Shown here piece by piece: positions 1 through 64,000 of a stretch of 64,000 nucleotides of DNA (the stretch's first letter is position 1; every line of letters starts with the position of its first letter). Made by a program: the position numbers and the translations under genes. A model generated the notes under the pieces. It did not search any database. It was not told where the DNA came from and was given only the letters and a program-made list of their open reading frames with translations. The stretch covers positions 22,012 to 86,011 of the IMG/VR virus record IMGVR_UViG_3300042691_018527. One strand, given 5' to 3'. The stretch comes from a virus.

Positions 1-277
1 TTAACGGAGAAACATAATCATTGTCTTTTATGTTTAAATTTTCAAACAAATAATTCAAAACAACCGATTTTTCGGTATGTTCTTTTACATTTGCCAAAAA
101 TTCTGGACCTCTAACGTGTGATTTACCAAAAGGGTTATATAAACAACCACCACCTAAGTATTTGGAACCGCAATATATACATTTATCTGGTGAATCAAAA
201 TGGACGTGTGTTTTTGTAGAAGAAAACAAACAAGGCTTCCCATAAGAAGTAGAATTACAGTATATACAACGACCCAT
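1..277 (-). CDS. Partial small cysteine-rich (zinc-ribbon-like) protein
   Basis: An open minus-strand frame begins with ATG at 277 and runs off the left edge of the window without a stop, giving 92 residues. The N-terminal half has two CIYC knuckles (about residues 4-7 and 34-37) with further cysteines near residues 16 and 45, a pattern suggesting metal binding. I do not recognise a family. It lies four bases downstream of the GIY-YIG gene on the same strand, so the two are probably co-transcribed. The C-terminus is outside the window, so total length and function are unknown. Confidence 0.7.
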   Translation of the reverse strand, partial: MGRCIYCNSTSYGKPCLFSSTKTHVHFDSPDKCIYCGSKYLGGGCLYNPFGKSHVRGPEFLANVKEHTEKSVVLNYLFENLNIKDNDYVSPL

Positions 278-280
278 ATT

Positions 281-718
281 TTATATATTTACAATATTTT
301 TAAACTTTACCAATTCATCTTTAGGTGGGGTGCCAATTCTGACATTAATAATTCCATTATAATAATTTTCATCAAGAAGAACGTTTTTATCAATTTGTTC
401 TTTTATCTCATAATAGGCCAATGACCATTTGGAATCACACACTCTCATTATCTTGAATGTAAAATTTTCTTTTCCATATTTTTGAATATCTTCGTTTAAA
501 TCTTTAGATGAACTTGTATAAGATTTCCAATCCGATTCTTTAAAATCAATTCTTTTTCTTTTTTTACCCTTTAAAGGTTTTCTTCTAATTTTTGAAATAC
601 ATTGTTTTTTACCAATATATTTTTTATTTGTTATATTATTCGTTATTTCGTATATAAAACCAAACGTTTCTTCTGTTATTAAAACGTTTTCATTTAAAAT
701 CCAATGTCCAGTTTCCAT
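281..718 (-). CDS. GIY-YIG nuclease, probable homing-type endonuclease
   Basis: This 145-residue protein has the two-strand GIY-YIG signature near its N-terminus: FIY at about residues 21-23 and YIG at about 34-36, separated by the usual short turn. After it comes a lysine-rich segment and then a DWKSYTSSSKDL stretch followed by a helix with a conserved-looking YYEIKEQ, similar in layout to the stand-alone GIY-YIG proteins common in T4-type phages (Seg-like). Such enzymes cut DNA and often spread themselves by homing. The start codon overlaps the stop of the upstream gene (TAATG), so translation is probably coupled. The usual catalytic arginine after YIG is not obvious, so activity is uncertain. 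Confidence 0.75.
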   Translation of the reverse strand: METGHWILNENVLITEETFGFIYEITNNITNKKYIGKKQCISKIRRKPLKGKKRKRIDFKESDWKSYTSSSKDLNEDIQKYGKENFTFKIMRVCDSKWSLAYYEIKEQIDKNVLLDENYYNGIINVRIGTPPKDELVKFKNIVNI

Positions 719-957
719 TACATTGATGGTTTTGGTCTACGAATAACTTTAGGAAAAAATTTCTTTTTCTTTTTCTTTTTGCTTTTTTTATTTGGCAATG
801 CAGTTGCCATTGCACCTTTTATGTTATCAGTATACCCACCAATAGGGTTTATAGACGTTGGGTTTGATATTTCAGCACCAATAGCCGGTGTCCCAAATGC
901 AGTGGCACTACTATTTTCCAAAATACTAGATATTAAAGTTTGAAATTTATTAAACAT
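718..957 (-). CDS. Small protein with poly-lysine tail, unknown function
   Basis: This 79-residue protein has no family I recognise. The N-terminus (MFNKFQTLISSILENSS) is a short amphipathic segment resembling those of several other small proteins in the window. The middle is Ala/Gly/Pro rich, and the C-terminus is very basic with seven consecutive lysines followed by FFPKVIRRPKP, suggesting nucleic-acid contact. Its stop overlaps the start of the GIY-YIG gene. It is divergent from uvsY, with 25 bases between the two start codons. Confidence 0.6.
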   Translation of the reverse strand: MFNKFQTLISSILENSSATAFGTPAIGAEISNPTSINPIGGYTDNIKGAMATALPNKKSKKKKKKKFFPKVIRRPKPSM

Positions 958-967
958 ATATTATAAT
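940..967 (+). promoter_or_regulatory. Sigma70-like promoter for the uvsY-uvsW-55-47 operon
   Basis: TTGAAA at 940-945, a 16-base spacer and a perfect TATAAT at 962-967. This would start transcription around 974-975, eight or nine bases before the uvsY ATG at 983. It lies partly inside the start of the divergent gene. No Shine-Dalgarno sequence precedes the ATG. Confidence 0.6.
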
Positions 968-982
968 ATAACATATATACTT

Positions 983-1381
983 ATGGACCTCTTTTATCAA
1001 TACGTGGAAGAAATACAAGAAGATGTTAAGTTTGACCAAATAAACATCTTAGAAAAACAATTGTCTCTTCCTGCAATAAAACACAAATGGGTGTCTCGGT
1101 TAATTACACAAAAAAGAAACAAAAATAATCTTGAACAGAAAAAAATAGATTTAAAGGAAGATGTTTTAAAAACTTTAACTGAAAAAGGAATTCCTACTGG
1201 AATTCCAAAAGCTGCTTTAACTGCAAAAGTAGAATCTTCTGAAACAATTAGAAAAATAAATCAAGATTTAAAAGAAATTGATCTAATAATAGAGTATTTA
1301 GAAAAAGTTGAAAAAATAATGTCTTCATTAACTTATGATATTGGAAATGCCACCAAAATAATGACATTAGAAGTAACATGA
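983..1381 (+). CDS. uvsY: UvsY-like recombination mediator
   Basis: The protein is 132 residues, close to T4 UvsY (137). UvsY loads UvsX recombinase onto gp32-coated single-stranded DNA. The N-terminal block (EEIQEDVKFD, followed by a KHKW motif and a basic KRNKNN segment) matches the general UvsY pattern, followed by predicted helices. Direct similarity is modest, but the assignment is strengthened by the immediately downstream uvsW, the T4 gene order. The stop overlaps the uvsW start by four bases (ATGA). Confidence 0.8.
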   Translation: MDLFYQYVEEIQEDVKFDQINILEKQLSLPAIKHKWVSRLITQKRNKNNLEQKKIDLKEDVLKTLTEKGIPTGIPKAALTAKVESSETIRKINQDLKEIDLIIEYLEKVEKIMSSLTYDIGNATKIMTLEVT

Positions 1382-2802
1382 TTGTTAATTTTAAAAAGAA
1401 TAATAAAAACGGTCAGATATTATCAGATATAGATACTTTAAATTTGATAAGAGAATACTTTTCGGTCCCAAATAAAGCATTTGGTAGAAGAAACAATAGA
1501 TTTTCACAAAGAAGACTCTACGCAATAACACAATCGGGAAAATTTGAGATTGGAATGTTAAAAAATATAATCCAATTTTTGGATTTGAATCAAATAAAAT
1601 ACTCAATAGATGATGATTTGTTAAAGTCAATAAATCCAGTTATTGGTAATATACAAATTAAAACATTTAAAAATCTTATATACAGAGAACATCAACAAAA
1701 ATCAATAGAGTTAGCTCTTAAAAATGGTAGAGGCTTGGTTATTATTCCAACAGCTGGTGGTAAAACACTTATTATGGCTGGAATAATAGAAAGTATTCGC
1801 AAAAGCTTAAATCAACCAGATGCACTAGCAATGGTTTTAGTACCATCCATACAACTTGTAGAACAAACATCAAAAGACTTTGAGGAATATGGTATCGAAA
1901 AAGTAACTAAATGGTCTGGTAACAATAAACTTGATGACTCAGCAACTACCATAATAGCAGGAAATCAATTTTTATTGAGTGATAAAACAGATCTTTCTAT
2001 TTTATCAAATGTTAAAATATTATTAGTTGATGAAGCTCATGTTGTGAGAAAAAACAACGAAATAAACAAAATTTTTAATTTAATTAATACTGATTATATA
2101 TTTGGGTTTACTGGAACTTTACCAAGTACACCATTGGATGAATGGAACATAATAGGCAAAATTGGACCTATTCTATATGAGGAAAAAACAAAAGATTTAA
2201 AAATTAAAAAATATGTTTCTAATTTTAAAATTATTGTTTTAAACATTAATCACAAAAATCCTCCTAGATTTACACCAAATCCATTAAATCCAACTGAGGC
2301 GTATTCAAACGAGATAGATTATTTGATGAACAATCAAAGACGGAATGAAATTATAGCAAAAATAGCACACAAAATTAAAAATAACACAATAATAATGGTC
2401 GATAGAATTGACCATGGTATAAACTTAGAAAATGAACTTAAAAAAATGTGTGGTGATGAAAAACTTATATATTTTATAAGAGGTTCCACCGAAATGGAAG
2501 AAAGAGAACAAATAAGAAAACTTATGGAACAAAAAAGTAACGTTGTTGCAGTTGCTGTCTCAAAAATTTTTAGTACTGGTATTAACATACCAAACCTCCA
2601 TAACATTATTTTTGCATCTGCTGGAAAAGCAAAAATCAAAATAATGCAGTCAATTGGTCGAGCATTAAGATTGCACCCTACAAAGCAAATGGCAGCCATA
2701 ATCGACATAGCAGATAATACAAAATATGGAATAACACATTTAAAAGAAAGAACAGAACTTTACAAAAAAGAAAACTACAATTATGAAAAAAAAGAAATAT
2801 AG
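1378..2802 (+). CDS. uvsW: UvsW-type superfamily 2 DNA helicase
   Basis: This 474-residue protein (T4 UvsW is about 500) is an SF2 helicase. Motif I is PTAGGKT at residues 124-130, motif II is DEAH at 218-221, and a motif VI-like SIGRALRLHP lies near residue 427. The roughly 95-residue N-terminal region before the helicase core corresponds to the UvsW DNA-binding part. UvsW unwinds R-loops and branched DNA and helps the switch from origin-dependent to recombination-dependent replication. Start and stop overlap with uvsY and gp55, indicating one operon. Confidence 0.93.
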   Translation: MIVNFKKNNKNGQILSDIDTLNLIREYFSVPNKAFGRRNNRFSQRRLYAITQSGKFEIGMLKNIIQFLDLNQIKYSIDDDLLKSINPVIGNIQIKTFKNLIYREHQQKSIELALKNGRGLVIIPTAGGKTLIMAGIIESIRKSLNQPDALAMVLVPSIQLVEQTSKDFEEYGIEKVTKWSGNNKLDDSATTIIAGNQFLLSDKTDLSILSNVKILLVDEAHVVRKNNEINKIFNLINTDYIFGFTGTLPSTPLDEWNIIGKIGPILYEEKTKDLKIKKYVSNFKIIVLNINHKNPPRFTPNPLNPTEAYSNEIDYLMNNQRRNEIIAKIAHKIKNNTIIMVDRIDHGINLENELKKMCGDEKLIYFIRGSTEMEEREQIRKLMEQKSNVVAVAVSKIFSTGINIPNLHNIIFASAGKAKIKIMQSIGRALRLHPTKQMAAIIDIADNTKYGITHLKERTELYKKENYNYEKKEI

Positions 2803-3424
2803 CAAAAAAGCATTTAAAGATGATTTAGATGATTTAGAAGAATTATACGATCTTCAAATTGAAGATGAAACAGATGAAACCATAGAAGACGATGGTTTTG
2901 TTTTACCTGATTCGGAAATAGATTCATTTGAAGAAGATTCAGATGAAATATTAGAAGAAGAAGAAGAAGAAGAAAAAGAAATACAAGAACTTCCACCAAA
3001 AGTAAAAAAGAAAGCATTAAAAGAAAAATTTTACGTAGAGCCGAAATTGTTTGACGAGGAAATAATGAAATATTATGATAGTGGTGTTATGACAAACGAA
3101 CTAGCTGAGATGGTTAGTAAAATTTCACATAAACTTAGCTATGCAAGTAATTTCATCAATTATTCTTATAGAGAAGAAATGGTTGGTGACGGAGTCATAC
3201 GAATGATGAAGGCGTTGATTTCAAAAAAATATAACAGAACTAAAGGAACTAACCCGTTCTCTTATTTTACAAGAATAGCATTTAATGCTTTTAGAAATAG
3301 AATTAAAAAAGAAAAACACATACACGAAACTCACGAAAAATACAAAGAAGAGCTAATGTTCATGTCTGGTTGTGTAAGCAATTTAAACAAAAATAAAAAC
3401 GGAAAGAAAAAAAATAATTACTGA
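2783..3424 (+). CDS. 55: Late-transcription sigma factor gp55
   Basis: The C-terminal two thirds match T4 gp55: EEMVGDGVIRMM followed by NPFSYFTRIAFNAFRNRIKK, the sigma-2-like core that contacts RNA polymerase and recognises the late -10 box. At 213 residues it is longer than T4 gp55 (185) because of a very acidic N-terminal extension (residues 12-66, with a run of seven glutamates near 56). The C-terminus ends in a basic Lys/Asn tail and lacks the clamp-binding SLDFLYE peptide of T4 gp55. A similar motif, LEELYD at residues 18-23, sits near the N-terminus instead. It overlaps uvsW by 20 bases and shares one base with gp47. It presumably drives the ATAAATA late promoters listed below. Confidence 0.9.
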   Translation: MKKKKYSKKAFKDDLDDLEELYDLQIEDETDETIEDDGFVLPDSEIDSFEEDSDEILEEEEEEEKEIQELPPKVKKKALKEKFYVEPKLFDEEIMKYYDSGVMTNELAEMVSKISHKLSYASNFINYSYREEMVGDGVIRMMKALISKKYNRTKGTNPFSYFTRIAFNAFRNRIKKEKHIHETHEKYKEELMFMSGCVSNLNKNKNGKKKNNY

Positions 3425-4458
3425 TGAAAATTAAAAGCAAAAAAATTGGATGTTTTTCCGACATACATCTTGGTCTTGGTCAAGATGGTGAAATGTGGCA
3501 TAAAATATCTTTGGATTTTGCTGAATGGGCATCTTCTCTATATAGAGAAAAAGAAATAGATGAAATAATAATACCAGGAGACGTGTTTCACAATAGAAGT
3601 CAAATTTCAGTAGAAACATTGTCGATTGCAAAAAAGTTTTTTGATTATTTTAAAGATTTTAAAATACTAATTTCAGCTGGTAATCATGATTGTTTTTTAA
3701 AAAACACAAGCGTTATAAATTCGATATCATTGTTAGATGGTTGGAACAATATAACAGTTGTTGATAAAGATCCACTTGTCATAGAAGCTAATAATAAAAA
3801 AGTATCATTGATACCTTGGGGCGTTGAGATAGACCAAATGCCAAAAGTTGATATTATGTTTGGTCATTTTGAAATTAATTCTTTCCATATGAATTCTTAC
3901 AAAATATGTGAGCATGGAATGTCATATTCAAATCTTTTAAAAAAAGCTAAGACGGTTATATCTGGACATTTTCATAAAAAAGACCATAAAACATATCAAA
4001 CTGGACAGATTGTGTATTTAGGAAGTCCATATCAACACAATTTTGGTGATATGCTAGATGATAGAGGGATTTATATATTTGATATAGAAAATGAATCATT
4101 TGAGTTTATAGAAAATACAATATCACCCAAACATTATAAAATATATACTAGCAAATACGATGAAAGTGATGAAAAAACAAACCAAATAATAAAAAATAAT
4201 ATAATCAGTTTGGTTGTTGATAAAAAAATAGAACAAGATGAATTTATTAAACTAACATCAAAAATATCAAAACACGTCCCCCTTAACATTAGATCTGAAT
4301 ATGAAGAAAGACAAGAAAATCAAGAGGAAGATGTAGAAAAAGAGTATGATTCCGGTAATTTATTAAAAGATATAGACGATTATATTCAGAATTTAGATAT
4401 TCAACATAAAAAAGAAGTTGCGGACTATATCAAACAACTATATACTTTATTAACATGA
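3424..4458 (+). CDS. 47: Recombination endonuclease subunit gp47 (Mre11/SbcD-like)
   Basis: This 344-residue calcineurin-type phosphoesterase shows the Mre11 metal motifs in order: DIHLG (residues 13-17), GDVFHN near residue 53, GNHD near 82, GHFE near 149 and SGHFHKKD near 179. With gp46 it forms the Mre11-Rad50-like nuclease that processes DNA ends for recombination. In T4, genes 47 and 46 are near neighbours; here they are separated by the 15.6-kb glycosylation island. The start shares one base with gp55, and the stop overlaps the next ATG (ATGA). Confidence 0.95.
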   Translation: MKIKSKKIGCFSDIHLGLGQDGEMWHKISLDFAEWASSLYREKEIDEIIIPGDVFHNRSQISVETLSIAKKFFDYFKDFKILISAGNHDCFLKNTSVINSISLLDGWNNITVVDKDPLVIEANNKKVSLIPWGVEIDQMPKVDIMFGHFEINSFHMNSYKICEHGMSYSNLLKKAKTVISGHFHKKDHKTYQTGQIVYLGSPYQHNFGDMLDDRGIYIFDIENESFEFIENTISPKHYKIYTSKYDESDEKTNQIIKNNIISLVVDKKIEQDEFIKLTSKISKHVPLNIRSEYEERQENQEEDVEKEYDSGNLLKDIDDYIQNLDIQHKKEVADYIKQLYTLLT

Positions 4459-5210
4459 CAACACAAGACATTGGAATAGCCATATTAGACGTTTATACCG
4501 AGGCAGATTTATTAAATTGTTATAATAGCGTATCTGGACTTGAAAACGTTTTAATAGTTTCTAATACAAAAAATAATTTACCTGATTGTAATTCAAGAAG
4601 ATATGATAACCAAGTTCCTTTTGCAACACTTAGGAATCATGCATTGTCTCAGTTTAGATTAATGGGTTTAAAACATTTCTTTTTGATAAATTCAAACCAA
4701 ATTATTAAAAATAAAAATGTGTTTTCGGATATTATAAAAACAGCAGAGATATTTGGAACGTGGTGCATAACGGGACCATCTGAAAAATTATTGAGTATTG
4801 AAGACGATAAAACAAATACATCTTTAACTATATCTGAAAAATTAAATAGCGATTTTATTTACATATTCAATGGTATAGTTTCCAATGTTGGTTATTTCGA
4901 TGAAAGATTTTTTAACACAAAAGACTTGGATGTACTTGATTATATTTTAAGAATGAGAGAAAAAGGAGTTTATCCTGTAAAAAACTATCATCCAGTTTAC
5001 ACAGAAAACATAGATTCTTCTAATAGTTTGATTCAAAAAATAAACCATAAAGAAATGAATGATGCTGATCAAAGTGTTAATTTATCTTATGCATATTTTT
5101 TACACAAATATCAATATATGCCATCGCAAAATGACCCAGCGTCAGTATCAAAAGATGAACTTTTAAAAAATTTAGAGGAAATTCAACAAAAATACGCTAA
5201 AAATGAATAA
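4455..5210 (+). CDS. GT2-like glycosyltransferase fold with degenerate metal-binding motif
   Basis: This is the first gene of the cargo island (251 residues). It aligns with the two GT-A domains of the next gene: RNHALSQF (the nucleotide-sugar region) and FFLINSNQIIKNKNVF occupy the places of the neighbours' FLMEDDIIIKDEKVF. The acidic EDD triad, equivalent to the DxD metal site, is replaced here by NSN. The family is therefore clear, but catalytic activity is doubtful; it may be a regulatory or carrier subunit, or a decaying paralogue. It overlaps gp47 by four bases and the next gene by eight. Confidence 0.7.
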   Translation: MTTQDIGIAILDVYTEADLLNCYNSVSGLENVLIVSNTKNNLPDCNSRRYDNQVPFATLRNHALSQFRLMGLKHFFLINSNQIIKNKNVFSDIIKTAEIFGTWCITGPSEKLLSIEDDKTNTSLTISEKLNSDFIYIFNGIVSNVGYFDERFFNTKDLDVLDYILRMREKGVYPVKNYHPVYTENIDSSNSLIQKINHKEMNDADQSVNLSYAYFLHKYQYMPSQNDPASVSKDELLKNLEEIQQKYAKNE

Positions 5211-6987
5211 CAAAATAGGTCTTGGTTTAATTACATGTGACAGAATTGACTTTTTTACAAAAAGTTTAAATTCTGTTTTAGCATGTTCAAAGAACATTTC
5301 AAATTTTGAATTAGTTGTAATAAATGATGGAAATGAAAAGATAAAAAGATCCGAAAATATTAAAATAATTCAAACTAATGGAAAAACTGGTGTAGGTAAA
5401 GCTAAAAACTTAGCATTAAAATATCTCATGAAAAAAGAGTGTGAGCATATTTTTTTAATGGAAGATGATATCATTATTAAAGATGAAAAAGTTTTTGATT
5501 TATACATAAACACTTCAAAAATAACTGGCATCAAACATTTAAATTATGGGTTACATGGAAATCACAATAGAGATCCACTTGGATCTCCAGTTGTAAGAAA
5601 GACAGTAACATACAAAGACAATGTTACAAAGATAAATCTATACCCAAACATATTAGGTGCATTTAGTTATTATCATATTGATTGTTTAAACAAGATTGGT
5701 TTGATGGATGAGCAATATTATAATGCAATGGAACACGTCGATCACACATATGTTGCGTTTAAAGCAGGGTTTCACCCACCATTTAGATGGTTTGCTGATG
5801 TATTTGGTTCTGAAAATTATCTAGAAGACATTGTACCAGACCATAAACAGAGTAAAATTCGTAGCGAAGAAAATTTCCAAGAAACTTTTAAAAAGGGATT
5901 AGATATTTTTATAAAAAAACATAATTTTAGTGTAATTGGAAATTACGGACCACCCGAATATCTGTATTCAGAAGAAGAGTGTCTTAAAGACTTAAAAAAA
6001 ATATGGAAGACGCACAATTCAGAAAAAAATAAAGGATATATTCAGACAATTTTAGATAGTTTCTGGACTCCAAAAGCAGATGACATAAAAAAAAATGAGA
6101 TTTTGAATAACACAGTTGAAAATATACAAGAAAAAGAACCAGAACCATTACCTGATCCTGAACCTGAAAAAAAAGAAGTAAAGATGATTAAAAAACAAAA
6201 AGTAAAACAAGGGAAGTATGGGAAAATAGGAATAGGAGTAACAACTTATAATTCTGAAGAATATTTCAAAACATTGTTTAATAGTTTATATGATTGTGAA
6301 TACCAAGAACTTGTAGTTGTTAATGGTGGAGATGAATATAAAGAAAAATATGATTGTGATTGGATACAACACAACTCTAACAACTACCCATCTGTGTGCA
6401 GAAACGACGCAGTAAATTTTTTATTAAATAGAGGATGTGATCATATCTTCTTAATAGAAGATGATATGATTATTAAAGATAAAAACATATTTCAAGAATA
6501 TATCAAAGCATCTATTAATAGCGGATTAAAATATTTTTCTTTTACTAGTATGTCATGGGAATCTGGCAAACCATTCGAAAGAACACCTAGACTGACAGTT
6601 AATTATAAAAACGGCGTAAGTGTTTCTTTTTATAGAAATATGTGCAATGAGTTTACGTATCACCATAAATCATGTTTTGAAAAAACTGGACTATATGATA
6701 CTCAATTTAGAGATCCATTTGACATAGATATGGCATATAGAGAATCTCAAACCGATTATGCTGCACCATTTTGGTGGTTTGCTGACATAACTAATGCTGA
6801 TCAATACATTCAAAACAACGAAAACGCAAAAAGCAGATTACAGTCAGATAGACCAGATGGATCAAGAGAAGAAAGAATAAAAGAACAATGGCAGTTGTTT
6901 TATAAAAAACATGGAAAACTAGTACAAGAAATACCAGATACTAACAAAGAAGATGTTGTTAAATTTTTGAAAAAAACGATGAAATGA
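5203..6987 (+). CDS. Tandem two-domain GT2-type glycosyltransferase
   Basis: The protein is 594 residues with two homologous GT-A domains. Domain 1 (about 1-270) has a GLGLITCDR start and EDD at residues 87-89; domain 2 (about 335-590) has GIGVTTYNS and EDD near 419-421. Both acidic triads are followed by the same I-I-K-D pattern. A charged linker rich in Glu, Pro and Lys (about 300-335) joins them. Family 2 enzymes transfer sugars from nucleotide donors in the cytoplasm; two active sites could add two sugars in succession or elongate a chain. Each domain also contains RWFADV or WWFADI near its end, supporting internal duplication. Acceptor unknown. Confidence 0.85.
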   Translation: MNNKIGLGLITCDRIDFFTKSLNSVLACSKNISNFELVVINDGNEKIKRSENIKIIQTNGKTGVGKAKNLALKYLMKKECEHIFLMEDDIIIKDEKVFDLYINTSKITGIKHLNYGLHGNHNRDPLGSPVVRKTVTYKDNVTKINLYPNILGAFSYYHIDCLNKIGLMDEQYYNAMEHVDHTYVAFKAGFHPPFRWFADVFGSENYLEDIVPDHKQSKIRSEENFQETFKKGLDIFIKKHNFSVIGNYGPPEYLYSEEECLKDLKKIWKTHNSEKNKGYIQTILDSFWTPKADDIKKNEILNNTVENIQEKEPEPLPDPEPEKKEVKMIKKQKVKQGKYGKIGIGVTTYNSEEYFKTLFNSLYDCEYQELVVVNGGDEYKEKYDCDWIQHNSNNYPSVCRNDAVNFLLNRGCDHIFLIEDDMIIKDKNIFQEYIKASINSGLKYFSFTSMSWESGKPFERTPRLTVNYKNGVSVSFYRNMCNEFTYHHKSCFEKTGLYDTQFRDPFDIDMAYRESQTDYAAPFWWFADITNADQYIQNNENAKSRLQSDRPDGSREERIKEQWQLFYKKHGKLVQEIPDTNKEDVVKFLKKTMK

Positions 6988-7757
6988 AAATTTCAATAGG
7001 AATTAATATACATGGCGCATATAAAAGACAAGATCAATGTATTTTTGTTTTAAAAAAACTAAAACAAAAATATCCAAACATAACGTTATATAACATCACA
7101 TTTAGTGATGAATTTAATTTTGAGAAAGAGTTCATACATTTACCATTTTTAAATAAAACAGCATCAGACGTTATAACCGATTCAAATTCCAAAAAACCAA
7201 TAGCAAATCAATTTTTTGATATTTTATCACGAACAGACTGTGATTATTTTTTATTTTTAAACAGTGACATTCTTTTAACTGAAAAGGCGCTTAAATTAAT
7301 AACAAATGATTATGATACATATTGTTTTTCAAGAACCGACGTTGTATCAACTGACAAATTATCAGAAATCGTTCCTTGGCGAATAGAAATAGCTGGGTTT
7401 GATGCATGGGCAGTTAAAAAAGAATGGTGGTTAAACAATTCAGATCATTTTAGTGATGAATACGTGTACGCAGAACACCTTTGGGATGTTTTTTTCACAT
7501 TAACAATGTTTAATAACAGTAAATGCATGTTGGGTAATAAAGAAAATTACATAATACATGAAAAGCATGAATTAAATTGGAATGAAACTTCACCAGAAGC
7601 AACACATAATAGCAATTTATGGACCAAATCTCCATACGGAGAAAGGTGGAGAAAGTTTATATACGAAAATTTAATAAAAAGACAACCCATGGGTCAATTT
7701 TTAACCCCATTAGACAACGAGACTGAATTAGAACAAACATTTTTAACGGTGAAATGA
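6984..7757 (+). CDS. GT-A fold glycosyltransferase
   Basis: This 257-residue protein starts with a SIGINIHGAYKR strand and has DYFLFLNSDILLTEKAL near residues 85-100, where NSD occupies the DxD position. A later block has AWAVKKEWW and EHLWD. This order resembles GT2-like glycosyltransferases, but the match is weaker than for the neighbouring genes. Four-base ATGA overlaps on both sides place it inside the island operon. The sugar and acceptor cannot be told from the sequence. Confidence 0.65.
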   Translation: MKISIGINIHGAYKRQDQCIFVLKKLKQKYPNITLYNITFSDEFNFEKEFIHLPFLNKTASDVITDSNSKKPIANQFFDILSRTDCDYFLFLNSDILLTEKALKLITNDYDTYCFSRTDVVSTDKLSEIVPWRIEIAGFDAWAVKKEWWLNNSDHFSDEYVYAEHLWDVFFTLTMFNNSKCMLGNKENYIIHEKHELNWNETSPEATHNSNLWTKSPYGERWRKFIYENLIKRQPMGQFLTPLDNETELEQTFLTVK

Positions 7758-8410
7758 AAATTAGCGGTTTTTATGAAAAAATATATGTCGTTCATTGGAA
7801 ACCTTTAAAAGACAGAAAAGAATATTTAGAAAAAATTTTTAAAGATCTTGGTTTAAACAAGATGGTTGTTTGGGTTGACCAGTATGAATCAGAAAAAGAC
7901 GTTAAAGATATTAAAAATCCATTTAATTTAAATTTAAAATTATTAATGGTTAATATGTCTCATCTTTTTTGTTATAAAGACCAATTAAAAAACGGATATA
8001 AAAATATTTTAATACTCGAAGATGATATTGACTTTGAACATTTAAACGTGATCGCTTATTTAAATCAAGCAGCAGAAGAGTTTCAACAATTAGATGGTGA
8101 TATTGCTTTTCTTAGTACTTGTTGTGGATTGAATGTAAAAAACATAAAACCACCACAGCTATTATATTACAATCCTAATTATATAACAAGATGTTGTGGT
8201 GCATATATTGTTAATAAAAGATGTGTTGAAAAATTAATAGAATGTGTTATAAATTGTCATGCGATAGATAGAATGTTAAACGCTCTTATACCATTAATAA
8301 ATGTTCGTTGTTTGTGGAGTGGACATCCAATAAAACAAGGTTCAGAAACTGGGAAATATACCAGTGCATTATTGGATATAAGAGACAGTGACGGTAATTA
8401 TACGCTATGA
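7754..8410 (+). CDS. Family 25 glycosyltransferase (LPS-type)
   Basis: The 218-residue protein fits family GT25: an N-terminal IYVVHWKPLKDRKEYLE strand-turn, the ILILEDDIDFE acceptor/metal motif near residues 88-98, and a C-terminal GSETGKYTSALLD block. GT25 members commonly transfer hexoses in LPS core or O-chain synthesis, or glycosylate proteins. Another GT25 gene lies at 12503-13213. The gene is joined by ATGA overlaps to both neighbours. Confidence 0.85.
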   Translation: MKISGFYEKIYVVHWKPLKDRKEYLEKIFKDLGLNKMVVWVDQYESEKDVKDIKNPFNLNLKLLMVNMSHLFCYKDQLKNGYKNILILEDDIDFEHLNVIAYLNQAAEEFQQLDGDIAFLSTCCGLNVKNIKPPQLLYYNPNYITRCCGAYIVNKRCVEKLIECVINCHAIDRMLNALIPLINVRCLWSGHPIKQGSETGKYTSALLDIRDSDGNYTL

Positions 8411-9099
8411 AATTATATACAGTTTTTACAGAATCACATTATGGGATGTTTAAAGATTATTTTATAAAAACATTTCCATTTGATTCAAATTTAGAATTAG
8501 TTGTTAAGTTCAAACCACAAGTATGTCCATCTTCAGAGTTTCAAAGCGAAGGATGGAGAGACACGATGATGTATAAAGTACAGTGTTTTATTGATGCTGC
8601 ATATGAAACAAAAGATGGTGAATGTTTTATGTTTTCTGATCCCGACATTCAGTTTTTTAAACCATTCTCACAAGATGTTATTGAACACTTGGGAGATTAT
8701 GACGCAGCATTTCAAAATGATTTTGGTGGTGGCGTAAACACTGGATTTTTTATAATGCGATCAACATCTAAGACTAGAGCTTTTTTGAAAACAGTACAAG
8801 GAAATCTTCATATGTTTCCAGAAGAACAAGTGTGTTTTAACCATCTAATACAAAATTTTAACGTATATCCAAAAATAGCTTTCCGTGCAAAGTTTTTACC
8901 AAGAGAATATTGGACTTATGGTGAATTGGCAATACAAAGAAGAACACAAGAAAACCAAGTAGGAACGTGGCAAGGACATGAAGATTTTGATTTACCAGAA
9001 AATATAGTAATTCATCATTCAAACTGGACTGTTCCGTTTTCAAATAAAATAAAACTTTTAGATGTTGTTAGAAAGAAATACAATGATAGAAAAATTTAA
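8407..9099 (+). CDS. Nucleotide-sugar transferase with SDPD motif
   Basis: A 230-residue GT-A-like protein. ECFMFSDPDIQFFKP near residues 75-90 provides a D-P-D metal site. GGGVNTGFFIMRS near 115-127 is the typical N-T-G-F substrate loop of nucleotide-diphospho-sugar transferases of the GT8/GT77 kind. The C-terminal HHSNWT segment is compatible with the usual terminal histidine motif. The exact family is not certain. It overlaps the next gene. Confidence 0.7.
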   Translation: MKLYTVFTESHYGMFKDYFIKTFPFDSNLELVVKFKPQVCPSSEFQSEGWRDTMMYKVQCFIDAAYETKDGECFMFSDPDIQFFKPFSQDVIEHLGDYDAAFQNDFGGGVNTGFFIMRSTSKTRAFLKTVQGNLHMFPEEQVCFNHLIQNFNVYPKIAFRAKFLPREYWTYGELAIQRRTQENQVGTWQGHEDFDLPENIVIHHSNWTVPFSNKIKLLDVVRKKYNDRKI

Positions 9100-9970
9100 A
9101 AAATATTTAGTGAAAGCACAATCACCAGCATATCCACCTTACCATACTGGACCTTATTTAGAAGAATATTTTCTATATTATTATTTTAAAAATATAGAAA
9201 AATTTAAAAATGTAAAACATCAATATATACCGGTATTATGGACTGAGTTATATCTACATGTTGCGAGTTTAGTTGATGATTTACAAAATGATTTAAATGA
9301 ATTAGATAAAGACAAGTTTTACTTTACAGTATCTCAACATGATGATGCACCTTTTCAACAACTACCACCAAATACTATTAATTTTTCAGCTGGTGGAAAT
9401 CAACCAAACACAACACCAATTCCTTTAATCTGTAGTCCAATTACAGACGTTAAAGAAGTTGAAAAGGACATATTCTGTAGTTTTGTTGGTAGTATAACAG
9501 CACCATTAGAAGGTTGGGGACTAGTTTCACATAATCTTAGAATGAAGATGTTAGAAACGCTTGTTGATAAAAAAGAATATGTATTAAAACCAAAATCTTG
9601 GACAAATGAAGTTAAAAAAGACCGTCAAGATATGTTCTTGGATTTAACAGCAAGAAGTAAATTTACATTATGTCCTCGTGGATATGGAGCAACTAGCTTT
9701 AGGTTATACGAAGCAATGCAGTTAAAATCAGTGCCAGTTTACATATATTACGAAAAACCACACTTACCTTTTGTTGATAGAATAAACTGGAATGATATTT
9801 GTGTTTTAATTAACATTGATGATATTGGAAAATTAGATGATACATTAAAAAATATTTCAAATGAAAAGTATGCAAATATGGTTAAAACCATGCAAGAAAC
9901 ATATCAAAAATACTTTACACTAGAAGGTATGTGTAATGGTATACTGGAAACACTAGAAAATATAAAATGA
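9083..9970 (+). CDS. Exostosin-like (GT47-type) glycosyltransferase
   Basis: I chose the ATG at 9083 (295 residues) over an in-frame ATG at 9062 because it shortens the overlap with the preceding gene to 17 bases and follows an AGAAAGAAA stretch. The N-terminal part contains DDAPFQQLP. The C-terminal part carries the exostosin-type signature: a TLCPRGYGATSFRLYEAM block (about residues 194-212) followed by PVYIYYEKPHLPF. This is the nucleotide-sugar-binding half of GT47-like enzymes. It lies within the island operon and overlaps the next ATG by four bases. Confidence 0.75.
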   Translation: MIEKFKKYLVKAQSPAYPPYHTGPYLEEYFLYYYFKNIEKFKNVKHQYIPVLWTELYLHVASLVDDLQNDLNELDKDKFYFTVSQHDDAPFQQLPPNTINFSAGGNQPNTTPIPLICSPITDVKEVEKDIFCSFVGSITAPLEGWGLVSHNLRMKMLETLVDKKEYVLKPKSWTNEVKKDRQDMFLDLTARSKFTLCPRGYGATSFRLYEAMQLKSVPVYIYYEKPHLPFVDRINWNDICVLINIDDIGKLDDTLKNISNEKYANMVKTMQETYQKYFTLEGMCNGILETLENIK

Positions 9971-10734
9971 AAAAAATATTATTTGTTATAGCAAAATACA
10001 ACGATGGTAGACAAAAAATATTTGATGAAATTATTTCGCCTAGAAATAAACATTACTGTGATAAACATGGATTTAAATATGTTGAAATTAAAAATGAAAC
10101 GCAGTTAACTTTGTTCAGAAACAATCCAACTTGGTGGAAATTTACAATAGTTAAAGATTTAATTGATAGTAATAAAGTAACTGACGGTGATATTATTGCT
10201 CACATAGACGCGGATATGTATTTTGTAAAGGATGATGTTTCAATAGAAACACCAAAGTCATTTTCTTATTCAATTGACAGTGGTAACACTCATTGTATGG
10301 GGTGGTACAGTTTAAAGATAAACGAATGGACAAAAAATCTTGTAAAAAATATCTTATCCGATGAAAGATTCAATCGTTTAAATGATAAAGTAACGATACA
10401 CGATAGATTTAAAACATATTCTAGTTTCTGGCATGACTTTAGAGAACAAGCAAGTTGGTATAGTTTGGCAGGAATAAAAAGACATTCTGATAAACCATTT
10501 TGGGAATATCCAAATAATGGTTTTTATAGTCAATATGACGAAAATGTTATATACACAATCGATGAACTCAAAGAAAACGTTGAAATATTTAAAACCAGCT
10601 TCAATGTAACAGAATGGGTTGGTGAAAGTTCTTGTGAATTTAACATCAATAACAATGTTAAAAAAGAAGATGTTGTCATAAGACACTTTGCCGGTGGACA
10701 AGACTGGAATAATGTTAGAAATTGGATTCAGTAA
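9967..10734 (+). CDS. GT34-like galactosyl/mannosyltransferase candidate
   Basis: This 255-residue GT-A protein begins KKILFVIAKYNDGRQ, and has DIIAHIDADMYFVKDD with a DAD metal site near residues 76-78. NPTWWKFTIVKDLI before it and HFAGGQDWNN near the end resemble the layout of the GMA12/MNN10 (GT34) group. The family assignment is tentative. It closes the first tight block of glycosyltransferases; the next gene starts 42 bases later. Confidence 0.6.
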   Translation: MKKILFVIAKYNDGRQKIFDEIISPRNKHYCDKHGFKYVEIKNETQLTLFRNNPTWWKFTIVKDLIDSNKVTDGDIIAHIDADMYFVKDDVSIETPKSFSYSIDSGNTHCMGWYSLKINEWTKNLVKNILSDERFNRLNDKVTIHDRFKTYSSFWHDFREQASWYSLAGIKRHSDKPFWEYPNNGFYSQYDENVIYTIDELKENVEIFKTSFNVTEWVGESSCEFNINNNVKKEDVVIRHFAGGQDWNNVRNWIQ

Positions 10735-10738
10735 TGTA

Positions 10739-10771
10739 TTGATTTAAAAAAAAATTATTATACACTAATAT
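10739..10771 (+). promoter_or_regulatory. Weak candidate internal promoter of the island
   Basis: In the 42-base gap after the first glycosyltransferase block there is TTGATT (10739-10744) and TAATAT (10766-10771), five bases before the ATG at 10777. The 21-base spacing is longer than usual for sigma70, so this is weak. It is listed because the position relative to ATG matches other promoters in the window. Confidence 0.25.
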
Positions 10772-10776
10772 ATATT

Positions 10777-11451
10777 ATGAGCATAAACGAAATAACAAAT
10801 TTTTTAAATATTAAAAATTTTAATTTTGCAGAAGGTGGAGTATTTCACGAAGAAGGGCAAGTTGATATATTTTTTAATATATTAAAAAACATAAACACAG
10901 AAGAACCTAAAATGTTTGAATTGGGTAGTTATGAATCGTTTTATTCTGTTGTTTTTAATAAATTTTTCCAAAATAAAAACGTAACAAATGTTTGTTTAGA
11001 AATATGTAAGCCATGTTTAGACATAGGTGTTCAAAATTCAACCAATAATGAATGTAAAAACATGAGTTTTGAATATGCTAGTGTTGGCGAAACAAATTTA
11101 GGGATTTATAACGGAACCACACAATTTAAAGATTTAGAAATATCAGATAAAAAACTAACAGTTAAATATCTATTTGATTTCTATAAAATAGACGTATTAG
11201 ATGTATTACACGTAGACGTTCAAGGTTCAGAGGGGTCGGTTTTAGAAGAAATACAAAAAGAAAAATTGAAAATTAATTACTTTTTTATTAACATACACGA
11301 TGACAGTATAACAAATAATTTTTACGGTTATAGTGTATATGAAAAATGTAAACAAATATTAGATACTTTTGATGTCGATTATATCTATGATAATAGAATT
11401 TATGGTGGATATGGTGACGGCTTAATAGTAGCTAAAACTAAAAAAATATAA
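10777..11451 (+). CDS. FkbM-family methyltransferase
   Basis: A 224-residue SAM-dependent methyltransferase of the FkbM type. FELGSYESFYSVVF near residues 47-60 takes the place of the glycine-rich SAM loop. VLHVDVQGSEGSVLEEI (about 146-162) is the family's D-V-Q/E-G-x-E signature. FkbM enzymes O-methylate sugars or other small molecules, so it probably caps or decorates a glycan made by the island. It is flanked by glycosyltransferases on the same strand. Confidence 0.8.
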   Translation: MSINEITNFLNIKNFNFAEGGVFHEEGQVDIFFNILKNINTEEPKMFELGSYESFYSVVFNKFFQNKNVTNVCLEICKPCLDIGVQNSTNNECKNMSFEYASVGETNLGIYNGTTQFKDLEISDKKLTVKYLFDFYKIDVLDVLHVDVQGSEGSVLEEIQKEKLKINYFFINIHDDSITNNFYGYSVYEKCKQILDTFDVDYIYDNRIYGGYGDGLIVAKTKKI

Positions 11452-11459
11452 AACACACA

Positions 11460-12365
11460 ATGAAAAAAATTAAAATAAACTTTGTAGATTTTTGGCCCAA
11501 TCTTATTAAAGATGACAATTATTTTTATAATTTGTTAAAAACAAAATATGATGTAGAAATAGATGAAGTAAATCCTGATGTTTTGTTTTTTTCGGTTGAT
11601 TATGGTAATGCCAGAGAAAGAGATCGTTATAAAAATTGTTTAAAAGTGTTTTATACGGGAGAAGATGCAGCCCCCAACTGGAATGAATGTGATTTAGCAT
11701 ACACATTCAGACACTCGTCCGACCCTAGAGAATATAGACTTCCGCTATGGGCATTATACTTTAATTGGTTTAACAGACCATATAACGATGATAGAGATCA
11801 AGCATTGTTATGGGACATGAAAGACTTTTTAAATAAGCCCACACAGGTTAATAAACCAAATTTTTGTGGATTTATTAATATGCAACCTAAAGGAAAACGA
11901 GTTGAGTTTGTTCCAAAACTAATGAATTACAAAAAAGTAGATTGTGCTGGTCCGTTATACCACAATACACCATATGTTATTACAGATAGTCGTGGAAATT
12001 TAGCTAGAGGTGATCAAAAATATAAAGTTGATTGGTTATCTTCTTATAAGTTTTCAGTTTCAATGGAAAATTGTTGTTCGCTAGGATATTGTACTGAAAA
12101 AATAATACATGCTATGTTTGCCAACTGTATTCCAATTTATTGGGGTTCAGAATCTGTTAATCAAGATTTTAATGAAAATTCTTTTATAAATTGTCATAAT
12201 TTTTCTTCTGATGAAGAAGTTATAGAAAAAATTAAAGAACTAGATTCAGATAATAGAAAATATGCAAAAATGTTAATGGGAGAACCTTGGTTTAATGATA
12301 ATAAAATACCAGATTTTGTTCAACCTGATTCTGTTTTGACTTTACTTTCAAACAAATTAGATTAA
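11460..12365 (+). CDS. Family 10 glycosyltransferase (fucosyltransferase-like)
   Basis: The 301-residue protein matches GT10. The N-terminal half includes VFYTGEDAAPNWNECDLA. The C-terminal donor-binding half has YKFSVSMENCCSLGYCTEK, then ANCIPIYWGSESV and FINCHNF, the characteristic alpha-1,3-fucosyltransferase motif. Known GT10 enzymes use GDP-fucose, a 6-deoxyhexose donor. No GDP-fucose synthesis genes are in the window, so either the host supplies it or another GDP-sugar is used. It lies in the island operon. Confidence 0.88.
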   Translation: MKKIKINFVDFWPNLIKDDNYFYNLLKTKYDVEIDEVNPDVLFFSVDYGNARERDRYKNCLKVFYTGEDAAPNWNECDLAYTFRHSSDPREYRLPLWALYFNWFNRPYNDDRDQALLWDMKDFLNKPTQVNKPNFCGFINMQPKGKRVEFVPKLMNYKKVDCAGPLYHNTPYVITDSRGNLARGDQKYKVDWLSSYKFSVSMENCCSLGYCTEKIIHAMFANCIPIYWGSESVNQDFNENSFINCHNFSSDEEVIEKIKELDSDNRKYAKMLMGEPWFNDNKIPDFVQPDSVLTLLSNKLD

Positions 12366-12374
12366 TATATATTT

Positions 12375-12503
12375 ATGAGTACAGATTTTGATGAAAATGA
12401 TTTTAGAAAATATAAAAATGATTGTAGTGTTTTTATAGAAACTGGTTCTAATATTGAGTACTATAAATCTTCAAACGAAAACGTTTTCTTAATTTCTGTG
12501 TAA
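12375..12503 (+). CDS. Short 42-residue ORF, possible methyltransferase remnant
   Basis: An ATG at 12375 opens a 42-codon frame that ends in TAA overlapping the next ATG (TAATG), as real genes here do. The stretch SVFIETGSN resembles the start of a SAM-binding strand in the neighbouring FkbM-type genes (for example FIEAGAND in the gene at 14996). It may therefore be a truncated methyltransferase or a small coupled leader ORF. TAATAT lies six bases before the ATG, with TTGACT 21 bases further upstream. Confidence 0.45.
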   Translation: MSTDFDENDFRKYKNDCSVFIETGSNIEYYKSSNENVFLISV

Positions 12504-13213
12504 TGAAACCAGATAAGATATACATTGTTCATTATACAAAATTAAAAGACAGATATGATACTTTAGTTCCGTTTTTAGAAAACTGCAAAATACCTTATGA
12601 GTTTATAACTGAATTTGACCAAGAAGTTTTAGACGAGAAAGTATTAAATAATTTTTATAATCCAGACAAACAAAAATTTGAAAATAAAATTAAAAACTTA
12701 TGGGACTTGAACATCCATAAGTTTCGTCATTTAAATAAACCAGAAATTTCATGCACAATAAAACATCTAGTTGCAATTAAAAAATTATCACAAGAATGTA
12801 AAAATTTTGGTCTAATCTTAGAAGATGACGTTTTGTTTTATGATAATTTTAATAAAAATTATAAAACATATATTGAAAACACACCAGCAGATTGGGATTC
12901 AATTTTTTTGGGTGACGGTTGCGGTATAAATTTTCAAAATGAATCTATAATAAAAAGTAAAAGAATAAACGATAATTTATTTTTAATGCCACATCCAGCA
13001 ACTAACTGCGCAGAGGCATATTTACTAAAACCAGATATAGCTAATAAAATTTATGAATCTTCTATCCCGTTTCAGTTAGTATCCGATTGGGAATTAGCGT
13101 ATCAGTTTTTTAAATTAGATGCTAAAGTTTATTGGTGGTATCCATCCTTAGTAACACAAGGATCTAGAAATGGAAAATATAATTCAACGTTAGATTTAGG
13201 TCAACGACTATGA
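12503..13213 (+). CDS. Family 25 glycosyltransferase
   Basis: A 236-residue GT25 enzyme: KIYIVHYTKLKDRYDTL at the start, SCTIKHLVAIK in the middle, LILEDDVLFYDNF near residues 105-120, and GSRNGKYNSTLDLG at the end. It is a clear relative of the gene at 7754-8410, but the two differ enough to suggest separate substrates. Its start overlaps the preceding short ORF by one base and its end overlaps the GT4 gene (ATGA). Confidence 0.86.
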   Translation: MKPDKIYIVHYTKLKDRYDTLVPFLENCKIPYEFITEFDQEVLDEKVLNNFYNPDKQKFENKIKNLWDLNIHKFRHLNKPEISCTIKHLVAIKKLSQECKNFGLILEDDVLFYDNFNKNYKTYIENTPADWDSIFLGDGCGINFQNESIIKSKRINDNLFLMPHPATNCAEAYLLKPDIANKIYESSIPFQLVSDWELAYQFFKLDAKVYWWYPSLVTQGSRNGKYNSTLDLGQRL

Positions 13214-14298
13214 AAAAAATAGCATTTATTAAATTCGCAGGAATGGCATCTGGTGGTATTGAAAAATATCTTCAAACCATTGCAATCTTGTTAAAACAAC
13301 AAAATCACCACGTTGATTTTTATTACACAAACGCAGCACCCTTTACGAATGGTTGGAAACACCCAGAAAATAGTGAAGAAAGAAGAAAATACGTAAAAGC
13401 TAACGGAATTAATACAATTGAAGTTCATGTTGATTACAAGATAGGAGAAAGAGAGCCTTATGAATGGGTTGGTACTAATTTTTGGGATATTTTTGATGAA
13501 AAAGAATACGATTTTATACAAACCGGAAGAGGTGGATATCCAGAATACCCATTTAATTTAATTAATGAATGTAGTATAATTGACAGTATTCATAGTTTTA
13601 CTGGAGAAGACAAACCAAATATCAAGAAAGCAATATTATTATGTAAATGGCAAGCTGATAGATGGGCAAATAGCGGAGGAAACATTAATAAAGCTGAAAT
13701 AATACCATCGATTGTATATGTTCCAGAGAAAAAGAAATCATCACTAAGAGAAGTATTAAACATTCCAGATGATATGTTCATATATGGTTTTCATCAAGCA
13801 AATAGAGAAGATATTTTTTCACCAGTATCGTTATTATCATATGCTCAAGTACAAAACGACAAAACATGTTTTGTTATATTGGGTGGAAGTCAACAACACG
13901 TTAACTTAGCAAAACAATTAAACTTAAAAAACATGTATTTCTTAGAATTTACAAGTTCTACCGAAGATATTCATGATTTTTTATCCGGAATAGATGTTTT
14001 TGCACACGCAAGATCTGATGGTGAAGTATGTTCTGCTTCGATTATAGAAGCAATGTATCACGGAAAGCCAGTTATAAGTCATCCAGCATTAAACATGGGA
14101 CATGCTGAACAAATAGATGGGTGTGGAAAGGTTTGCAATTCTTTAGAAGAATATGTAAACGAAATGAAACTTTTAAAAAATGAAAAAAATTATTATTCTG
14201 AAAAATCAGAAAAAACATTAGATCGTTATAATGAAAAATACAATTATAAAAAAGTTGAAAAGGCTATAATAGACTTATATAACAATATTGAAAATTGA
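13210..14298 (+). CDS. GT-B (family 4) glycosyltransferase
   Basis: The 362-residue protein has GT-B architecture. The N-domain begins KKIAFIKFAGMASGGIEKYL with the usual glycine-rich loop, and the C-domain contains VILGGSQQH, DVFAHARSDGEVCSAS and IIEAMYHGKPVISHPA, the GT4 donor-site E-x(7)-E-like block. GT4 enzymes are retaining and use many nucleotide-sugar donors, including ADP- and GDP-heptoses in some subfamilies. It is the only classical GT4 in the island. Confidence 0.88.
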   Translation: MKKIAFIKFAGMASGGIEKYLQTIAILLKQQNHHVDFYYTNAAPFTNGWKHPENSEERRKYVKANGINTIEVHVDYKIGEREPYEWVGTNFWDIFDEKEYDFIQTGRGGYPEYPFNLINECSIIDSIHSFTGEDKPNIKKAILLCKWQADRWANSGGNINKAEIIPSIVYVPEKKKSSLREVLNIPDDMFIYGFHQANREDIFSPVSLLSYAQVQNDKTCFVILGGSQQHVNLAKQLNLKNMYFLEFTSSTEDIHDFLSGIDVFAHARSDGEVCSASIIEAMYHGKPVISHPALNMGHAEQIDGCGKVCNSLEEYVNEMKLLKNEKNYYSEKSEKTLDRYNEKYNYKKVEKAIIDLYNNIEN

Positions 14299-14322
14299 CT
14301 TTTAAAAATTATTTATTAATAT
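14295..14322 (+). promoter_or_regulatory. Sigma70-like internal promoter of the island
   Basis: TTGACT (14295-14300), a 16-base spacer and TAATAT (14317-14322), then six bases to the ATG at 14329. The -35 box overlaps the stop codon of the GT4 gene. This would let the methyltransferase/heptose half of the island be transcribed separately, with an mRNA starting at or near the ATG. Confidence 0.5.
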
Positions 14323-14328
14323 TAATCT

Positions 14329-14994
14329 ATGACATTAGAACAAAAAATTGACGAAATCGAATATCGATTAAAAACAGAATCAAAGATAATGGCAAAACAT
14401 GATTACCATGAAACGTTTCATTTAGCTTGTACGGAATATGTTAAACTAGATGGTCTTTGGATGGAATTTGGTGTATTTACTGGTAGGAGTATTGAACAAT
14501 TTTCAAGAAAAGCACCACTCATATATGGTTTTGATTGTTTCGATGGACTACCAGAGTATTGGGACGAAAATAATCCAAAGGGTTGTTATGGTTTAGGTGG
14601 TCAAATTCCACCAGGTTATATCGTTGGTGAAAATCATTCAATGTTTAATAGCAATCTTCCAACAAATTGGAAGCCTTGGCCAGAAAATGTTAAATTGATT
14701 AAAGGGTATTTTGAAGATACACTTCCAGTTTTTTTAAAAAAATTTGAAGGTGATGTTTCTTTTGTACACATTGATGGTGATTTATATTCATCCGCAAAAA
14801 CAGTTTTGGATAATTTAAAACCAAGATTTAAAAAAGGTTCTATATTATTATTCGATGAAATTGTAGATTATGAAGCTTACAGAGAACATGAAATAAAAGC
14901 ATTTGCCGAGTTCCTATTGGATACTGGGTTTGATTATACACCACTTTTGTATCAAAATTTAGGATATAGTCAAGGTCTATTTGAACTAAAATAA
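14329..14994 (+). CDS. TylF/macrocin-type SAM-dependent O-methyltransferase
   Basis: A 221-residue class I methyltransferase. WMEFGVFTGRSIEQFS (about residues 44-59) is the SAM loop, followed by YGFDCFDGLPEYW. SFVHIDGDLYSSAKTVLD (about 144-161) is the D-G-D-x-Y-S metal/SAM block, and ILLFDEIVDY follows. This order is typical of TylF/MycE-like sugar O-methyltransferases. It probably methylates a sugar assembled by the island. Confidence 0.85.
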   Translation: MTLEQKIDEIEYRLKTESKIMAKHDYHETFHLACTEYVKLDGLWMEFGVFTGRSIEQFSRKAPLIYGFDCFDGLPEYWDENNPKGCYGLGGQIPPGYIVGENHSMFNSNLPTNWKPWPENVKLIKGYFEDTLPVFLKKFEGDVSFVHIDGDLYSSAKTVLDNLKPRFKKGSILLFDEIVDYEAYREHEIKAFAEFLLDTGFDYTPLLYQNLGYSQGLFELK

Positions 14995-14995
14995 A

Positions 14996-15634
14996 ATGTA
15001 TTCATTAAACAACTTGGATGAAAAATTATTAAAATATTTAAATTTTAATAATGGATTCTTTATAGAAGCTGGTGCAAATGATGGCATTAGTCAGTCGAAT
15101 ACTTTGATGTATGAGCAGAAATTCAATTGGTCTGGTTTACTAGTTGAACCTTCTTTCATAAAATATGAAGAATGTAAGAAAAATAGACCAAACTGCATAG
15201 TTGAAAACTATGCACTTGTTAATGAAAATTATAAAGAGAAAACAATTTACGGTGATTTCGATTACTTTGAAAAACACCAGTCTTTATGTGGTCAAATTAC
15301 AAGAAAAGAAGAATATTTCGATGATGATCTAAAGTGGAACCTAGACGAAAAAAATAAAAACAGCAAGATAATAGAAGTTCCTTGTGCAACACTAAACTCT
15401 ATTTTAGAAAAACATAACATAAACCATATAGATTTTTTTAGTTTGGATGTTGAAGGTTATGAAATAGAAGTTTTAAGCGGCTTTAATGTTCAAAAATACA
15501 AACCAAAATATTTTTTAATTGAAACTGGAAACGAATACAGATATAATACTATCTGTTCTTATATGTTTTCTAGAAATTATAAAATATTAGAAAACATATC
15601 GGACGTTGACACACTTTTTACATATGAAAACTGA
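14996..15634 (+). CDS. FkbM-family methyltransferase
   Basis: A 212-residue FkbM protein: FFIEAGANDGISQSNTLMYE (about residues 21-40) is the SAM motif, GLLVEPS follows, and FFSLDVEGYEIEVLSGF (about 146-162) is the family signature. Likely a sugar O-methyltransferase. Its stop overlaps the GmhA-like gene by 11 bases. Confidence 0.88.
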   Translation: MYSLNNLDEKLLKYLNFNNGFFIEAGANDGISQSNTLMYEQKFNWSGLLVEPSFIKYEECKKNRPNCIVENYALVNENYKEKTIYGDFDYFEKHQSLCGQITRKEEYFDDDLKWNLDEKNKNSKIIEVPCATLNSILEKHNINHIDFFSLDVEGYEIEVLSGFNVQKYKPKYFLIETGNEYRYNTICSYMFSRNYKILENISDVDTLFTYEN

Positions 15635-16187
15635 AAAATATATATTGAAATATTTTAGTGAAATTAAACAAATAATAGATTCTATAAAGATAGCTGAAAT
15701 AGATAATTTTATTAACGTAATAAAAAATATAAAACAATCTAATGGTAGACTTTTTGTTTTAGGTGTTGGTGGAAGTGCTGCAAATGCAAGCCATGCTGTT
15801 AATGACTTTAGAAAAATCCTTAATATCGAAACATACGCTGTAACAGATAATGTTTCAGAATTAACGGCTAGAATAAATGACGAATCATGGGAAGTATCAT
15901 ATTTAAATTGGTTAAAAGGAAGTAAACTTTCATCTAAAGATGCCATTTTGGTTTTTTCTGTTGGTGGTGGATCACAAAACACATCTCAAAATCTTGTAAT
16001 GGCAATGAAATATGCTAAAAAGATGAATAGTAAAATACTCTCCGTTGTTAGTAAAGATGGTGGATATGCTAAAAAATTATCAAATGCATGTGTATTGATT
16101 CCTGTTATTGATGAAAAAAGAACAACCGCACATGCCGAAGAATGGCAAGGAATAATATTGCACTTAGTAGTAAATTATTTTTTATAA
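15624..16187 (+). CDS. gmhA: Sedoheptulose-7-phosphate isomerase (GmhA-like SIS protein)
   Basis: A 187-residue SIS-domain protein. The ATG at 15624 is preferred over an in-frame TTG at 15606. GVGGSAANASHAVND (about residues 47-61) is the phosphosugar loop of GmhA, NVSELTARINDESWE (76-90) is a GmhA-specific block, FSVGGGSQNT is the second loop and HAEEWQGIILH ends the fold. GmhA converts sedoheptulose 7-phosphate to D-glycero-D-manno-heptose 7-phosphate, the first committed step to nucleotide-heptoses. The transaldolase, HddA-type kinase and HAD-nucleotidyltransferase follow within 3 kb. Confidence 0.88.
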   Translation: MKTEKYILKYFSEIKQIIDSIKIAEIDNFINVIKNIKQSNGRLFVLGVGGSAANASHAVNDFRKILNIETYAVTDNVSELTARINDESWEVSYLNWLKGSKLSSKDAILVFSVGGGSQNTSQNLVMAMKYAKKMNSKILSVVSKDGGYAKKLSNACVLIPVIDEKRTTAHAEEWQGIILHLVVNYFL

Positions 16188-16192
16188 TATAA

Positions 16193-16768
16193 ATGAACAA
16201 AGTATTCATAGATTGTGGGTCTAATAAAGGACAAGGGTTTCGTTCATTTATTGAAAAATATAATATAGACGAATCTTGGATAATTGAATTATATGAACCA
16301 AATCCACTATGTGATTTAAAAAACAATATAGCTGATTTAAATAATTCTTTAAACATATCAATATATGATTGTGCTATATTTGATTACAATGGAAAAATAA
16401 AATTTTCTCAGTTTTTAGAAAACGACGAAGGTTCATCGGTAAATTGTTTAATGTCAAAAGGTGTATGTAGTGATGTAAATCATCCGTCTTATAGAAAGCA
16501 TGACACAATAATAGAAGTTGAATGTAAAGATTTGTCTGATGTATTGAGCAGATATAATAAAAATGATTTCATTGTAGTTAAACTTGACATAGAAGGTGCA
16601 GAATTTTCAACATTAAGAAAGTTATTAAAAACAAATTCAATTGAAAAAATTAATGACTTATGTGTTGAATGGCACACGGCATATGTAAATAACGAAGATG
16701 ATTCATCATGCAATGAATTAAAAACAAAAATAACAGAAAAAGGAATAAACTTATATGAATGGCATTAA
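16193..16768 (+). CDS. FkbM-family methyltransferase
   Basis: A 191-residue FkbM protein: KVFIDCGSNKGQGFRSF at the N-terminus is the SAM loop, ELYEPNPLC is the next strand and FIVVKLDIEGAEFSTLRKL (about 124-142) is the family signature. It is the third FkbM gene of the island. It overlaps the transaldolase by 14 bases. A TATAAT lies four bases before the ATG (16183-16188) but without a well-spaced -35 box. Confidence 0.87.
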   Translation: MNKVFIDCGSNKGQGFRSFIEKYNIDESWIIELYEPNPLCDLKNNIADLNNSLNISIYDCAIFDYNGKIKFSQFLENDEGSSVNCLMSKGVCSDVNHPSYRKHDTIIEVECKDLSDVLSRYNKNDFIVVKLDIEGAEFSTLRKLLKTNSIEKINDLCVEWHTAYVNNEDDSSCNELKTKITEKGINLYEWH

Positions 16769-17462
16769 TATATACGCAGACACGTCGAATATTAAAGAAA
16801 TATTCGACATATACGAAAACAACAAACACATTACTGGATTTACAACAAATCCAAGTTTAATGAAAAAGGCGGGAATAACTGAGTACATTCCCTTCATTGA
16901 GGAAGTTACTAGTAAAATTTCAGATTTACCATTTTCATTTGAAATTTTTGCCGATGAACTAAATGAAATGGAGTATCAGATTAAAAAGATATCCGAGTTT
17001 GGACAAAACATATACGTTAAAGTACCAATAACAAACACAAAAGGTGAAAGCACTGTTCCTTTAATTGAAAAAATGTCAAGCGAGGGAATTAAAATCAATG
17101 TAACTGCTGTTTTTACAAAAAACCAAGTAGAAAATTTACTTAAAGATTTAATTAACACAAGAACACCAATGATAGTTTCTATTTTTGCTGGAAGAATTGC
17201 GGATACTGGTGTTAATCCGTGTCCATTAATTGAAGAAACGTCAAATTTGACTAGACCAACTGGTTTTATTAAAACATTATGGGCTAGTACTCGCACTATA
17301 TATAACGTTTACGAAGCACAAAATTCAAAATGTGATATTATAACCGTTACACCAGACTTAATACCTAAGTTAAATCTTAAAGATAAAAATTTAGATGAAT
17401 TTTCTTTAGAAACTGTTAAAATGTTTTATAACGACGCTATAAACGTTGGTTATAAACTATGA
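16755..17462 (+). CDS. tal: Transaldolase / fructose-6-phosphate aldolase family protein
   Basis: A 235-residue small transaldolase (TalC/MipB size class). IYADTSN places the conserved Asp at residue 9; TTNPSLMKK lies at 30-38, and NIYVKVPIT places the Schiff-base lysine at residue 89. INVTAVFTKNQ, SIFAGRIADTGVNP and LWASTRTIYNV complete the barrel motifs. Transaldolases make sedoheptulose 7-phosphate from fructose 6-phosphate and erythrose 4-phosphate. Phages, notably cyanophages, are known to carry TalC-type genes, there linked to the pentose-phosphate pathway. Here it sits between gmhA and hddA, so the likely role is supplying the heptose precursor. Confidence 0.9.
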   Translation: MNGINIYADTSNIKEIFDIYENNKHITGFTTNPSLMKKAGITEYIPFIEEVTSKISDLPFSFEIFADELNEMEYQIKKISEFGQNIYVKVPITNTKGESTVPLIEKMSSEGIKINVTAVFTKNQVENLLKDLINTRTPMIVSIFAGRIADTGVNPCPLIEETSNLTRPTGFIKTLWASTRTIYNVYEAQNSKCDIITVTPDLIPKLNLKDKNLDEFSLETVKMFYNDAINVGYKL

Positions 17463-18442
17463 TATTAAGTAGAACACCTTTAAGAATTACATTAGCTGGA
17501 GGCGGAACAGATTTACCTAGTTTTTATTCTAAAAATGAAGGATTTGTTGTGTCAATGGCAATCAACAAGTATATTTATTTAACTTTTAAAGAAGATTTTT
17601 TCGAGACAGATTTAAAATTAAGATACTCACACATAGAAATTGTTAAGAGTGTATATGAATTAAAAAACCATAGAGCAAAGGAAGCTCTTTTATTGCATAA
17701 TATTAAAGATAGTTGTGAAATTAATTCTTGTGCTGATTTACCCTCAAACACAGGACTCGGTTCATCTGGTAGTTTTTTAGTTGGTTTGTTAAATTTGGTT
17801 AGAGAATACAAAAGATTAAACACAGAACCTAAAATTCTTGCAGATGAAGCATGTGATATTGAAATTAATCGTTTAAATGAACCAGTTGGTAAACAAGATC
17901 AATACATTGCTGCTTTTGGTGGACTTAGAATATTTGAAATAGATAAAAATGGAAACGTTTCAGTTAAAAATTTAGAAATTAATCAAAACACACTCAAAGA
18001 ATTAATATCAAATACTTGTATTTATTTTTTGAATATTAAAAGAGATGCATCTGAAGTTTTAGTCGATCAAAAAAATTTAAAAGGAAATTCCGAAGAATTA
18101 TTAAAAATAATCAAAGAACAAGCATATCAAACAGTTGAATATTTAAAAAATTCAGATCTGGATTCATATGGTAAAATAATGGATGACTATTGGAATCTAA
18201 AAAAACAGTTATCAAATAAAATATCTGTTCCAATAGTTGATGAAATATATGAAACAGTAAAAAAAGATTTTAATGTTCTTGGAGGAAAAATAATAGGTGC
18301 TGGTGGTGGTGGTTTTTTAATGTTATATTGCAACAAAAATCATTTAAAACTAGATGAATTTATGAAATCGGCTGGATATTCTAGATTACATTTCAATATA
18401 GATAACACAGGTTCTACAATTTTAGGAAATTTTTCTTGTTAA
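17459..18442 (+). CDS. hddA: GHMP kinase, HddA-type heptose-7-phosphate kinase
   Basis: A 327-residue GHMP kinase. The start, SRTPLRITLAGGGTDLPSF, is characteristic of HddA-type D-glycero-D-manno-heptose 7-phosphate 1-kinases. The ATP loop is LPSNTGLGSSGSFLVGL (about residues 94-110), and GGKIIGAGGGGFLMLYC is the C-terminal GHMP motif 3. The product would be heptose 1,7-bisphosphate. It overlaps the transaldolase by four bases and is followed after one base by the HAD-nucleotidyltransferase gene. Confidence 0.9.
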   Translation: MILSRTPLRITLAGGGTDLPSFYSKNEGFVVSMAINKYIYLTFKEDFFETDLKLRYSHIEIVKSVYELKNHRAKEALLLHNIKDSCEINSCADLPSNTGLGSSGSFLVGLLNLVREYKRLNTEPKILADEACDIEINRLNEPVGKQDQYIAAFGGLRIFEIDKNGNVSVKNLEINQNTLKELISNTCIYFLNIKRDASEVLVDQKNLKGNSEELLKIIKEQAYQTVEYLKNSDLDSYGKIMDDYWNLKKQLSNKISVPIVDEIYETVKKDFNVLGGKIIGAGGGGFLMLYCNKNHLKLDEFMKSAGYSRLHFNIDNTGSTILGNFSC

Positions 18443-18443
18443 C

Positions 18444-19178
18444 ATGATATATTGCTTTGATTTAGATAATACTTTATGTTTAACTGAACATAAAAAATAC
18501 GCAGATGCAACACCAATTTTAAATAGAATACAACGAGTAAACGAGTTGTATGATAAAGGTGATTATATAAAGATATACACCGCAAGAGGAATGACAGAAT
18601 TCTCTGGTTGTCTTCCTAAAATATTAGACAAATATTGGGTAATAACAAAGAACCAATTAACAAATTGGGGCGTAAAACACCATGAATTGATATTAGGAAA
18701 ACCATCATATGATTTTTTTGTAGACGATAAAGCATGTCACAGTGATTTTTATTTTAAACCTTTGAATAGAACATATGGTGTAATAATAGGATCTTTTGAT
18801 GTTATACACCCTGGTTATGTAAAAGCATTTAGAGAAGCAAAGGAACACTGTACACATCTTACAGTTTTTTTACACGAAGACCCATCAATTGATCGACCAA
18901 ATAAAATCAAACCGGTTTTGTCGGTTAAAGAAAGAACAGAAATATTATTGGCAATCAAATATATTGATGATATTATACCATATAAGACAGAAGAAGAACT
19001 TCTATCTTTATTAGAACAAAATTTAGACATGATCAATATTAGATTTGTTGGAGATGATTACGAATTTAAAGATTTTACGGGTAAACATCTTAATATACCA
19101 ATACACGTATTAAAAAGAGATCATGGATGGAGTTCAACAAAATATAAGAATTTAATTTATGAACAACTCAAAAAGTAA
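18444..19178 (+). CDS. HAD phosphatase - nucleotidyltransferase fusion
   Basis: A 244-residue two-domain protein. Residues 1-105 are a HAD domain: YCFDLDNTLC (DxD nucleophile at 5-7), KIYTARG, a lysine in LILGKPSYD and FFVDDKACH as the acidic motif. Residues about 110-244 are a cytidylyltransferase-fold domain: IIGSFDVIHPGYVKAF, in which HPGY replaces the usual HxGH, and HGWSSTKYKN as the S-S-T-x-x-R/K block, like the HldE C-domain. In the heptose route the two halves would perform GmhB-like dephosphorylation to heptose 1-phosphate and then activation to a nucleotide-heptose. The nucleotide (ADP, CDP or GDP) cannot be read from the sequence. Confidence 0.82.
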   Translation: MIYCFDLDNTLCLTEHKKYADATPILNRIQRVNELYDKGDYIKIYTARGMTEFSGCLPKILDKYWVITKNQLTNWGVKHHELILGKPSYDFFVDDKACHSDFYFKPLNRTYGVIIGSFDVIHPGYVKAFREAKEHCTHLTVFLHEDPSIDRPNKIKPVLSVKERTEILLAIKYIDDIIPYKTEEELLSLLEQNLDMINIRFVGDDYEFKDFTGKHLNIPIHVLKRDHGWSSTKYKNLIYEQLKK

Positions 19179-20067
19179 TATAGTAGTAACCGGTGGATGT
19201 GGATTTATAGGAAGTCATTTGGTTGATGCGCTAGTAGATGATTATATTGTTTATGTTATTGATGATGAATCAGCAGAAGCAAATGATGTTTTTTATAAAA
19301 ATAAAAAAGCAAAATACATAAAAGAAGATATTTGTAATGCTGATAAGCTAAATTCTTCAATATTTAAAAATACAAAAGCTATATTTCATTTAGCAGCAGA
19401 ATCTAGAATTATACCATCAATTGAAAATCCGATAAAAGCAACAATGTCAAATGTTGTCGGTACCACTTCTCTTTTAAATTTATGTAAAAAATATAATATA
19501 CAAAAATTTATTTATTCATCAACCTCCGCAGCATATGGATTAAAAGCAGATATACCAACTGATGAAAACAATCAAATTGATTGTTTAAATCCTTACTCTG
19601 CTACTAAATTTGCTGGAGAAGAAATGATAAGAATGTTTACTAAATTATATAAGGTAGATTCTTGCATTTTTAGATACTTTAACGTGTTTGGGGAAAGATC
19701 ACCAACCAAAGGTTTATATGCGCCGGTTGTTGGTATATTCTTAAACCAATATAAGAATAAACAAAAACTCACTGTGGTTGGCACAGGACAACAAAAAAGA
19801 GATTTTGTACATGTTAGCGATGTTGTTAATGCTAATTTACTAGCATTAAATTATAAAAAAGCATTAAATGGAAATGTTTTTAATATTGGTAGCGGAAAAA
19901 ACTACTCAATAAACCAAATAGCAAGAATGGTAGACAAAAATATAAAATATATACCTAGTCGCCAGGGTGAATGTAAAAACACTCTAGCTGATATTACAAA
20001 AGCAAAAAAAATATTGAAATATTCACCAAAAATTGATATAAAAGATTGGATTAAAACACAAAAATAA
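19159..20067 (+). CDS. NAD-dependent nucleotide-sugar epimerase/dehydratase (extended SDR)
   Basis: A 302-residue extended SDR: TGGCGFIGSHLVDAL (about residues 11-25) binds NAD, FHLAAES follows, YSSTSAAYG supplies the catalytic serine region and NPYSATKFAGE the Y-x3-K pair near 147-151. FRYFNVFGERSP and RDFVHVSDVV match GalE/WbpP-like nucleotide-sugar epimerases more than HldD. As last gene of the island, it probably epimerises the nucleotide-heptose or another donor. It overlaps the preceding gene by 20 bases and ends seven bases before gp46. Confidence 0.85.
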   Translation: MNNSKSNIVVTGGCGFIGSHLVDALVDDYIVYVIDDESAEANDVFYKNKKAKYIKEDICNADKLNSSIFKNTKAIFHLAAESRIIPSIENPIKATMSNVVGTTSLLNLCKKYNIQKFIYSSTSAAYGLKADIPTDENNQIDCLNPYSATKFAGEEMIRMFTKLYKVDSCIFRYFNVFGERSPTKGLYAPVVGIFLNQYKNKQKLTVVGTGQQKRDFVHVSDVVNANLLALNYKKALNGNVFNIGSGKNYSINQIARMVDKNIKYIPSRQGECKNTLADITKAKKILKYSPKIDIKDWIKTQK

Positions 20068-20073
20068 AGTTAA

Positions 20074-21873
20074 ATGAAAAAAATTATATTTAATAATATA
20101 AAAATTCAAAATTTTTTGTCTATAGGTGATTCAGTCTTTGAACTAACATTCCAAAACGGGATAAATTTAATAACAGGCGAAAACAAAGACAGAGGTGGTA
20201 AAAACGGTGTCGGTAAAAGTACTATAGCTGATGCAATTTATTGGAATTTGTTCGGAAATACCATAAGAGAACTTAAAAAAGATAAAATCCAACACAATAA
20301 AAACAATAAAGAGTGTAGAGTTAGTTTAAATTTTTCAGTTGAGACTGAAAAAGAAACTAAAAACTATGAGATAGTAAGAATATTGAACCCTAGTAAAGTT
20401 GAAATACTTTGTGACGGGTCTGATATTACACCTTCTACAATTTTAAAAAGCGATGAGCTTATCAAGAAAATAATAAGTGCAAACGAAGAAGTATTTAACA
20501 ACGTTGTATTGATGTCTTCAGACAATACTTTGCCATTTATGGCGCAGAAAAAAGTAGATAAAAGAAAATTTATAGAGGGAATGCTACAACTTAATATTTT
20601 CAGTGAAATGTTGTCAAAAACAAGATCTGATTATAATGAGACAAAAAAACAAAATGATATAGAGTGTAACAATTTTATTAATTTACAAAAAAATTTAGAG
20701 ATTTTTGAACAACAATCTAAATTGGAGAATGAAGATAAAGAAAAAACATTAAAAAATTGGGAATATACGATTGAAACTAACCTTAAAACAATTGAAGAGT
20801 TAAAAAATAAAAATTTTCCAGATGTCCAAGAAGTAGATGATCAAATAAATAAGCTTGAGACTGAAAAACTTGTAAAATTAAAACAGTTCTTAAAGAAAAC
20901 AAATTCTGATAACACTGAAAACAATTCTAAAAAATATACACTAATAGCTGATATTAAAAATTTAAAAAATGAAAAACAAAAAATTTTAGATAAAGGGAAT
21001 GTTTGCCCAACCTGTAATCGAGAATATTGTAAAGATGATATTGAGACAATTAATAATAAAATTGTTGAGCTAAATGGTTTTATAGAAACACATGAATCAC
21101 AATTGGAAGAAGTGAATAAAAAATATTTAGAGTTTCAAAATAAAATCCAAACAATAGAAGATGGTATTGATAAAGTTGAAGTCAAAATCAAAGAGCTTAA
21201 CAAATTTAAACAATCAATTGTAACCAATAAAAATAAAATACATGAGTTAGAAAATCATAACAGGTTAGCTAGTCATCAAATTAAAGAACTACAAAACAAA
21301 AAAGTCATTTCAAATACAAACATCGAAAGTTACAAGAAACAGATAGAAGAAAAAGAAACACAACTGAAAAAAATAAAAAAAGAATTGTCAATATTAGAGG
21401 ATGTTAAATTTATTGTTTCTGAAGAAGGAGTTAAAACATATATTGTTAAAAAAATGATAGATGTTTTGAACTCTAGGTTAAATTTTTACTTAAATGAGTT
21501 GAACGCACCATGTAAATTTGTTTTTGATGAATTCTTTGAAGAAACAATATACAACAATAGTGGAAACGAATGTTCATATTATAACTTTAGTGGTGGAGAA
21601 AGAAAGAGAATAGATGTTGCAATTCTTTTTATGTTCCAAGATATGTTGAGACTACAATCAAATACTTCGTTTTCTTTGAATATATATGATGAATTGTTTG
21701 ATTCTGCTTTAGATGAAGTTGGTGTGGAAAAAATATTAACTATTTTAAAACAAAAAGTTGAAAAACACCAAGAATCGATTTATATTATATCTCACAAGAA
21801 TAATACAAGAAATTCCGTAGATAATGTTATCTTATTAGAGAAAGTAAACGGAGAAACAAAATTAGCGGCTTGA
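20074..21873 (+). CDS. 46: Recombination endonuclease subunit gp46 (Rad50/SbcC-like)
   Basis: A 599-residue SMC-like ATPase (T4 gp46 is 560). Walker A is GGKNGVGKST (41-50). Long coiled coils flank a zinc hook with CPTC at 311-314. The ABC signature is FSGGERKR near 505, and Walker B is NIYDELFDSALDE near 539. It partners with gp47 in end resection for recombination-dependent replication. The cargo island separates it from its partner gene. The next gene follows after 29 bases with its own promoter candidate. Confidence 0.95.
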   Translation: MKKIIFNNIKIQNFLSIGDSVFELTFQNGINLITGENKDRGGKNGVGKSTIADAIYWNLFGNTIRELKKDKIQHNKNNKECRVSLNFSVETEKETKNYEIVRILNPSKVEILCDGSDITPSTILKSDELIKKIISANEEVFNNVVLMSSDNTLPFMAQKKVDKRKFIEGMLQLNIFSEMLSKTRSDYNETKKQNDIECNNFINLQKNLEIFEQQSKLENEDKEKTLKNWEYTIETNLKTIEELKNKNFPDVQEVDDQINKLETEKLVKLKQFLKKTNSDNTENNSKKYTLIADIKNLKNEKQKILDKGNVCPTCNREYCKDDIETINNKIVELNGFIETHESQLEEVNKKYLEFQNKIQTIEDGIDKVEVKIKELNKFKQSIVTNKNKIHELENHNRLASHQIKELQNKKVISNTNIESYKKQIEEKETQLKKIKKELSILEDVKFIVSEEGVKTYIVKKMIDVLNSRLNFYLNELNAPCKFVFDEFFEETIYNNSGNECSYYNFSGGERKRIDVAILFMFQDMLRLQSNTSFSLNIYDELFDSALDEVGVEKILTILKQKVEKHQESIYIISHKNNTRNSVDNVILLEKVNGETKLAA

Positions 21874-21897
21874 ATTAAACACCTTTACAATTAAATT
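21870..21897 (+). promoter_or_regulatory. Sigma70-like promoter of the GT-B gene after gp46
   Basis: TTGAAT (21870-21875, overlapping the gp46 stop), a 16-base spacer and TAAATT (21892-21897), then five bases to the ATG at 21903. There is no ribosome binding site. Confidence 0.45.
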
Positions 21898-21902
21898 TTC
21901 AT

Positions 21903-23213
21903 ATGGCATTAAAAATAAAAGAAAACAAAGAAGAACTTAAAAATATAGTTTTTGAGTACAAACCATTTGCTGCTGGATTACCTATGTCGCCACCTGTTTT
22001 ACCAGCAGGAATGCCAACATACAGTTACGTTGAACTTAAACCAGTACATATCCCAGCACCACCACCGGTTGAAATGCCAGAAGCAAAGCTTCCAAGAGCA
22101 TTAAATTACTATGCTGACTATGGTGGATGTGGATTCTGGAGAATGATATGGCCAGAGTTTTTATTGAACTCATACCAGAAGATGTGTATTAGTGGACTAA
22201 CCAGCATGGTATTAGATTTAAGGTTTTACCAAGGCATAAAAGCAATTAGAATGCAACGCCAAGCTACACCAGTACAAAGAAACTTTATTAAGGAATTACG
22301 TAAAGCCAGCAAAGACATGGGCTTTAAATTACTTTATGAAGTAGATGATATTGTTTTTAAAGATGATATCCCCGATTACAATAGATGCAAAGAAGCGTTT
22401 GTATCACAGGAAATAATTGATAGTATATTAGACATCATGGGAATGATGGATGAAATCACGGTCACATGTAAATACATGAAAGAATATTATCAATATAAAA
22501 CTGGTAATAAGAATATCACAATTATTCCAAACTATCCTCCTAAATTTTGGTTAGACAGATTCTACGATAAAGACAGAATTGAAAAATTATACGAGAAGAA
22601 TAAGAAACGTCCTAGAATTTTATACTCTGGTTCCGGTACACACATTGACGTATTAAATAAAACTGGCTTGAAGGATGATTTTGAGCATGTAACCGAAGCA
22701 ATTATCAAAGCTAGAAAGAAATTTAAATTTGTTTGGAAGGGATGTTATCCACTTGCAATAAAACCATACATCGATAACGGAGAAATGGAATATATTGACT
22801 GGTCAGCATTACCAAACTACCCACAAGGACTTGTTGATACTAATTGTAATGCTGTTTTTGCACCTTTACAAGACAACGTGTTCAATAAATCAAAGAGTAA
22901 TATCAAGATGGTCGAAGCTGGTGGATTGGGATTACCCGGAGCATATCAAGACCTCTGTACATACGAAGAAGCAGAGCTAAAATTCAAGACTGGCGATGAG
23001 TTAATCGATCACTTATCATATATCACAAAAGATTTTGATAGATACATGGATCTTTCTCAAAAATCTAGAGAATTTACAGAAAAACTTTGGATGGAAGACC
23101 ATCTGAATGAATACGAGGCGTTGTATAATACTGATTTTGGGTCAAAGGAAAGAAAAGAAATGGCACCAAGATTAATAGAAAACAATCCAGATCAAGATTT
23201 CGAAAAAAAATAA
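21903..23213 (+). CDS. GT-B fold glycosyltransferase, core-genome copy
   Basis: A 436-residue protein with a Pro-rich N-terminus, then NYYADYGGCGFWRMIWP, a MGFKLLYEVDDIVF strand, and a C-terminal GT-B donor site: PRILYSGSGTHIDV, DTNCNAVFAPLQDN and SKSNIKMVEAGGLGLPG. Such proteins occur in T4-type phages as glycosyltransferases of unknown target; T4 itself encodes GT-B enzymes that glucosylate hydroxymethylcytosine in DNA. It is outside the island, between gp46 and DNA polymerase. Its codon use includes more C/G-ending codons than the island genes, similar to gp32, suggesting an older resident gene and strong expression. Confidence 0.8.
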   Translation: MALKIKENKEELKNIVFEYKPFAAGLPMSPPVLPAGMPTYSYVELKPVHIPAPPPVEMPEAKLPRALNYYADYGGCGFWRMIWPEFLLNSYQKMCISGLTSMVLDLRFYQGIKAIRMQRQATPVQRNFIKELRKASKDMGFKLLYEVDDIVFKDDIPDYNRCKEAFVSQEIIDSILDIMGMMDEITVTCKYMKEYYQYKTGNKNITIIPNYPPKFWLDRFYDKDRIEKLYEKNKKRPRILYSGSGTHIDVLNKTGLKDDFEHVTEAIIKARKKFKFVWKGCYPLAIKPYIDNGEMEYIDWSALPNYPQGLVDTNCNAVFAPLQDNVFNKSKSNIKMVEAGGLGLPGAYQDLCTYEEAELKFKTGDELIDHLSYITKDFDRYMDLSQKSREFTEKLWMEDHLNEYEALYNTDFGSKERKEMAPRLIENNPDQDFEKK

Positions 23214-23220
23214 TTTCAAC

Positions 23221-23249
23221 TTGCTTTTTATTTCAACATAACCCATAAT
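23221..23249 (+). promoter_or_regulatory. Sigma70-like promoter of DNA polymerase gene
   Basis: TTGCTT (23221-23226), a 17-base spacer and CATAAT (23244-23249), then seven bases to the ATG at 23257. No Shine-Dalgarno sequence. Confidence 0.5.
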
Positions 23250-23256
23250 ATAGAGT

Positions 23257-25842
23257 ATGGGATACCGAAATATTTTTTATGATATCAAAAAGTCTATTGT
23301 TCACTTGTGGACATGGACAGAAGATGGCGAAAGAATAAAAACAGAGTGTTCTTTTGAACCATATTTGTACATAGAAAGCAAAGACCATGAAGATGCAGTT
23401 TCCATTTTCAACACACCGTTAAAAAAATTAAAATTTAACAATCAATTTGATAGAGCTAGGTATGTAAAAGATACACCATTAAAACGTTTATTCTATAATA
23501 TAAACGTTGAGCAACAGTTTTTATTAGATACTTTTAAAAATGAAGTTTCAAAGCCTAGTTTTGGAAACTTTCCTCTTAAAATTTTTTATTTGGATATTGA
23601 GACATATGCAACTGATCATTTTGCAACACCACAAGAAGCATCTGATCCAATAAATCTAATTACAATATATGATTCTTTACAAAATAGGTATTTTACATGG
23701 GGATGTAAAAACTATTCCACGTTAGAAGAAGATGTTACATATTTTAAATGTAAAGATGAAAGAGATTTATTAAGAAGTTTTGTAAAATTTTGGAAAAATG
23801 ATCCACCAGATATTGTTACTGGTTGGAATATTCATGGATATGATATTCCATACATCATGAATCGTTTGAGCATTATCTTCGATGAAGATTATAACAAAAA
23901 ACTTTCTCCAGTAGAAAGAATTCAGTTGATAGAAAATGCAGCAGTTAATAAACTTGGAAGACAAATTGATAGATGGGTTATTAAGGGTGTTAGCATTTTG
24001 GATTACATGGAACTCTATGAAACACTGTGTGGTGGTAAAAGAGAGTCGATGTCACTCAATTATATTTCAGAATTTGAATTGGGTGATTCTAAAATAGCAA
24101 TTGAAAGCACATCACTATCAACTTTAGCTGATACAGATTGGTTTAAGTTTGTTGACTATAACATACAGGACGTAAGACTTCTAATAAAATTAGAAAACAA
24201 GTTAAAATATTTAAGACTTGTTAAAAATCTTTCATATAGAGGATTTATTCCATTTGAAAAATCAATGGGTAAAGTTTCTATGATTACCGGTGCGGTTGCA
24301 CATCAAGCATTGAACCAAAAATTAATAATTCCTACATTTAACCAAGAAAATATTAAACAAAAGTTTGCTGGTGGATTTGTATATGAACCAATACCAGGTT
24401 TATATGAAAACCTTGTAACATATGATGCAAACAGTCTATATCCGAACACAATTATAACTTTGAACATTTCACCAGAGACTAAAATTGGTAAAATTTTAGA
24501 AAACAAAAATGGTAATTTGAAAATAAGGTTAATAAATGGAAAAGAATTAAATGTTACACAGGAACAATTTGAAAAAGTCATAGAAAAGGAAAAATTATCA
24601 ATAACTAAAGCAAACGTTTTATATTCTCAAAAGTTCAAAGGGGTTATTCCTAATTTAATTGATAAACTTTATAATGATCGTGTTGAAGCAAAAAACAAAA
24701 TGATCAAAGCTAAAAAACTATTGAGTAAAGCAACATCAGAAGAAGATAAGTTAAAATTAGCTGAACAAATCAACGACAATGATACGTTATCAAACGTGTA
24801 TAAGACATTTCTTAATTCAATTTATGGTGTATTCTCGCAAATTTATTCTCCTTTTTTTGATATAGACCATGCTGAAAGTATTACATTAACAGGACAAGCT
24901 GTAGTTAAACAAGGATCTCAAATTATTTATGATCACGCAAAAACTTCAGGTTTTGAAGGAAAAATAGAAGACGTTTGTGTATACCAAGACACTGATAGTG
25001 AATTTTTCTCATTTGATGATATTTTAAAATTAAAAAATGTAAAACTTTTAAATGATAAAAATGAAATTACAAAAGAAGCATATGACATAATTGAAGAATA
25101 TGGTGATATTTTAAATAAAGAAATTAATGATTGGGCTAAAACAGAATTAAAATCAACTGATCCTAGATATTTCTTTAAGAGAGAAAAAATATGTGACGTT
25201 GCTTTGTTACAAGCTAAAAAGTATTACATTTTACATATATTAGATAAAGAAGGGGTGGTTCCTAAAGACGATGAAATGTTTGAATATAAGGGAATGGAGG
25301 TCGCAAAAGCTATTTTTTCAAAGGAAGTAAAATGTTTGATTAAAAATATTATAGAATCTGCAATAATGGCTAAAGAAAGAAAGAAAGCAACAAAATTGTT
25401 TCATGAAGCATATGAAAATTATTGTAATCTGTCACCAGAACAAATTTCAAACAGAAAAAAAGTAAACAATTACCAAAAATATAAAGATATTTATGACGAA
25501 ACAACATCTGAGTTTGGAAAAGGAACACCACATCACGTTAAAAGCTCTATAAATTTCAACGATGCCCTTAAAAAATTAAACATCGATTCAAAATATCCTG
25601 TTATTGAAAACGGTACAAAAATGAAACATTTTTATTGTAAGAAAAATATATATGGATATGAAACAATTGGATTTATCCATCATTATCCAAAAGAATTGTT
25701 AAATGTTGTAAAACCTGATTACAAATTTATGTTTGAAAAAAACGTAATTCCAATTATTAGTAAAATATTCCAAATTATTGGATGGCCAATACCAGCAATC
25801 GGTTGTGAAGAGTATACTGACTTGAATGAATTATTTTCCTGA
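23257..25842 (+). CDS. 43: DNA polymerase gp43 (family B)
   Basis: An 861-residue family B polymerase (T4 gp43 is 898). Exonuclease motif I is YLDIETYA near residue 110, and NIHGYDIPYIMNRL is the exo II region. Polymerase motif A is ANSLYPNTI near 390, motif B region is SIYGVFSQIYSPF and motif C is YQDTDSEFF near 575. The C-terminus ends in TDLNELFS, comparable to the clamp-binding SLDFLFG peptide of T4 gp43. Its 3' end overlaps the convergent minus-strand gene by 12 bases. Confidence 0.97.
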   Translation: MGYRNIFYDIKKSIVHLWTWTEDGERIKTECSFEPYLYIESKDHEDAVSIFNTPLKKLKFNNQFDRARYVKDTPLKRLFYNINVEQQFLLDTFKNEVSKPSFGNFPLKIFYLDIETYATDHFATPQEASDPINLITIYDSLQNRYFTWGCKNYSTLEEDVTYFKCKDERDLLRSFVKFWKNDPPDIVTGWNIHGYDIPYIMNRLSIIFDEDYNKKLSPVERIQLIENAAVNKLGRQIDRWVIKGVSILDYMELYETLCGGKRESMSLNYISEFELGDSKIAIESTSLSTLADTDWFKFVDYNIQDVRLLIKLENKLKYLRLVKNLSYRGFIPFEKSMGKVSMITGAVAHQALNQKLIIPTFNQENIKQKFAGGFVYEPIPGLYENLVTYDANSLYPNTIITLNISPETKIGKILENKNGNLKIRLINGKELNVTQEQFEKVIEKEKLSITKANVLYSQKFKGVIPNLIDKLYNDRVEAKNKMIKAKKLLSKATSEEDKLKLAEQINDNDTLSNVYKTFLNSIYGVFSQIYSPFFDIDHAESITLTGQAVVKQGSQIIYDHAKTSGFEGKIEDVCVYQDTDSEFFSFDDILKLKNVKLLNDKNEITKEAYDIIEEYGDILNKEINDWAKTELKSTDPRYFFKREKICDVALLQAKKYYILHILDKEGVVPKDDEMFEYKGMEVAKAIFSKEVKCLIKNIIESAIMAKERKKATKLFHEAYENYCNLSPEQISNRKKVNNYQKYKDIYDETTSEFGKGTPHHVKSSINFNDALKKLNIDSKYPVIENGTKMKHFYCKKNIYGYETIGFIHHYPKELLNVVKPDYKFMFEKNVIPIISKIFQIIGWPIPAIGCEEYTDLNELFS

Positions 25843-26112
25843 AAAGAAATAATCCTTGAAGCTTTCAGATAATTTTTTTCTTAATTCAGCAAACATTTTT
25901 GTTATTTCTTCATCAGTAGCTTGCAATTGTTCTCTTTTTGGTTTCTTAATTGAAGAAATTTCATTATTAATTTCTTGTAATTTTGAATTTAAAAAATTTG
26001 TTAATTCATCATCTGACATATCTTTAAATAATTCAGAATCAATAGATACAGGATATTCTTTGTGCCTGTATTCGTTTGTATATGGGTGGTATATAAATTC
26101 TTTTTTTATCAT
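25831..26112 (-). CDS. Small charged protein of unknown function
   Basis: A 93-residue Lys/Glu-rich helical protein, not recognised. It begins KKEFIYHPYTNEYRHKEYP, and DMSDDELTNFLNSKLQEIN is typical of a soluble helix. It is an isolated minus-strand gene in a plus-strand replication region. GATAAATA exactly five bases before the ATG suggests late expression. Its 3' end overlaps the end of the polymerase gene, so it would also make antisense RNA there. Confidence 0.7.
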   Translation of the reverse strand: MIKKEFIYHPYTNEYRHKEYPVSIDSELFKDMSDDELTNFLNSKLQEINNEISSIKKPKREQLQATDEEITKMFAELRKKLSESFKDYFFSGK

Positions 26113-26117
26113 TTTTA

Positions 26118-26125
26118 TATTTATC
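26118..26125 (-). promoter_or_regulatory. T4-late-type promoter box GATAAATA
   Basis: Minus-strand GATAAATA (one mismatch to T4 TATAAATA) ends five bases before the ATG at 26112. Confidence 0.5.
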
Positions 26126-26128
26126 CTG

Positions 26129-26159
26129 TTGATTTTTTAGTAAATCATATTAATATATT
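26129..26159 (+). promoter_or_regulatory. Candidate promoter for the gene at 26166
   Basis: TATATT at 26154-26159 is six bases before the ATG at 26166. The best -35 candidate is TTGATT (26129-26134), 19 bases upstream, which is slightly long. The region overlaps the divergent late box. Confidence 0.35.
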
Positions 26160-26165
26160 AATGAT

Positions 26166-26549
26166 ATGAGTAATCAAAACAACAACACAAACCTAACAAC
26201 ATTCCTAGATGCAGTCGGTCGTACGATCTTAGGAGAACCAGTAGAAACAACAGACACACATGTTAAAGTTAAAAACCCAGTAGTTTTACATGTTGTTCCA
26301 ACCGATAACACAGGAAAGATGTCAGTCCAGTTACTTCCTATTTTCTTTAGAGAATTCTTGGCTGATAAGACGGGTGATGTTGTTTTCACATATGAAAAGA
26401 GAAACGTGACTTTAACTGATATTGATGCCTTGGATTTTAGACTCCAAGCTCAATATTCACAGATGTTCAACAAGAACAATACTTTTGTAACTCCTCAACA
26501 GCAACCACAAGCCCCATCACAAAGCGTAATAAATTTGTTTGACGAATAA
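26166..26549 (+). CDS. Conserved-looking replication-region protein, unknown function
   Basis: A 127-residue protein that I do not recognise. It has an ordered N-terminal domain of about 100 residues (alternating strands such as HVKVKNPVVLHVVP and GDVVFTYEKRNVTL). A Gln/Pro-rich linker follows, and it ends in SVINLFDE. That ending resembles clamp-binding peptides and the tail of the polymerase here. It is preceded by a promoter candidate and followed by the hairpin at 26573-26606, so it is its own transcription unit between gp43 and uvsX. Confidence 0.8.
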   Translation: MSNQNNNTNLTTFLDAVGRTILGEPVETTDTHVKVKNPVVLHVVPTDNTGKMSVQLLPIFFREFLADKTGDVVFTYEKRNVTLTDIDALDFRLQAQYSQMFNKNNTFVTPQQQPQAPSQSVINLFDE

Positions 26550-26572
26550 TAAAATCAAATAAAGTTTATTTA

Positions 26573-26606
26573 AGAAAACCTCAAAATTGACTTTTTGAGG
26601 TTTTCT
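26573..26606 (+). terminator. Strong hairpin terminator before uvsX
   Basis: A perfect 14-base-pair stem (AGAAAACCTCAAAA pairing with TTTTGAGGTTTTCT) around a six-base loop TTGACT. It ends the preceding gene's transcript. The downstream U-tract is poor, so efficiency is uncertain. The loop also provides the -35 box of the uvsX promoter. Confidence 0.75.
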
Positions 26607-26614
26607 GTTATTAT
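26587..26614 (+). promoter_or_regulatory. uvsX promoter embedded in terminator hairpin
   Basis: TTGACT in the hairpin loop (26587-26592), a 16-base spacer and TATTAT (26609-26614), six bases before the uvsX ATG at 26621. Both boxes match the consensus at five of six positions. Confidence 0.6.
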
Positions 26615-26620
26615 AAAAAC

Positions 26621-27736
26621 ATGGCTAAAACAAAAAAAGAAAACGTAGAAGAAGTAATAACAGGTGAAATCGAAGACGCGTTCCAAGTTTTGGATGACTT
26701 AAATCCAAATGCAGCATTTTTAAATGATAATTCGTTATCAAATGTTAAAGATTGGATTGATACCGGATCAATGGCGTTAAATGCTATCGTGTCTGGTTCA
26801 TTATATGGTGGAATTCCCATGGGTAGATTAACAGGGTTTATTGGACCAGAATCGTGTGGGAAAACTTTAATGGCTAATAAAATTATGGCAAATGCTCAAA
26901 AGAAAGGAATGCACGTGGCATATTTTGATACAGAAGGAGCATTGGATGAAGATACGGCAAAACGTCTTGGGTGTGATTCATCTAAAATCAAACATGTGCC
27001 ATCCGAGGTAACTGAAGAGTGTAGAAACCAAGTTGTTAAATTTTTAGATACGGTTATTCAGAAAAATTTACACGGCAAAGTTCTGATTGTTATTGATTCT
27101 CTTGGAAATCTTATAACAACACAAGAAAAGAAAAAAATCGAAGAGGGTAGTGATACACCGGATATGGGTAATAGAGCAAAGGCGCTCAAAAGCATGTTAA
27201 GAGCAATAACACATTATGCTGCAAAGGCGAATTGTCCTGTTATTTTCACAAACCACATTTACGATGACCCATCTCAACTACATCCATCAGCATTAAAGAA
27301 GCAAGCTGGTGGCTCTGGCCCTCTTTATATGGCATCGGTTATTATACAGATGGCAAAAAAAACAGAACGAGTGAGTGATAGTAAGAATAAAGATTCAAAC
27401 GAAGAAACAACATTCCTATCAAAAGACATTAACGGTTTAACTTTAAGGGCATTAACTACAAAAAATAGATTTGTGGTTCCATTTTTAGAATGTGAGATGT
27501 ATTTAAATTTTAAAAATGGATTAAACAAATACTCTGGATTGGTTGAAATGGCAGAAGCATATAAAGTAATCGAAAAACAAGGACATCGATATGTTTTAGA
27601 TGGAGAAATGTTAGGCTTTTTCAAAGAATGGAAAACAAATCAAGAAATTTGGGGTAAAATTCTACCAAAACTTGAAGATAAATTAAAAAATGAACTATCA
27701 TTTAAAAATGAAAATGTGACCGAGGAATTAGAATAG
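26621..27736 (+). CDS. uvsX: UvsX recombinase (RecA-like)
   Basis: A 371-residue RecA-fold recombinase (T4 UvsX is 391). Walker A is GPESCGKT at 75-82, followed by HVAYFDTEGALDE, the Walker B strand VLIVIDSLGNL near 150, and FTNHIYDDPSQ plus KQAGGSGPLYMAS for the L2 DNA-binding region. It forms filaments on single-stranded DNA and promotes strand exchange with gp32 and UvsY. The C-terminus is acidic, as in T4. Confidence 0.96.
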   Translation: MAKTKKENVEEVITGEIEDAFQVLDDLNPNAAFLNDNSLSNVKDWIDTGSMALNAIVSGSLYGGIPMGRLTGFIGPESCGKTLMANKIMANAQKKGMHVAYFDTEGALDEDTAKRLGCDSSKIKHVPSEVTEECRNQVVKFLDTVIQKNLHGKVLIVIDSLGNLITTQEKKKIEEGSDTPDMGNRAKALKSMLRAITHYAAKANCPVIFTNHIYDDPSQLHPSALKKQAGGSGPLYMASVIIQMAKKTERVSDSKNKDSNEETTFLSKDINGLTLRALTTKNRFVVPFLECEMYLNFKNGLNKYSGLVEMAEAYKVIEKQGHRYVLDGEMLGFFKEWKTNQEIWGKILPKLEDKLKNELSFKNENVTEELE

Positions 27737-27744
27737 GTTTTTGA

Positions 27745-27773
27745 TTGCCTTTTTCAAAACTATACATTAGTAT
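27745..27773 (+). promoter_or_regulatory. Sigma70-like promoter of primase-helicase gene
   Basis: TTGCCT (27745-27750), a 17-base spacer and TAGTAT (27768-27773), six bases before the ATG at 27780. Confidence 0.45.
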
Positions 27774-27779
27774 TTTTAT

Positions 27780-29207
27780 ATGGCAGCTAAAAACCTATCA
27801 TTGGATTTAGACTTTTTTGAAAAGATTATAATTTATAATTGTTTAACCGATCAAAATTATTTAGAGACAATCATTGAGCATTTAAAGTCTTCTTATTTTA
27901 AAGAAAAACAACACGCAACTATAATTTCTTTGGTTAAAAACTTTTATTCTGAACATAGCGTCTTTCCAAACCTAACAGAATTAAAAGCGTATTTAACAAC
28001 ACAAGAACAGAGAGAACACTTCAAAGAAGTAATCATATCTTTTAATTCTATTGATAAGAATTACAATAAAGATTTACTAATAAAAAACACAGAGAAATTC
28101 TTAAAAGAAAAGGCAGTGTTAAACACAATGTTTGACACGTCAGTAAATGTTCAAAGTGGAAATATTGATACTGCATCGATATTAAAAAAGTTTGAAGAAG
28201 CTTGTAGTATATCATTGGTTGATAATATTGGATTTGATTACTTGGAAGATATTGAAAAACATTGTGAAGATTTACAAAAAGTTTTTAAAACTGTTTCAAC
28301 TGGTTGGAAATGGTTAGATAAAAATCTTGGTGGTGGATTTATGGCAGAAGGAAGGGCTTTGTATGTATTTTTCGGTATTACAAACGTAGGAAAATCCATA
28401 TTTCTCGGAAATATTGCAACAAATATCTTAAATCAAGACAAAACAGTTGTTTTAATTAGTCTAGAAATGCCAGAACAGGTATATGCAAAAAGAATTTCGG
28501 CACAATTATCAAAAATACCTTCTGATGATTTAAAATTACAAATAAGTCCACTTAAAAACTTTTTAAATCAATATAAAGTAAAAAATAAATCAGCTAAATT
28601 GGTTATTAAAGAATTTCCACCAAAAGGTGTGACTGTTTTAGGTATTAAAAGCTATTTAAAAAAACTTGAAAAGAATAACATTAAGCCAGATGTTGTTATT
28701 ATTGATTATTTGAATTTGATAGCACCACCAACAAATGGACTTAGTTCATATGAATCTGTAAAACAAATATCAGAAGAGGTTAGAGCACTATCATATCACT
28801 TTTCGTGTCCAATTGTGTCTGCAACACAAGCAACGAGAGCGGCTGTAACAACACCAAAACCAGAATTAGATAAAACCAGTGAATCTATGGGTCTTTCGCA
28901 TACTGTTGATGCTCAAATTTCAATTTGGACAGAACAAGGTGATTCAGATTTGGGAATTATTCACATGGGTATAGAAAAAAATAGGTTTGGTCCTAGACAA
29001 GTTTATACACACCTCGAAATTGATTATCCAACATTATCTTTATCAGAACCAACGGACGCTATGTTAGATCTTGTTGATTCAAAATCAGCAAGACCTCCAA
29101 AAATTTCGGATGATATTGAAAAAAATTCAATAGATGAAATCGAAAATTCAAATATTTTTGAAACTTTGAATAGTTTTGAAAATGTAAGTTTTGATGATGA
29201 AAAATAA
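27780..29207 (+). CDS. 41: Replicative DNA helicase gp41 (DnaB-like)
   Basis: A 475-residue protein, the same length as T4 gp41. The DnaB-type core has FGITNVGKSIFLGN (Walker A near 197-204), VVLISLEMPEQVYAKR, DVVIIDYLNLI (Walker B near 305) and FSCPIVSATQATR. It moves 5' to 3' on the lagging strand and associates with primase. The Glu/Asp-rich C-terminal tail (FENVSFDDEK) could be a protein-binding peptide. Confidence 0.95.
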   Translation: MAAKNLSLDLDFFEKIIIYNCLTDQNYLETIIEHLKSSYFKEKQHATIISLVKNFYSEHSVFPNLTELKAYLTTQEQREHFKEVIISFNSIDKNYNKDLLIKNTEKFLKEKAVLNTMFDTSVNVQSGNIDTASILKKFEEACSISLVDNIGFDYLEDIEKHCEDLQKVFKTVSTGWKWLDKNLGGGFMAEGRALYVFFGITNVGKSIFLGNIATNILNQDKTVVLISLEMPEQVYAKRISAQLSKIPSDDLKLQISPLKNFLNQYKVKNKSAKLVIKEFPPKGVTVLGIKSYLKKLEKNNIKPDVVIIDYLNLIAPPTNGLSSYESVKQISEEVRALSYHFSCPIVSATQATRAAVTTPKPELDKTSESMGLSHTVDAQISIWTEQGDSDLGIIHMGIEKNRFGPRQVYTHLEIDYPTLSLSEPTDAMLDLVDSKSARPPKISDDIEKNSIDEIENSNIFETLNSFENVSFDDEK

Positions 29208-29216
29208 GTAACTGAT

Positions 29217-29224
29217 TATAAATA
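29217..29224 (+). promoter_or_regulatory. T4-late-type promoter box TATAAATA
   Basis: An exact TATAAATA ends five bases before the ATG of the DHH gene at 29230, inside an otherwise early/middle replication cluster. Confidence 0.6.
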
Positions 29225-29229
29225 TCCTT

Positions 29230-30123
29230 ATGCAAAATAAGATTTATCAAATCTTTACTCATAAGGACTTGGATGGTGCAGGAAGTTTATTATCTTTTAT
29301 TTGGTCGCACCCACAAGCAACTATAACATTTACAGAAATAAATAATAATGAATTATTTAAAATAAAGGATTATGTCAAAAAAACATTTAATCCTCCAAGT
29401 ATTTTGATATTTGATATCTCTTTGAGAGATGAATTTTTACCAGAACTAGATAATAGTAACATTACTATAATAGATCATCACAAAAGATCTGAAAACAATA
29501 TATCAAAATTTAAAAATTCAAAAATAGTATATAAAGATTTTTCATCAAACACTCTTCTTTTGAGAAAGTTATTTAAAAACAAAGAGAATGATACATTGGA
29601 TGACAAAAAAAAGAAGTTAATTGCATATATAGATGATTTTGATTCTCAAAAAAATCAATTTAAAGAGTCATACGACTTGAATATTATTTTTTGGACACAG
29701 TTTAAAAATGATTTTACTGGTTTTATAAATTTTTATAAAGATGGTTTTGTTCCTTTTACAGAAAAACAATTAAAATTAATAGAGTATACTAAAAATGTAG
29801 CAGAAGAAGCTTTAAAAAATATAAAATATTTTTCCGGTGAGTTAATAATAGAAGGTTTTCCAAGAAAAACATTAGCATGTTTGACTAATACTACTAACTT
29901 GATAGTTATTGATAAAATAATGAATAAAAATGAACAAAATTTATTCTTTTTCATAAACACTGAAACCGAAAAGGTTAGTATTAAACAAAAAAAATCCAAC
30001 TCGATGATAGATTTACCTAATTTTACAAAAAAATATTGCGACGGTGATGGTAGTTTATTAAATTGCGGTGGAAAAATAACACCATTATTCATGGAACTGA
30101 CAAAAAAACTTAACCCATTATGA
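29230..30123 (+). CDS. DHH-family phosphoesterase
   Basis: A 297-residue protein with HKDLDGAGS at residues 11-19 (motif I), ILIFDISLRDEF (motif II, Asp near 59) and ITIIDHHKRSE near 78-88, the DHH motif. The C-terminus contains a CDGDGSLLNCGGK block like the glycine-rich GGG/H region of DHHA domains. DHH enzymes include RecJ exonuclease and NrnA-type nanoRNases. With a 297-residue size it is closer to NrnA/pAp-phosphatase-like proteins, but the substrate is unknown. It overlaps the next gene by four bases. Confidence 0.85.
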   Translation: MQNKIYQIFTHKDLDGAGSLLSFIWSHPQATITFTEINNNELFKIKDYVKKTFNPPSILIFDISLRDEFLPELDNSNITIIDHHKRSENNISKFKNSKIVYKDFSSNTLLLRKLFKNKENDTLDDKKKKLIAYIDDFDSQKNQFKESYDLNIIFWTQFKNDFTGFINFYKDGFVPFTEKQLKLIEYTKNVAEEALKNIKYFSGELIIEGFPRKTLACLTNTTNLIVIDKIMNKNEQNLFFFINTETEKVSIKQKKSNSMIDLPNFTKKYCDGDGSLLNCGGKITPLFMELTKKLNPL

Positions 30124-30419
30124 TAATCACATCATCACAACAACTAGAAGAACTATCTAACCCCTCGAATGCAATAAACGTGGAAGAATTCGAACAGATA
30201 ACCATGCGATTTGGTGCTTTTGTTTGTCTATGTAGGGGTAAGAAGATGAATTATTTGAATTTTTTAAAATATTTGATAGAAGATAAAAGGACACAGAAAA
30301 TTTATTTTGCTTTACTTGGAGAAAATAATCTGCATAATATTATCAGATTGTATCTAAGCTCTACACCCAACGTGTATAAAAAAATGTTTAGATCCAAGTA
30401 TCACAAAAAAAATGAATGA
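30120..30419 (+). CDS. Small replication-cluster protein, unknown
   Basis: A 99-residue protein with no recognised motif. The N-terminus is acidic and polar, the middle is helical (NYLNFLKYLIEDKRTQKIYF) and the C-terminus is basic. It is coupled to the DHH gene by ATGA and overlaps the next gene by eight bases. Position two genes before gp32 is where T4 has gp33, but no gp33-like features or clamp-binding tail are visible. Confidence 0.75.
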   Translation: MIITSSQQLEELSNPSNAINVEEFEQITMRFGAFVCLCRGKKMNYLNFLKYLIEDKRTQKIYFALLGENNLHNIIRLYLSSTPNVYKKMFRSKYHKKNE

Positions 30420-31065
30420 ATTAACAGATTTCGAGAAATTTATATATAATTCTTATTTAAAATATTCAAGATTTGGATTGCCATTTACACCAAGAAGAGA
30501 TTTTTCAAACATTGACGATAATATCGTTGTTTATCTTAAAAAAATTTCTTATTTTTTAACAAAATATAATCACATTAGCGTTGATGAATACTTTAAATCG
30601 TTTGTAGAAATACATAAAGACGAAAAATACCCACAATTAGATTTTTTTTATAGTAGATTAGCACTTAAAACGTATTCTTTATATAAAAAACAGCAAGAAA
30701 ACAGAGATCCAGAAAATCAATTTGATGAAATCAAAAACGGATTTCGTTTTATTGGTAATTTTTGTATTGAAAACAACATCGACATTAAAAAATATCTACA
30801 ACATAAAACAGGTTACATGTATTCTTGGTTAAATCATTATAGAGAACATAGAATAAACCCATATTGTTTGATGGAACTTGGAAATGTTGTTCAAATTTTA
30901 GATGGAATACAAAAAGATGAAGTGTCTCTATTCGCAGATAATCTTAATAACACGTTTGTTGCATTTAAAACAAGATATATGAACTCAACCAAAACAATAT
31001 CTCTTGTCAAGCAAGCAACAAAAAAAATAGAGGATTTCGTAAAAAAAGAGTTGACCCAAAAGTAA
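30412..31065 (+). CDS. Possible gp59-like helicase loader
   Basis: The protein is 217 residues, the same length as T4 gp59, and lies immediately upstream of gp32, a neighbour of gene 59 in T4. It is helical and rich in Lys, Tyr and Phe. A C-terminal segment (ELGNVVQILDGIQKDEV followed by a KTRYMN helix) loosely resembles the gp59 C-domain. Sequence identity is too low to be sure; structure comparison would decide. Confidence 0.5.
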   Translation: MNELTDFEKFIYNSYLKYSRFGLPFTPRRDFSNIDDNIVVYLKKISYFLTKYNHISVDEYFKSFVEIHKDEKYPQLDFFYSRLALKTYSLYKKQQENRDPENQFDEIKNGFRFIGNFCIENNIDIKKYLQHKTGYMYSWLNHYREHRINPYCLMELGNVVQILDGIQKDEVSLFADNLNNTFVAFKTRYMNSTKTISLVKQATKKIEDFVKKELTQK

Positions 31066-31078
31066 TCTGTGATATATT
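31051..31078 (+). promoter_or_regulatory. Sigma70-like promoter of gp32
   Basis: TTGACC (31051-31056), a 16-base spacer and TATATT (31073-31078), nine bases before the ATG at 31088. It lies across the end of the upstream gene. Confidence 0.6.
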
Positions 31079-31087
31079 AATTTTACC

Positions 31088-31915
31088 ATGAGCAATAAAT
31101 ACAACCAAAGTCTCTTTGATTCACTCAAAGACGCATTAGCAGACAAAAGCAACGTGGAATCCTCTTTCAAGGATTTCCTCAAGTTCGAGCCAGATAAGAC
31201 ATATGTTGTCCGTTTGGTTCCAAACATCAAAGATGGAAAGAAAACACGTTTCCATTATTTCCAGCATATCTTTGATAGTTGTGTGACAGGAAAGAAAATC
31301 TCTGTTCTCTGTCCAAATACATACGGAGAAAAATGCCCAATTGATGAACATCGTTCCAAGGTTTGGGCAACTAAGAACCAAACATTGATTGATCAGGTAA
31401 AACCTTTGAAGAAATCTGAAAGATGGCTCTATAACGCATATGTCATCAAAGATCCGACCAATCCTTCTAATGAAGGAAGTGTCAAAATCTTGAACTCTGG
31501 TGCTCAGTTGCAAAAAATTATTCAATCTGCAATTGATGGAGATGACTCTGACGAGTTCGGTTTTAGAATTTTTGATCTTTCCGAGAATGGTTGCAATTTA
31601 AGGATCAAAGTTGAGAAGAATGATGGTGGTTATCCTTCTTATACAAGTTCTAAGTTCCTTTCACCATCAAAAGTAGATGGTCTTACAGATCAAGATTCTG
31701 CATATGAATCTGTAAAAGACTTAGATTCCTTCTTCCAAAGGAAGACTTATGCAGAAATCAAAGAAATTCTCGATGTTCATTTCTTGGGTAAAGAAAAAGC
31801 AGAATCTATTAATGAAACAGTTGAAGAAGACGAGATTGAAACGGTTCGTGAAGAACCAAAGTCAGCAGTATCTGACATCGACAAAGAGATGGAAGACATT
31901 TTGAAGGATCTTTAA
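31088..31915 (+). CDS. 32: Single-stranded DNA-binding protein gp32
   Basis: A 275-residue gp32 homologue (T4: 301). The DNA-binding core starts at KDFLKFEPDKTYVVRLVPN. The zinc subdomain offers H56/H60, C65, C75 and C83; the C65-C75 spacing equals T4 C77-C87. SYTSSKFLSPS follows. The C-terminus is strongly acidic (DIDKEMEDILKDL), the protein-interaction tail of gp32. Codon use is richer in C-ending codons than its neighbours, in line with very high expression. Confidence 0.95.
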   Translation: MSNKYNQSLFDSLKDALADKSNVESSFKDFLKFEPDKTYVVRLVPNIKDGKKTRFHYFQHIFDSCVTGKKISVLCPNTYGEKCPIDEHRSKVWATKNQTLIDQVKPLKKSERWLYNAYVIKDPTNPSNEGSVKILNSGAQLQKIIQSAIDGDDSDEFGFRIFDLSENGCNLRIKVEKNDGGYPSYTSSKFLSPSKVDGLTDQDSAYESVKDLDSFFQRKTYAEIKEILDVHFLGKEKAESINETVEEDEIETVREEPKSAVSDIDKEMEDILKDL

Positions 31916-31916
31916 T

Positions 31917-32396
31917 ATGTCTCCACAGCAAGAAGCTCTGGAAGCTGCAAAAATGGCGGCGATGATTGGTTCACAGTTAAAAACTGTGGACCAATTGTCT
32001 ATTGGTGGGTCTATTCCAGCAAACCGAATAAACATAAACGAGTTTATTGGATGTGTAAACAACCCAAATGCAAGAATAACTAACAAATTTGCACAACCAC
32101 CGCCTGGATTTGCTGCGCCAATTCCAGAAGAAGTAATTCAACAGCAGATTCAGTATACTCCTTTGGTTATACCAACAGAACAAACTCAACCTGTTCAACA
32201 ACAAATTCAACCGGTCCAGTCAGTTTCTATTCCAGAGGCTAAAACAGAACCTATTATTAAAAATGAAAAGGTTCAAGTTAATAGTATAAAATCTGAAAAC
32301 GGTTTAGTGGAAGATATCGCATCAATAAAGAAAAGTGTTGACCAAATCAATAAAAATCTGGTAAGATTAGTGGACATTATCAGAAATAAGAAATGA
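31917..32396 (+). CDS. Gln/Pro-rich protein between SSB and clamp, unknown
   Basis: A 159-residue protein. An N-terminal helix (EALEAAKMAAMIGSQL) is followed by RININEFIGCVNNPN, a disordered Gln/Pro/Val-rich middle (about 65-115) and a C-terminal coiled-coil (DIASIKKSVDQINKNLVRLV). No family recognised. It begins one base after the gp32 stop and overlaps the clamp gene by four bases, so it belongs to the gp32-gp45 operon and may be a replisome accessory or a virion protein. Confidence 0.8.
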   Translation: MSPQQEALEAAKMAAMIGSQLKTVDQLSIGGSIPANRININEFIGCVNNPNARITNKFAQPPPGFAAPIPEEVIQQQIQYTPLVIPTEQTQPVQQQIQPVQSVSIPEAKTEPIIKNEKVQVNSIKSENGLVEDIASIKKSVDQINKNLVRLVDIIRNKK

Positions 32397-33148
32397 GCGA
32401 TCTAGAAATACCAATTCCCAAAACATCACTTGAAAAACTTTTAAAACCAGTAAACAGGTTAACAGAAAGTTGTGTCTTAAAAAGTTCAGATGACTCAATA
32501 TATACTGTATGTTCATCTAATGACAATAGTGTAATTTTGTATGCAAAAACCAAATTACCGAACACAATAGACTCTATACGTTTAAATTTGATCAATATTA
32601 AAAAGTTATTGACTGGTTTAGAATGTTTGGGTGATGAAGGAGATTTTAGTATTTCTTATAATCAAAATAACATTGTTTGTAAGTCATCCAATAATGAAAA
32701 TGGTGAAAACACTCATTTTAAATATCATTTAGTTGATGATAATATTATTAAAGAATCAACTGTAAATGTTCAAAATATTGCAAAATTGAAATTTGATACT
32801 ATTTTTGAAATTTCTACTCAAAAATTGAGACAAATCATTTCTGCATATTCTTTTGTAAACGATGTAAATAAAATTTACTTTTATACAAAAGAAAACATGG
32901 TTTATGCTGAAATAAATGATAGAACATTACAAAATATAGATAATGTTTCATTGTTAGCATCTTCTTCTTATCAAGGCGAAGAAATAAAAATACCACTTTC
33001 CGTTAAAATTGAAGTTTTTAAAATTCTTGCATCGAATAAAAACTCAATAAAAGTAAAAATAAACAACGAGTTTAAAGTTTTTGTTTTTCAAACACAAGAA
33101 GACGAAAATACTGAGTTAAAATATATTATTTCTGCTCTTGTTAAATAA
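32393..33148 (+). CDS. 45: Sliding clamp gp45
   Basis: A 251-residue two-domain clamp-fold protein (T4 gp45: 228). Pattern matches include INIKKLLTGL in domain 1, FEISTQKLRQIISAYSFV at the domain 2 start, IYFYTKENMVYAEIND and the final ELKYIISAL strand. It tethers polymerase to DNA and, in T4, activates late transcription through gp33 and gp55. Identity with T4 is low, but length, fold pattern and location with gp32, gp41, gp43 and UvsX support it. Confidence 0.82.
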   Translation: MSDLEIPIPKTSLEKLLKPVNRLTESCVLKSSDDSIYTVCSSNDNSVILYAKTKLPNTIDSIRLNLINIKKLLTGLECLGDEGDFSISYNQNNIVCKSSNNENGENTHFKYHLVDDNIIKESTVNVQNIAKLKFDTIFEISTQKLRQIISAYSFVNDVNKIYFYTKENMVYAEINDRTLQNIDNVSLLASSSYQGEEIKIPLSVKIEVFKILASNKNSIKVKINNEFKVFVFQTQEDENTELKYIISALVK

Positions 33149-33165
33149 TAAATTTGTGGTAAATT
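33138..33165 (+). promoter_or_regulatory. Candidate sigma70-like promoter
   Basis: TTGTTA (33138-33143), a 16-base spacer and TAAATT (33160-33165), six bases before the ATG at 33172. Confidence 0.4.
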
Positions 33166-33171
33166 GTTTAT

Positions 33172-33492
33172 ATGGCAAAGAACAAACTTACAACTGTTGG
33201 CTATTTTATTAAAAGATTAAGAGATTCCGGTTATGTAACCGATAAAGTTTATACTGGATATGCTAAGATAGATCCAAGAGCATGGACTGTCGTTGTTGAT
33301 CCAAAACATACTTCTGTTTTTATAACTTGTTATAATAATCACAACTGTTTTGGAGAAGAGTATTTTGAATTTCATGACGGGGGGCAGTTTGTTCCAGAAA
33401 GATTTAAATTAAAAACTAGTTCAATTGAAACTGTAATTGAATATTTGGTTAAATTTAACATAAATAACAAATCAGATACATATAGTAAGTAG
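33172..33492 (+). CDS. Conserved-looking small protein, unknown
   Basis: A 106-residue protein: LTTVGYFIKRLRDSGY at the N-terminus is a helix, followed by alternating strands (WTVVVDPKHTSVFITCY) and an aromatic GEEYFEFHDGG loop. It looks like a compact alpha/beta domain. No function is recognised. It starts 24 bases after the clamp with a promoter candidate. Confidence 0.8.
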   Translation: MAKNKLTTVGYFIKRLRDSGYVTDKVYTGYAKIDPRAWTVVVDPKHTSVFITCYNNHNCFGEEYFEFHDGGQFVPERFKLKTSSIETVIEYLVKFNINNKSDTYSK

Positions 33493-33497
33493 TTGTT

Positions 33498-33893
33498 ATG
33501 GCGAACTATAAGAAAAAATCTGTATCTCAAAATACAAATAATCCTTCGCTATCGTCTGAGAGTATTCAGCAAAAAAAAGGAATGACCGATGCTGATGTAC
33601 AAGAATTAAATAAAAAAGTTTATGCCGCAATAAACAATTTAGAACTTCAAAAAAGTTTAGATAGATTTCTTAAAGAAAATAGAACCCAACAACAAACCGC
33701 ATTAAGAGATTTAGGTCTTTTAAAATCAATAATAACAGAATATTTAGATTCTTTTATATTGTTTGGTTATAGTATAGATGGTGAAAGAGTAATTATACAG
33801 AATTTTGAAAAATCTAAAGACCGAGATGCTCTTATGGAATTTTTAAAGATAATTTTTTTTAAACAACAACAAGATAATTTTTTAGATGATTGA
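33498..33893 (+). CDS. Helical protein, unknown
   Basis: A 131-residue protein: a polar Ser/Asn/Gln N-terminus (about 35 residues), then helices (QELNKKVYAAINNLELQKS) and a C-terminal domain ending in KQQQDNFLDD. No family recognised. It lies five bases after the preceding gene. Confidence 0.75.
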   Translation: MANYKKKSVSQNTNNPSLSSESIQQKKGMTDADVQELNKKVYAAINNLELQKSLDRFLKENRTQQQTALRDLGLLKSIITEYLDSFILFGYSIDGERVIIQNFEKSKDRDALMEFLKIIFFKQQQDNFLDD

Positions 33894-33895
33894 TT

Positions 33896-34924
33896 ATGGA
33901 AGAAGAAATACAATATTGTAACACAAGTGCGACAGGTCCAACATTAGGAAAAAGTCCTTTATTAGATCCTTCACTGTTTCCTGTTGGATCTGCTACTTTT
34001 CTTAATCCAAATTATAACATTTTACCATTTCTTTGTAACTTGTTACAAGTTTCTAACGACGAAACAATCAGTCCAGTTTTAGTCGAACAACCAGAGTTTG
34101 ATATTACACCATATACAGATTTTAGTCTTTTAAATAATGTTGGAGATTCTAGAGTTTCTTTGGGTCAATCATTGTCAGCCGCATTTATATATTTTTTACC
34201 AAGAGTAATTGTTCAAAATGAAGTTATTAAATCTGGTGGAACTCAAATAATAAATAATTACATTTGTGATGCCGACGGGAATGTTAAAAAAGAATCACAA
34301 ACAGTACCGGTTATTTTATCTTTAGATTTAAGTGGTGAAAAAAGTTATAAATATGGTGCAATAGAAGTTCCAGCACAAAAATATGAACCAGAAGAGTTAT
34401 TAAAAAGATTTACTGGAGATGATATTACAAACTTTGTAAAAAATTATGTGCAGTCAGAAAAAAATAAACATTCTGAATATTTTGTTAGTTTTATTAATAC
34501 ACACTTTATACCAGCTGGGTGGATACCAACTTTAAAATGTCATAGTAATTTAAATATTTTTTATGTTGAATTGACTCTTAATACAAAAAAAGTTTATTTA
34601 AAATATTATGATGACGTAAAAGAAAATGTAGCAAAATTGTTAGGAATTGATACCATATATTCATATGAAAATCCCCCAAAAATGAGTAGTCAAGCACAAG
34701 CTTCTGCTGTTTTTGGAAAAGTAGAAGATTATAAAAAAATAATGTCTTCTCTAGAATTAGAGAATAATTTTTTAGATTTTGTTTTAAAAAATTATTTAGA
34801 AGATACAACTAAAACTTTTAGTTTTTTCGATTCAAATACGGCAACTAGTAAAAGTATATTCGATAACTTAGATTCGATTTATAAATCTTATAATAACAAT
34901 ATTTCCGAGATAAAAGTAACTTAA
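33896..34924 (+). CDS. Unknown protein, possible virion component
   Basis: A 342-residue protein. The ATG at 33896 is chosen over an in-frame TTG at 33890 inside the previous stop. No motif is recognised. The N-terminal 150 residues are rich in strands and prolines (PNYNILPFLCNLLQV), and the rest is helical. It ends at the plus/minus switch, overlapping the spike gene by four bases, at the border between replication and structural genes. Confidence 0.75.
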   Translation: MEEEIQYCNTSATGPTLGKSPLLDPSLFPVGSATFLNPNYNILPFLCNLLQVSNDETISPVLVEQPEFDITPYTDFSLLNNVGDSRVSLGQSLSAAFIYFLPRVIVQNEVIKSGGTQIINNYICDADGNVKKESQTVPVILSLDLSGEKSYKYGAIEVPAQKYEPEELLKRFTGDDITNFVKNYVQSEKNKHSEYFVSFINTHFIPAGWIPTLKCHSNLNIFYVELTLNTKKVYLKYYDDVKENVAKLLGIDTIYSYENPPKMSSQAQASAVFGKVEDYKKIMSSLELENNFLDFVLKNYLEDTTKTFSFFDSNTATSKSIFDNLDSIYKSYNNNISEIKVT

Positions 34925-37032
34925 CATTTACCTAAACCGTTGAAACTTGGCGCTGGGTTCATTGAACCATCTGGATTAAATGAATAATTTCCAGTTTCTG
35001 GTGTCAAATTAACATAATTTTGACCGTTAAACCCATTCCCATCACCAACAATGTTGAATCTTTTGTTTCTTTTTGACTTTGCGGCTGAAACGTTTCCACC
35101 AAAACCAGCACCACCGCCACCACAAGACATAATATCTCCTAAATTGGTATTTCCCGGTGCGGATCCCATTCCCTTTTTCTTTGCAGGAGTTGGTACATGA
35201 CTTGGTGATGGTGCTGCTGCTCTAGAAGAAGCCGCGTTTGCATGACCATCAAACGCAGGAACAGAATAATCGTGTGTGTGATCAGTTGTGGGAGAACCAT
35301 GTGAATGTGAAAAAGTAAATACAGGTGTTATTTGTCCTGGAACAACATAACCTACAACATCAGTAACAACTGCTCCACCATATGTGCAAGTACCTTTTCC
35401 TATTCCAATCACTTCTAAAGGCATTGCACCATATGGATACCATCCAGTTAAACCATACCCAGTTGGCGATGCTTCATTATCTACTTGGGTTTTTAATAAA
35501 ATACCGGAATATGCATCCATTATTTTTCCATAAATATAAGACATTCCTTTATCTATAGCAAAAAGTGACAATACTGCATATACATCCAAGCATATTGATT
35601 TTTTTAATGCGTCATATGCTTCTAAAATTGTAGCTTGGTTTCCATTTAATGGAGTATTCCATGTTGCATTATAATTTATTTCATTAGTATCACCGGTTGG
35701 GGTGGTACTCAATCTTTCGGATGGGCATGTAATATGTGTACAACACAATCCACCATCCATTACTAAACTACCTTTTAGTCCAATATCACCAGTAACACTT
35801 AGTTTACCAGCAACAATCGTATTATCTGCCTCTATTCTGCAACCATTATCACCAGAACCGTCTTTGGCATCTATTATAACATTTTTTCCTTTAATAATAG
35901 TTCTATTCGCAGATGTTAGAACAAGTTCACCCTTTGTAGCTGCAATTGTTGCAACCGCAGCATTAGCTTGTAATTTACCAGATGTATTAACTTCAACTCC
36001 CGGTGAGCCAGCATTTACTGTTAATTTATTACAAACGTTTACAACAAGACTTCCTGGATTTATTAATGGATCAGAATGTATTGCATGTTCTGTGCTTCCA
36101 CTAGTATCTAAACACAACCCTGCTCCAACTTGCTTGGCTTTAACAAGAGCAAATGGAGTTACATGTTGACCCTTTTCTCCTTTTCTAGTAACAACAGTTT
36201 CCGCATCATTAGGAACTAATCCAACATCAATTACAACATCACCGGCATATCTTTGAACTTGACTACCACCAGTTCCAAGTTTTTTTTGTTGTTCTTTTAT
36301 TTCTTCTTGTTTTGATTCTAATTCCTTTGCTGCTTTGTCGTTTGCTTCTTGTATTGCTGTTATTGCGGTTTTTACTTTACCGTTTTTACAACCCGGACTT
36401 CCGCAACCCTCACCGCCGTTTAAAGTTGAATTTGGTGTTGCTGTTAAAAACGGAACAATCAACATATTTACGTATTTTTGTATAACATCCCACGGAAATG
36501 GAAATTTTGGTAAATAATCTCTTACTATTTTAAATGCTTTATCAGATATTTGTTGTGCTCTATCTGTTAAAAATTTTTGAGTACAAGTCGGACACGGCAT
36601 ATCTGCACCTTCTGCATTTTCTATGGTGTCCATTTTTGTTTTATCAACACTTTTTGTTAATTCTTGTAATTTTTTTGCTGCCTTTTGTTTTTCTTCGGTT
36701 TGTTCTCCATATTGAACAGTATGGTTTCCTTGAATATATTCATGTTTATCACCACCATAGTTCCATTGAACGTCTCCTCTTACAGAGAAATATAAATTTT
36801 GACCAGCATGGATGCACATATCAGAAGCAGCTTTTAAAGTTACTGTTCCTCCGATAAATTGAATCAAACTTTTAAATTTGTCTTGTAATAAAACATATGA
36901 TCTATCATCGGGTATAAGAGATCCAAACTCATCAACCCTAACTTGATTTTTCATCTCAAAAATGCCAGCTTCTGATGCAATAGTATTTGCTTGATTTGTT
37001 TCAGTTTGAGTTGTTTTTGTTTGCTGTGGCAT
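34921..37032 (-). CDS. Baseplate central spike / needle protein
   Basis: A 703-residue protein. FSVRGDVQWNYGGDKHEYIQ and GNHTVQYGEQ (about residues 82-110) match the start of gp5/VgrG-type beta-helix regions. Repeated short strands with N-G/D-G turns at about 345-430 suggest a trimeric beta-helix. Between them lies a helical segment with CPTC and a CGSPGC pair. Near the C-end FSHSHGSPTTDHTHDY is a His-rich, metal-ligand-like cluster, and the tail is Gly/Asn rich. It probably continues the tube of the hub below the OB domain encoded by the next gene upstream (37061-38716). It has its own late promoter. Confidence 0.75.
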   Translation of the reverse strand: MPQQTKTTQTETNQANTIASEAGIFEMKNQVRVDEFGSLIPDDRSYVLLQDKFKSLIQFIGGTVTLKAASDMCIHAGQNLYFSVRGDVQWNYGGDKHEYIQGNHTVQYGEQTEEKQKAAKKLQELTKSVDKTKMDTIENAEGADMPCPTCTQKFLTDRAQQISDKAFKIVRDYLPKFPFPWDVIQKYVNMLIVPFLTATPNSTLNGGEGCGSPGCKNGKVKTAITAIQEANDKAAKELESKQEEIKEQQKKLGTGGSQVQRYAGDVVIDVGLVPNDAETVVTRKGEKGQHVTPFALVKAKQVGAGLCLDTSGSTEHAIHSDPLINPGSLVVNVCNKLTVNAGSPGVEVNTSGKLQANAAVATIAATKGELVLTSANRTIIKGKNVIIDAKDGSGDNGCRIEADNTIVAGKLSVTGDIGLKGSLVMDGGLCCTHITCPSERLSTTPTGDTNEINYNATWNTPLNGNQATILEAYDALKKSICLDVYAVLSLFAIDKGMSYIYGKIMDAYSGILLKTQVDNEASPTGYGLTGWYPYGAMPLEVIGIGKGTCTYGGAVVTDVVGYVVPGQITPVFTFSHSHGSPTTDHTHDYSVPAFDGHANAASSRAAAPSPSHVPTPAKKKGMGSAPGNTNLGDIMSCGGGGAGFGGNVSAAKSKRNKRFNIVGDGNGFNGQNYVNLTPETGNYSFNPDGSMNPAPSFNGLGKC

Positions 37033-37037
37033 ATTTT

Positions 37038-37045
37038 TATTTATA
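37038..37045 (-). promoter_or_regulatory. T4-late-type promoter box TATAAATA
   Basis: An exact TATAAATA on the minus strand ends five bases before the ATG at 37032. Confidence 0.65.
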
Positions 37046-37060
37046 AAGATTTTTTATTAA

Positions 37061-38716
37061 TCAACTTGTCATACCAGCAGCAGCTGCATTAGAAGGTTCG
37101 TATACATTTGCAAAATAAACTGGGCGTTGTGGGTTTTCTGCTTGAAAGAATACCCAAACCTTTGCACCAACAGCTGGACAAGAAAACATACCAGCCGGTC
37201 CACCTATTCTACCGGCATTAACAGATCCTGTTGCCATTTGAAGTTGGTTCGTTGTTCTAAATAATTTATTACCATTACTACCACCAGTGTATGTTCCATT
37301 TGCTTTTTCAGATGCTTTCATGTTTTCTGCTAGTAATTGTTTTTCGTTGTTTGTTAAAAAATTACCAGTTGATGCTCTTTGTACTGGACCGTATGCCGTT
37401 GATATACCACCCCATCCATATGGGTTCCAAGAAGAAACTAGTGACTTATCTTGAAAAGCTATTTTATTTCTTCCACCATATTTTGAACCAAAATATAAAT
37501 CTTCAGAATAATTTATAAAAGATTTAGTATTATCATCTGGATTATATATGTTTCCATTTTTTCCATGTGCTCGCCATGCATCATTACCCATTTGATATAA
37601 TCCATATGATGGTCCACTTGTTGTTTGTGGGTTGAAACTACTTTCTACACTAGCCATTCTAGTAAAAAGATGCGCCCATTCTTCCTTTGAACCGGTGGTA
37701 ATACCATATGTTTTACCATCATCTGGTATTATGTATTTACCACCATTTGATGCTGGGTCAAATTTACTACCATTTAAAGAATTTAAAACTCTTTCATACT
37801 GTGTTTTAAATGCTGGAGACATAGATTTAGTATCACCAATTTCAGTAGAACTATAATTTAATGTTTCTCCGGTATAAGCACCATCTGATCTTACAAAACC
37901 ATCATTCTCAATTTCTATAGGACTAACTTTACCACTAACTGGTTCATTTGTTTTTGGTGCTTGTGCATATCTTTGTAATGTGCCATTTTTATATTGATTT
38001 CCTATATTTTCAAACCACGACGGAGAACCAGCCAAATTTGTTTTAACGCTTTCACTTGGACTATTTCTCCAAAAAACACTCTTACTTCCATCTTGTCTGA
38101 AACCAACGTGTATATGATTTCCTTCCCATCCAATTTCGGTAGCACCACCTTGGGTCATCCACCAATTAACTATTCTTTCTTGTTCAACTGGACTAGCTGG
38201 CATCGCAACATCTATAGCATTTCCTGATAAATGTAAACTAGTTTGAGAACCTCCTTCTGGCACATAGTCTCTTTTTGCACTAGTTATGATTGCATTTGGA
38301 AAATTCGCAGCAAATCCACCTAAAGAAGCTTTCATTGTTTCACTTAACCCGGCATCACTTTTATTCGGTGCAAATAATTTTTTATAATCAGCAGTAGCAC
38401 CTTGATATGAAAAGGATTGATCAGTTGGAAATGGAGTTGGTTCACCAGTATCAGTATTTACTGGTGCTCCAGTACCACCACCCCATATTGGAACAGCTGC
38501 TTCAGCCCAAGGTAATAAAGACAATAATCTTTCTTTTATTTCTGAATCAAAAATACTTTCTTCAAAAGTTTTAAATTCTATGTTTTCTAATTTTTCATTC
38601 CAGTTATTATATAATGTTGTTGATATATGTGGAATATAAACTTGAACACGACCTCTATTTTCTGGATCATTTGTATTAACTACAAGACCAACATGATTCC
38701 CAACTGCTGTTTTCAT
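37061..38716 (-). CDS. 5: gp5-like baseplate hub with M15-type peptidase and lytic-transglycosylase-like domains
   Basis: A 551-residue virion lysin. Residues 1-82 resemble the first part of the gp5 OB-fold (GLVVNTNDPENRGRVQVYIP, LLPWAEAAVPIWGGG). Residues about 125-215 form an M15-type peptidase: SLHLSGNAIDV (H162, D169) and NHIHVGF (H201, H203). Residues about 345-450 resemble soluble lytic transglycosylases: ASVESSFNPQTTSGPSYGLY, with E358 as probable catalytic acid, then GLYQM. Residues 507-540 (CPAVGAKVWVFFQAENPQRP) look like the remaining OB strands. Two cell-wall activities would help the tail penetrate peptidoglycan. Confidence 0.85.
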   Translation of the reverse strand: MKTAVGNHVGLVVNTNDPENRGRVQVYIPHISTTLYNNWNEKLENIEFKTFEESIFDSEIKERLLSLLPWAEAAVPIWGGGTGAPVNTDTGEPTPFPTDQSFSYQGATADYKKLFAPNKSDAGLSETMKASLGGFAANFPNAIITSAKRDYVPEGGSQTSLHLSGNAIDVAMPASPVEQERIVNWWMTQGGATEIGWEGNHIHVGFRQDGSKSVFWRNSPSESVKTNLAGSPSWFENIGNQYKNGTLQRYAQAPKTNEPVSGKVSPIEIENDGFVRSDGAYTGETLNYSSTEIGDTKSMSPAFKTQYERVLNSLNGSKFDPASNGGKYIIPDDGKTYGITTGSKEEWAHLFTRMASVESSFNPQTTSGPSYGLYQMGNDAWRAHGKNGNIYNPDDNTKSFINYSEDLYFGSKYGGRNKIAFQDKSLVSSWNPYGWGGISTAYGPVQRASTGNFLTNNEKQLLAENMKASEKANGTYTGGSNGNKLFRTTNQLQMATGSVNAGRIGGPAGMFSCPAVGAKVWVFFQAENPQRPVYFANVYEPSNAAAAGMTS

Positions 38717-38719
38717 TTA

Positions 38720-40411
38720 TTATGTTGATGGTTTTTCAGTTTTAGTTTCTTCTTTCTTTTTAAATGGATTTATTGCATTTAATCCATTTCCAATAGAACC
38801 CGTAAATTTAGAAACACCAGTAATTAATTCATCTTTTGCTAATGATGCATTAACACTAGCATCTTGTAAATTTTTATTCAATAATCTAAAATCTTCTTTA
38901 ACGTTTCCAATAATATCAGTTGCTTCAATTGGATTACCATAAACATCCATTTTACCACCACTGTATACATTTGGACCAAGAATTTGATTAGATGTTGGAA
39001 ATAAACTTGAACCGTCACCGTATCTATTATAAATTGCTTCTGCCTTTGACAGAATATCACCAATTGGCGATGCTTTAGAATATTGTGGGCCAAATTTATT
39101 AACCAATGCACCAACTAAATTTCCTTGTAATGCTGTTGCAATATATGAATAACCATAGTTTGATAACATGTCAGACATGAAAGATCCCGGATCACTTCCA
39201 ATTTGATCAACAGTATCCATAATTTTTTGAACATCTGGTGGTAAAAATCCTTTTAACAAACTTAATGGGTTTGGGTTTGTTAAAATATTAGATGCTGTGT
39301 TCATAAAAGTTTGAATTGTATTTAAATAATTTAAAAACGGTCCTGACATATTAAACAAAGATGTAAAGAAATTTATATCATCCATTATTACTTGCAGTGT
39401 ATCTAACAATAAACAAATTAAATCTAATGGAATAATTTCTTCTATTTTTGCCATTAACCATCTTTGTGCTTCTGCAATTAATCCATTTACCCATGCATAT
39501 ACTTGTTGAACATATGCAATTATACCATTATATATGTCTGATATGATAGCATTAAATGCTGCAACGACACCATTTATTGCTCTCACAAGTCTACCAACAG
39601 AACTAAAAGCACCTTTGGGCATCGAAAGATATGAGCGTGTTCTTATTGTATTACAAAATTTTTCTAAATTAGTTACTGCATCCGGATGTATGTTATTTAA
39701 AAGTCTTTCAACTAAACTTGGTGTTGTTTTCTTTGGTCCAGTTAATGGACTTTCTGCCATATTATCAGCATTTGCTTCAGTTACACCTTCTTTTCCTATT
39801 TCATCAAAACAACCTTTTTGCCATGCTGGTGTTTTTTTCAATGCCTCTTGTAATAATGGTTGTTTTGCCATCTTGAAAAAGTCATTTAAAAATGCTTCAT
39901 CTATAATATATTTCTCATGACCTTGTACTGACGATGATAGTGTTTTATTATCAAATCCATATACTAATAATGCCAATAATAAATAATACTTGTTTATATT
40001 TAAATTACTAAATTGATGTTTTATTCTTGCTAATTCACCGCCAAATAAATATGGATATAATGTTAAGTTAGTTTGTTTTTCAAGTGTTCTTATTTCTTCT
40101 TTAGTAACATCTGTTTTTGCAACAGGTGTGGCTAATTTAGTTTGATCAATAACTTGTTTTGGTTTATCGGCAGGATTTTTTCTTGTTTGTGGTGGAACTT
40201 GGTTTGGTTTTGCAACAACAGAAGGTTGTGGTTGTGTTGGACCATAGTCTCTACCTAATTCTGGAAAGGTAACAGAAGGTTGTGGTTGTGTTGGACCATA
40301 GTCTCTACCTAATTCTGGAAAGGTAACATCATTTGTTTTTGCTTGTCTAGTTTGTGGTGCTGGTTCGTAGTTTCTACCTAGAACTGAAAACTCTTCATCT
40401 TTTGTTGCCAT
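38720..40411 (-). CDS. Probable baseplate/tail structural protein, unknown
   Basis: A 563-residue protein located in the hub gene cluster. The N-terminus carries three related peptides: FSVLGRNYEPAPQT and two copies of VTFPELGRDYGPTQPQPS (a DNA-level 54-bp tandem repeat). The middle is helical and hydrophobic (RLVRAINGVVAAFNAIISD, LDLICLLLDTLQVIMDD), suggestive of a coiled or membrane-active segment. I do not recognise a family. It ends four bases before the hub gene starts, so the two are co-translated. Confidence 0.75.
   Translation of the reverse strand: MATKDEEFSVLGRNYEPAPQTRQAKTNDVTFPELGRDYGPTQPQPSVTFPELGRDYGPTQPQPSVVAKPNQVPPQTRKNPADKPKQVIDQTKLATPVAKTDVTKEEIRTLEKQTNLTLYPYLFGGELARIKHQFSNLNINKYYLLLALLVYGFDNKTLSSSVQGHEKYIIDEAFLNDFFKMAKQPLLQEALKKTPAWQKGCFDEIGKEGVTEANADNMAESPLTGPKKTTPSLVERLLNNIHPDAVTNLEKFCNTIRTRSYLSMPKGAFSSVGRLVRAINGVVAAFNAIISDIYNGIIAYVQQVYAWVNGLIAEAQRWLMAKIEEIIPLDLICLLLDTLQVIMDDINFFTSLFNMSGPFLNYLNTIQTFMNTASNILTNPNPLSLLKGFLPPDVQKIMDTVDQIGSDPGSFMSDMLSNYGYSYIATALQGNLVGALVNKFGPQYSKASPIGDILSKAEAIYNRYGDGSSLFPTSNQILGPNVYSGGKMDVYGNPIEATDIIGNVKEDFRLLNKNLQDASVNASLAKDELITGVSKFTGSIGNGLNAINPFKKKEETKTEKPST
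40217..40324. repeat. Perfect 54-bp tandem duplication
   Basis: Two identical 54-bp units (40217-40270 and 40271-40324) in frame inside the gene at 38720-40411, encoding two copies of the VTFPELGRDYGPTQPQPS peptide. Complete identity indicates a recent duplication or gene conversion. Confidence 0.97.
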
Positions 40412-40443
40412 ATAAAAACTTACTCGATTTTAATATTTTATCC

Positions 40444-40471
40444 TTGATATATAATAATTTTTTATTAATAT
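40444..40471 (+). promoter_or_regulatory. Sigma70-like promoter of the kinase gene
   Basis: TTGATA (40444-40449), a 16-base spacer and TAATAT (40466-40471), ten bases before the ATG at 40482. Confidence 0.4.
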
Positions 40472-40481
40472 AATAATATTT

Positions 40482-41081
40482 ATGCCATTTTATCCATTAA
40501 TCGGAATATCCGGTGCTGCAAGAGTAGGAAAAGACACTTTATGTAGAGCTTTAATAAGAGAATTTAAAAAAATAAATTTAATAGCAATTAGAAAATCAAT
40601 TGCCGGTGATACTGTTAAAAAAGATTTACAAGAGTTATTAATGCAAAAACTTAATATCGATTCATTTACAGAAAATACCGATGAAAAAACTTTATTAAGA
40701 CCTATTTTAGTAGAATATGGTAAACTGATGAGAAATACTTCACAAGGAAGATATTTTATAGACAACTTCGAATATTCAAGAAACACTATTAACATTATTC
40801 CAGATATTAGATATGCAGAATATAAAAGAGATGAACTTTCTTGGTTGAAAGACGAATCAAAGGGTGTTTTAATTTTTTTGGAAAGAGAAGAAATTTCAGA
40901 TGCAAATGAAACCGAAAAAATTAACAATAAAATAATTAGAAATTTTGCAGACCATTATATAAGATGGGGTAGATTAGATGAAAATGATGAAAAAGAAAAA
41001 ACTTTAATTAACTCTTATGCAAGAGAATTTTTAGTTAAAAAATATCTACCACTTGTTGATTGGACAGTGAGAAGCCTTTAG
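40482..41081 (+). CDS. P-loop dNMP kinase-like protein
   Basis: A 199-residue kinase: GISGAARVGKDTLCRALI at residues 7-24 contains the P-loop, GKLMRNTSQGRYFIDN is a substrate-region helix, and NIIPDIRYAEYKRDELSWL with GVLIFLERE are the D-x-R and core strands. It resembles T4 gp1 deoxynucleoside monophosphate kinase in motif order, though it is shorter (T4 gp1 is 241). The likely role is phosphorylating dNMPs from host DNA. It is a plus-strand singleton among late minus genes and overlaps the convergent gene by 36 bases. Confidence 0.75.
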   Translation: MPFYPLIGISGAARVGKDTLCRALIREFKKINLIAIRKSIAGDTVKKDLQELLMQKLNIDSFTENTDEKTLLRPILVEYGKLMRNTSQGRYFIDNFEYSRNTINIIPDIRYAEYKRDELSWLKDESKGVLIFLEREEISDANETEKINNKIIRNFADHYIRWGRLDENDEKEKTLINSYAREFLVKKYLPLVDWTVRSL

Positions 41082-41360
41082 GTATGTTTTAACTGCCATA
41101 TAGCATCCACACTTAGTACATCTATCTTGTGCGGAGTTAAAAAATTCACAAGAATTACATATCGATTTCCTTTTGGAAACTTCATCGTCACTAGCATTTA
41201 TCGGATTACCAGTAGCAACACTTTGAACCGTTTTAACAACATCTCTTCCTAAATTTTTTGCCATCTGTACAGCAGATGGAAAAGTTTGTTTATTTGAGTT
41301 TGCCAATTTACTTATTTGATGTTGTTGCATCATATTTTTTAAATAATCTTTACCATTCAT
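41046..41360 (-). CDS. Zinc-ribbon protein of the hub cluster
   Basis: A 104-residue protein; start chosen at 41360 because the longer frame (to 41402) would overlap the hub gene. The C-terminal third has CNSCEFF, RCTKCGCYM and SHCPINKW, a compact multi-cysteine zinc ribbon seen in many phage proteins encoded beside baseplate genes. The N-terminal half is helical (NGKDYLKNMMQQHQISKLAN). Its role may be hub or tape-measure assembly. The 3' end overlaps the kinase gene. Confidence 0.8.
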   Translation of the reverse strand: MNGKDYLKNMMQQHQISKLANSNKQTFPSAVQMAKNLGRDVVKTVQSVATGNPINASDDEVSKRKSICNSCEFFNSAQDRCTKCGCYMAVKTYLKASHCPINKW

Positions 41361-41364
41361 AATA

Positions 41365-42966
41365 TTAGAAATTTGTATCTTTTTTGTTCCAAACTTTATC
41401 AAAACTATCTATTTTTACAGCAACAACTTCAGTTATATAAGTTTCTTGTGTAAACAAATGACTAACTTTAGTTATTAACCATTGACCAAAAAATCTGTCA
41501 TCAAATGGATTGGAATCATAATCCATTCTGTCTATAAAAATAAAACGACCAGGTGATCTGATTGTTAATCCATATGCTTGGAAACATATTGATTGATTCA
41601 AAAAAATAGAATCCAATATCATTTCATTTCTTTTTATATCTTCATAAACAAATGACCCATTATAACTTTGTTTTGTTTCAAACATTAAACCTGATTGTTT
41701 TGTTTTATTTAAATTTAAAAGTATTTGAGCATCTCTTCCTTTTGTAAAACTATATAAACCACCTTTAGCGTATTTTTCTAATGTTTGTATAACACTATCT
41801 GCTGTGTTATTTTTTACTTTTATATGGAAAGAACCGGTTGAATGATCGTAGTAACTAATTCCAGAATTAGTTATTCGATTGTCATCTGATGCAACCATTG
41901 GTGAAAAATAATATTTTTGTATTCTTGATGCTATTGGAGACATAACATCACCAGTGTCTGTTGGACCTCTGGAAACATGAGGTTTGTTTTTTTCATCAAA
42001 TCCACTAGATGCTTCTAATATCAATCTTTCTATTTGTTTACCAGAAGAATCTTCAAAATATTTTAAAACCGGAACCAAATGCCATTTTTTATCTTCTGTG
42101 TGTCTACCAAAATCCAAAATAACAGGTCCACCATCTGATGCAACACAATATGGTAAAATGTTATACATATCATCTAATGCACTATACGATGCGGAGGTAT
42201 GATACGGTATTTTGTTATTTGAATGACCAGAATCCCAATTATCATCAAAACTAGCAAATGGAATAGATGGCGTATCTATATTTTCTCCTTCTTTAAACCC
42301 AACATTTAAAATGCTGTTTGAATCAAAGTTAGGATTTGGGTTTGTACCAGCTATTTTTATTAATTCTTTTAATAACTGATTTGGGTTTATAGATTTTTCC
42401 GCATCTGTAAGTTCATAAGGTTTTTTATTTGTATTGTTTAGTTTTACCGCTAAATTAGCTGATGACCATTCTAAATTTCTTTCTTTTAATATCTGATATC
42501 TTTCGTCTATAAAAATATATTTTCTTTTTTTAATTTGAGCATTTGGCGTTGGTAAATCTTGTACATCGGTTACAACAAAATCAAACGACATTTCCCATTT
42601 GTCTTTTGGAAATAAAGAATTTTTTTCTTGAACTTTATCGTTTTCACTAGCTAATGGTAAAATTCGTATTGCTATTTTATTTCTACCATCTGTTCTATCA
42701 ATATAAGGTGCTTTTACTTTTTTAATGCTGGAATTTTCAGTAGAAAATTCAGTAGAATTTCCTCTTGAAAAAATTTCAAATGAAGTGTTTAAAACAATAT
42801 AACCAGTTGTTGGCCAATTTTGAAGACTTTCTTCTATCATCAATGAATCAATAAAGAAAAATGGAACACTCAAAGGTTTCTCACCTTCAATTTGATTGTA
42901 CATCAAAATTTCAATGTAATATTTTTGATCTCTAATTTGGTGAATATATCCAAGTTTATTGTTCAT
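41365..42966 (-). CDS. 27: Baseplate hub protein, gp27-like
   Basis: A 533-residue protein. It begins KLGYIHQIRDQKYYIEILMYNQ; the C-terminal half contains GLTIRSPGRFIFIDR and RFFGQWLITKVSHLFTQETY, the pattern of gp27/VgrG-N-type hub domains. T4 gp27 is 391 residues and forms the trimeric ring that binds the gp5 OB domain. Proximity to the gp5-like gene supports the call. It lies between the zinc-ribbon and tube-like genes with gaps of a few bases, forming an operon with terminase. Confidence 0.75.
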   Translation of the reverse strand: MNNKLGYIHQIRDQKYYIEILMYNQIEGEKPLSVPFFFIDSLMIEESLQNWPTTGYIVLNTSFEIFSRGNSTEFSTENSSIKKVKAPYIDRTDGRNKIAIRILPLASENDKVQEKNSLFPKDKWEMSFDFVVTDVQDLPTPNAQIKKRKYIFIDERYQILKERNLEWSSANLAVKLNNTNKKPYELTDAEKSINPNQLLKELIKIAGTNPNPNFDSNSILNVGFKEGENIDTPSIPFASFDDNWDSGHSNNKIPYHTSASYSALDDMYNILPYCVASDGGPVILDFGRHTEDKKWHLVPVLKYFEDSSGKQIERLILEASSGFDEKNKPHVSRGPTDTGDVMSPIASRIQKYYFSPMVASDDNRITNSGISYYDHSTGSFHIKVKNNTADSVIQTLEKYAKGGLYSFTKGRDAQILLNLNKTKQSGLMFETKQSYNGSFVYEDIKRNEMILDSIFLNQSICFQAYGLTIRSPGRFIFIDRMDYDSNPFDDRFFGQWLITKVSHLFTQETYITEVVAVKIDSFDKVWNKKDTNF

Positions 42967-42972
42967 ATTTTA

Positions 42973-43581
42973 TTAACAAACAGCTTTGTTTAAGTCATTC
43001 ATTAAATCGACATGTAGTTGATTAAATACAAATGATACATTACAGTTAATTTCATTTGGATCTTGGTTAGAATAATTTAATTCACTCAAATTTGTTGGAA
43101 AAGCATTCGTATATTCAAAAGAAATAATTTTTTTATTATATTCATCTATCCCATATATCCAAAATCGTGTAGAATAATCTGACATCGGATTTTTTAAAAT
43201 AGCTTCTTTATTAAATTGATTCAATTCGGTTATAGCTGAATGAGCTTCTGCTGTACTTTTCTTCGCATCATTTAGTAAATTCAACCAACTCCATAGAATC
43301 CAATAATTTTTGTAGTTGTTATCAACTAAAAATTTTATGTTTAATTGTCCATATTCTGGTCTTGAGAATGATGAAGTTTGATACGATTGACCACCATATG
43401 GAACTTTTATAGATGGTACTGAAATAGAAGGAACAGGTGAACCAAATATTGAAATTTGTAACGGATCGGCATTAAAATAATCACCAAACCCCTGAGTAAA
43501 ATTGTTTTTAAGTGCTTTTGGAATATCCAAAACCAATATGAATTTATCGTTTCTTGATCTGTTTAGTGGTGGTTGTAACAT
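42973..43581 (-). CDS. Tail-tube-fold baseplate protein
   Basis: A 202-residue protein whose second half (WIYGIDEYNKKIISFEYTN, AFPTNLSELNYSNQDPNEIN, NVSFVFNQLHVD) has the strand order of gp19-like tube proteins: a late E-Y-x-x-A-F-P turn followed by a final strand. SISVPSIKVPYGGQSYQ is the equivalent of the conserved tube loop. It is probably a tube-initiator or tube-hub adaptor of the gp48/gp54 kind. It sits between terminase and the hub gene. Confidence 0.65.
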   Translation of the reverse strand: MLQPPLNRSRNDKFILVLDIPKALKNNFTQGFGDYFNADPLQISIFGSPVPSISVPSIKVPYGGQSYQTSSFSRPEYGQLNIKFLVDNNYKNYWILWSWLNLLNDAKKSTAEAHSAITELNQFNKEAILKNPMSDYSTRFWIYGIDEYNKKIISFEYTNAFPTNLSELNYSNQDPNEINCNVSFVFNQLHVDLMNDLNKAVC

Positions 43582-43582
43582 A

Positions 43583-45445
43583 TTAAAATAAAACTATTGG
43601 GTAATAATCTTCTCTCTTATATAACTTATCAGAATTATCTTTTTCTTTTTTATTATCTACTTTAGGTTGACCCCAACTTAACAACCAACGTTGTAATTCT
43701 GCTGCATCTTCATCGCTAGTCTGTACTGTATTTTCTTCAAATTTACCTACAAAAGAATAAGATGCATTTGTAACTATATTTTTCTTAAAAGTTGATATAG
43801 TTCCAGCAAATATTGGACTTTTTTTAATTAAATCTGAGTTATCTGCTAATGGTTTAATAACCAATGGTCGTCCTTGATCATCATAATCTATTATATTGTA
43901 ATATTTTTCAGCAATTGCTGGGTCTAAAATAAAAAGACCCCATATTAATGACATAACTCTATCATCAAAGTCGTCATTTTTTCTTTTACTGTATGTAAAG
44001 TTTGGGTGTTGAACAAAATTATTAAGTTCTAACAACGTATCCATATCATACAAATTAACAGCTTTCAAACTATTCATCCAATATCTAAAATTTATAACAC
44101 CACGATAACGTGTGTTAGTGTGATTATATATACCAAATCTATTTTCTTTATTATAATGTTTGCTATTTCCCTCTAAATTGTATGTTACAACTGATTCATA
44201 ATTGTGAGTATGACATAAAACATCAAGAACCTGTTGACCATTGTTATTGTTTTCTATCAAAATTGGTGGTCTACCCCAATCGTCTAATATGCCCATCAAT
44301 CTAGTTCCAAAATGATAAGGGCTAATTTGGTTTGATGCAAATATAGCAACTTGTTTTATGTTTGTTAAATCAGAGAAATCTAATATTTGAGCTACTGTAT
44401 TTGACCTTCCAATACCTTCTCCAACGTCAACACCTATTGCATAAAAACTATTTGGGTTTGGTTCGTGGAATATTTTATATGCACCATCATCCATTACCAT
44501 TATAGGTTCTTTGCATTGTGCTTTTAATGCTTCCAACAAATCTGGATCAATTGCGGTTTTACCTGGTTCGTGGAATACGTTAGCATATTCTTGGTCAAAA
44601 TCTTCTTTTGATCCCATCAATGCAATTGTTTTTTGTTTCCATTCTTCGTCTCTTCCTGGAACATCCCAGTAATTAACAACTTCCAAATGCCACTCGCTGT
44701 TTGGTTTTTGAGATTCTTTGTATAATTCGTAAAATTTATTTTCTGTTCCATTTGGAGTACTAATCACAACAACTTGTGACTTCTTCATTGAAGAAATAAT
44801 TGGTATGGCAGACTTCCAAAGTTCTTTCATCAAATCGTTTGGACAGTGAGCCATCTCATCAATGATTAACAAATTACTAGTAGAACCTCTAGGACCAGAA
44901 GAAGATGTTGTGCTTACTGTTATAGCAGAATCGTTTGATAGTTGAAATCCGTCTCTTCTCCAAGATTTAACGCTAGGTTTCATCCAAACAGGAAGTTGTT
45001 CAAATGACATTTTAATTCTTGCAAAAATTTCTTTTGCAGTAGATTCTTTATTAGCAACGATGGTTATTCTTTTATCTGACTGAAAACAAACTAACCATAA
45101 AGCATAAATTGTTATAGTTGTGGTTTTACCGCTCTGTCTAGAACTTAAAACTACATTAAATCTATTTCCTTTAAAAGCCTTTAACAAACTTTTTTGGTAC
45201 TTATATAAACTAATTTTTTCTTTACCTTCTTCTGTTATTATGTAAAAATAGTTTTCTGCAAAATGAAGAACACTTTTGGCACAAAGTTTTAATTCATCTT
45301 TCATCTGAGGAGTCCATTTGAACAATGAATTTCCTCTTAATAAATTTTCATTACCTTTATAATATGTACCATCAACAACAATATCTTCTGGTTCAATTTC
45401 TTCAATCGATTCATCTTCAATTGTTTCTTTTTTAGGTCTTCCCAT
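43583..45445 (-). CDS. 17: Terminase large subunit gp17
   Basis: A 620-residue packaging motor (T4: 610). The ATPase has Walker A SSRQSGKT at 101-108, Walker B LLIIDEMAH with D196/E197, and the coupling motif VVISTPNGTENKFY near 220. The RNase H-like nuclease has IGVDVGEGIG, ENNNNGQQ and a DDRVMSLIWG block near 522. It cuts concatemers and pumps DNA into proheads. The small subunit gp16 is not recognised in the window. Confidence 0.96.
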   Translation of the reverse strand: MGRPKKETIEDESIEEIEPEDIVVDGTYYKGNENLLRGNSLFKWTPQMKDELKLCAKSVLHFAENYFYIITEEGKEKISLYKYQKSLLKAFKGNRFNVVLSSRQSGKTTTITIYALWLVCFQSDKRITIVANKESTAKEIFARIKMSFEQLPVWMKPSVKSWRRDGFQLSNDSAITVSTTSSSGPRGSTSNLLIIDEMAHCPNDLMKELWKSAIPIISSMKKSQVVVISTPNGTENKFYELYKESQKPNSEWHLEVVNYWDVPGRDEEWKQKTIALMGSKEDFDQEYANVFHEPGKTAIDPDLLEALKAQCKEPIMVMDDGAYKIFHEPNPNSFYAIGVDVGEGIGRSNTVAQILDFSDLTNIKQVAIFASNQISPYHFGTRLMGILDDWGRPPILIENNNNGQQVLDVLCHTHNYESVVTYNLEGNSKHYNKENRFGIYNHTNTRYRGVINFRYWMNSLKAVNLYDMDTLLELNNFVQHPNFTYSKRKNDDFDDRVMSLIWGLFILDPAIAEKYYNIIDYDDQGRPLVIKPLADNSDLIKKSPIFAGTISTFKKNIVTNASYSFVGKFEENTVQTSDEDAAELQRWLLSWGQPKVDNKKEKDNSDKLYKREDYYPIVLF

Positions 45446-45455
45446 AATATTTTAC

Positions 45456-45469
45456 AATAAATATTTATT
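45456..45469. promoter_or_regulatory. Palindromic bidirectional late promoter
   Basis: AATAAATATTTATT is a perfect 14-base inverted repeat that presents AATAAATA on both strands: 45456-45463 (+) towards 45489 and 45462-45469 (-) towards gp17. Gaps to the ATGs are 25 and 16 bases, longer than at other late boxes. Confidence 0.45.
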
Positions 45470-45488
45470 AATAAACAAGAAAAAACAA

Positions 45489-45857
45489 ATGGATTATAAA
45501 AATAACACAGAACATTTGTTGGGTAAAGACGACAAAAAGTTGCCGTTTTATAGCAAATGGCCAATATATAAACTTAATAATTTCAAAAATAATTGTTTAT
45601 GGAAAAAATTTCAAAATAAATTATTAGAATTAAAAGAAAAAGATATTTTAAAAAACATAGAAGATGAAGATATTGTAGATTATTTTACAAATAATCCAGA
45701 CATAGATTTTGAGATTTTATTTTTCAAAGATAGTATGCCAAAGCAATATATATTTAAAATTGATAATGAAATTTATTCTTATACTTTTGGATATTGTAGT
45801 AAAAGAAAGTTTGTTGTTAGATTTTATTTTGATTTAAATAAATTCTTTAGTTTTTAA
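45489..45857 (+). CDS. Plus-strand singleton, unknown
   Basis: A 122-residue Lys/Asn/Phe-rich protein. YSKWPIYKLNNFKNNCLWKK and a C-terminal strand set (SYTFGYCSKRKFVVRFYFD) suggest a small folded domain, but no family is recognised. It is isolated between gp17 and gp53 on the opposite strand, and its end overlaps gp53 by 11 bases. A late-type box lies 25 bases upstream. Confidence 0.6.
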   Translation: MDYKNNTEHLLGKDDKKLPFYSKWPIYKLNNFKNNCLWKKFQNKLLELKEKDILKNIEDEDIVDYFTNNPDIDFEILFFKDSMPKQYIFKIDNEIYSYTFGYCSKRKFVVRFYFDLNKFFSF

Positions 45858-46206
45858 TTTGTCTCATCAACTCTGAAATTATTGGCCAAACATATTCAGA
45901 TTTTAATAATTTTAATTTTGTTCCTTGTTTTGGTGCAACTGTTGGATTTTTTATTTGATTATATTCACAAACCAACCACCATAATTCTATAGTATTGTAA
46001 TATTTATGTGATATATAAACCCAAGAATCGCTTGGTTTTACGACATATTCATCTTCAGCAGAACTATCGTTTGCAGGAAATATATTTATAGCTCTTAATA
46101 AATTATAAAACCTATTTTTATTTTCATCTTCATACAAATTAAAAAAATTTTCATACCTATAAACAGATAATTTTGGTAGATCTGGAAATGATGATTGCGG
46201 TGTCAT
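45847..46206 (-). CDS. 53: Baseplate wedge protein gp53-like (LysM-type fold)
   Basis: A 119-residue protein. YVVKPSDSWVYISHKYYNTI, then ELWWLVCEYNQIKNPT and GTKLKLL form a LysM-like domain as in T4 gp53 (196 residues), which staples neighbouring baseplate wedges. The first 45 residues correspond to the N-terminal LSVYRYENFF segment. Position next to gp48 supports a baseplate role. Confidence 0.8.
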   Translation of the reverse strand: MTPQSSFPDLPKLSVYRYENFFNLYEDENKNRFYNLLRAINIFPANDSSAEDEYVVKPSDSWVYISHKYYNTIELWWLVCEYNQIKNPTVAPKQGTKLKLLKSEYVWPIISELMRQIKN

Positions 46207-46212
46207 AATGTT

Positions 46213-47325
46213 TTATTGGTTTGTGTTTGGTGGAGGGTTGTTTCCACCATAACTATTTTTAACACTTTCAACTACGGCAGAACCAACATTTTTTACAGCA
46301 TTGACCGTTTCATCTCTCAGATTAGCCGCCCATTCCGGTATTCTACCAGCATCGGTAACTTCTATTTTAGATCCTCCGATGGCACCTGAAAATATGTTAG
46401 AACTTTGAGATATTAAATCTCTGAATGTGATAGATATTTTATATGCTTCCGGTATCAAAATTTCAGATGGTCCAAACCCTGAAAAATCTTTCATTCTTCT
46501 TGTTGTACCAATACTATCAACTTTAAAATTGCTAACAAATGCAGCTGCCATATATACACCACCTTTAGAAAAAGTATCAACTGTATATAATTTAGGTGGT
46601 ATATATGTCATCAAAGATGTTCTGGTTTTTAAATTTTGAAATGTAAAAAGTTGAACAAAACAATAATGATCAAACGCAGATTCTAATGACATGGTATTAT
46701 ATAATGGAAATGTTACAGTTAATTCATTTAAATTAGTGTTTGCGTATTGGTATGTGTCTTCAAACCCAAATCCAGGTGTTACCATACCAACACCAAAACC
46801 AACAGCAGCACCAATTAAATTCGCTTTTACTCCAGTTGAACCACTACCAGACCCAGCCATTCCTTTAAACATATCACCCAATCCACTTGCTTTAGTCCAT
46901 TCATTTGAAACATTTCTAATGTTATCACCGTTTTTTAATAAAAATGGAAAATTATAAGAAAATCCAGTTTTTTCAGATGCATATAATTGAAGATATGTGT
47001 CAACGGACTTATCACCAGCAAGACCTTGGAAAAAATTACCACCTTGTTCTAAAAATTGTAATAAGTTTGCTGTCCATATACCATATTTAAGTTCTCTCTC
47101 TGTAACCCAAACGGAAGGAACTTCTTCTGTACTTCCAATATTTTTCCAATGCATTGAATTTACGACATCAACAATACCAGAACCTCTTGGTTTAAGTTTT
47201 GTATATGGTTTTGCTAAATTATCAAGACCAAACACAGACAGTTGTGATTGTTCCGCTGTAAAATATTTATTGGAAGCAAATGATTTATTGATCCCACTTG
47301 TTCCTGTTATTGCTTCAAGTGACAT
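46213..47325 (-). CDS. 48: Baseplate tube cap gp48-like
   Basis: A 370-residue protein, close to T4 gp48 (364). The tube-type block LNELTVTFPLYNTMSLESAF and FVQLFTFQNLKTRTSLMTYI is followed by PPKLYTVDTF and YKISITFRDLISQSSNIF. gp48 sits on the hub and primes tube polymerisation together with gp54. It directly follows the tape-measure gene (29-48 as in T4) with an eight-base gap and has a late promoter. Confidence 0.82.
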   Translation of the reverse strand: MSLEAITGTSGINKSFASNKYFTAEQSQLSVFGLDNLAKPYTKLKPRGSGIVDVVNSMHWKNIGSTEEVPSVWVTERELKYGIWTANLLQFLEQGGNFFQGLAGDKSVDTYLQLYASEKTGFSYNFPFLLKNGDNIRNVSNEWTKASGLGDMFKGMAGSGSGSTGVKANLIGAAVGFGVGMVTPGFGFEDTYQYANTNLNELTVTFPLYNTMSLESAFDHYCFVQLFTFQNLKTRTSLMTYIPPKLYTVDTFSKGGVYMAAAFVSNFKVDSIGTTRRMKDFSGFGPSEILIPEAYKISITFRDLISQSSNIFSGAIGGSKIEVTDAGRIPEWAANLRDETVNAVKNVGSAVVESVKNSYGGNNPPPNTNQ

Positions 47326-47330
47326 AATAT

Positions 47331-47338
47331 TATTTATC
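47331..47338 (-). promoter_or_regulatory. T4-late-type promoter box GATAAATA
   Basis: Minus-strand GATAAATA ends five bases before the gp48 ATG at 47325; it overlaps the last codons of the tape-measure gene. Confidence 0.5.
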
Positions 47339-49433
47339 CAATTGTGGCACTACGCCTTTCTGTTATATTCCACCATCTGGATCTTTCATCAAATATTCCG
47401 TCTCTTTGATTTCCAAATAAATATTCTTTTGATGTATTAGAACCAGAATTTACAGTAGAATTGTTAACATTAACAACAGAAGGATTGTTGTTCTTTTCAG
47501 AAGAAACCAACATTATATTTCTACTCAAATTGTTTATATTTTTATTAATATCAGAAATTGCAATTGTAATGTCTTTAAGTGCTAAATCCAAAACACCACC
47601 AGATTTAAAAGCCAAAACACTATCACTTGGAGCAGTCTCATATGTAGTATTTCCCAATTTCATTTGAATTGGTTGACCCGGTTCTAGTAAACCATCTTGA
47701 ATCGGTACAAAATTTTGCGGAACTTCATCAAAAGTTTCTGGTTTGTTGTTTTGATCTCTTTGTGCAGCAGCATCTGCTCTTGTTTTTGGTGTCGGTTGCT
47801 GTTGAGGTTGTTGTTGAGGTTGTTGTTGAGGTTGCGTTTGAGTCTGTATTGGTTGTGGTGGTTGTTGTTTTGCGTCATCTTCAATACCAAAAACCTCCGC
47901 TGCAAACCCACGCATCCAACCTGGAAACCAATGTAAAACTTGCTTTCCAATCATCTGTTTCATCTTATCAAAGTTTATTTTTCTTGCACCACTTGCATCA
48001 GTTGATACTGTTGCTTCCATTATTGGCAATAAAGCATTTGATATAAAGGATAGTGGAGTTTCTTTTAAAAGATTTAATGATTTTAATACATCTTGTGGGT
48101 TGTTTGATGATAAGCCATCAATTAACCCATATATACCTTCACCCATTTTCATCAATGATGAAATAAAAGGAACTTCCTTTAATGTGTTATATATAGCAGT
48201 TCCCCAATCTTTCAAAATGTTTAATTTGCCTTGTTGTATCTCTTCTGGCGATTTACCCTCACCTTGAGTTTTGTAATCTAAAAAGGCGTTTAATAAACTT
48301 AAACCAATCGACAATGGAACACCAGCATATGGAATAAAACCAACTAAACCATTTGCAACATCTATTAATGCACCAACATAATCACCTTTTTCATATCTAT
48401 CATATGCGAAATAAAAACTTATTAATGCACCGATACCGGGAATTGCTTTAGCGGCAAGTAATCCGGTACCTTTAAATATACCACCTACTAACTTAGGTAA
48501 AATTTTTGCAAATAATCCAGGAGATGCTTTTACTCCAGCTTTAGCAACATCATCACCAAACCCCATTGAAAATATTGCCTTTAACCCATCTTCTAATAGC
48601 TGACCAAATGTTGTAAACATTTTACCGGCAAGTGCAGGAATTCCACCAAGTGCTAATTTCAACCCACTTACCGAGAAAAATTTAGCAATACCTTCAACAA
48701 TTCCTTCAAATTTATTAAAAAAACTTAAATCAATGTTAAACTTTTCTTCTAACCATGGTTTGATATGACTATCCCAAAACATTGATATTAATACAGCAGC
48801 AAGCCCACCAGCAAGTAATAGTTTTGCAAGAGTTCCTAGCAAACTACCACTGTCAGCTGATTCGTATATTGCATCTTTTATTTCATCTTGTTTTGATACT
48901 AATTTTGATAGTTCTTTTTGTTGAAATTGGTATAAATTTCTCTCTTGATCTCTTGCCTTACCAAACAATTCTTTAAAGAATATTTTATTTTCATCTGAGA
49001 ATTCAATCACTTGTATATCTGGACCAAACGTTTTTTGTTCTGCTATATTTTCTTGTTTAGCTTTTTCCGGAACCACATTATCTATACTTGTATCTTTTAG
49101 TTTTTCTTTTGGTGATTGAAAAAAACCAGAAAAATCAGGAAGATTCATTTTAGAAAATTCTTTAAATTTATCTTTTATTTTTTTAATATTACTAACGGAT
49201 TCATCGTCTTTTAATTCTGATAAACCCAAAGGATCTGTAATTTTTTTAATCTCATCTGGTTTGATGTTTTTTACTCTATTTAAAAGAGGTTGGATGAATT
49301 TTGTTTTAAAATCTGATTTTAAATCATTTAATTCTTGAGTTTCGTTATCAAAAAAGAGTTGTTTGATAAAATCCTTGGCAGTCAAAGTACCATCGTCTTT
49401 GATTTGTGAAAAAATATCTTCTATTGCTGCCAT
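47334..49433 (-). CDS. 29: Tail tape-measure protein gp29-like
   Basis: A 699-residue protein (T4 gp29: 590). Charged helices at the N-end are followed by hydrophobic stretches (LAKLLLAGGLAAVLISMFW near 205-223 and several Gly/Ala/Ile-rich segments up to about 390), as in tape measures that become membrane-inserted. A Gln/Pro repeat (QPQQQPQQQPQQQP, about 535-550) forms a hinge before the C-terminal domain. The length suggests a tail somewhat longer than that of T4. Flanking genes (gp48 and two chaperone-like genes) fit the assignment. Confidence 0.78.
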   Translation of the reverse strand: MAAIEDIFSQIKDDGTLTAKDFIKQLFFDNETQELNDLKSDFKTKFIQPLLNRVKNIKPDEIKKITDPLGLSELKDDESVSNIKKIKDKFKEFSKMNLPDFSGFFQSPKEKLKDTSIDNVVPEKAKQENIAEQKTFGPDIQVIEFSDENKIFFKELFGKARDQERNLYQFQQKELSKLVSKQDEIKDAIYESADSGSLLGTLAKLLLAGGLAAVLISMFWDSHIKPWLEEKFNIDLSFFNKFEGIVEGIAKFFSVSGLKLALGGIPALAGKMFTTFGQLLEDGLKAIFSMGFGDDVAKAGVKASPGLFAKILPKLVGGIFKGTGLLAAKAIPGIGALISFYFAYDRYEKGDYVGALIDVANGLVGFIPYAGVPLSIGLSLLNAFLDYKTQGEGKSPEEIQQGKLNILKDWGTAIYNTLKEVPFISSLMKMGEGIYGLIDGLSSNNPQDVLKSLNLLKETPLSFISNALLPIMEATVSTDASGARKINFDKMKQMIGKQVLHWFPGWMRGFAAEVFGIEDDAKQQPPQPIQTQTQPQQQPQQQPQQQPTPKTRADAAAQRDQNNKPETFDEVPQNFVPIQDGLLEPGQPIQMKLGNTTYETAPSDSVLAFKSGGVLDLALKDITIAISDINKNINNLSRNIMLVSSEKNNNPSVVNVNNSTVNSGSNTSKEYLFGNQRDGIFDERSRWWNITERRSATIG
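47800..47833. repeat. Short Gln/Pro codon repeat
   Basis: A roughly 12-base unit (TGTTGTTGAGGT in plus-strand reading) is repeated three times within the tape-measure gene and encodes the QPQQ repeats. It may vary in copy number. Confidence 0.8.
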
Positions 49434-49464
49434 ATATAGTACTTATTGTACTATAATTGTTTTA

Positions 49465-50295
49465 TTAAGTTAAAAACAATAAACTATCGACATTAATTAC
49501 CTTTTTATAATCTTCGTGTTCAACAAGTAATATTTCATCAACATCTTTTTTCCATTTTGATATTTGGTCCAAAACCTTTTGAATCAACACACTTGGTAAT
49601 TTTTCTATTAATTTTACTCTTTGATCAATTCTATCTAAGTTTAAATCAACCTCGATGTCGTTTATGTATAACTTTTTAATATATTTTGAAGTCTCCATTA
49701 TAAAAGCATCGGATATTATATCTTTAACATCTTCATTGTTTTTTGCTTGGTTGGATTTTTTATGAGTTTTTAACATTTGTTTGTCGTGTTGTAATTCTTC
49801 AAGAATAGAAGGAACCGACAAATCAACAGACAATGAAATATTGTTGTTTAACACTTTAATTGTTTCTTTTTCTGGAGTTACATAATTTTTAAATTTTTCA
49901 ATTATATTATTTAAATCTACCTTAAAAGAAATATTATTTTTATCATCAAAAATAACATTTAATTTGTTTGATATTTTACTTTTTAGAAATATTGCTATAC
50001 AATTTTTATCATAAACAGTGAAATCGTTTATGTCATTTTTATTATCTCCCAAATAATTTGATTTCAATATATCGTAAAATACATTTACGAAAGTTGTGTT
50101 ATACACCGAACTGTCCATTGCAGAACCAAGTAATTCTTTTTGTTGTTTGGTGTCTATCTCCCTAAAACAAAAATATTTCTTTTTAGATGGAATCCAAATA
50201 TCAACCTTAAATGTTTGTGAGATTTCATCCAATGCAACTAAAGCATTTTTAAAATCAATTAACTGTGTTTCTTCTTGTTCTGTATATTCTTCCAT
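49465..50295 (-). CDS. Tape-measure chaperone candidate, gp26/gp51-like
   Basis: A 276-residue protein. VDIWIPSKKKYFCFREIDTK then QQKELLGSAMDSS resembles the start of T4-type hub-assembly proteins (a strand pair followed by a helix). The rest is helical and Lys/Asp rich. Two such genes lie just upstream of the tape measure, the place where contractile-tail phages encode tape-measure chaperones. I cannot tell gp26 from gp51 by sequence. It ends 31 bases before the tape-measure start. Confidence 0.6.
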   Translation of the reverse strand: MEEYTEQEETQLIDFKNALVALDEISQTFKVDIWIPSKKKYFCFREIDTKQQKELLGSAMDSSVYNTTFVNVFYDILKSNYLGDNKNDINDFTVYDKNCIAIFLKSKISNKLNVIFDDKNNISFKVDLNNIIEKFKNYVTPEKETIKVLNNNISLSVDLSVPSILEELQHDKQMLKTHKKSNQAKNNEDVKDIISDAFIMETSKYIKKLYINDIEVDLNLDRIDQRVKLIEKLPSVLIQKVLDQISKWKKDVDEILLVEHEDYKKVINVDSLLFLT

Positions 50296-50306
50296 ATTAT
50301 ATAAAC

Positions 50307-51266
50307 TTATGGTGGCACATCTCCAAATTCAAGTGCTAAATCTTTTAACGATTGATTTTGTAATGCTTCCTCTGGAGAGGATTTTTTATTTTGATTGTTT
50401 TTCTGTTCCTGCATTATAGAAAAATATATATTTCTTTCAGATGGAGAAATTTGCATTATATAATCTGTTGATAATCCACATCCAGATAGTATATAAATTT
50501 CTTGATATAATGATCTTACATCATAAGAAAAAAACAATTTTAAATGTTCTAAAAAACTTAATGTATAAAAATTAAATTTATAATCTTTAAAATACTCCAA
50601 CCCAAAAAGATCTGATTCAAATAATTTTGTGACGATTGAAATTACTATTTCTTGTATTTTTTGTTTCAAAGAAACAGATATTTTATCAAAAATATATTTT
50701 TTTTCTTCCAAATTAAAATCATTTAAAACAATTTTTTTATTTTTAAATTTTATGTAATCTATAAACTCATGTAAAGTGTCATTTATTAGGTTATAATCAT
50801 TGGTTTTATTTAATAAAATTGAATTAAATGTTTTTAAAGAATTTATATTTGGCCATTTTAATTTTATTTCTACGTCATTGTCATACAAAAATTGTTCATC
50901 CTCAATACACAATGATGCATTATATAAATTTGTTAAATATGTTCTTAGGTCTACATTTAATTTTGTTTTTTCTTTCCCACCAGTATTTAAAAAAAACGTC
51001 ACACTTGTTCCAACACTTATCATTCTAAATTTCACCAAGAATAAAATATATTCAATGATGTCAATATTTTTTAAAACTTCTTTATTTTGAACACAATTTG
51101 AAACTAAATTTAAAACAAAATTATGATAATTTAAATAATCTTCCTTTTTATTTAAAAAATTTAAATTGGCTTTTGCTAATAAAATTTGTTCATTTGTTTT
51201 TAATTCTCTAAAATTCAAAGTTGTTTTAGAGAACGGTAAATCTAAACTTTGTGAATAATATTCCAC
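50307..51266 (-). CDS. Tape-measure chaperone candidate, gp51/gp26-like
   Basis: A 319-residue protein that starts with GTG at 51266, eight bases after the preceding stop. The opening (LDLPFSKTTLNFRELKTNE) has the same strand-turn-helix pattern as the following gene, and LKLFFSYDVRSLYQEIYIL followed by DYIMQISPSERNIYFSIM resembles C-ends of hub-assembly proteins with a Y-x-x-L-S-P-x-E-R signature. Probably a partner of the 49465 gene in tape-measure or hub assembly. Confidence 0.6.
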   Translation of the reverse strand: MEYYSQSLDLPFSKTTLNFRELKTNEQILLAKANLNFLNKKEDYLNYHNFVLNLVSNCVQNKEVLKNIDIIEYILFLVKFRMISVGTSVTFFLNTGGKEKTKLNVDLRTYLTNLYNASLCIEDEQFLYDNDVEIKLKWPNINSLKTFNSILLNKTNDYNLINDTLHEFIDYIKFKNKKIVLNDFNLEEKKYIFDKISVSLKQKIQEIVISIVTKLFESDLFGLEYFKDYKFNFYTLSFLEHLKLFFSYDVRSLYQEIYILSGCGLSTDYIMQISPSERNIYFSIMQEQKNNQNKKSSPEEALQNQSLKDLALEFGDVPP

Positions 51267-51274
51267 TAATATAG

Positions 51275-52006
51275 TTACTTCAAATACATGTAATTTCCAG
51301 TTTGACCATCCAAAACAGAATATCTATCATAAACAAATTTAATATCACTATATTTCATACCTTCTTCTGCATATGAATATGTTTCACCTTGAATTGAAAT
51401 GGGGGCAACATTAAAAAATCTATATATTTTTCTTACTGCCATTTTTCTCTTAGGACCAGTTTTAGCATACATAACAACATCAGCAAAATTACACTTAACA
51501 TACTTTTGTGAATTTTTGCTTCTTGCAACTAATCCATTATAGCCAACAGAAACTATCCAAGGTCTTACTATTAAATCTAAAAAAGAAGCATTAGTTTCTA
51601 ACATCGTAACACTTAAATTTTGATATTTTTCTCTATTTCCAACAGTAGCGGGTGGCATAAAACCACCATATTCCAATCCCTCGTTACCACCAGCAATTGT
51701 TTCGGACGGTAACTGAACTTGTCTAGCAAACGCACAACCAACCATGTTATTAGTTGAATATTGTAGTTTTCCATCTAACAAATATCTTGTTACAGAACTA
51801 TTATATGTCCAATTATTACCATATTCTCTTTTTCTCAGAGTTGACTGTAAATTATTCATCAACGAATTAACTGAGCTAAAATCAAAATATATTAGCCATT
51901 GGCTTGCTAATGATATGCTAGTCGGCCAAGAACCAAGAAGTTCTAAATAATACTCATAAGGACTCTTGTTTTCACCAAGAGCAAAAAAATCAGTTAAAGA
52001 AAGCAT
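51275..52006 (-). CDS. gp54-like tube initiator or second tube-fold protein
   Basis: A 243-residue protein. NMVGCAFARQVQLPSETI is the tube-loop pattern, FMPPATVGNREKYQNLSVTM the following strands, and NASFLDLIVRPWIVSVGY the helix-strand of the tube fold, ending in EGMKYSDIKFVYDRY. It is encoded directly after the tail tube gene with its own late promoter. gp54 is the natural candidate, but the order differs from T4, where 54 follows 48. Confidence 0.6.
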   Translation of the reverse strand: MLSLTDFFALGENKSPYEYYLELLGSWPTSISLASQWLIYFDFSSVNSLMNNLQSTLRKREYGNNWTYNSSVTRYLLDGKLQYSTNNMVGCAFARQVQLPSETIAGGNEGLEYGGFMPPATVGNREKYQNLSVTMLETNASFLDLIVRPWIVSVGYNGLVARSKNSQKYVKCNFADVVMYAKTGPKRKMAVRKIYRFFNVAPISIQGETYSYAEEGMKYSDIKFVYDRYSVLDGQTGNYMYLK

Positions 52007-52011
52007 AATAA

Positions 52012-52019
52012 TATTTATG
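52012..52019 (-). promoter_or_regulatory. T4-late-type promoter box CATAAATA
   Basis: Minus-strand CATAAATA ends five bases before the ATG at 52006. Confidence 0.5.
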
Positions 52020-52032
52020 CTTTAATCTTTTA

Positions 52033-52575
52033 TTACTTGGCTAATCTCCAGTATTGATATGCTAATGTGACCTGTTGTTCTAAAATTTCACCAGCTGTGG
52101 TAATATTTAAAGTAAGATCACCTATAGTTTGACAGTAAGCACCATACAAAGTATAAGTTCTTAGTGCATTACCTTGTTTGTCCATTAGACTTAAAGTAAT
52201 TTGATTTGATACATCTTTACTTGGAATGTTGTATGAACCAGTACTATTTGCATCATCAAATACTTGTTTTGTCCAATCTTCAAATTTTCTACGAATAGAA
52301 AGATTCTGTGGAACCCTAAATGTTATTTGCCAGCCTTGACTATTTGGATATGTTGCAGTTCCAGGAACATTAAACGACAATCCCATGAAAGGAACTGGAA
52401 TGTTAGTAATTGATCTTCCGGGTAATGTAGTACTTGTAACATACATTAATTCATTTGTGGTAAATCTTGTTCCTCCCAATGCAATAACTCTAAATAAGTT
52501 ATTACGAGCAAAGTCATTTGAAATTGCTGTGTCGTAGAAGTTTTCTATACCTTGTGTTTCGAGTATTCCAGCCAT
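52033..52575 (-). CDS. 19: Tail tube protein gp19
   Basis: A 180-residue tube subunit (T4: 163). FARNNLFRVIALGGTRF, then LMYVTSTTLPGRSITNIPVP, GWQITFRVPQNLSIRRKFEDW and the end EILEQQVTLAYQYWRL match gp19. Hexameric rings stack inside the sheath. It follows the sheath gene by 39 bases, the usual 18-19 order. Strong codon bias is compatible with high expression. Confidence 0.93.
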   Translation of the reverse strand: MAGILETQGIENFYDTAISNDFARNNLFRVIALGGTRFTTNELMYVTSTTLPGRSITNIPVPFMGLSFNVPGTATYPNSQGWQITFRVPQNLSIRRKFEDWTKQVFDDANSTGSYNIPSKDVSNQITLSLMDKQGNALRTYTLYGAYCQTIGDLTLNITTAGEILEQQVTLAYQYWRLAK

Positions 52576-52588
52576 AATTTTATATTAA

Positions 52589-52596
52589 TATTTATC
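52589..52596 (-). promoter_or_regulatory. T4-late-type promoter box GATAAATA
   Basis: Minus-strand GATAAATA, 13 bases before the gp19 ATG at 52575. Confidence 0.5.
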
Positions 52597-52614
52597 CTCC
52601 AGTAGTATCATTTA

Positions 52615-55116
52615 TTAACCATTTAACTCAGAGAAATCAACTCCAGTTCTTGTTGCAATGAAATCTGCCAATATGAATTCAGAAGCTCTTACTGGTTTAA
52701 TGTAAATAGCTATTTTTAATTCATTGTTATCAATAACATCTGGTGTGTTGTTTCTTTCGTCACAAATTAATTGATAATCATATAAACCATCATTCAATTT
52801 GGCTCTGTCGAAAGTAGGCATTAAAGCACCTTTTAATCTGTTTCTAGTTGCAAACGTATTTGGTTCAAAAACAAAGTACTTTAATAATGCTTGAGTTTCT
52901 TTTTCAAGAGTCAAGAACAATCTACGAACATTGATTCTATCAAATGCGGATGGTTTACGGTATAATGTTTTTTGTCCGAAGATAACAAACCCATCGTTAG
53001 AGAAATATGCGATTGGATTTATATTGATCTTGTATAATAAATCTCTCTGTTTTTGTGTTGGGTTTACACCTAAGTCATTTACGCCATTCAACACCCCTCT
53101 GGTAAACCCAGCTGGTGCAATCCATGGGAACGATTGTTGTGATGTTGATGCGAATGCAGCAGCAGCATATCCAGACGATGGAACCCAAACTTGTTTATTT
53201 GAATTTGCATCATTTGTTTTAACCCAGTTACCATATGTTGCAACGTAACTACTTTGAATAGAACCAAATTGATTTTTCAAAGGCCAATATATATGATTAG
53301 AGAATATATAGTTTTTAGTATCTTCTACTTTGTAATTTTCACCTCTTACGAAAATATATCTCAATGGATCAGCAACGAAAACGTGGTCTTTTCTGGTTTT
53401 GTCAGCAAATGTTACAAATTGATCACCAATAGCTTTGTAGGCAATACAAGCTTCTCCGTTTGCTATGCCATTTCCAGTTGTTGCTAATAAATCTCCAAGA
53501 TCTGGATTGTATGATTCATCGAAATCACTGATGTCTGATTGAGAAGTATAATTCAAATCTTTCTGTTTAGAATTAGCACCAACCCAAATAGTGCCTAACC
53601 CAGCTTCTGCTATAACATCTATGTTCATGGTATCATCGTTTTCCAATTTACGAATTATTCTTTGTAATTTTAATGGAACGTTTCCAACGTCTTTTGCTTT
53701 CTTGTCAGTATCGGATTTATATACTCCAGTTGAGTACAAATTTTTAGCTTTACCAGATACTTTTATTGTTTTAATTGGTGTACCATCGTCGTTTAACCAA
53801 TTTCCTGTTGTTGATATGTAAGGATTTGTTAAAATCTTTATAGTATTTGAAGAATTATTTACAACAGTATCTAAGAAATAACTATTTGGTGTTCCACCAT
53901 ATTGGTTATTTTGAGTTCTTTTTGAATACAACGAGCCAGAATATCCTTCTGCTAGATTGTATTCCAACGTGATAGTGTCTTGATTATATTGAGATGTTCT
54001 TAATTTAAAAACAGTTAAAATTAAGCTATCATTAAATGAATCTAATGCGAAATCATATCCGGTTGGATAATTTTCAATAACTTTTGAAATACTGTAACCT
54101 CCAAATGCACTAGATGCTTGTGTTAAATTAAAGTTTAATCTAGAATTTGGAATTCTTGTAAATGGTTGTGTCATTCCATCTATTGAAGCTGTTGTTTTAA
54201 CTGATGTTACACAGTCAAAATCTGTTGATGGGTTGAAATTTGAATTATCTGCGAGTGCAACATAATAACCTTCATAAAGATTATTAATGGATGTTTTTGC
54301 AGAATTTATAATTACCAATCCAGCCTTTCCAATATCTGAGAAATTATTAATTATTGGATTATACGATTTACTCCAAACAATATTATTTTGAGTTAATTGT
54401 TCATACTGATTATCAGTTAAAAGCATTGATATTGGTTCATCAAGTTCGTAATTATTACTAGTTGAATAGTCGTTCGTGATTTGACCAATTATTCCAAGAT
54501 TTGCACCAGCAGCAGCACTAGATCCACCACCACCTACAAATTGAACGTTTGGTGATGATTCGTATCCATAACCATTGTTTGTTATTTCTATTGCTGAAAT
54601 TTTACCAACAGTGTTTACGTTAAGTGGATCACCCAATTTAGCAATAGCGGTTGCTTTGATAGTTGGATTACTTCCATTTGGACCACCACCTAATAATTCA
54701 ACACTAGGTGGTGTTGTGTAATCAGTTCCTGAATTAGACAATGTAATTGTTGTTACACCATATACATCAGATCCAACGCCAATATTTTTAATTGGATAAA
54801 CCAATGCACTATATGTATTAGAATACCCTTCACCACCACCAGAACCATAAGGTAAACGAGTAACCATTAAGTTTGCTGGAGAATTTAATAAAATTTGTTT
54901 TGCTGTGTGGTATAAATATCTTTCAGCTGCATTAGTAGGAACACCGAAAACTTGTTCATATTCAGAAACACTTCCAATATTGACAATATCTTCAGTTGGT
55001 CCTTGATCAGAAAAACCAGTTATGAAAACATCTGTTGTTCCTAATGGTCTACTAATCAAACTTAAATCTATTTCATTGATCTGAACTCCGGGTGATGTTA
55101 TAATTCTTGATGACAT
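52615..55116 (-). CDS. 18: Tail sheath protein gp18 with extra repeat insertion
   Basis: An 833-residue sheath (T4: 659). The N-terminus RIITSPGVQINEIDLS and TDVFITGFSDQGPTEDIVNI, and the C-terminal block (NRLKGALMPTFDRAKL, then KIAIYIKPVRASEFI) are typical of gp18. Residues about 120-212 hold two copies of a Gly-rich repeat, SNSGTDYTTPPSVELLGGG and TNNGYGYESSPNVQFVGGGG, that T4 lacks; it probably forms a surface protrusion. The protein contracts during injection. Confidence 0.94.
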   Translation of the reverse strand: MSSRIITSPGVQINEIDLSLISRPLGTTDVFITGFSDQGPTEDIVNIGSVSEYEQVFGVPTNAAERYLYHTAKQILLNSPANLMVTRLPYGSGGGEGYSNTYSALVYPIKNIGVGSDVYGVTTITLSNSGTDYTTPPSVELLGGGPNGSNPTIKATAIAKLGDPLNVNTVGKISAIEITNNGYGYESSPNVQFVGGGGSSAAAGANLGIIGQITNDYSTSNNYELDEPISMLLTDNQYEQLTQNNIVWSKSYNPIINNFSDIGKAGLVIINSAKTSINNLYEGYYVALADNSNFNPSTDFDCVTSVKTTASIDGMTQPFTRIPNSRLNFNLTQASSAFGGYSISKVIENYPTGYDFALDSFNDSLILTVFKLRTSQYNQDTITLEYNLAEGYSGSLYSKRTQNNQYGGTPNSYFLDTVVNNSSNTIKILTNPYISTTGNWLNDDGTPIKTIKVSGKAKNLYSTGVYKSDTDKKAKDVGNVPLKLQRIIRKLENDDTMNIDVIAEAGLGTIWVGANSKQKDLNYTSQSDISDFDESYNPDLGDLLATTGNGIANGEACIAYKAIGDQFVTFADKTRKDHVFVADPLRYIFVRGENYKVEDTKNYIFSNHIYWPLKNQFGSIQSSYVATYGNWVKTNDANSNKQVWVPSSGYAAAAFASTSQQSFPWIAPAGFTRGVLNGVNDLGVNPTQKQRDLLYKININPIAYFSNDGFVIFGQKTLYRKPSAFDRINVRRLFLTLEKETQALLKYFVFEPNTFATRNRLKGALMPTFDRAKLNDGLYDYQLICDERNNTPDVIDNNELKIAIYIKPVRASEFILADFIATRTGVDFSELNG

Positions 55117-55128
55117 AATTTATAAGAA

Positions 55129-55136
55129 TATTTATC
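55129..55136 (-). promoter_or_regulatory. T4-late-type promoter box GATAAATA
   Basis: Minus-strand GATAAATA, 12 bases before the sheath ATG at 55116. A second near-match, TATAAATT, touches the ATG. Confidence 0.5.
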
Positions 55137-55180
55137 TTTCATTTTTTACAAATACAGATATTTTATTAGAAAGCATTAAG

Positions 55181-55188
55181 TGTAAATA
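55181..55188 (+). promoter_or_regulatory. T4-late-type promoter box TGTAAATA
   Basis: TGTAAATA ends five bases before the ATG at 55194; one mismatch from TATAAATA. Confidence 0.4.
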
Positions 55189-55193
55189 GTATT

Positions 55194-55475
55194 ATGAACA
55201 ATAAATTTGATTTAATTGTTAATTCATTATTAACTGAAGCAAAATGCACTGGACCAACACAAAAAGCATCATCCACGTCAAAAGGTAAAAAATGGATGAA
55301 GTGTGTTAAACCCCCAAAAGGAAAAGGATATAAACGAATTCATTGGGGTCAAAAGGGAGTTAGAGTTACTGGAAAATCCGGAAACACTAAAAGAAAAAAA
55401 TCTTTCCGCGCAAGACATGGATGCTCAAGTGCAAAACCAGGAACACCAAAATATCAGGCTTGTAAAGATTGGTAA
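55194..55475 (+). CDS. Small basic Cys/His protein, probably virion-associated
   Basis: A 93-residue strongly basic protein. The N-terminus MNNKFDLIVNSLLTEA ends in L-T-E-A, which fits the T4 prohead protease consensus (L/I-x-E before A/G/S). The C-terminal part has RIHWGQKGVRV and KKSFRARHGCSS then KYQACKDW, a compact Arg/His/Cys motif I associate with proteins of T4-type phages of unknown role. It may be delivered into the head. A late-type box precedes it. Confidence 0.75.
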   Translation: MNNKFDLIVNSLLTEAKCTGPTQKASSTSKGKKWMKCVKPPKGKGYKRIHWGQKGVRVTGKSGNTKRKKSFRARHGCSSAKPGTPKYQACKDW

Positions 55476-55479
55476 TTTT

Positions 55480-55487
55480 TATAAATA
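55480..55487 (+). promoter_or_regulatory. T4-late-type promoter box TATAAATA
   Basis: An exact TATAAATA ends six bases before the ATG at 55494. Confidence 0.6.
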
Positions 55488-55493
55488 ATAAAA

Positions 55494-55910
55494 ATGAATA
55501 ATAAATTCACTTCTGTTTTAGAAAAATATCTAAAAGAAAACAATCCAAATGTAGCATCTCAAATAGAGGACTTAAAAAGAAAAGCAACAGCTGCACCAAA
55601 ACAAGTTCAAGATGTTTTAAAGGTTACAGTTGGTGGTATGAGTAGTGCATTGTCAAAAAATGATCCTAAAACATTAGATTTGATTCAATCAATTACAAGT
55701 AAATTGGGAAAACCTGATGCAACATACAGTGCAGACGAATTAAAATTCATGGCAAATAGTGGTTTTTTACAAAATACAAATAAAGAACAACCACAAGAAG
55801 AAAACGAAGAAGAACAAAAAAAAGAAGAACCACAGCAAACACAAGTTCAAAAACAACAACAACCCGTTCAATCGTCACAAAACAGCATGACGTACGATCC
55901 GAACAAATAA
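55494..55910 (+). CDS. Small protein with Gln/Glu-rich tail, unknown
   Basis: A 138-residue protein. The start MNNKFTSVLEKYLKENNP is like the preceding gene's N-terminus. Residues 20-95 are helical (IEDLKRKATAAPKQVQDVLK), and the C-terminal 40 residues are a low-complexity Gln/Glu tail. No family is recognised. The shared N-terminus suggests a common targeting signal. It has an exact late box. Confidence 0.7.
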   Translation: MNNKFTSVLEKYLKENNPNVASQIEDLKRKATAAPKQVQDVLKVTVGGMSSALSKNDPKTLDLIQSITSKLGKPDATYSADELKFMANSGFLQNTNKEQPQEENEEEQKKEEPQQTQVQKQQQPVQSSQNSMTYDPNK

Positions 55911-55917
55911 TTTTCAA

Positions 55918-56730
55918 ATGAAAAAACAAAAATCGCGCCTAAAAAACGCATCTCCTGTTGTCGAAACAAATACTACTGACACTTCGCCATATGTATTTCA
56001 AAGTGAAAAAATAAATTTCGATCTTACCATCAAAGAATTACCTTGGACAGAAAAACAAAAAGAAATTATTGCTAATTTTTTAGATAAAAAAACAAAAGTT
56101 CTTTTATTAAAGGGTCCAGCTGGTACATCAAAAACTATTTTAGCGATGTATTGTGGTTTAACTCTTCTAAACAAAAGAAGAGTTTCTGATTTAGTTTTGG
56201 TAAGATCTGCTGTCGAATCATCTGATTCAAAATTAGGATTCTTACCAGGTGATATTATGGAGAAGTTTAATGTGTATTTAACACCTTTTCATGATAAATT
56301 TTCTGAACTTTTAAGTAAACCCAATATAGATAGACTCCAAAAAGACAATAGGCTTACAATTTGTCCCATAAATTTTGCAAGAGGATTACATTTTTCTGCA
56401 AAGTTTGTTTGTGCTGATGAAGTTCAAAATTTTTCTACCAAAGAATTACAGACGATCATGAGTAGAATTGGTGAATTTTCAAAAGTATTTTTGTGTGGTG
56501 ATCCAGAACAAAGTGATTTACCACAAGGAAAATCAGGATTTAGTAAAGTGTATGACTTATTCAATAATGAAGAATCAAGAGAAAACGGAATTATTTGTAT
56601 GGAATTAACAGAAGCTGATATTGTAAGATCAGAACTTTGTAGGTTTATAACACATAAGTTTAAAGAGTTAAATGTTCCAAAAACAGAAGAATCTAAAAAA
56701 GATTCTTGGAAACCGGGAGATCACAAATAA
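55918..56730 (+). CDS. phoH: PhoH-like ATPase
   Basis: A 270-residue PhoH-family P-loop protein. Walker A is GPAGTSKT at 66-73, followed by VLVRSAVESSDSKLGFLPGD, the Walker B region FVCADEVQNF near 164-173 and VFLCGDPEQSDLP. PhoH is common in phages; its role in phosphate stress or RNA metabolism is unsettled. It starts seven bases after the previous stop. Confidence 0.93.
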   Translation: MKKQKSRLKNASPVVETNTTDTSPYVFQSEKINFDLTIKELPWTEKQKEIIANFLDKKTKVLLLKGPAGTSKTILAMYCGLTLLNKRRVSDLVLVRSAVESSDSKLGFLPGDIMEKFNVYLTPFHDKFSELLSKPNIDRLQKDNRLTICPINFARGLHFSAKFVCADEVQNFSTKELQTIMSRIGEFSKVFLCGDPEQSDLPQGKSGFSKVYDLFNNEESRENGIICMELTEADIVRSELCRFITHKFKELNVPKTEESKKDSWKPGDHK

Positions 56731-56741
56731 GTAATTAAGTT

Positions 56742-56924
56742 ATGAATAACACACCACAATATCAAACAGTTGAAAACAGACCAATTCCATGCAATTTTTG
56801 TGGAGCAACTGTGAACGGAAGAATCATGGAAAGAGTTGACGCTAAAACAAAATCTGTTATCAAAGAATGTAAATGGGTTTGTGCTAGGTGTGGTAATCTT
56901 TCAAAGGTTGGAAACATTAGATAA
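56742..56924 (+). CDS. 60-residue zinc-ribbon protein
   Basis: Two knuckles, CNFCGA (residues 18-23) and CARCGN (about 48-53), separated by about 26 residues, form a classical zinc ribbon. Partners and target are unknown. Its stop shares one base with the next ATG (TAATG), so the genes are coupled. It lies downstream of phoH. Confidence 0.8.
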   Translation: MNNTPQYQTVENRPIPCNFCGATVNGRIMERVDAKTKSVIKECKWVCARCGNLSKVGNIR

Positions 56925-57418
56925 TGAATCTAGAGAAGATAATTGAAGAAGTCTATGATACTGGAAACAAACAGTATTCAGCTGGGTCTATGGCACCTAG
57001 AAAAGATTTTGCACCAGTCTCAACAACTGGAAACTACAATTATCCTTATCAAAAAAACATGCCGTCGGATGTTCCAACAACACCACCTCCCGATGGAACA
57101 CCAAGTTATCCTTGGCCATTACATACTATTGTGGATGATTTGTCAGATAGTTTCGTGTATTTAATAGCTGCTGCAAACAAATTAGCACAGTGTGCAAAAA
57201 ACAATCCAGTTATTAAACCAAAACAAAAAGACCAGCTAATAGAACTTTATAAAAAATCAAAACAAGCTTTGTTATTGATTAAAGATGTTGGTCTTTCGAT
57301 AGAAAAAGTTGCAAATTTAGCTGGTCCTCAGCCACCACAATCAACAGCAAGAGGACCAGAAAGTATTAAACCGGAATCACAACCAGAAAAACCATCTGTT
57401 TTAGTTAAAGTTTCTTAA
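56924..57418 (+). CDS. Proline-rich N-terminus, helical protein, unknown
   Basis: A 164-residue protein. MNLEKIIEEVYDTGNK is an amphipathic start; then comes a Pro-rich linker (about 40-65) and a helical domain (DDLSDSFVYLIAAANKLAQC, KKSKQALLLIKDVGLSIEKV). The tail is Pro/Ser rich. No family is recognised. The plan resembles adaptor or scaffold proteins. Confidence 0.75.
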   Translation: MNLEKIIEEVYDTGNKQYSAGSMAPRKDFAPVSTTGNYNYPYQKNMPSDVPTTPPPDGTPSYPWPLHTIVDDLSDSFVYLIAAANKLAQCAKNNPVIKPKQKDQLIELYKKSKQALLLIKDVGLSIEKVANLAGPQPPQSTARGPESIKPESQPEKPSVLVKVS

Positions 57419-57425
57419 TATTTTG

Positions 57426-57454
57426 TTGACATATTAAATATTAAATGCTAACTT
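57426..57454 (+). promoter_or_regulatory. Candidate promoter with perfect -35 box
   Basis: TTGACA (57426-57431), a 17-base spacer and TAACTT (57449-57454), six bases before the ATG at 57461. The -10 match is poor, but TAACTTTA also fits the Bacteroidota -7 pattern TAnnTTTG at seven of eight positions. Confidence 0.45.
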
Positions 57455-57460
57455 TAATGC

Positions 57461-57889
57461 ATGAAAAAATTAAGTATTCCGGTTGAGTTGTTTTTTTCAA
57501 CTTTGAAAGTTTTAATGTTATCAACCATAGGCGCATTGTGTCTATGGTTTTTTGGTTTTGATTTCATCCCATCATTTTGTTTGGTGTTTGTATTTCAATA
57601 TATTTTGTTTTCTTTTATTGGTAATATTATAAACAATTATTATATCCAAAAAACTAAACAAAAAGAACTAGAAGCATTGGAACCACTTTCAACTATTTTA
57701 GAATGTGCATATTGCAATACTAAAAACTTAATGACGTTCCTTCCAGACCAAAATGAAAGAATGGAATTTGAATGTTCTTCTTGTAACAAGAAAAATGTTG
57801 TTAATATTCAGTTTGTTGTTGCAAGAACAACTGAACCTGTTACTGTTTCAAGTGCAACAAATATACCTTTAATCAACGATGAAAAATAG
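57461..57889 (+). CDS. Small membrane protein with zinc-ribbon domain
   Basis: A 142-residue protein. Two hydrophobic segments (about residues 14-31 and 36-58) predict two membrane helices. A cytoplasmic CAYC and a CSSC pair (about 82-85 and 106-109) form a zinc ribbon in the C-terminal half. It could act on the host envelope or anchor a soluble partner. No family is recognised. It overlaps the next gene by 11 bases. Confidence 0.75.
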   Translation: MKKLSIPVELFFSTLKVLMLSTIGALCLWFFGFDFIPSFCLVFVFQYILFSFIGNIINNYYIQKTKQKELEALEPLSTILECAYCNTKNLMTFLPDQNERMEFECSSCNKKNVVNIQFVVARTTEPVTVSSATNIPLINDEK

Positions 57890-58166
57890 AAATAAAAACT
57901 GGAAAACAATCCACGAAGAAACATCTGTTTTGGCTAAATGGATGGCTCTTTATGAAGCAATAAATATTTTAGCTGATAAAGCAGAGGAGAAAGGTATACC
58001 GTTTAAACAAATAGAATTAAAACCTCTTGCAATTAAGAAATATATCACGTCAACAGAAAACATCATTCTTAAAAAGTTGTTAAAGAACGATTATAATATT
58101 GATATTTGTTATGATGACGACTACGAGAGTAGAGATTACTCTGATTGTGAAATAGAAAAGATTTAA
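57879..58166 (+). CDS. Small acidic-tailed protein, unknown
   Basis: A 95-residue helical protein (SVLAKWMALYEAINILADKA) with a C-terminal Asp/Glu/Tyr-rich tail. No motif recognised. Last gene of the plus-strand block; its end overlaps the convergent neck gene by four bases. Confidence 0.7.
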   Translation: MKNRNKNWKTIHEETSVLAKWMALYEAINILADKAEEKGIPFKQIELKPLAIKKYITSTENIILKKLLKNDYNIDICYDDDYESRDYSDCEIEKI

Positions 58167-58792
58167 TAATCTCCGTATACGGAAGTATCTGAACAAGGAC
58201 TTTCTTCAAAGTAATCAAAGTTATCTTTAGATGCTTGTTCTAATATATCATTGTCATTATTTGGAGTATTTCCTTGACCAGCACCAGGACTTCCATTTTC
58301 AAAACTAAAGTCATATCTCTTAGCTTTGAAGAACCATACATAATGTCCTGCTATTGCATTTAATTGAAATTCATCAATTACTTCAGTTATCTCGTAAACA
58401 GTCGGTCCTCTTTTTGGAAAGTTTATTCTATCACTACCAAATTCAGTCAGCTTGATTAGGTCGCCCATTTTTGGTTCAGATGAAAGACCATATACTTCTG
58501 TGAATGATGTTGGGTGTATAACACCAGTCATATCACTATCTGCAATTACACCAAATTTTGATAACAAATAAGAATCATTTGTTAAATTTAAAAGTAAAAT
58601 CATGTTTTTACCATTACTAAATCCAGCAGTTGGGTCTTCGCCATATAGAGGATTTGATCCACTTAAAGTTGTTTGGTTTGAATAATATGTAACGTCTTGA
58701 CCAAATATGTTTATTTGTTCAAGCCACCAATTTGAGAAATTTAATCTTTCCTGTAAATTGATTTGTTTATTTAAAAACCTTAAAGATTCCAT
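58163..58792 (-). CDS. 14: Neck / head-closure protein gp14-like
   Basis: A 209-residue protein. NPLYGEDPTAGFSNG, LSKFGVIADSDMTGVIHP and KMGDLIKLTEFGSDRINFP followed by YEITEV fit the pattern of gp14/gp13-type neck proteins: a G-D-L-I strand then an E-I-T-E-V strand. The last 40 residues are disordered and end in CSDTSVYGDY. It probably joins head to tail. The upstream small gene ends two bases before its start. Confidence 0.7.
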   Translation of the reverse strand: MESLRFLNKQINLQERLNFSNWWLEQINIFGQDVTYYSNQTTLSGSNPLYGEDPTAGFSNGKNMILLLNLTNDSYLLSKFGVIADSDMTGVIHPTSFTEVYGLSSEPKMGDLIKLTEFGSDRINFPKRGPTVYEITEVIDEFQLNAIAGHYVWFFKAKRYDFSFENGSPGAGQGNTPNNDNDILEQASKDNFDYFEESPCSDTSVYGDY

Positions 58793-58793
58793 G

Positions 58794-59159
58794 TTATTCC
58801 TTTTCTTTTCTTATAAGAATATATTCTTGTGGTGCAATATATCTAATATAAACGCCTGTTTGTTTGATAGCTTTGTCTTTTTCGGATTCAGTCGGACAAG
58901 CATTATATTTTTTTATAATATCCATTGCTTCACCATTTGTTAATGGGACAATTCCTTTTTCACAATTTAAACATACTGTTATTTTTGGATGTTCGTGTTG
59001 TTTTTCTGTTGCTGATCTAGCAACCAAATTAGCACCGGTCTTTCTGGTTAATCCAGAGTTCATTAATCTACCAACAGTTTGATGCTTTTTATTTCCAGTG
59101 TTAGGACTTAAAAGTTTTTTGTCGTTCTGTTTAAAATAATCACCAAAACTAATATTCAT
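58794..59159 (-). CDS. Small protein with single Cys knuckle, unknown
   Basis: A 121-residue protein with a basic N-terminus (RLMNSGLTRKTGANLVARSA), a CLNCEKG knuckle and TNGEAMDIIKKYNAC helix, and strand-rich end. Not recognised. Placement before gp14 suggests co-expression with the neck protein. Its upstream side is the terminator at 59173-59208. Confidence 0.65.
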   Translation of the reverse strand: MNISFGDYFKQNDKKLLSPNTGNKKHQTVGRLMNSGLTRKTGANLVARSATEKQHEHPKITVCLNCEKGIVPLTNGEAMDIIKKYNACPTESEKDKAIKQTGVYIRYIAPQEYILIRKEKE

Positions 59160-59172
59160 TTGATATACTTAC

Positions 59173-59208
59173 AAAAAAAGAAACCCCGCACAAGCGAGGT
59201 TTCTTTTT
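59173..59208 (-). terminator. Bidirectional rho-independent-type terminator
   Basis: A hairpin with 13-base arms (one mismatch) and an ACAA loop: AAAGAAACCCCGC pairing with GCGAGGTTTCTTT. On the minus strand the stem is followed by a T-run, so it terminates transcripts from the acidic prohead-type gene just upstream. A T-run on the plus side also allows termination in the other direction. It is the only terminator seen in the structural half. Confidence 0.85.
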
Positions 59209-59229
59209 TATTTTATTTTTATGTTAGTA

Positions 59230-60099
59230 TTATTTAAAATACTCGTCGCCCTTTTTAATTGATGAACCTTCAACGTCTTGTTTCTTTTTTGTTAATTTAG
59301 AAACAGCTGGTTTTGTATTATGGGACTTCATTGGCTTATTTGATCCTTTACCAGTAGCAGGAACCGAAGCTGATTTTCCTTTTACTTTTGATAAAGTTCC
59401 TTCAACCTTATGGCTTTTAGGGCTTGTTAATTTCTTTACAGCAGAATCAACATTAACTTTATCTGCTTCATCTAAGGCAAATGATTCTTTGGAAAGAGTT
59501 TCGTCGTCTTCGCCTTCTTCTTCGCCTTCTTCCATTTCACTGGAATCTTCTGGCATTTCTTCTTCATCTTCACCTTCTTCACCTTCTTCTTCTGATTCTT
59601 CTTCACCCAAAGCGGCTTGTAAAACTTCAATTAACTTGGAAGCTAAATCTTTATCCAAAGTTAAAGTAACTTCTTCACCAGATTCTTCTTCACTATCATC
59701 AAATTCGGCTAAATCTTCTTCGGCTTCTTCATCACCAAGACCCATTGTGGTATCTTCAAATGCATTAGATGGTTCAATTTCGTTTTCTTCATCTGTTGAG
59801 AAGTTGAATGTTTCTTCTGAAACAATTTTATTGAACAAAGCATCAAATGGATTTGTTGCTTCTTTGAATGTAGGAGCTTTCTTTAAAGCAGAATCAACAT
59901 CAGATGTTAATTCTTTTGGAGCTTCTTCAGCATCTTCTAAATCTTCAACGTCTTCTGGTCCAGAATCTTTGATAAAATTGCTGGCGTTTTTTTCATTTTC
60001 AGAATGACCAAATGCGGCACCAACTTTTAAATTGGTTTTAACTTTGCAATCAGCTTCTTCGTTGATAATTTGCATGTAGGCTTGTGTTAATGGGTCCAT
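59230..60099 (-). CDS. Highly acidic prohead-core/scaffold-like protein
   Basis: A 289-residue protein with a very acidic centre (long Glu/Asp/Ser runs, about 120-210) and a basic C-terminal region (about 225-289) rich in Lys/Ser. The start MDPLTQAYMQIINEEAD is amphipathic. Composition and the SFALDEADK site (L-D-E before A) fit T4-type prohead core proteins that are cut by the gp21 protease, but there is no clear homologue. Its transcript ends at the 59173-59208 hairpin. Confidence 0.6.
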   Translation of the reverse strand: MDPLTQAYMQIINEEADCKVKTNLKVGAAFGHSENEKNASNFIKDSGPEDVEDLEDAEEAPKELTSDVDSALKKAPTFKEATNPFDALFNKIVSEETFNFSTDEENEIEPSNAFEDTTMGLGDEEAEEDLAEFDDSEEESGEEVTLTLDKDLASKLIEVLQAALGEEESEEEGEEGEDEEEMPEDSSEMEEGEEEGEDDETLSKESFALDEADKVNVDSAVKKLTSPKSHKVEGTLSKVKGKSASVPATGKGSNKPMKSHNTKPAVSKLTKKKQDVEGSSIKKGDEYFK

Positions 60100-60110
60100 A
60101 GTATTTTAAA

Positions 60111-60118
60111 TATTTACT
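60111..60118 (-). promoter_or_regulatory. T4-late-type promoter box AGTAAATA
   Basis: Minus-strand AGTAAATA, 11 bases before the ATG at 60099; two mismatches to TATAAATA. Confidence 0.3.
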
Positions 60119-60143
60119 CTAATCAAATTACAAATCTACAAAA

Positions 60144-60368
60144 TTATTTCTTTTTTGGCTCAACTTTATCAGAAGTAATTTTCTTACCTGATTTTTTTGC
60201 TGATTTTTTAATTCCCTTAATTATTTCTTCTTTATGTTCTTTCCCAAACTTTTTACCAGTTTTCTTTTCAATAGATTTTTCAACAGCCCAAGGATTTACT
60301 TTCTTTTTAGCTTCTTCTAAAATTTGACCATATGCTTCTTCCAATAAAATTTGATCTTTACTTCTCAT
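60144..60368 (-). CDS. Small basic protein with NPWAV motif
   Basis: A 74-residue Lys-rich protein. The N-terminus MRSKDQILLEEAYGQILEEA contains two L-E-E-A sites that match the T4 prohead protease consensus. KVNPWAVEKSIEKKTGKKF is a motif found in small phage proteins of unknown role. It may be an internal, processed head protein. The start region is duplicated (see the 19-bp repeat). Confidence 0.7.
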   Translation of the reverse strand: MRSKDQILLEEAYGQILEEAKKKVNPWAVEKSIEKKTGKKFGKEHKEEIIKGIKKSAKKSGKKITSDKVEPKKK

Positions 60369-60397
60369 GTTAATATTTACTTCTCATGTTAATATTT
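60360..60397. repeat. Perfect 19-bp tandem duplication across a gene junction
   Basis: Two identical 19-bp units (60360-60378 and 60379-60397). Each contains, in minus-strand reading, the box AGTAAATA or its equivalent, the stop TAA, and ATGAGAAGT. The upstream copy therefore opens a five-codon ORF (MRSKY) that stops one base before the true ATG at 60368. Confidence 0.95.
60374..60381 (-). promoter_or_regulatory. T4-late-type box AGTAAATA
   Basis: Minus-strand AGTAAATA ends five bases before the ATG at 60368, created at the junction of the 19-bp repeat. Weak by sequence. Confidence 0.3.
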
Positions 60398-60892
60398 AAT
60401 TGGCTTGTATATAGTGCTGTTTGGTTTTTCTTCTGAAATTTTCCAATGTCCCCAATGGTTTAAAATATTATTAAGCACTATATAATATATATTTCCAGTT
60501 TCTTTCTTCATTGTTCTAGGTTTAAATCTTATTTTATTTTCAACTTCAATAGATAATACATTTTTTTTTATTTCACTTGGTTGTTCTTTTACTATTTTTT
60601 CTGAATGTCCAGTAGTTGATTTTAAAAAATCATGAGAAGGTTTTTTGTTTATTGGATCATAAATAGTTAAACCATTAGAAATAATTTCAATTACAATTCC
60701 AGATTTATTTTGACCTTGACCCAATGCTAGATTGCGATCAGTTGAAAAATAATATTCCTTTGGTCCCCCTGGACTATTCGATGACATATTAGGATGTATA
60801 AATTCAACAGCTTCATCAACCGAAAGCTCTCTAAATAAAGAATAATTTAAATTTTCATTAATTATTTTTTTAAAAATTTTATCAAATTTCAT
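60389..60892 (-). CDS. Unknown protein, ADP-ribosyltransferase-like candidate
   Basis: A 167-residue protein. After an amphipathic N-terminus (MKFDKIFKKIINENL) comes LFRELSVDEA (R21), then PKEYYFSTDRNLA (S50-T51), GIVIEI strand, and SIEVENK with an E-x-E at 116-118. The order R, S-T, ExE is that of arginine-class ADP-ribosyltransferases such as T4 Alt and ModA. Spacing is unusual and overall similarity cannot be tested here. Its neighbours are a nuclease and a processed-type small protein. Confidence 0.45.
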   Translation of the reverse strand: MKFDKIFKKIINENLNYSLFRELSVDEAVEFIHPNMSSNSPGGPKEYYFSTDRNLALGQGQNKSGIVIEIISNGLTIYDPINKKPSHDFLKSTTGHSEKIVKEQPSEIKKNVLSIEVENKIRFKPRTMKKETGNIYYIVLNNILNHWGHWKISEEKPNSTIYKPIKY

Positions 60893-61691
60893 ATTGATTA
60901 TTTAGTAATAATAGAGACTCTTTTTTTAAGTCTAAACATTGAATTAATTCATAATCATTTTCACCATTAACCCAAACTATAAATGATTTTGGAACTTTAA
61001 ATTCTGTAACTTTTTCAATTATCGTAGAATACAAAGAAAGTTGCAAACTATATTTAGAATACTCGCAATTATCCAAGTGAGACAAAGAATATAACAATTT
61101 TTCCTTTCTCGGATTTTTCATTTTTATCTCTTTGTTTGTTTTATAATCGAACATAACAAATTCCTTTTTTACAAAATTATATGAAAGATTATCAATAGAT
61201 CCACATATACCAGTTTCCTCGTCGCCTACTACAAATTCTGATTTTATTAAAATGTGTTCTTTTTTCCACCATTCATAGAAATTTTTAAAATTTCTAATCA
61301 ATAGTGCAATATCTTGATAATATGTCTTAATAGAATTATCAGTCTTGAAATCCTTTTTGTTTTCAAAAAATAAATTTATAGCATCTTTGTCTATGGTTGT
61401 TTGTTTTCTATTAAAGAAATTTTCAACAAATTTATGAAATTCCGATCCTTTATGACATGAATAATCTCTTGCAAAGTCCCATTGACTTAAGACTTCTTCA
61501 ACAGAAAATCCATCTCTTTTGGCTACCATTTCTGCTATTACCTTTGATTCAAAAGGCTTTTCAAACTTCTTAATAAGCTGAGATACTGACATTTTAGCCG
61601 GTTTCCCGCTTATTGTGTATTTGTGATCTTTTTCAAAAAACAAGATATTTGAAAAAGAACTTTCTAGTGTTATGAGTGTATCAAAATTCAT
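60882..61691 (-). CDS. PD-(D/E)XK nuclease, RecB/Cas4-like
   Basis: A 269-residue nuclease: SCHKGSEFHKFVE (H80), SEFVVGDEETG (E152), GICGSIDNLS (D167), FVMFDYKTNKEI (D182-x-K184) and YSLQLSLYS (Q217, Y221), the complete motif set of the RecB/Cas4-type exonuclease family. It may degrade or process DNA ends; there is no cluster of cysteines for an iron-sulphur site. It is coupled to the AAA ATPase by TAATG and overlaps the following gene by 11 bases. Confidence 0.87.
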   Translation of the reverse strand: MNFDTLITLESSFSNILFFEKDHKYTISGKPAKMSVSQLIKKFEKPFESKVIAEMVAKRDGFSVEEVLSQWDFARDYSCHKGSEFHKFVENFFNRKQTTIDKDAINLFFENKKDFKTDNSIKTYYQDIALLIRNFKNFYEWWKKEHILIKSEFVVGDEETGICGSIDNLSYNFVKKEFVMFDYKTNKEIKMKNPRKEKLLYSLSHLDNCEYSKYSLQLSLYSTIIEKVTEFKVPKSFIVWVNGENDYELIQCLDLKKESLLLLNNQYEI

Positions 61692-62893
61692 TAAGCACCA
61701 AATCCAATCTTTTTTTCTTTTTTCTTTTCGCTCTTTTCTGGTTTGTATAAAAGATTGTAAATGTCTGCTATAACCATCTTATCGGTTATATTTTCTTCTA
61801 TTTCTTGTTTAGAAAAACCAAGATGTTTTGCTAATTTTTTTGAATCTTCCATTTCAAGTGGACCAAACTCATAATCGATTTGAAGTCTACCTTTTCTACG
61901 TAATGCTTCATCGACATCTTGTTTTGGACAGTTATATGTCAATATAATAGGACATTTTAAAATATCTCCTAATATTCCATCTGAAATATTCAGTAGAGAT
62001 GTAACAGATGAAGAATCTATTCCATCATTTAACCTTTTAACAATTGCTTTTTCAGCATCTTCAAGAATCAATATTGAGTTTTTCTTCTGCAAAAGAGAAG
62101 CAAAATTACTTGGATTATTGATAAAACTATCAACCATAATCGCTGGAATATAAATAAAATCTTTTTTAACTTGTGTTGTTAAATATTTTAGGAAAGTGCT
62201 TTTACCAGTTCCAGGAGGACCATGGAACATATAAAGTCCTTTGTTGCTTTCTGTTAATTTTTTAACTATTTCTTTTTCTACATCTAAAAACTTTTCACCG
62301 TAATTTAAACCAATATTAACATCTTTTGGTAAATCCATTTTTATTGGTTCAAAAACATATTCATCATATCTGTTTTTTATAAACAGATGAATTTTAGAAC
62401 ATTCAACATTATCTATAAATGGTTCAAAATCTTCCAATGGAATTTTTGGATTCAGACTGGTGTAGTAAATCATCATTTCATATGTTCTATCTTCCAAATC
62501 TTTTAATTTTTCGTTCACATTTTCTGGTGTACCAAAACTAACCAATTCCCCCTTTGAATTTGTAAAATAAGGGATTTCATCTAATTCCGCTTCTTTCACC
62601 ATTATTTTTACAAAAATGTTTTTATATTTAAAAATAAAACTGCCAGCTTTAAAATTTTTATTGTTAACTCTTAAATTTTTGAGTTTACCTGATATTGAAT
62701 TATATACTAAACTTCCATTTTTTAATAAAAAATCCAAAATAGGAGAATTAAAAGCCTCGTTTATATATAAAACACAAGGAATACCTTCGTTTAAAGAACT
62801 CAAATATAAAAACAAAGGAAACTCATTTGTTGATGTGTTGCTTTTATAAAAGCCAGTTAAATCGGTGTTAAATTTGTTTTTTGTTGAAAACAT
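61691..62893 (-). CDS. AAA family ATPase
   Basis: A 400-residue protein: an N-terminal strand-rich domain of about 190 residues, then an AAA+ core with Walker A GPPGTGKST (225-233), Walker B SILILEDAEK near 279-288 and an arginine-containing DEALRRKGRLQIDYEFG block near 340-355 (sensor/second-region-of-homology type). It resembles Bcs1/FtsH-like AAA modules more than clamp loaders. Coupled to a PD-(D/E)XK nuclease, it may form an ATP-driven nuclease pair. Its start is 200 bases from the divergent gene. Confidence 0.85.
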   Translation of the reverse strand: MFSTKNKFNTDLTGFYKSNTSTNEFPLFLYLSSLNEGIPCVLYINEAFNSPILDFLLKNGSLVYNSISGKLKNLRVNNKNFKAGSFIFKYKNIFVKIMVKEAELDEIPYFTNSKGELVSFGTPENVNEKLKDLEDRTYEMMIYYTSLNPKIPLEDFEPFIDNVECSKIHLFIKNRYDEYVFEPIKMDLPKDVNIGLNYGEKFLDVEKEIVKKLTESNKGLYMFHGPPGTGKSTFLKYLTTQVKKDFIYIPAIMVDSFINNPSNFASLLQKKNSILILEDAEKAIVKRLNDGIDSSSVTSLLNISDGILGDILKCPIILTYNCPKQDVDEALRRKGRLQIDYEFGPLEMEDSKKLAKHLGFSKQEIEENITDKMVIADIYNLLYKPEKSEKKKEKKIGFGA

Positions 62894-63093
62894 ACAGTCA
62901 TACTATATGAAAAAAAAAATATTTTCAATAAAAATTTTTTTTATTTCGTATATTGTTTAAAAAATAAACAGTTTAGAACAAAAAAATGTGCAAAAATATG
63001 TACAATTTTTTATATATAAATTATTCAAAACAAAGTTTTTATATTTTATTTCTTGATTATTTTTTAAAAACATGATATGAAATAAGTATTAAG
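62894..63093. other. AT-rich divergent intergenic region
   Basis: Two hundred bases, nearly all A and T, between the divergent AAA ATPase and HExxH genes. Apart from the promoter candidate at 63053-63081, I see runs of A and T, short repeats (TATATA, AAAAAT) and no ORF. It could be a promoter region, a bent segment or a replication start, but the sequence does not decide. Confidence 0.5.
63053..63081 (+). promoter_or_regulatory. Candidate sigma70-like promoter
   Basis: TTGATT (63053-63058), a 17-base spacer and TATGAA (63076-63081), 12 bases before the ATG at 63094. Confidence 0.35.
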
Positions 63094-63468
63094 ATGAAAA
63101 GATTGACCAAAAAACAAGTTCTAGACATTCATGAAAAGTGTCTTAATTTGGTCAAAAGAAAACCACCTGAGTTTTTTCAACTCAAAAAAATGAGAAGATA
63201 TCAGGGTTCGTGTAATTGGACAGATATAGAGATCGATTATAGAACTGAACTTTTATCGACAGCTTATCACGAATGCGTACATTATCTTTTCCCTCATTTT
63301 TCAGAATCAATGGTTCTTTATACAGAAAAAAGAATTGTAAATGTATGTGATCCATTCGACATTTCATATTTTTTAAAAATACTTGCGAATAAACTTTACA
63401 AATCGGAATTTCAAAAGTATATATTAAAACACCGAAAAATTAAAAAAACAAAACACAAAACAACATGA
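63094..63468 (+). CDS. HExxH zinc metalloprotein (SprT-like/minimal metallopeptidase)
   Basis: A 124-residue protein. STAYHECVHYLFPHFSES puts HECVH at residues 59-63, followed by possible third ligands (H68, E71, E78). The N-terminus is basic (KRLTKKQVLDIHEKC) and the C-terminus very basic (HRKIKKTKHKTT). Size is below that of most SprT proteins, so it may be a minimal metallopeptidase or an inactive metal-binding protein. It overlaps nrdB by four bases (ATGA). Confidence 0.75.
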   Translation: MKRLTKKQVLDIHEKCLNLVKRKPPEFFQLKKMRRYQGSCNWTDIEIDYRTELLSTAYHECVHYLFPHFSESMVLYTEKRIVNVCDPFDISYFLKILANKLYKSEFQKYILKHRKIKKTKHKTT

Positions 63469-64000
63469 TATTCGAAGAACAAATCTCACGCAAACCTAAC
63501 CTTTACCCTTGGACAGATGAATTTATTGAAGCTATGCACAATGGCTTTTGGACGGATAAAGAATTTTCATTTAAATCTGATGTTCAACAATTCAAGGTAA
63601 AATTAACAGATCAAGAAAAAGAAATTATAGTAAGAACCCTTTCTGCTATTGGACAAATCGAAATTGCAGTTAAAACGTTTTGGTCTAAGTTGGGAGAGAA
63701 TCTACCACATCCATCTCTTGCCGATTTAGGTTTTGTTATGGCTAATGTGGAAGTAATTCACAATAATGCATACGAAAGATTGATTACTACACTAGGATTA
63801 GAAGATGTTTTTGAGAAAAATTTAAAACTCGACTGGATTCAAGGTCGTGTAAAATATCTCAAAAAATATACACACCGTTTTTATAAAGATAGTAAGAAAC
63901 AATATCTTTATGCATTAATTTTATTCACATTGTTTGTCGAAAACGTTTCTTTGTTTTCACAATTTTATGTAATCAATTGGTTTGCTAGACATAAGAATGT
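63465..64000 (+). CDS. nrdB: Ribonucleotide reductase small subunit (partial)
   Basis: Starts at ATG 63465 and runs off the right edge (178 codons seen). Metal and radical motifs: SAIGQIEIAVKTFWSKL with Glu as first metal ligand, ANVEVIHNNAYERL with E-x-x-H and the radical Tyr, and LFTLFVENVSLFSQF with the next Glu. The remaining ligands lie beyond the window. The motif wording is close to the class I NrdB of Bacteroidota. It supplies deoxynucleotides for phage DNA. The large subunit is not in the window. Confidence 0.9.
   Translation, partial: MIFEEQISRKPNLYPWTDEFIEAMHNGFWTDKEFSFKSDVQQFKVKLTDQEKEIIVRTLSAIGQIEIAVKTFWSKLGENLPHPSLADLGFVMANVEVIHNNAYERLITTLGLEDVFEKNLKLDWIQGRVKYLKKYTHRFYKDSKKQYLYALILFTLFVENVSLFSQFYVINWFARHKN

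Follow-up and report, generated by a model that had tools for sequence, protein, structure and literature searches.

A probable phage-encoded heptose-type nucleotide-sugar cassette with a fused phosphatase-nucleotidyltransferase

A tightly packed cassette of five enzyme genes (positions 15624-20067) in a T4-like virus probably encodes a heptose-type nucleotide-sugar pathway that supplies the glycosyltransferases and methyltransferases of its own cluster. Phage NDP-heptose enzymes as such are already published; what is new here is a variant in which the phosphatase and the nucleotidyltransferase are fused. The direct basis of the pathway is gene order, protein families, conserved catalytic residues, fold and recurrence as a unit, from which we infer all reactions as well as the C7 chain length, anomer, nucleotide and glycan target.

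Results

The cassette forms the end part of a 15.6-kb glycan cluster that is flanked by gp47- and gp46-like genes and lies in the window, the 64,000-nucleotide stretch of viral DNA analysed here (Table 1). All cassette ORFs are intact and on the plus strand, with an intergenic spacing of -20 to +6 nt. The five enzyme genes named in the original prediction were all found and could be assigned to families by Pfam or fold, but an FkbM methyltransferase gene between the isomerase and transaldolase genes had been missed. The proposal that these genes form one unit agrees with their conservation as a set in dozens of viral contigs, although its start lies before 15624, as the tight gene run continues upstream (FkbM, TylF, GT4 and more). 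A gap of 6 nt separates the end of this run from the gp46-like gene. The Pfam models SIS_2, TAL_FSA, GHMP_kinases_N/C, CTP_transf_like and Epimerase each scored above gathering score, and among the cassette proteins only the transaldolase passed a curated equivalog score. In the upstream part of the cluster (4455..13213), TIGR01444 remained below cut-off. Matches to the T4-type late promoter TATAAATA were below chance over the window and none fell in the glycan cluster, so little can be said on expression timing. The idea of a recent import, raised from base composition, was dropped, the G+C content of 0.27-0.29 across the cluster resembling much of the record.

Table 1. Genes and domains of the glycan cluster and its terminal cassette.
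Feature	Coordinates	Strand	Basis
Upstream glycan cluster: GT2, two GT25, Nucleotid_trans, GT47, GT10 FucT, methyltransferase, unknowns	4455..13213	+	Pfam, phrogs
GT4 glycosyltransferase	13210..14298	+	Pfam Glycos_transf_1, Glyco_trans_1_4
TylF-like O-methyltransferase	14329..14994	+	Pfam TylF, Methyltransf_24
FkbM methyltransferase	14996..15634	+	Methyltransf_21 75.9 bits; 11-nt overlap with isomerase gene
SIS isomerase, GmhA-like	15624..16187	+	SIS_2, PDB sequence and fold matches
FkbM methyltransferase, second, within cassette	16193..16768	+	Methyltransf_21 49.7 bits; TIGR01444 above cut-off
Transaldolase, TIGR02134 family	16755..17462	+	TIGR02134 288.5 bits, TAL_FSA
HddA-type GHMP sugar 1-kinase	17459..18442	+	GHMP_kinases_N/C; NF049969 147.2 bits
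HAD + nucleotidyltransferase fusion, whole ORF	18444-19178	+	HAD half ~aa 1-110, cytidylyltransferase-fold half ~aa 111-244
HAD phosphatase half of fusion	18444..18773	+	Foldseek 9iqw; catalytic residues
Cytidylyltransferase-fold half of fusion	18774..19178	+	CTP_transf_like; TagD 1coz best fold match
SDR nucleotide-sugar epimerase, generic GalE-like, YxxxK	19159..20067	+	Epimerase 186 bits

The fusion was found in 60 non-redundant contigs, nearly all of them viral. HddA, GmhA and SDR genes accompany it in 52 of these 60, and in 44 of the 45 contigs in which both flanks are covered. With the set present in about 50 non-redundant contigs, and with phage NDP-heptose enzymes in the literature, the initial view that such a pathway is unusual for a phage does not hold; the recurrence in dozens of viral contigs also means that the gene arrangement is not due to chance. 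A transaldolase gene is added in 11 of the 52, the window included. Cassettes with it are referred to as type B and the larger group without it as type A. In type-B viral loci the transaldolase gene adjoins the kinase gene and is near the isomerase gene. Every type-B locus covering the region carries a homologue of the GT4 glycosyltransferase, a candidate user of the sugar; the TylF-like gene is likewise found wherever a type-B locus covers its position, but in no locus of type A. Four of 19 virus records, all type A, contain photosystem genes, and the DNA polymerase of the window is only ~30% identical to those of isolated phages at best among the matches listed. In contig L089, two ORFs read by eye directly upstream of the cassette, apparently a kinase of the PfkB type and a free-standing nucleotidyltransferase, suggest that this pair and the cassette make different products.

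Among the matches listed from 546 bacterial genomes, none spanned the fusion, and the fused HAD-nucleotidyltransferase looks special to viruses. Rare bacterial clusters contain the transaldolase-isomerase-kinase set together with GmhB- and HddC-like enzymes (both in L177 and L178; a GmhB-like gene in L176, L173 and L193), with identities of 43-49% for the transaldolase and isomerase and 40-42% for the kinase. In the phages, the fusion thus seems to have taken the place of the GmhB- and HddC-like enzymes with which these clusters pair the same three genes. In locus L076, the HAD domain is instead fused to the isomerase, adjoining transaldolase and kinase genes.

The score of the transaldolase against TIGR02134 (288.5 bits) exceeds the equivalog cut-off of 281.95. 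Its Lys89, within a VKVP motif, aligns with solved transaldolases together with Glu63 and Phe144, the latter two matching residues of 3s0c. Glu and Phe at these positions, which we take to mark transaldolase, with Gln and Tyr in fructose 6-phosphate aldolase (FSA), place the protein with the transaldolases. Relatives of the TIGR02134 type are rare in bacteria, and 6 of the 9 found there sit in a heptose-type cluster. The kinase has NF049969 as its best family, at 147.2 bits against a curated cut-off of 600 bits. A kinase profile (A8) scored 192 bits with 4n3o, 188 with 3k85, 184 with 4usm and 181 with 4usk, followed by a fucokinase at 108; solved HddA enzymes thus lie far closer to the kinase profile than the next match, and the kinase is best placed in the HddA-type family. 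When only the kinase served as query, a scan of viral sequences returned no relatives.

The best PDB sequence and fold matches of the isomerase are all GmhA. Its model has a pLDDT of 95.8, and GmhA entries fill the top 29 Foldseek ranks (TM up to 0.87), 5lu5 and 1x94 being assigned to GmhA by other evidence. The protein scores below the NCBIfam equivalog cut-offs (PRK13936, 43 against 276 bits; TIGR00441, 41.7 against 209.45) and, being nearest to GmhA, is predicted to convert a ketose phosphate into an aldose phosphate. Since the kinase and the isomerase are both nearest to heptose families by profile and fold, neither was placed in a non-heptose family, the outcome that the original prediction had named as telling against it. 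The metal site of the isomerase is H57, D61, E172 and H180, and this H-D-E-H arrangement is present in 33 of 33 cassette isomerases; it also occurs in isomerases adjoining HldE-like genes (loci L182 and L184). The zinc ligands of Burkholderia pseudomallei GmhA are H64, E68, Q175 and H183, a set said to be invariant among GmhA enzymes; the single Q-to-E mutant of the B. pseudomallei protein is called inactive (PMC5705639). Two of the four canonical ligands are altered in the phage protein, E to D and Q to E. The H-D-E-H site therefore poses a mechanistic question, as a natural site includes the Q-to-E change that by itself inactivates GmhA.

Both halves of the fusion, as originally proposed, were confirmed by profile or fold, with catalytic residues retained. 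The HAD half contains D6, D8, T10, T46, K86, D94 and D95, the catalytic residues being kept in 32-33 of 33 sequences. Its EcbF-BcbF score of 44.5 bits is under the cut-off of 162, and additional support comes from PDB 9iqw and 1xpj. The nearest fold in Foldseek is 9iqw, the phage arabinose 1,5-bisphosphate phosphatase AfhF, which removes the end phosphate of a sugar bisphosphate; on the modelled structure, the HAD half is predicted to be a sugar-bisphosphate phosphatase.

The nucleotidyltransferase half carries the motifs FDVIHPGY, ER164 and R225xHxxS. It is nearest to TagD and ethanolamine-phosphate cytidylyltransferase rather than to heptose adenylyltransferases (ECT 96, TagD 80, and HldC 5x9q/5xf2 50 bits). 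PDB 5x3d was rejected as an HldC entry, being the cytidylyltransferase domain of Fom1; the HldC structures from B. pseudomallei are 5xf2 and 5x9q. The best fold match is 1coz, and TIGR01518 (TagD) gives 46 bits against a cut-off of 165.4. Compared with the RTxGISTT-like end motif of TagD, the fusion retains R, S and often T, with His at position 3. TagD-type enzymes use alcohol phosphates as substrate, not sugar 1-phosphates. The motif of heptose nucleotidyltransferases (HENases), published as (F/L)XXGXSTT (PMC11461863, PMC11573728), is replaced by R225xHxxS(S/T)T, its first position being R in all 33 sequences. The expected ADP/CDP type of nucleotidyltransferase holds as to the cytidylyltransferase fold. 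Because this half is TagD-like and lacks the heptose motif, the nucleotide is a guess, CDP type being the likeliest.

The SDR is a generic epimerase. The galE model (175 bits) scores above heptose_epim (138 bits), both under cut-off; the HldD 6-epimerase model TIGR02197 reaches 138 bits against a cut-off of 274.6, and the best PDB match is the UDP-glucose 4-epimerase 4zrm. Neither profile scores nor PDB match link the SDR to heptose 6-epimerisation. Among the scanned cluster genes, no RmlA-type HddC guanylyltransferase (Pfam, NCBIfam) and no GT9 heptosyltransferase (Pfam) was found.

Discussion

In the pathway that we favour, erythrose 4-phosphate would receive a C3 unit from fructose 6-phosphate by the action of the transaldolase. 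The resulting sedoheptulose 7-phosphate would be converted by the GmhA-like isomerase to an aldose heptose 7-phosphate. The HddA-type kinase would phosphorylate C1 to yield heptose 1,7-bisphosphate, as the alpha anomer by analogy. The HAD half would then take off the 7-phosphate and the TagD-like half would transfer an NMP, CMP being likeliest, to give an NDP-heptose that the SDR would epimerise. The neighbouring GT4 and O-methyltransferases would use this product in a glycan bearing methyl groups, whose likeliest site is the host surface or the virion. As predicted, neither textbook branch combines a GHMP kinase with a cytidylyltransferase-fold enzyme in this way. The Campylobacter jejuni capsule pathway has a GmhA-type isomerase, an HddA-type 1-kinase, a HAD bisphosphatase and a nucleotidyltransferase in the same reaction order (PMC10680097), but the phage cluster lacks GmhB (HAD-IIIA) and HddC (RmlA-type), both seemingly replaced by the fusion, adds a transaldolase and has a changed isomerase metal site.

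Heptose LPS genes have been reported in Synechococcus phage SynMITS9220M01 (PMC7378029). This phage shares the HddA-like kinase, the GmhA-like isomerase, the fusion (46.5-50% identical) and the SDR in one run, in which the TIGR02134 transaldolase is absent and the fusion is annotated as a hypothetical protein. According to accounts of Tang et al. (Science 2024, via PMC11461863, PMC11573728), viruses encode an isomerase, a kinase and a nucleotidyltransferase for NDP-heptose; these accounts describe the phosphatase as absent in viruses and list nucleotidyltransferases of three architectures, in none of which a phosphatase occurs. The present cassette differs from the enzymes so described in having a phosphatase, fused, and in lacking (F/L)XXGXSTT.

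The chain length could differ if the transaldolase took ribose 5-phosphate as acceptor, as does LmbR of lincomycin synthesis (PMC5854111), the product then being an NDP-octose. The lincosamide genes encode enzymes of the same kinds, LmbR, LmbN, LmbP, LmbK and LmbO being the transaldolase, isomerase, kinase, phosphatase and nucleotidyltransferase (PMC12945683 Table 1); the likeness is by enzyme kind, the product is GDP-octose and the fusion is absent from its gene table (PMC12945683). The isomerase metal site also departs from canonical GmhA, and it is not obvious why a pathway served by common sedoheptulose 7-phosphate should need its own transaldolase, type A managing without one. An octose is nevertheless unlikely: type-A cassettes have kinase, isomerase and fusion proteins of the same families but no transaldolase, and therefore presumably start from sedoheptulose 7-phosphate, and the GmhB- and HddA-type enzymes of bacterial clusters with a transaldolase reach high scores with heptose models.

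We consider it distinctly improbable that the activated sugar is placed on phage DNA, like arabinose in RB69-like phages, rather than on a surface glycan. The T-even arabinose-nucleotide pathway (RB69, HY126 AfhF) shares the HAD phosphatase family, common to T-even phages and including 9iqw, and the phage isomerase/kinase/nucleotidyltransferase logic; RB69-like clusters carry isomerase, epimerase, kinase and NTP-transferase genes (PMC13390438). In phage dhabil a HAD gene is near a gene annotated as thymidylate synthase-like, and the cluster of the window sits amid replication and recombination genes. That pathway, however, feeds DNA modification and needs modified cytosine. The arabinose-DNA reading was set aside because no thymidylate-synthase-family gene was found in 19 records (the 86-kb record and 18 related virus records, several of them fragments) and because the dhabil locus contains no HddA- or GmhA-like gene. 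The GT2/GT4/GT10/GT25/GT47 and FkbM/TylF neighbours moreover resemble glycan-chain assembly.

There is very little chance that the transaldolase gene serves carbon flux in general, as talC does in cyanophages, and is placed incidentally beside an ordinary sugar-nucleotide cluster. Transaldolases are common in cyanophages, which account for most of 402 phage-record matches, but the cassette protein, a TIGR02134 member, is only ~32% identical to the cyanophage ones among the matches listed; the type-B gene adjoins the kinase gene near the isomerase gene, and six of nine bacterial relatives lie in a like cluster. A CDP-polyol or other non-heptose product made as by TagD, with the isomerase and kinase serving another sugar, is scarcely credible: TagD and ethanolamine-phosphate cytidylyltransferase are the closest enzymes to the nucleotidyltransferase half, whose near relatives in Bacteroidota occupy loci that lack HddA and GmhA, but the fusion almost always accompanies HddA and GmhA where flanks are covered (44/45), and the HAD half is also seen fused to the isomerase.

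The heptose-type reading may extend further. It is possible, if tentative, that the virus-born fusion defines a third route of heptose activation, in which GHMP 1-phosphorylation and coupled dephosphorylation and CMP transfer would give CDP-alpha-heptose or CDP-octose, carried by many aquatic phages and coating host or virion with a methylated sugar foreign to the host. The phosphatase step, missing in viruses according to the published accounts, is here represented, across dozens of viral contigs, by a domain joined to the nucleotidyltransferase. If confirmed, this would make the viral pathway complete and provide a marker gene for heptose-synthesising phages, and the fused enzyme may be of use for producing rare NDP-sugars. 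The link to a transaldolase, in phages as in bacteria, makes the choice between heptose and octose directly testable.

The cassette ends a glycan gene run

The virus record is 86,011 bases long, of which the window covers 22012–86011, and the window holds a T4-like core (DNA polymerase, UvsX, tail sheath, terminase, and an SbcC-like gp46). All five enzymes of the nucleotide-heptose pathway proposed in the original prediction are present, at the end of a 15.6-kb run between gp47- and gp46-like genes. The run encodes GT2, two GT25, a Nucleotid_trans enzyme, GT47, a GT10 fucosyltransferase, GT4, and several methyltransferases (FkbM, TylF), followed by the SIS isomerase, transaldolase, HddA-type kinase, HAD phosphatase–nucleotidyltransferase (NT) fusion, and SDR of the cassette. 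Intergenic spacings are −20 to +30 nt from 13210 up to the gp46-like gene. The phage-encoded GT10 enzyme suggests that a GDP-fucose-like donor is supplied by the host. A 436-aa protein encoded downstream of the run had no Pfam match and is kept in two other loci (L096 and L097).

Features in the window and in compared loci
Feature	Locus	Position	Strand	Remark
Metallophosphatase	window	3424		read as gp47
Glycan gene run	window	4455–20067	+	
GT10 alpha-1,3-fucosyltransferase	window	11460–12365		FucT_N domain
FkbM methyltransferase	window	16193–16768		separates isomerase and transaldolase genes
436-aa protein	window	21903–23213		between gp46- and DNA polymerase-like genes
Fibre-like protein, 1406 aa	L007, same record	1006–5226	−	position in the record, ahead of the window
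Second HddA-like kinase region	L002, SynMITS9220M01	8310–12159		
PfkB-type kinase and NT, apparent	L089	5770–7207		adjoins HddA cassette
~100-aa "phosphoheptose isomerase"	L006, phage S-CAM3	8597–8917		

The fusion and its partners recur in viral contigs

A viral scan with the fusion as query gave 127 relatives, 80 of which were kept. Gene-order analysis placed the full fusion in 60 non-redundant contigs, nearly all viral; HddA, GmhA, and SDR genes accompany it in 52 of these; where both flanks are covered, the figure is 44 of 45. The commonest order is kinase–isomerase–fusion–SDR without a transaldolase (type A, 34 contigs), and a transaldolase is also present in 11 contigs including the window (type B). 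Wherever the contig covers that region, type-B loci also have the GT4 and TylF genes of the window. Photosystem genes were found in four type-A records, which therefore look like cyanophages; eight type-B records were tested and had none. At one locus (L076) the HAD domain is joined to the isomerase instead, and transaldolase and kinase genes adjoin. SynMITS9220M01, a phage with the fusion cassette, encodes another HddA-like kinase as well (286.7 bits); the genes after it are annotated as nucleotidyltransferases and two epimerases.

Among genome contigs, the same query found seven loci, with the full fusion in one, a possibly viral contig of 13 kb that was binned with an Acidimicrobiaceae MAG (L089). 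Next to its HddA cassette are genes for an apparent PfkB-type kinase and for a separate nucleotidyltransferase whose sequence ends in FFERFGGYSST. By eye the two look like an HldE-type pair, which would place two heptose-like routes side by side.

Enzyme assignments and active sites

The kinase profile scored solved HddA enzymes at 181–192 bits and the next group, fucokinase, at 108. The transaldolase scores above the TIGR02134 cut-off, and its family profile ranks solved transaldolases above fructose 6-phosphate aldolases. The predicted isomerase model (pLDDT 95.8) best matches GmhA structures. At two of the four zinc-binding positions, each of the 33 aligned cassette isomerases has D for E and E for Q, leaving an H-D-E-H site. 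A study of B. pseudomallei GmhA describes the full set of four ligands as completely conserved and the Q175E mutant as inactive (PMC5705639).

In the HAD half, D6, D8, T10, K86, D94, and D95 are kept in 33/33 sequences and T46 in 32/33. Among solved structures, 9iqw has the nearest fold; its title names phage HY126 D-arabinose 1,5-diphosphate phosphatase AfhF, an enzyme that works on a sugar bisphosphate, the kind of step that the HAD half would need to perform. The NT half most resembles TagD and ethanolamine-phosphate cytidylyltransferase, with HldC a more distant match; at the position of F or L in heptose nucleotidyltransferases it has R. The SDR scored best as a generic GalE-type epimerase.

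The same HAD domain occurs in several bacterial genomes (L106, L108, L110–L112, L114–L117) inside proteins of ~420–540 aa. It is also matched by ~100-aa proteins of S-CAM3 and other cyanophages, so their annotation as phosphoheptose isomerase appears wrong.

Bacterial counterparts

Both halves of the fusion were found in searches of 299 and of 247 bacterial genomes, but none of the matches listed, which are the strongest ones, spanned the two. Close transaldolase relatives were present in 2/249, 4/247, and 3/396 genomes, and six of these nine share a cluster with a gene for a GmhA-like isomerase. One bacterial locus (L177) has the order transaldolase, GmhB-like, GmhA-like, HddC/MurU-like, HddA-like; L178 has these gene kinds plus an SDR, and L176, L173, and L193 have the first three, L193 with an HddA-like gene as well. 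The window isomerase and transaldolase are 43–49% identical to those of L175–L178. In L182 and L184, similar H-D-E-H isomerases adjoin HldE-like genes. Most simply, the phage cassette can be read as a heptose-type module of bacteria in which the fusion has taken the place of GmhB and HddC.

Heptose genes were already known in a cyanophage (PMC7378029), as were functional viral NDP-heptose enzymes, according to what PMC11461863 and PMC11573728 relate of Tang et al. 2024. New as far as searched are the virus-enriched fusion, which would supply the missing phosphatase step, the cassette variant with a transaldolase together with the bacterial loci that correspond to it, and the changed metal site of the isomerase.

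Product and target

The same enzyme kinds yield an octose in lincosamide biosynthesis (PMC12945683; PMC5854111), and by this analogy the cassette product might be an octose and not a heptose. CDP is our guess for the nucleotide, because the NT half resembles TagD.

No thymidylate-synthase-family gene was found in 19 records, some of them incomplete, which argues against T-even-type DNA modification. The glycosyltransferases and methyltransferases adjoining the cassette argue instead for a glycan target, on the host surface or the virion. The 1406-aa fibre-like protein, with repeats such as NNTSANWNSVYSY and very abundant N-x-S/T, could be a candidate acceptor. For the host surface, Pelagimyophage work suggests an altered O-chain that excludes co-infecting phages (PMC7029224).
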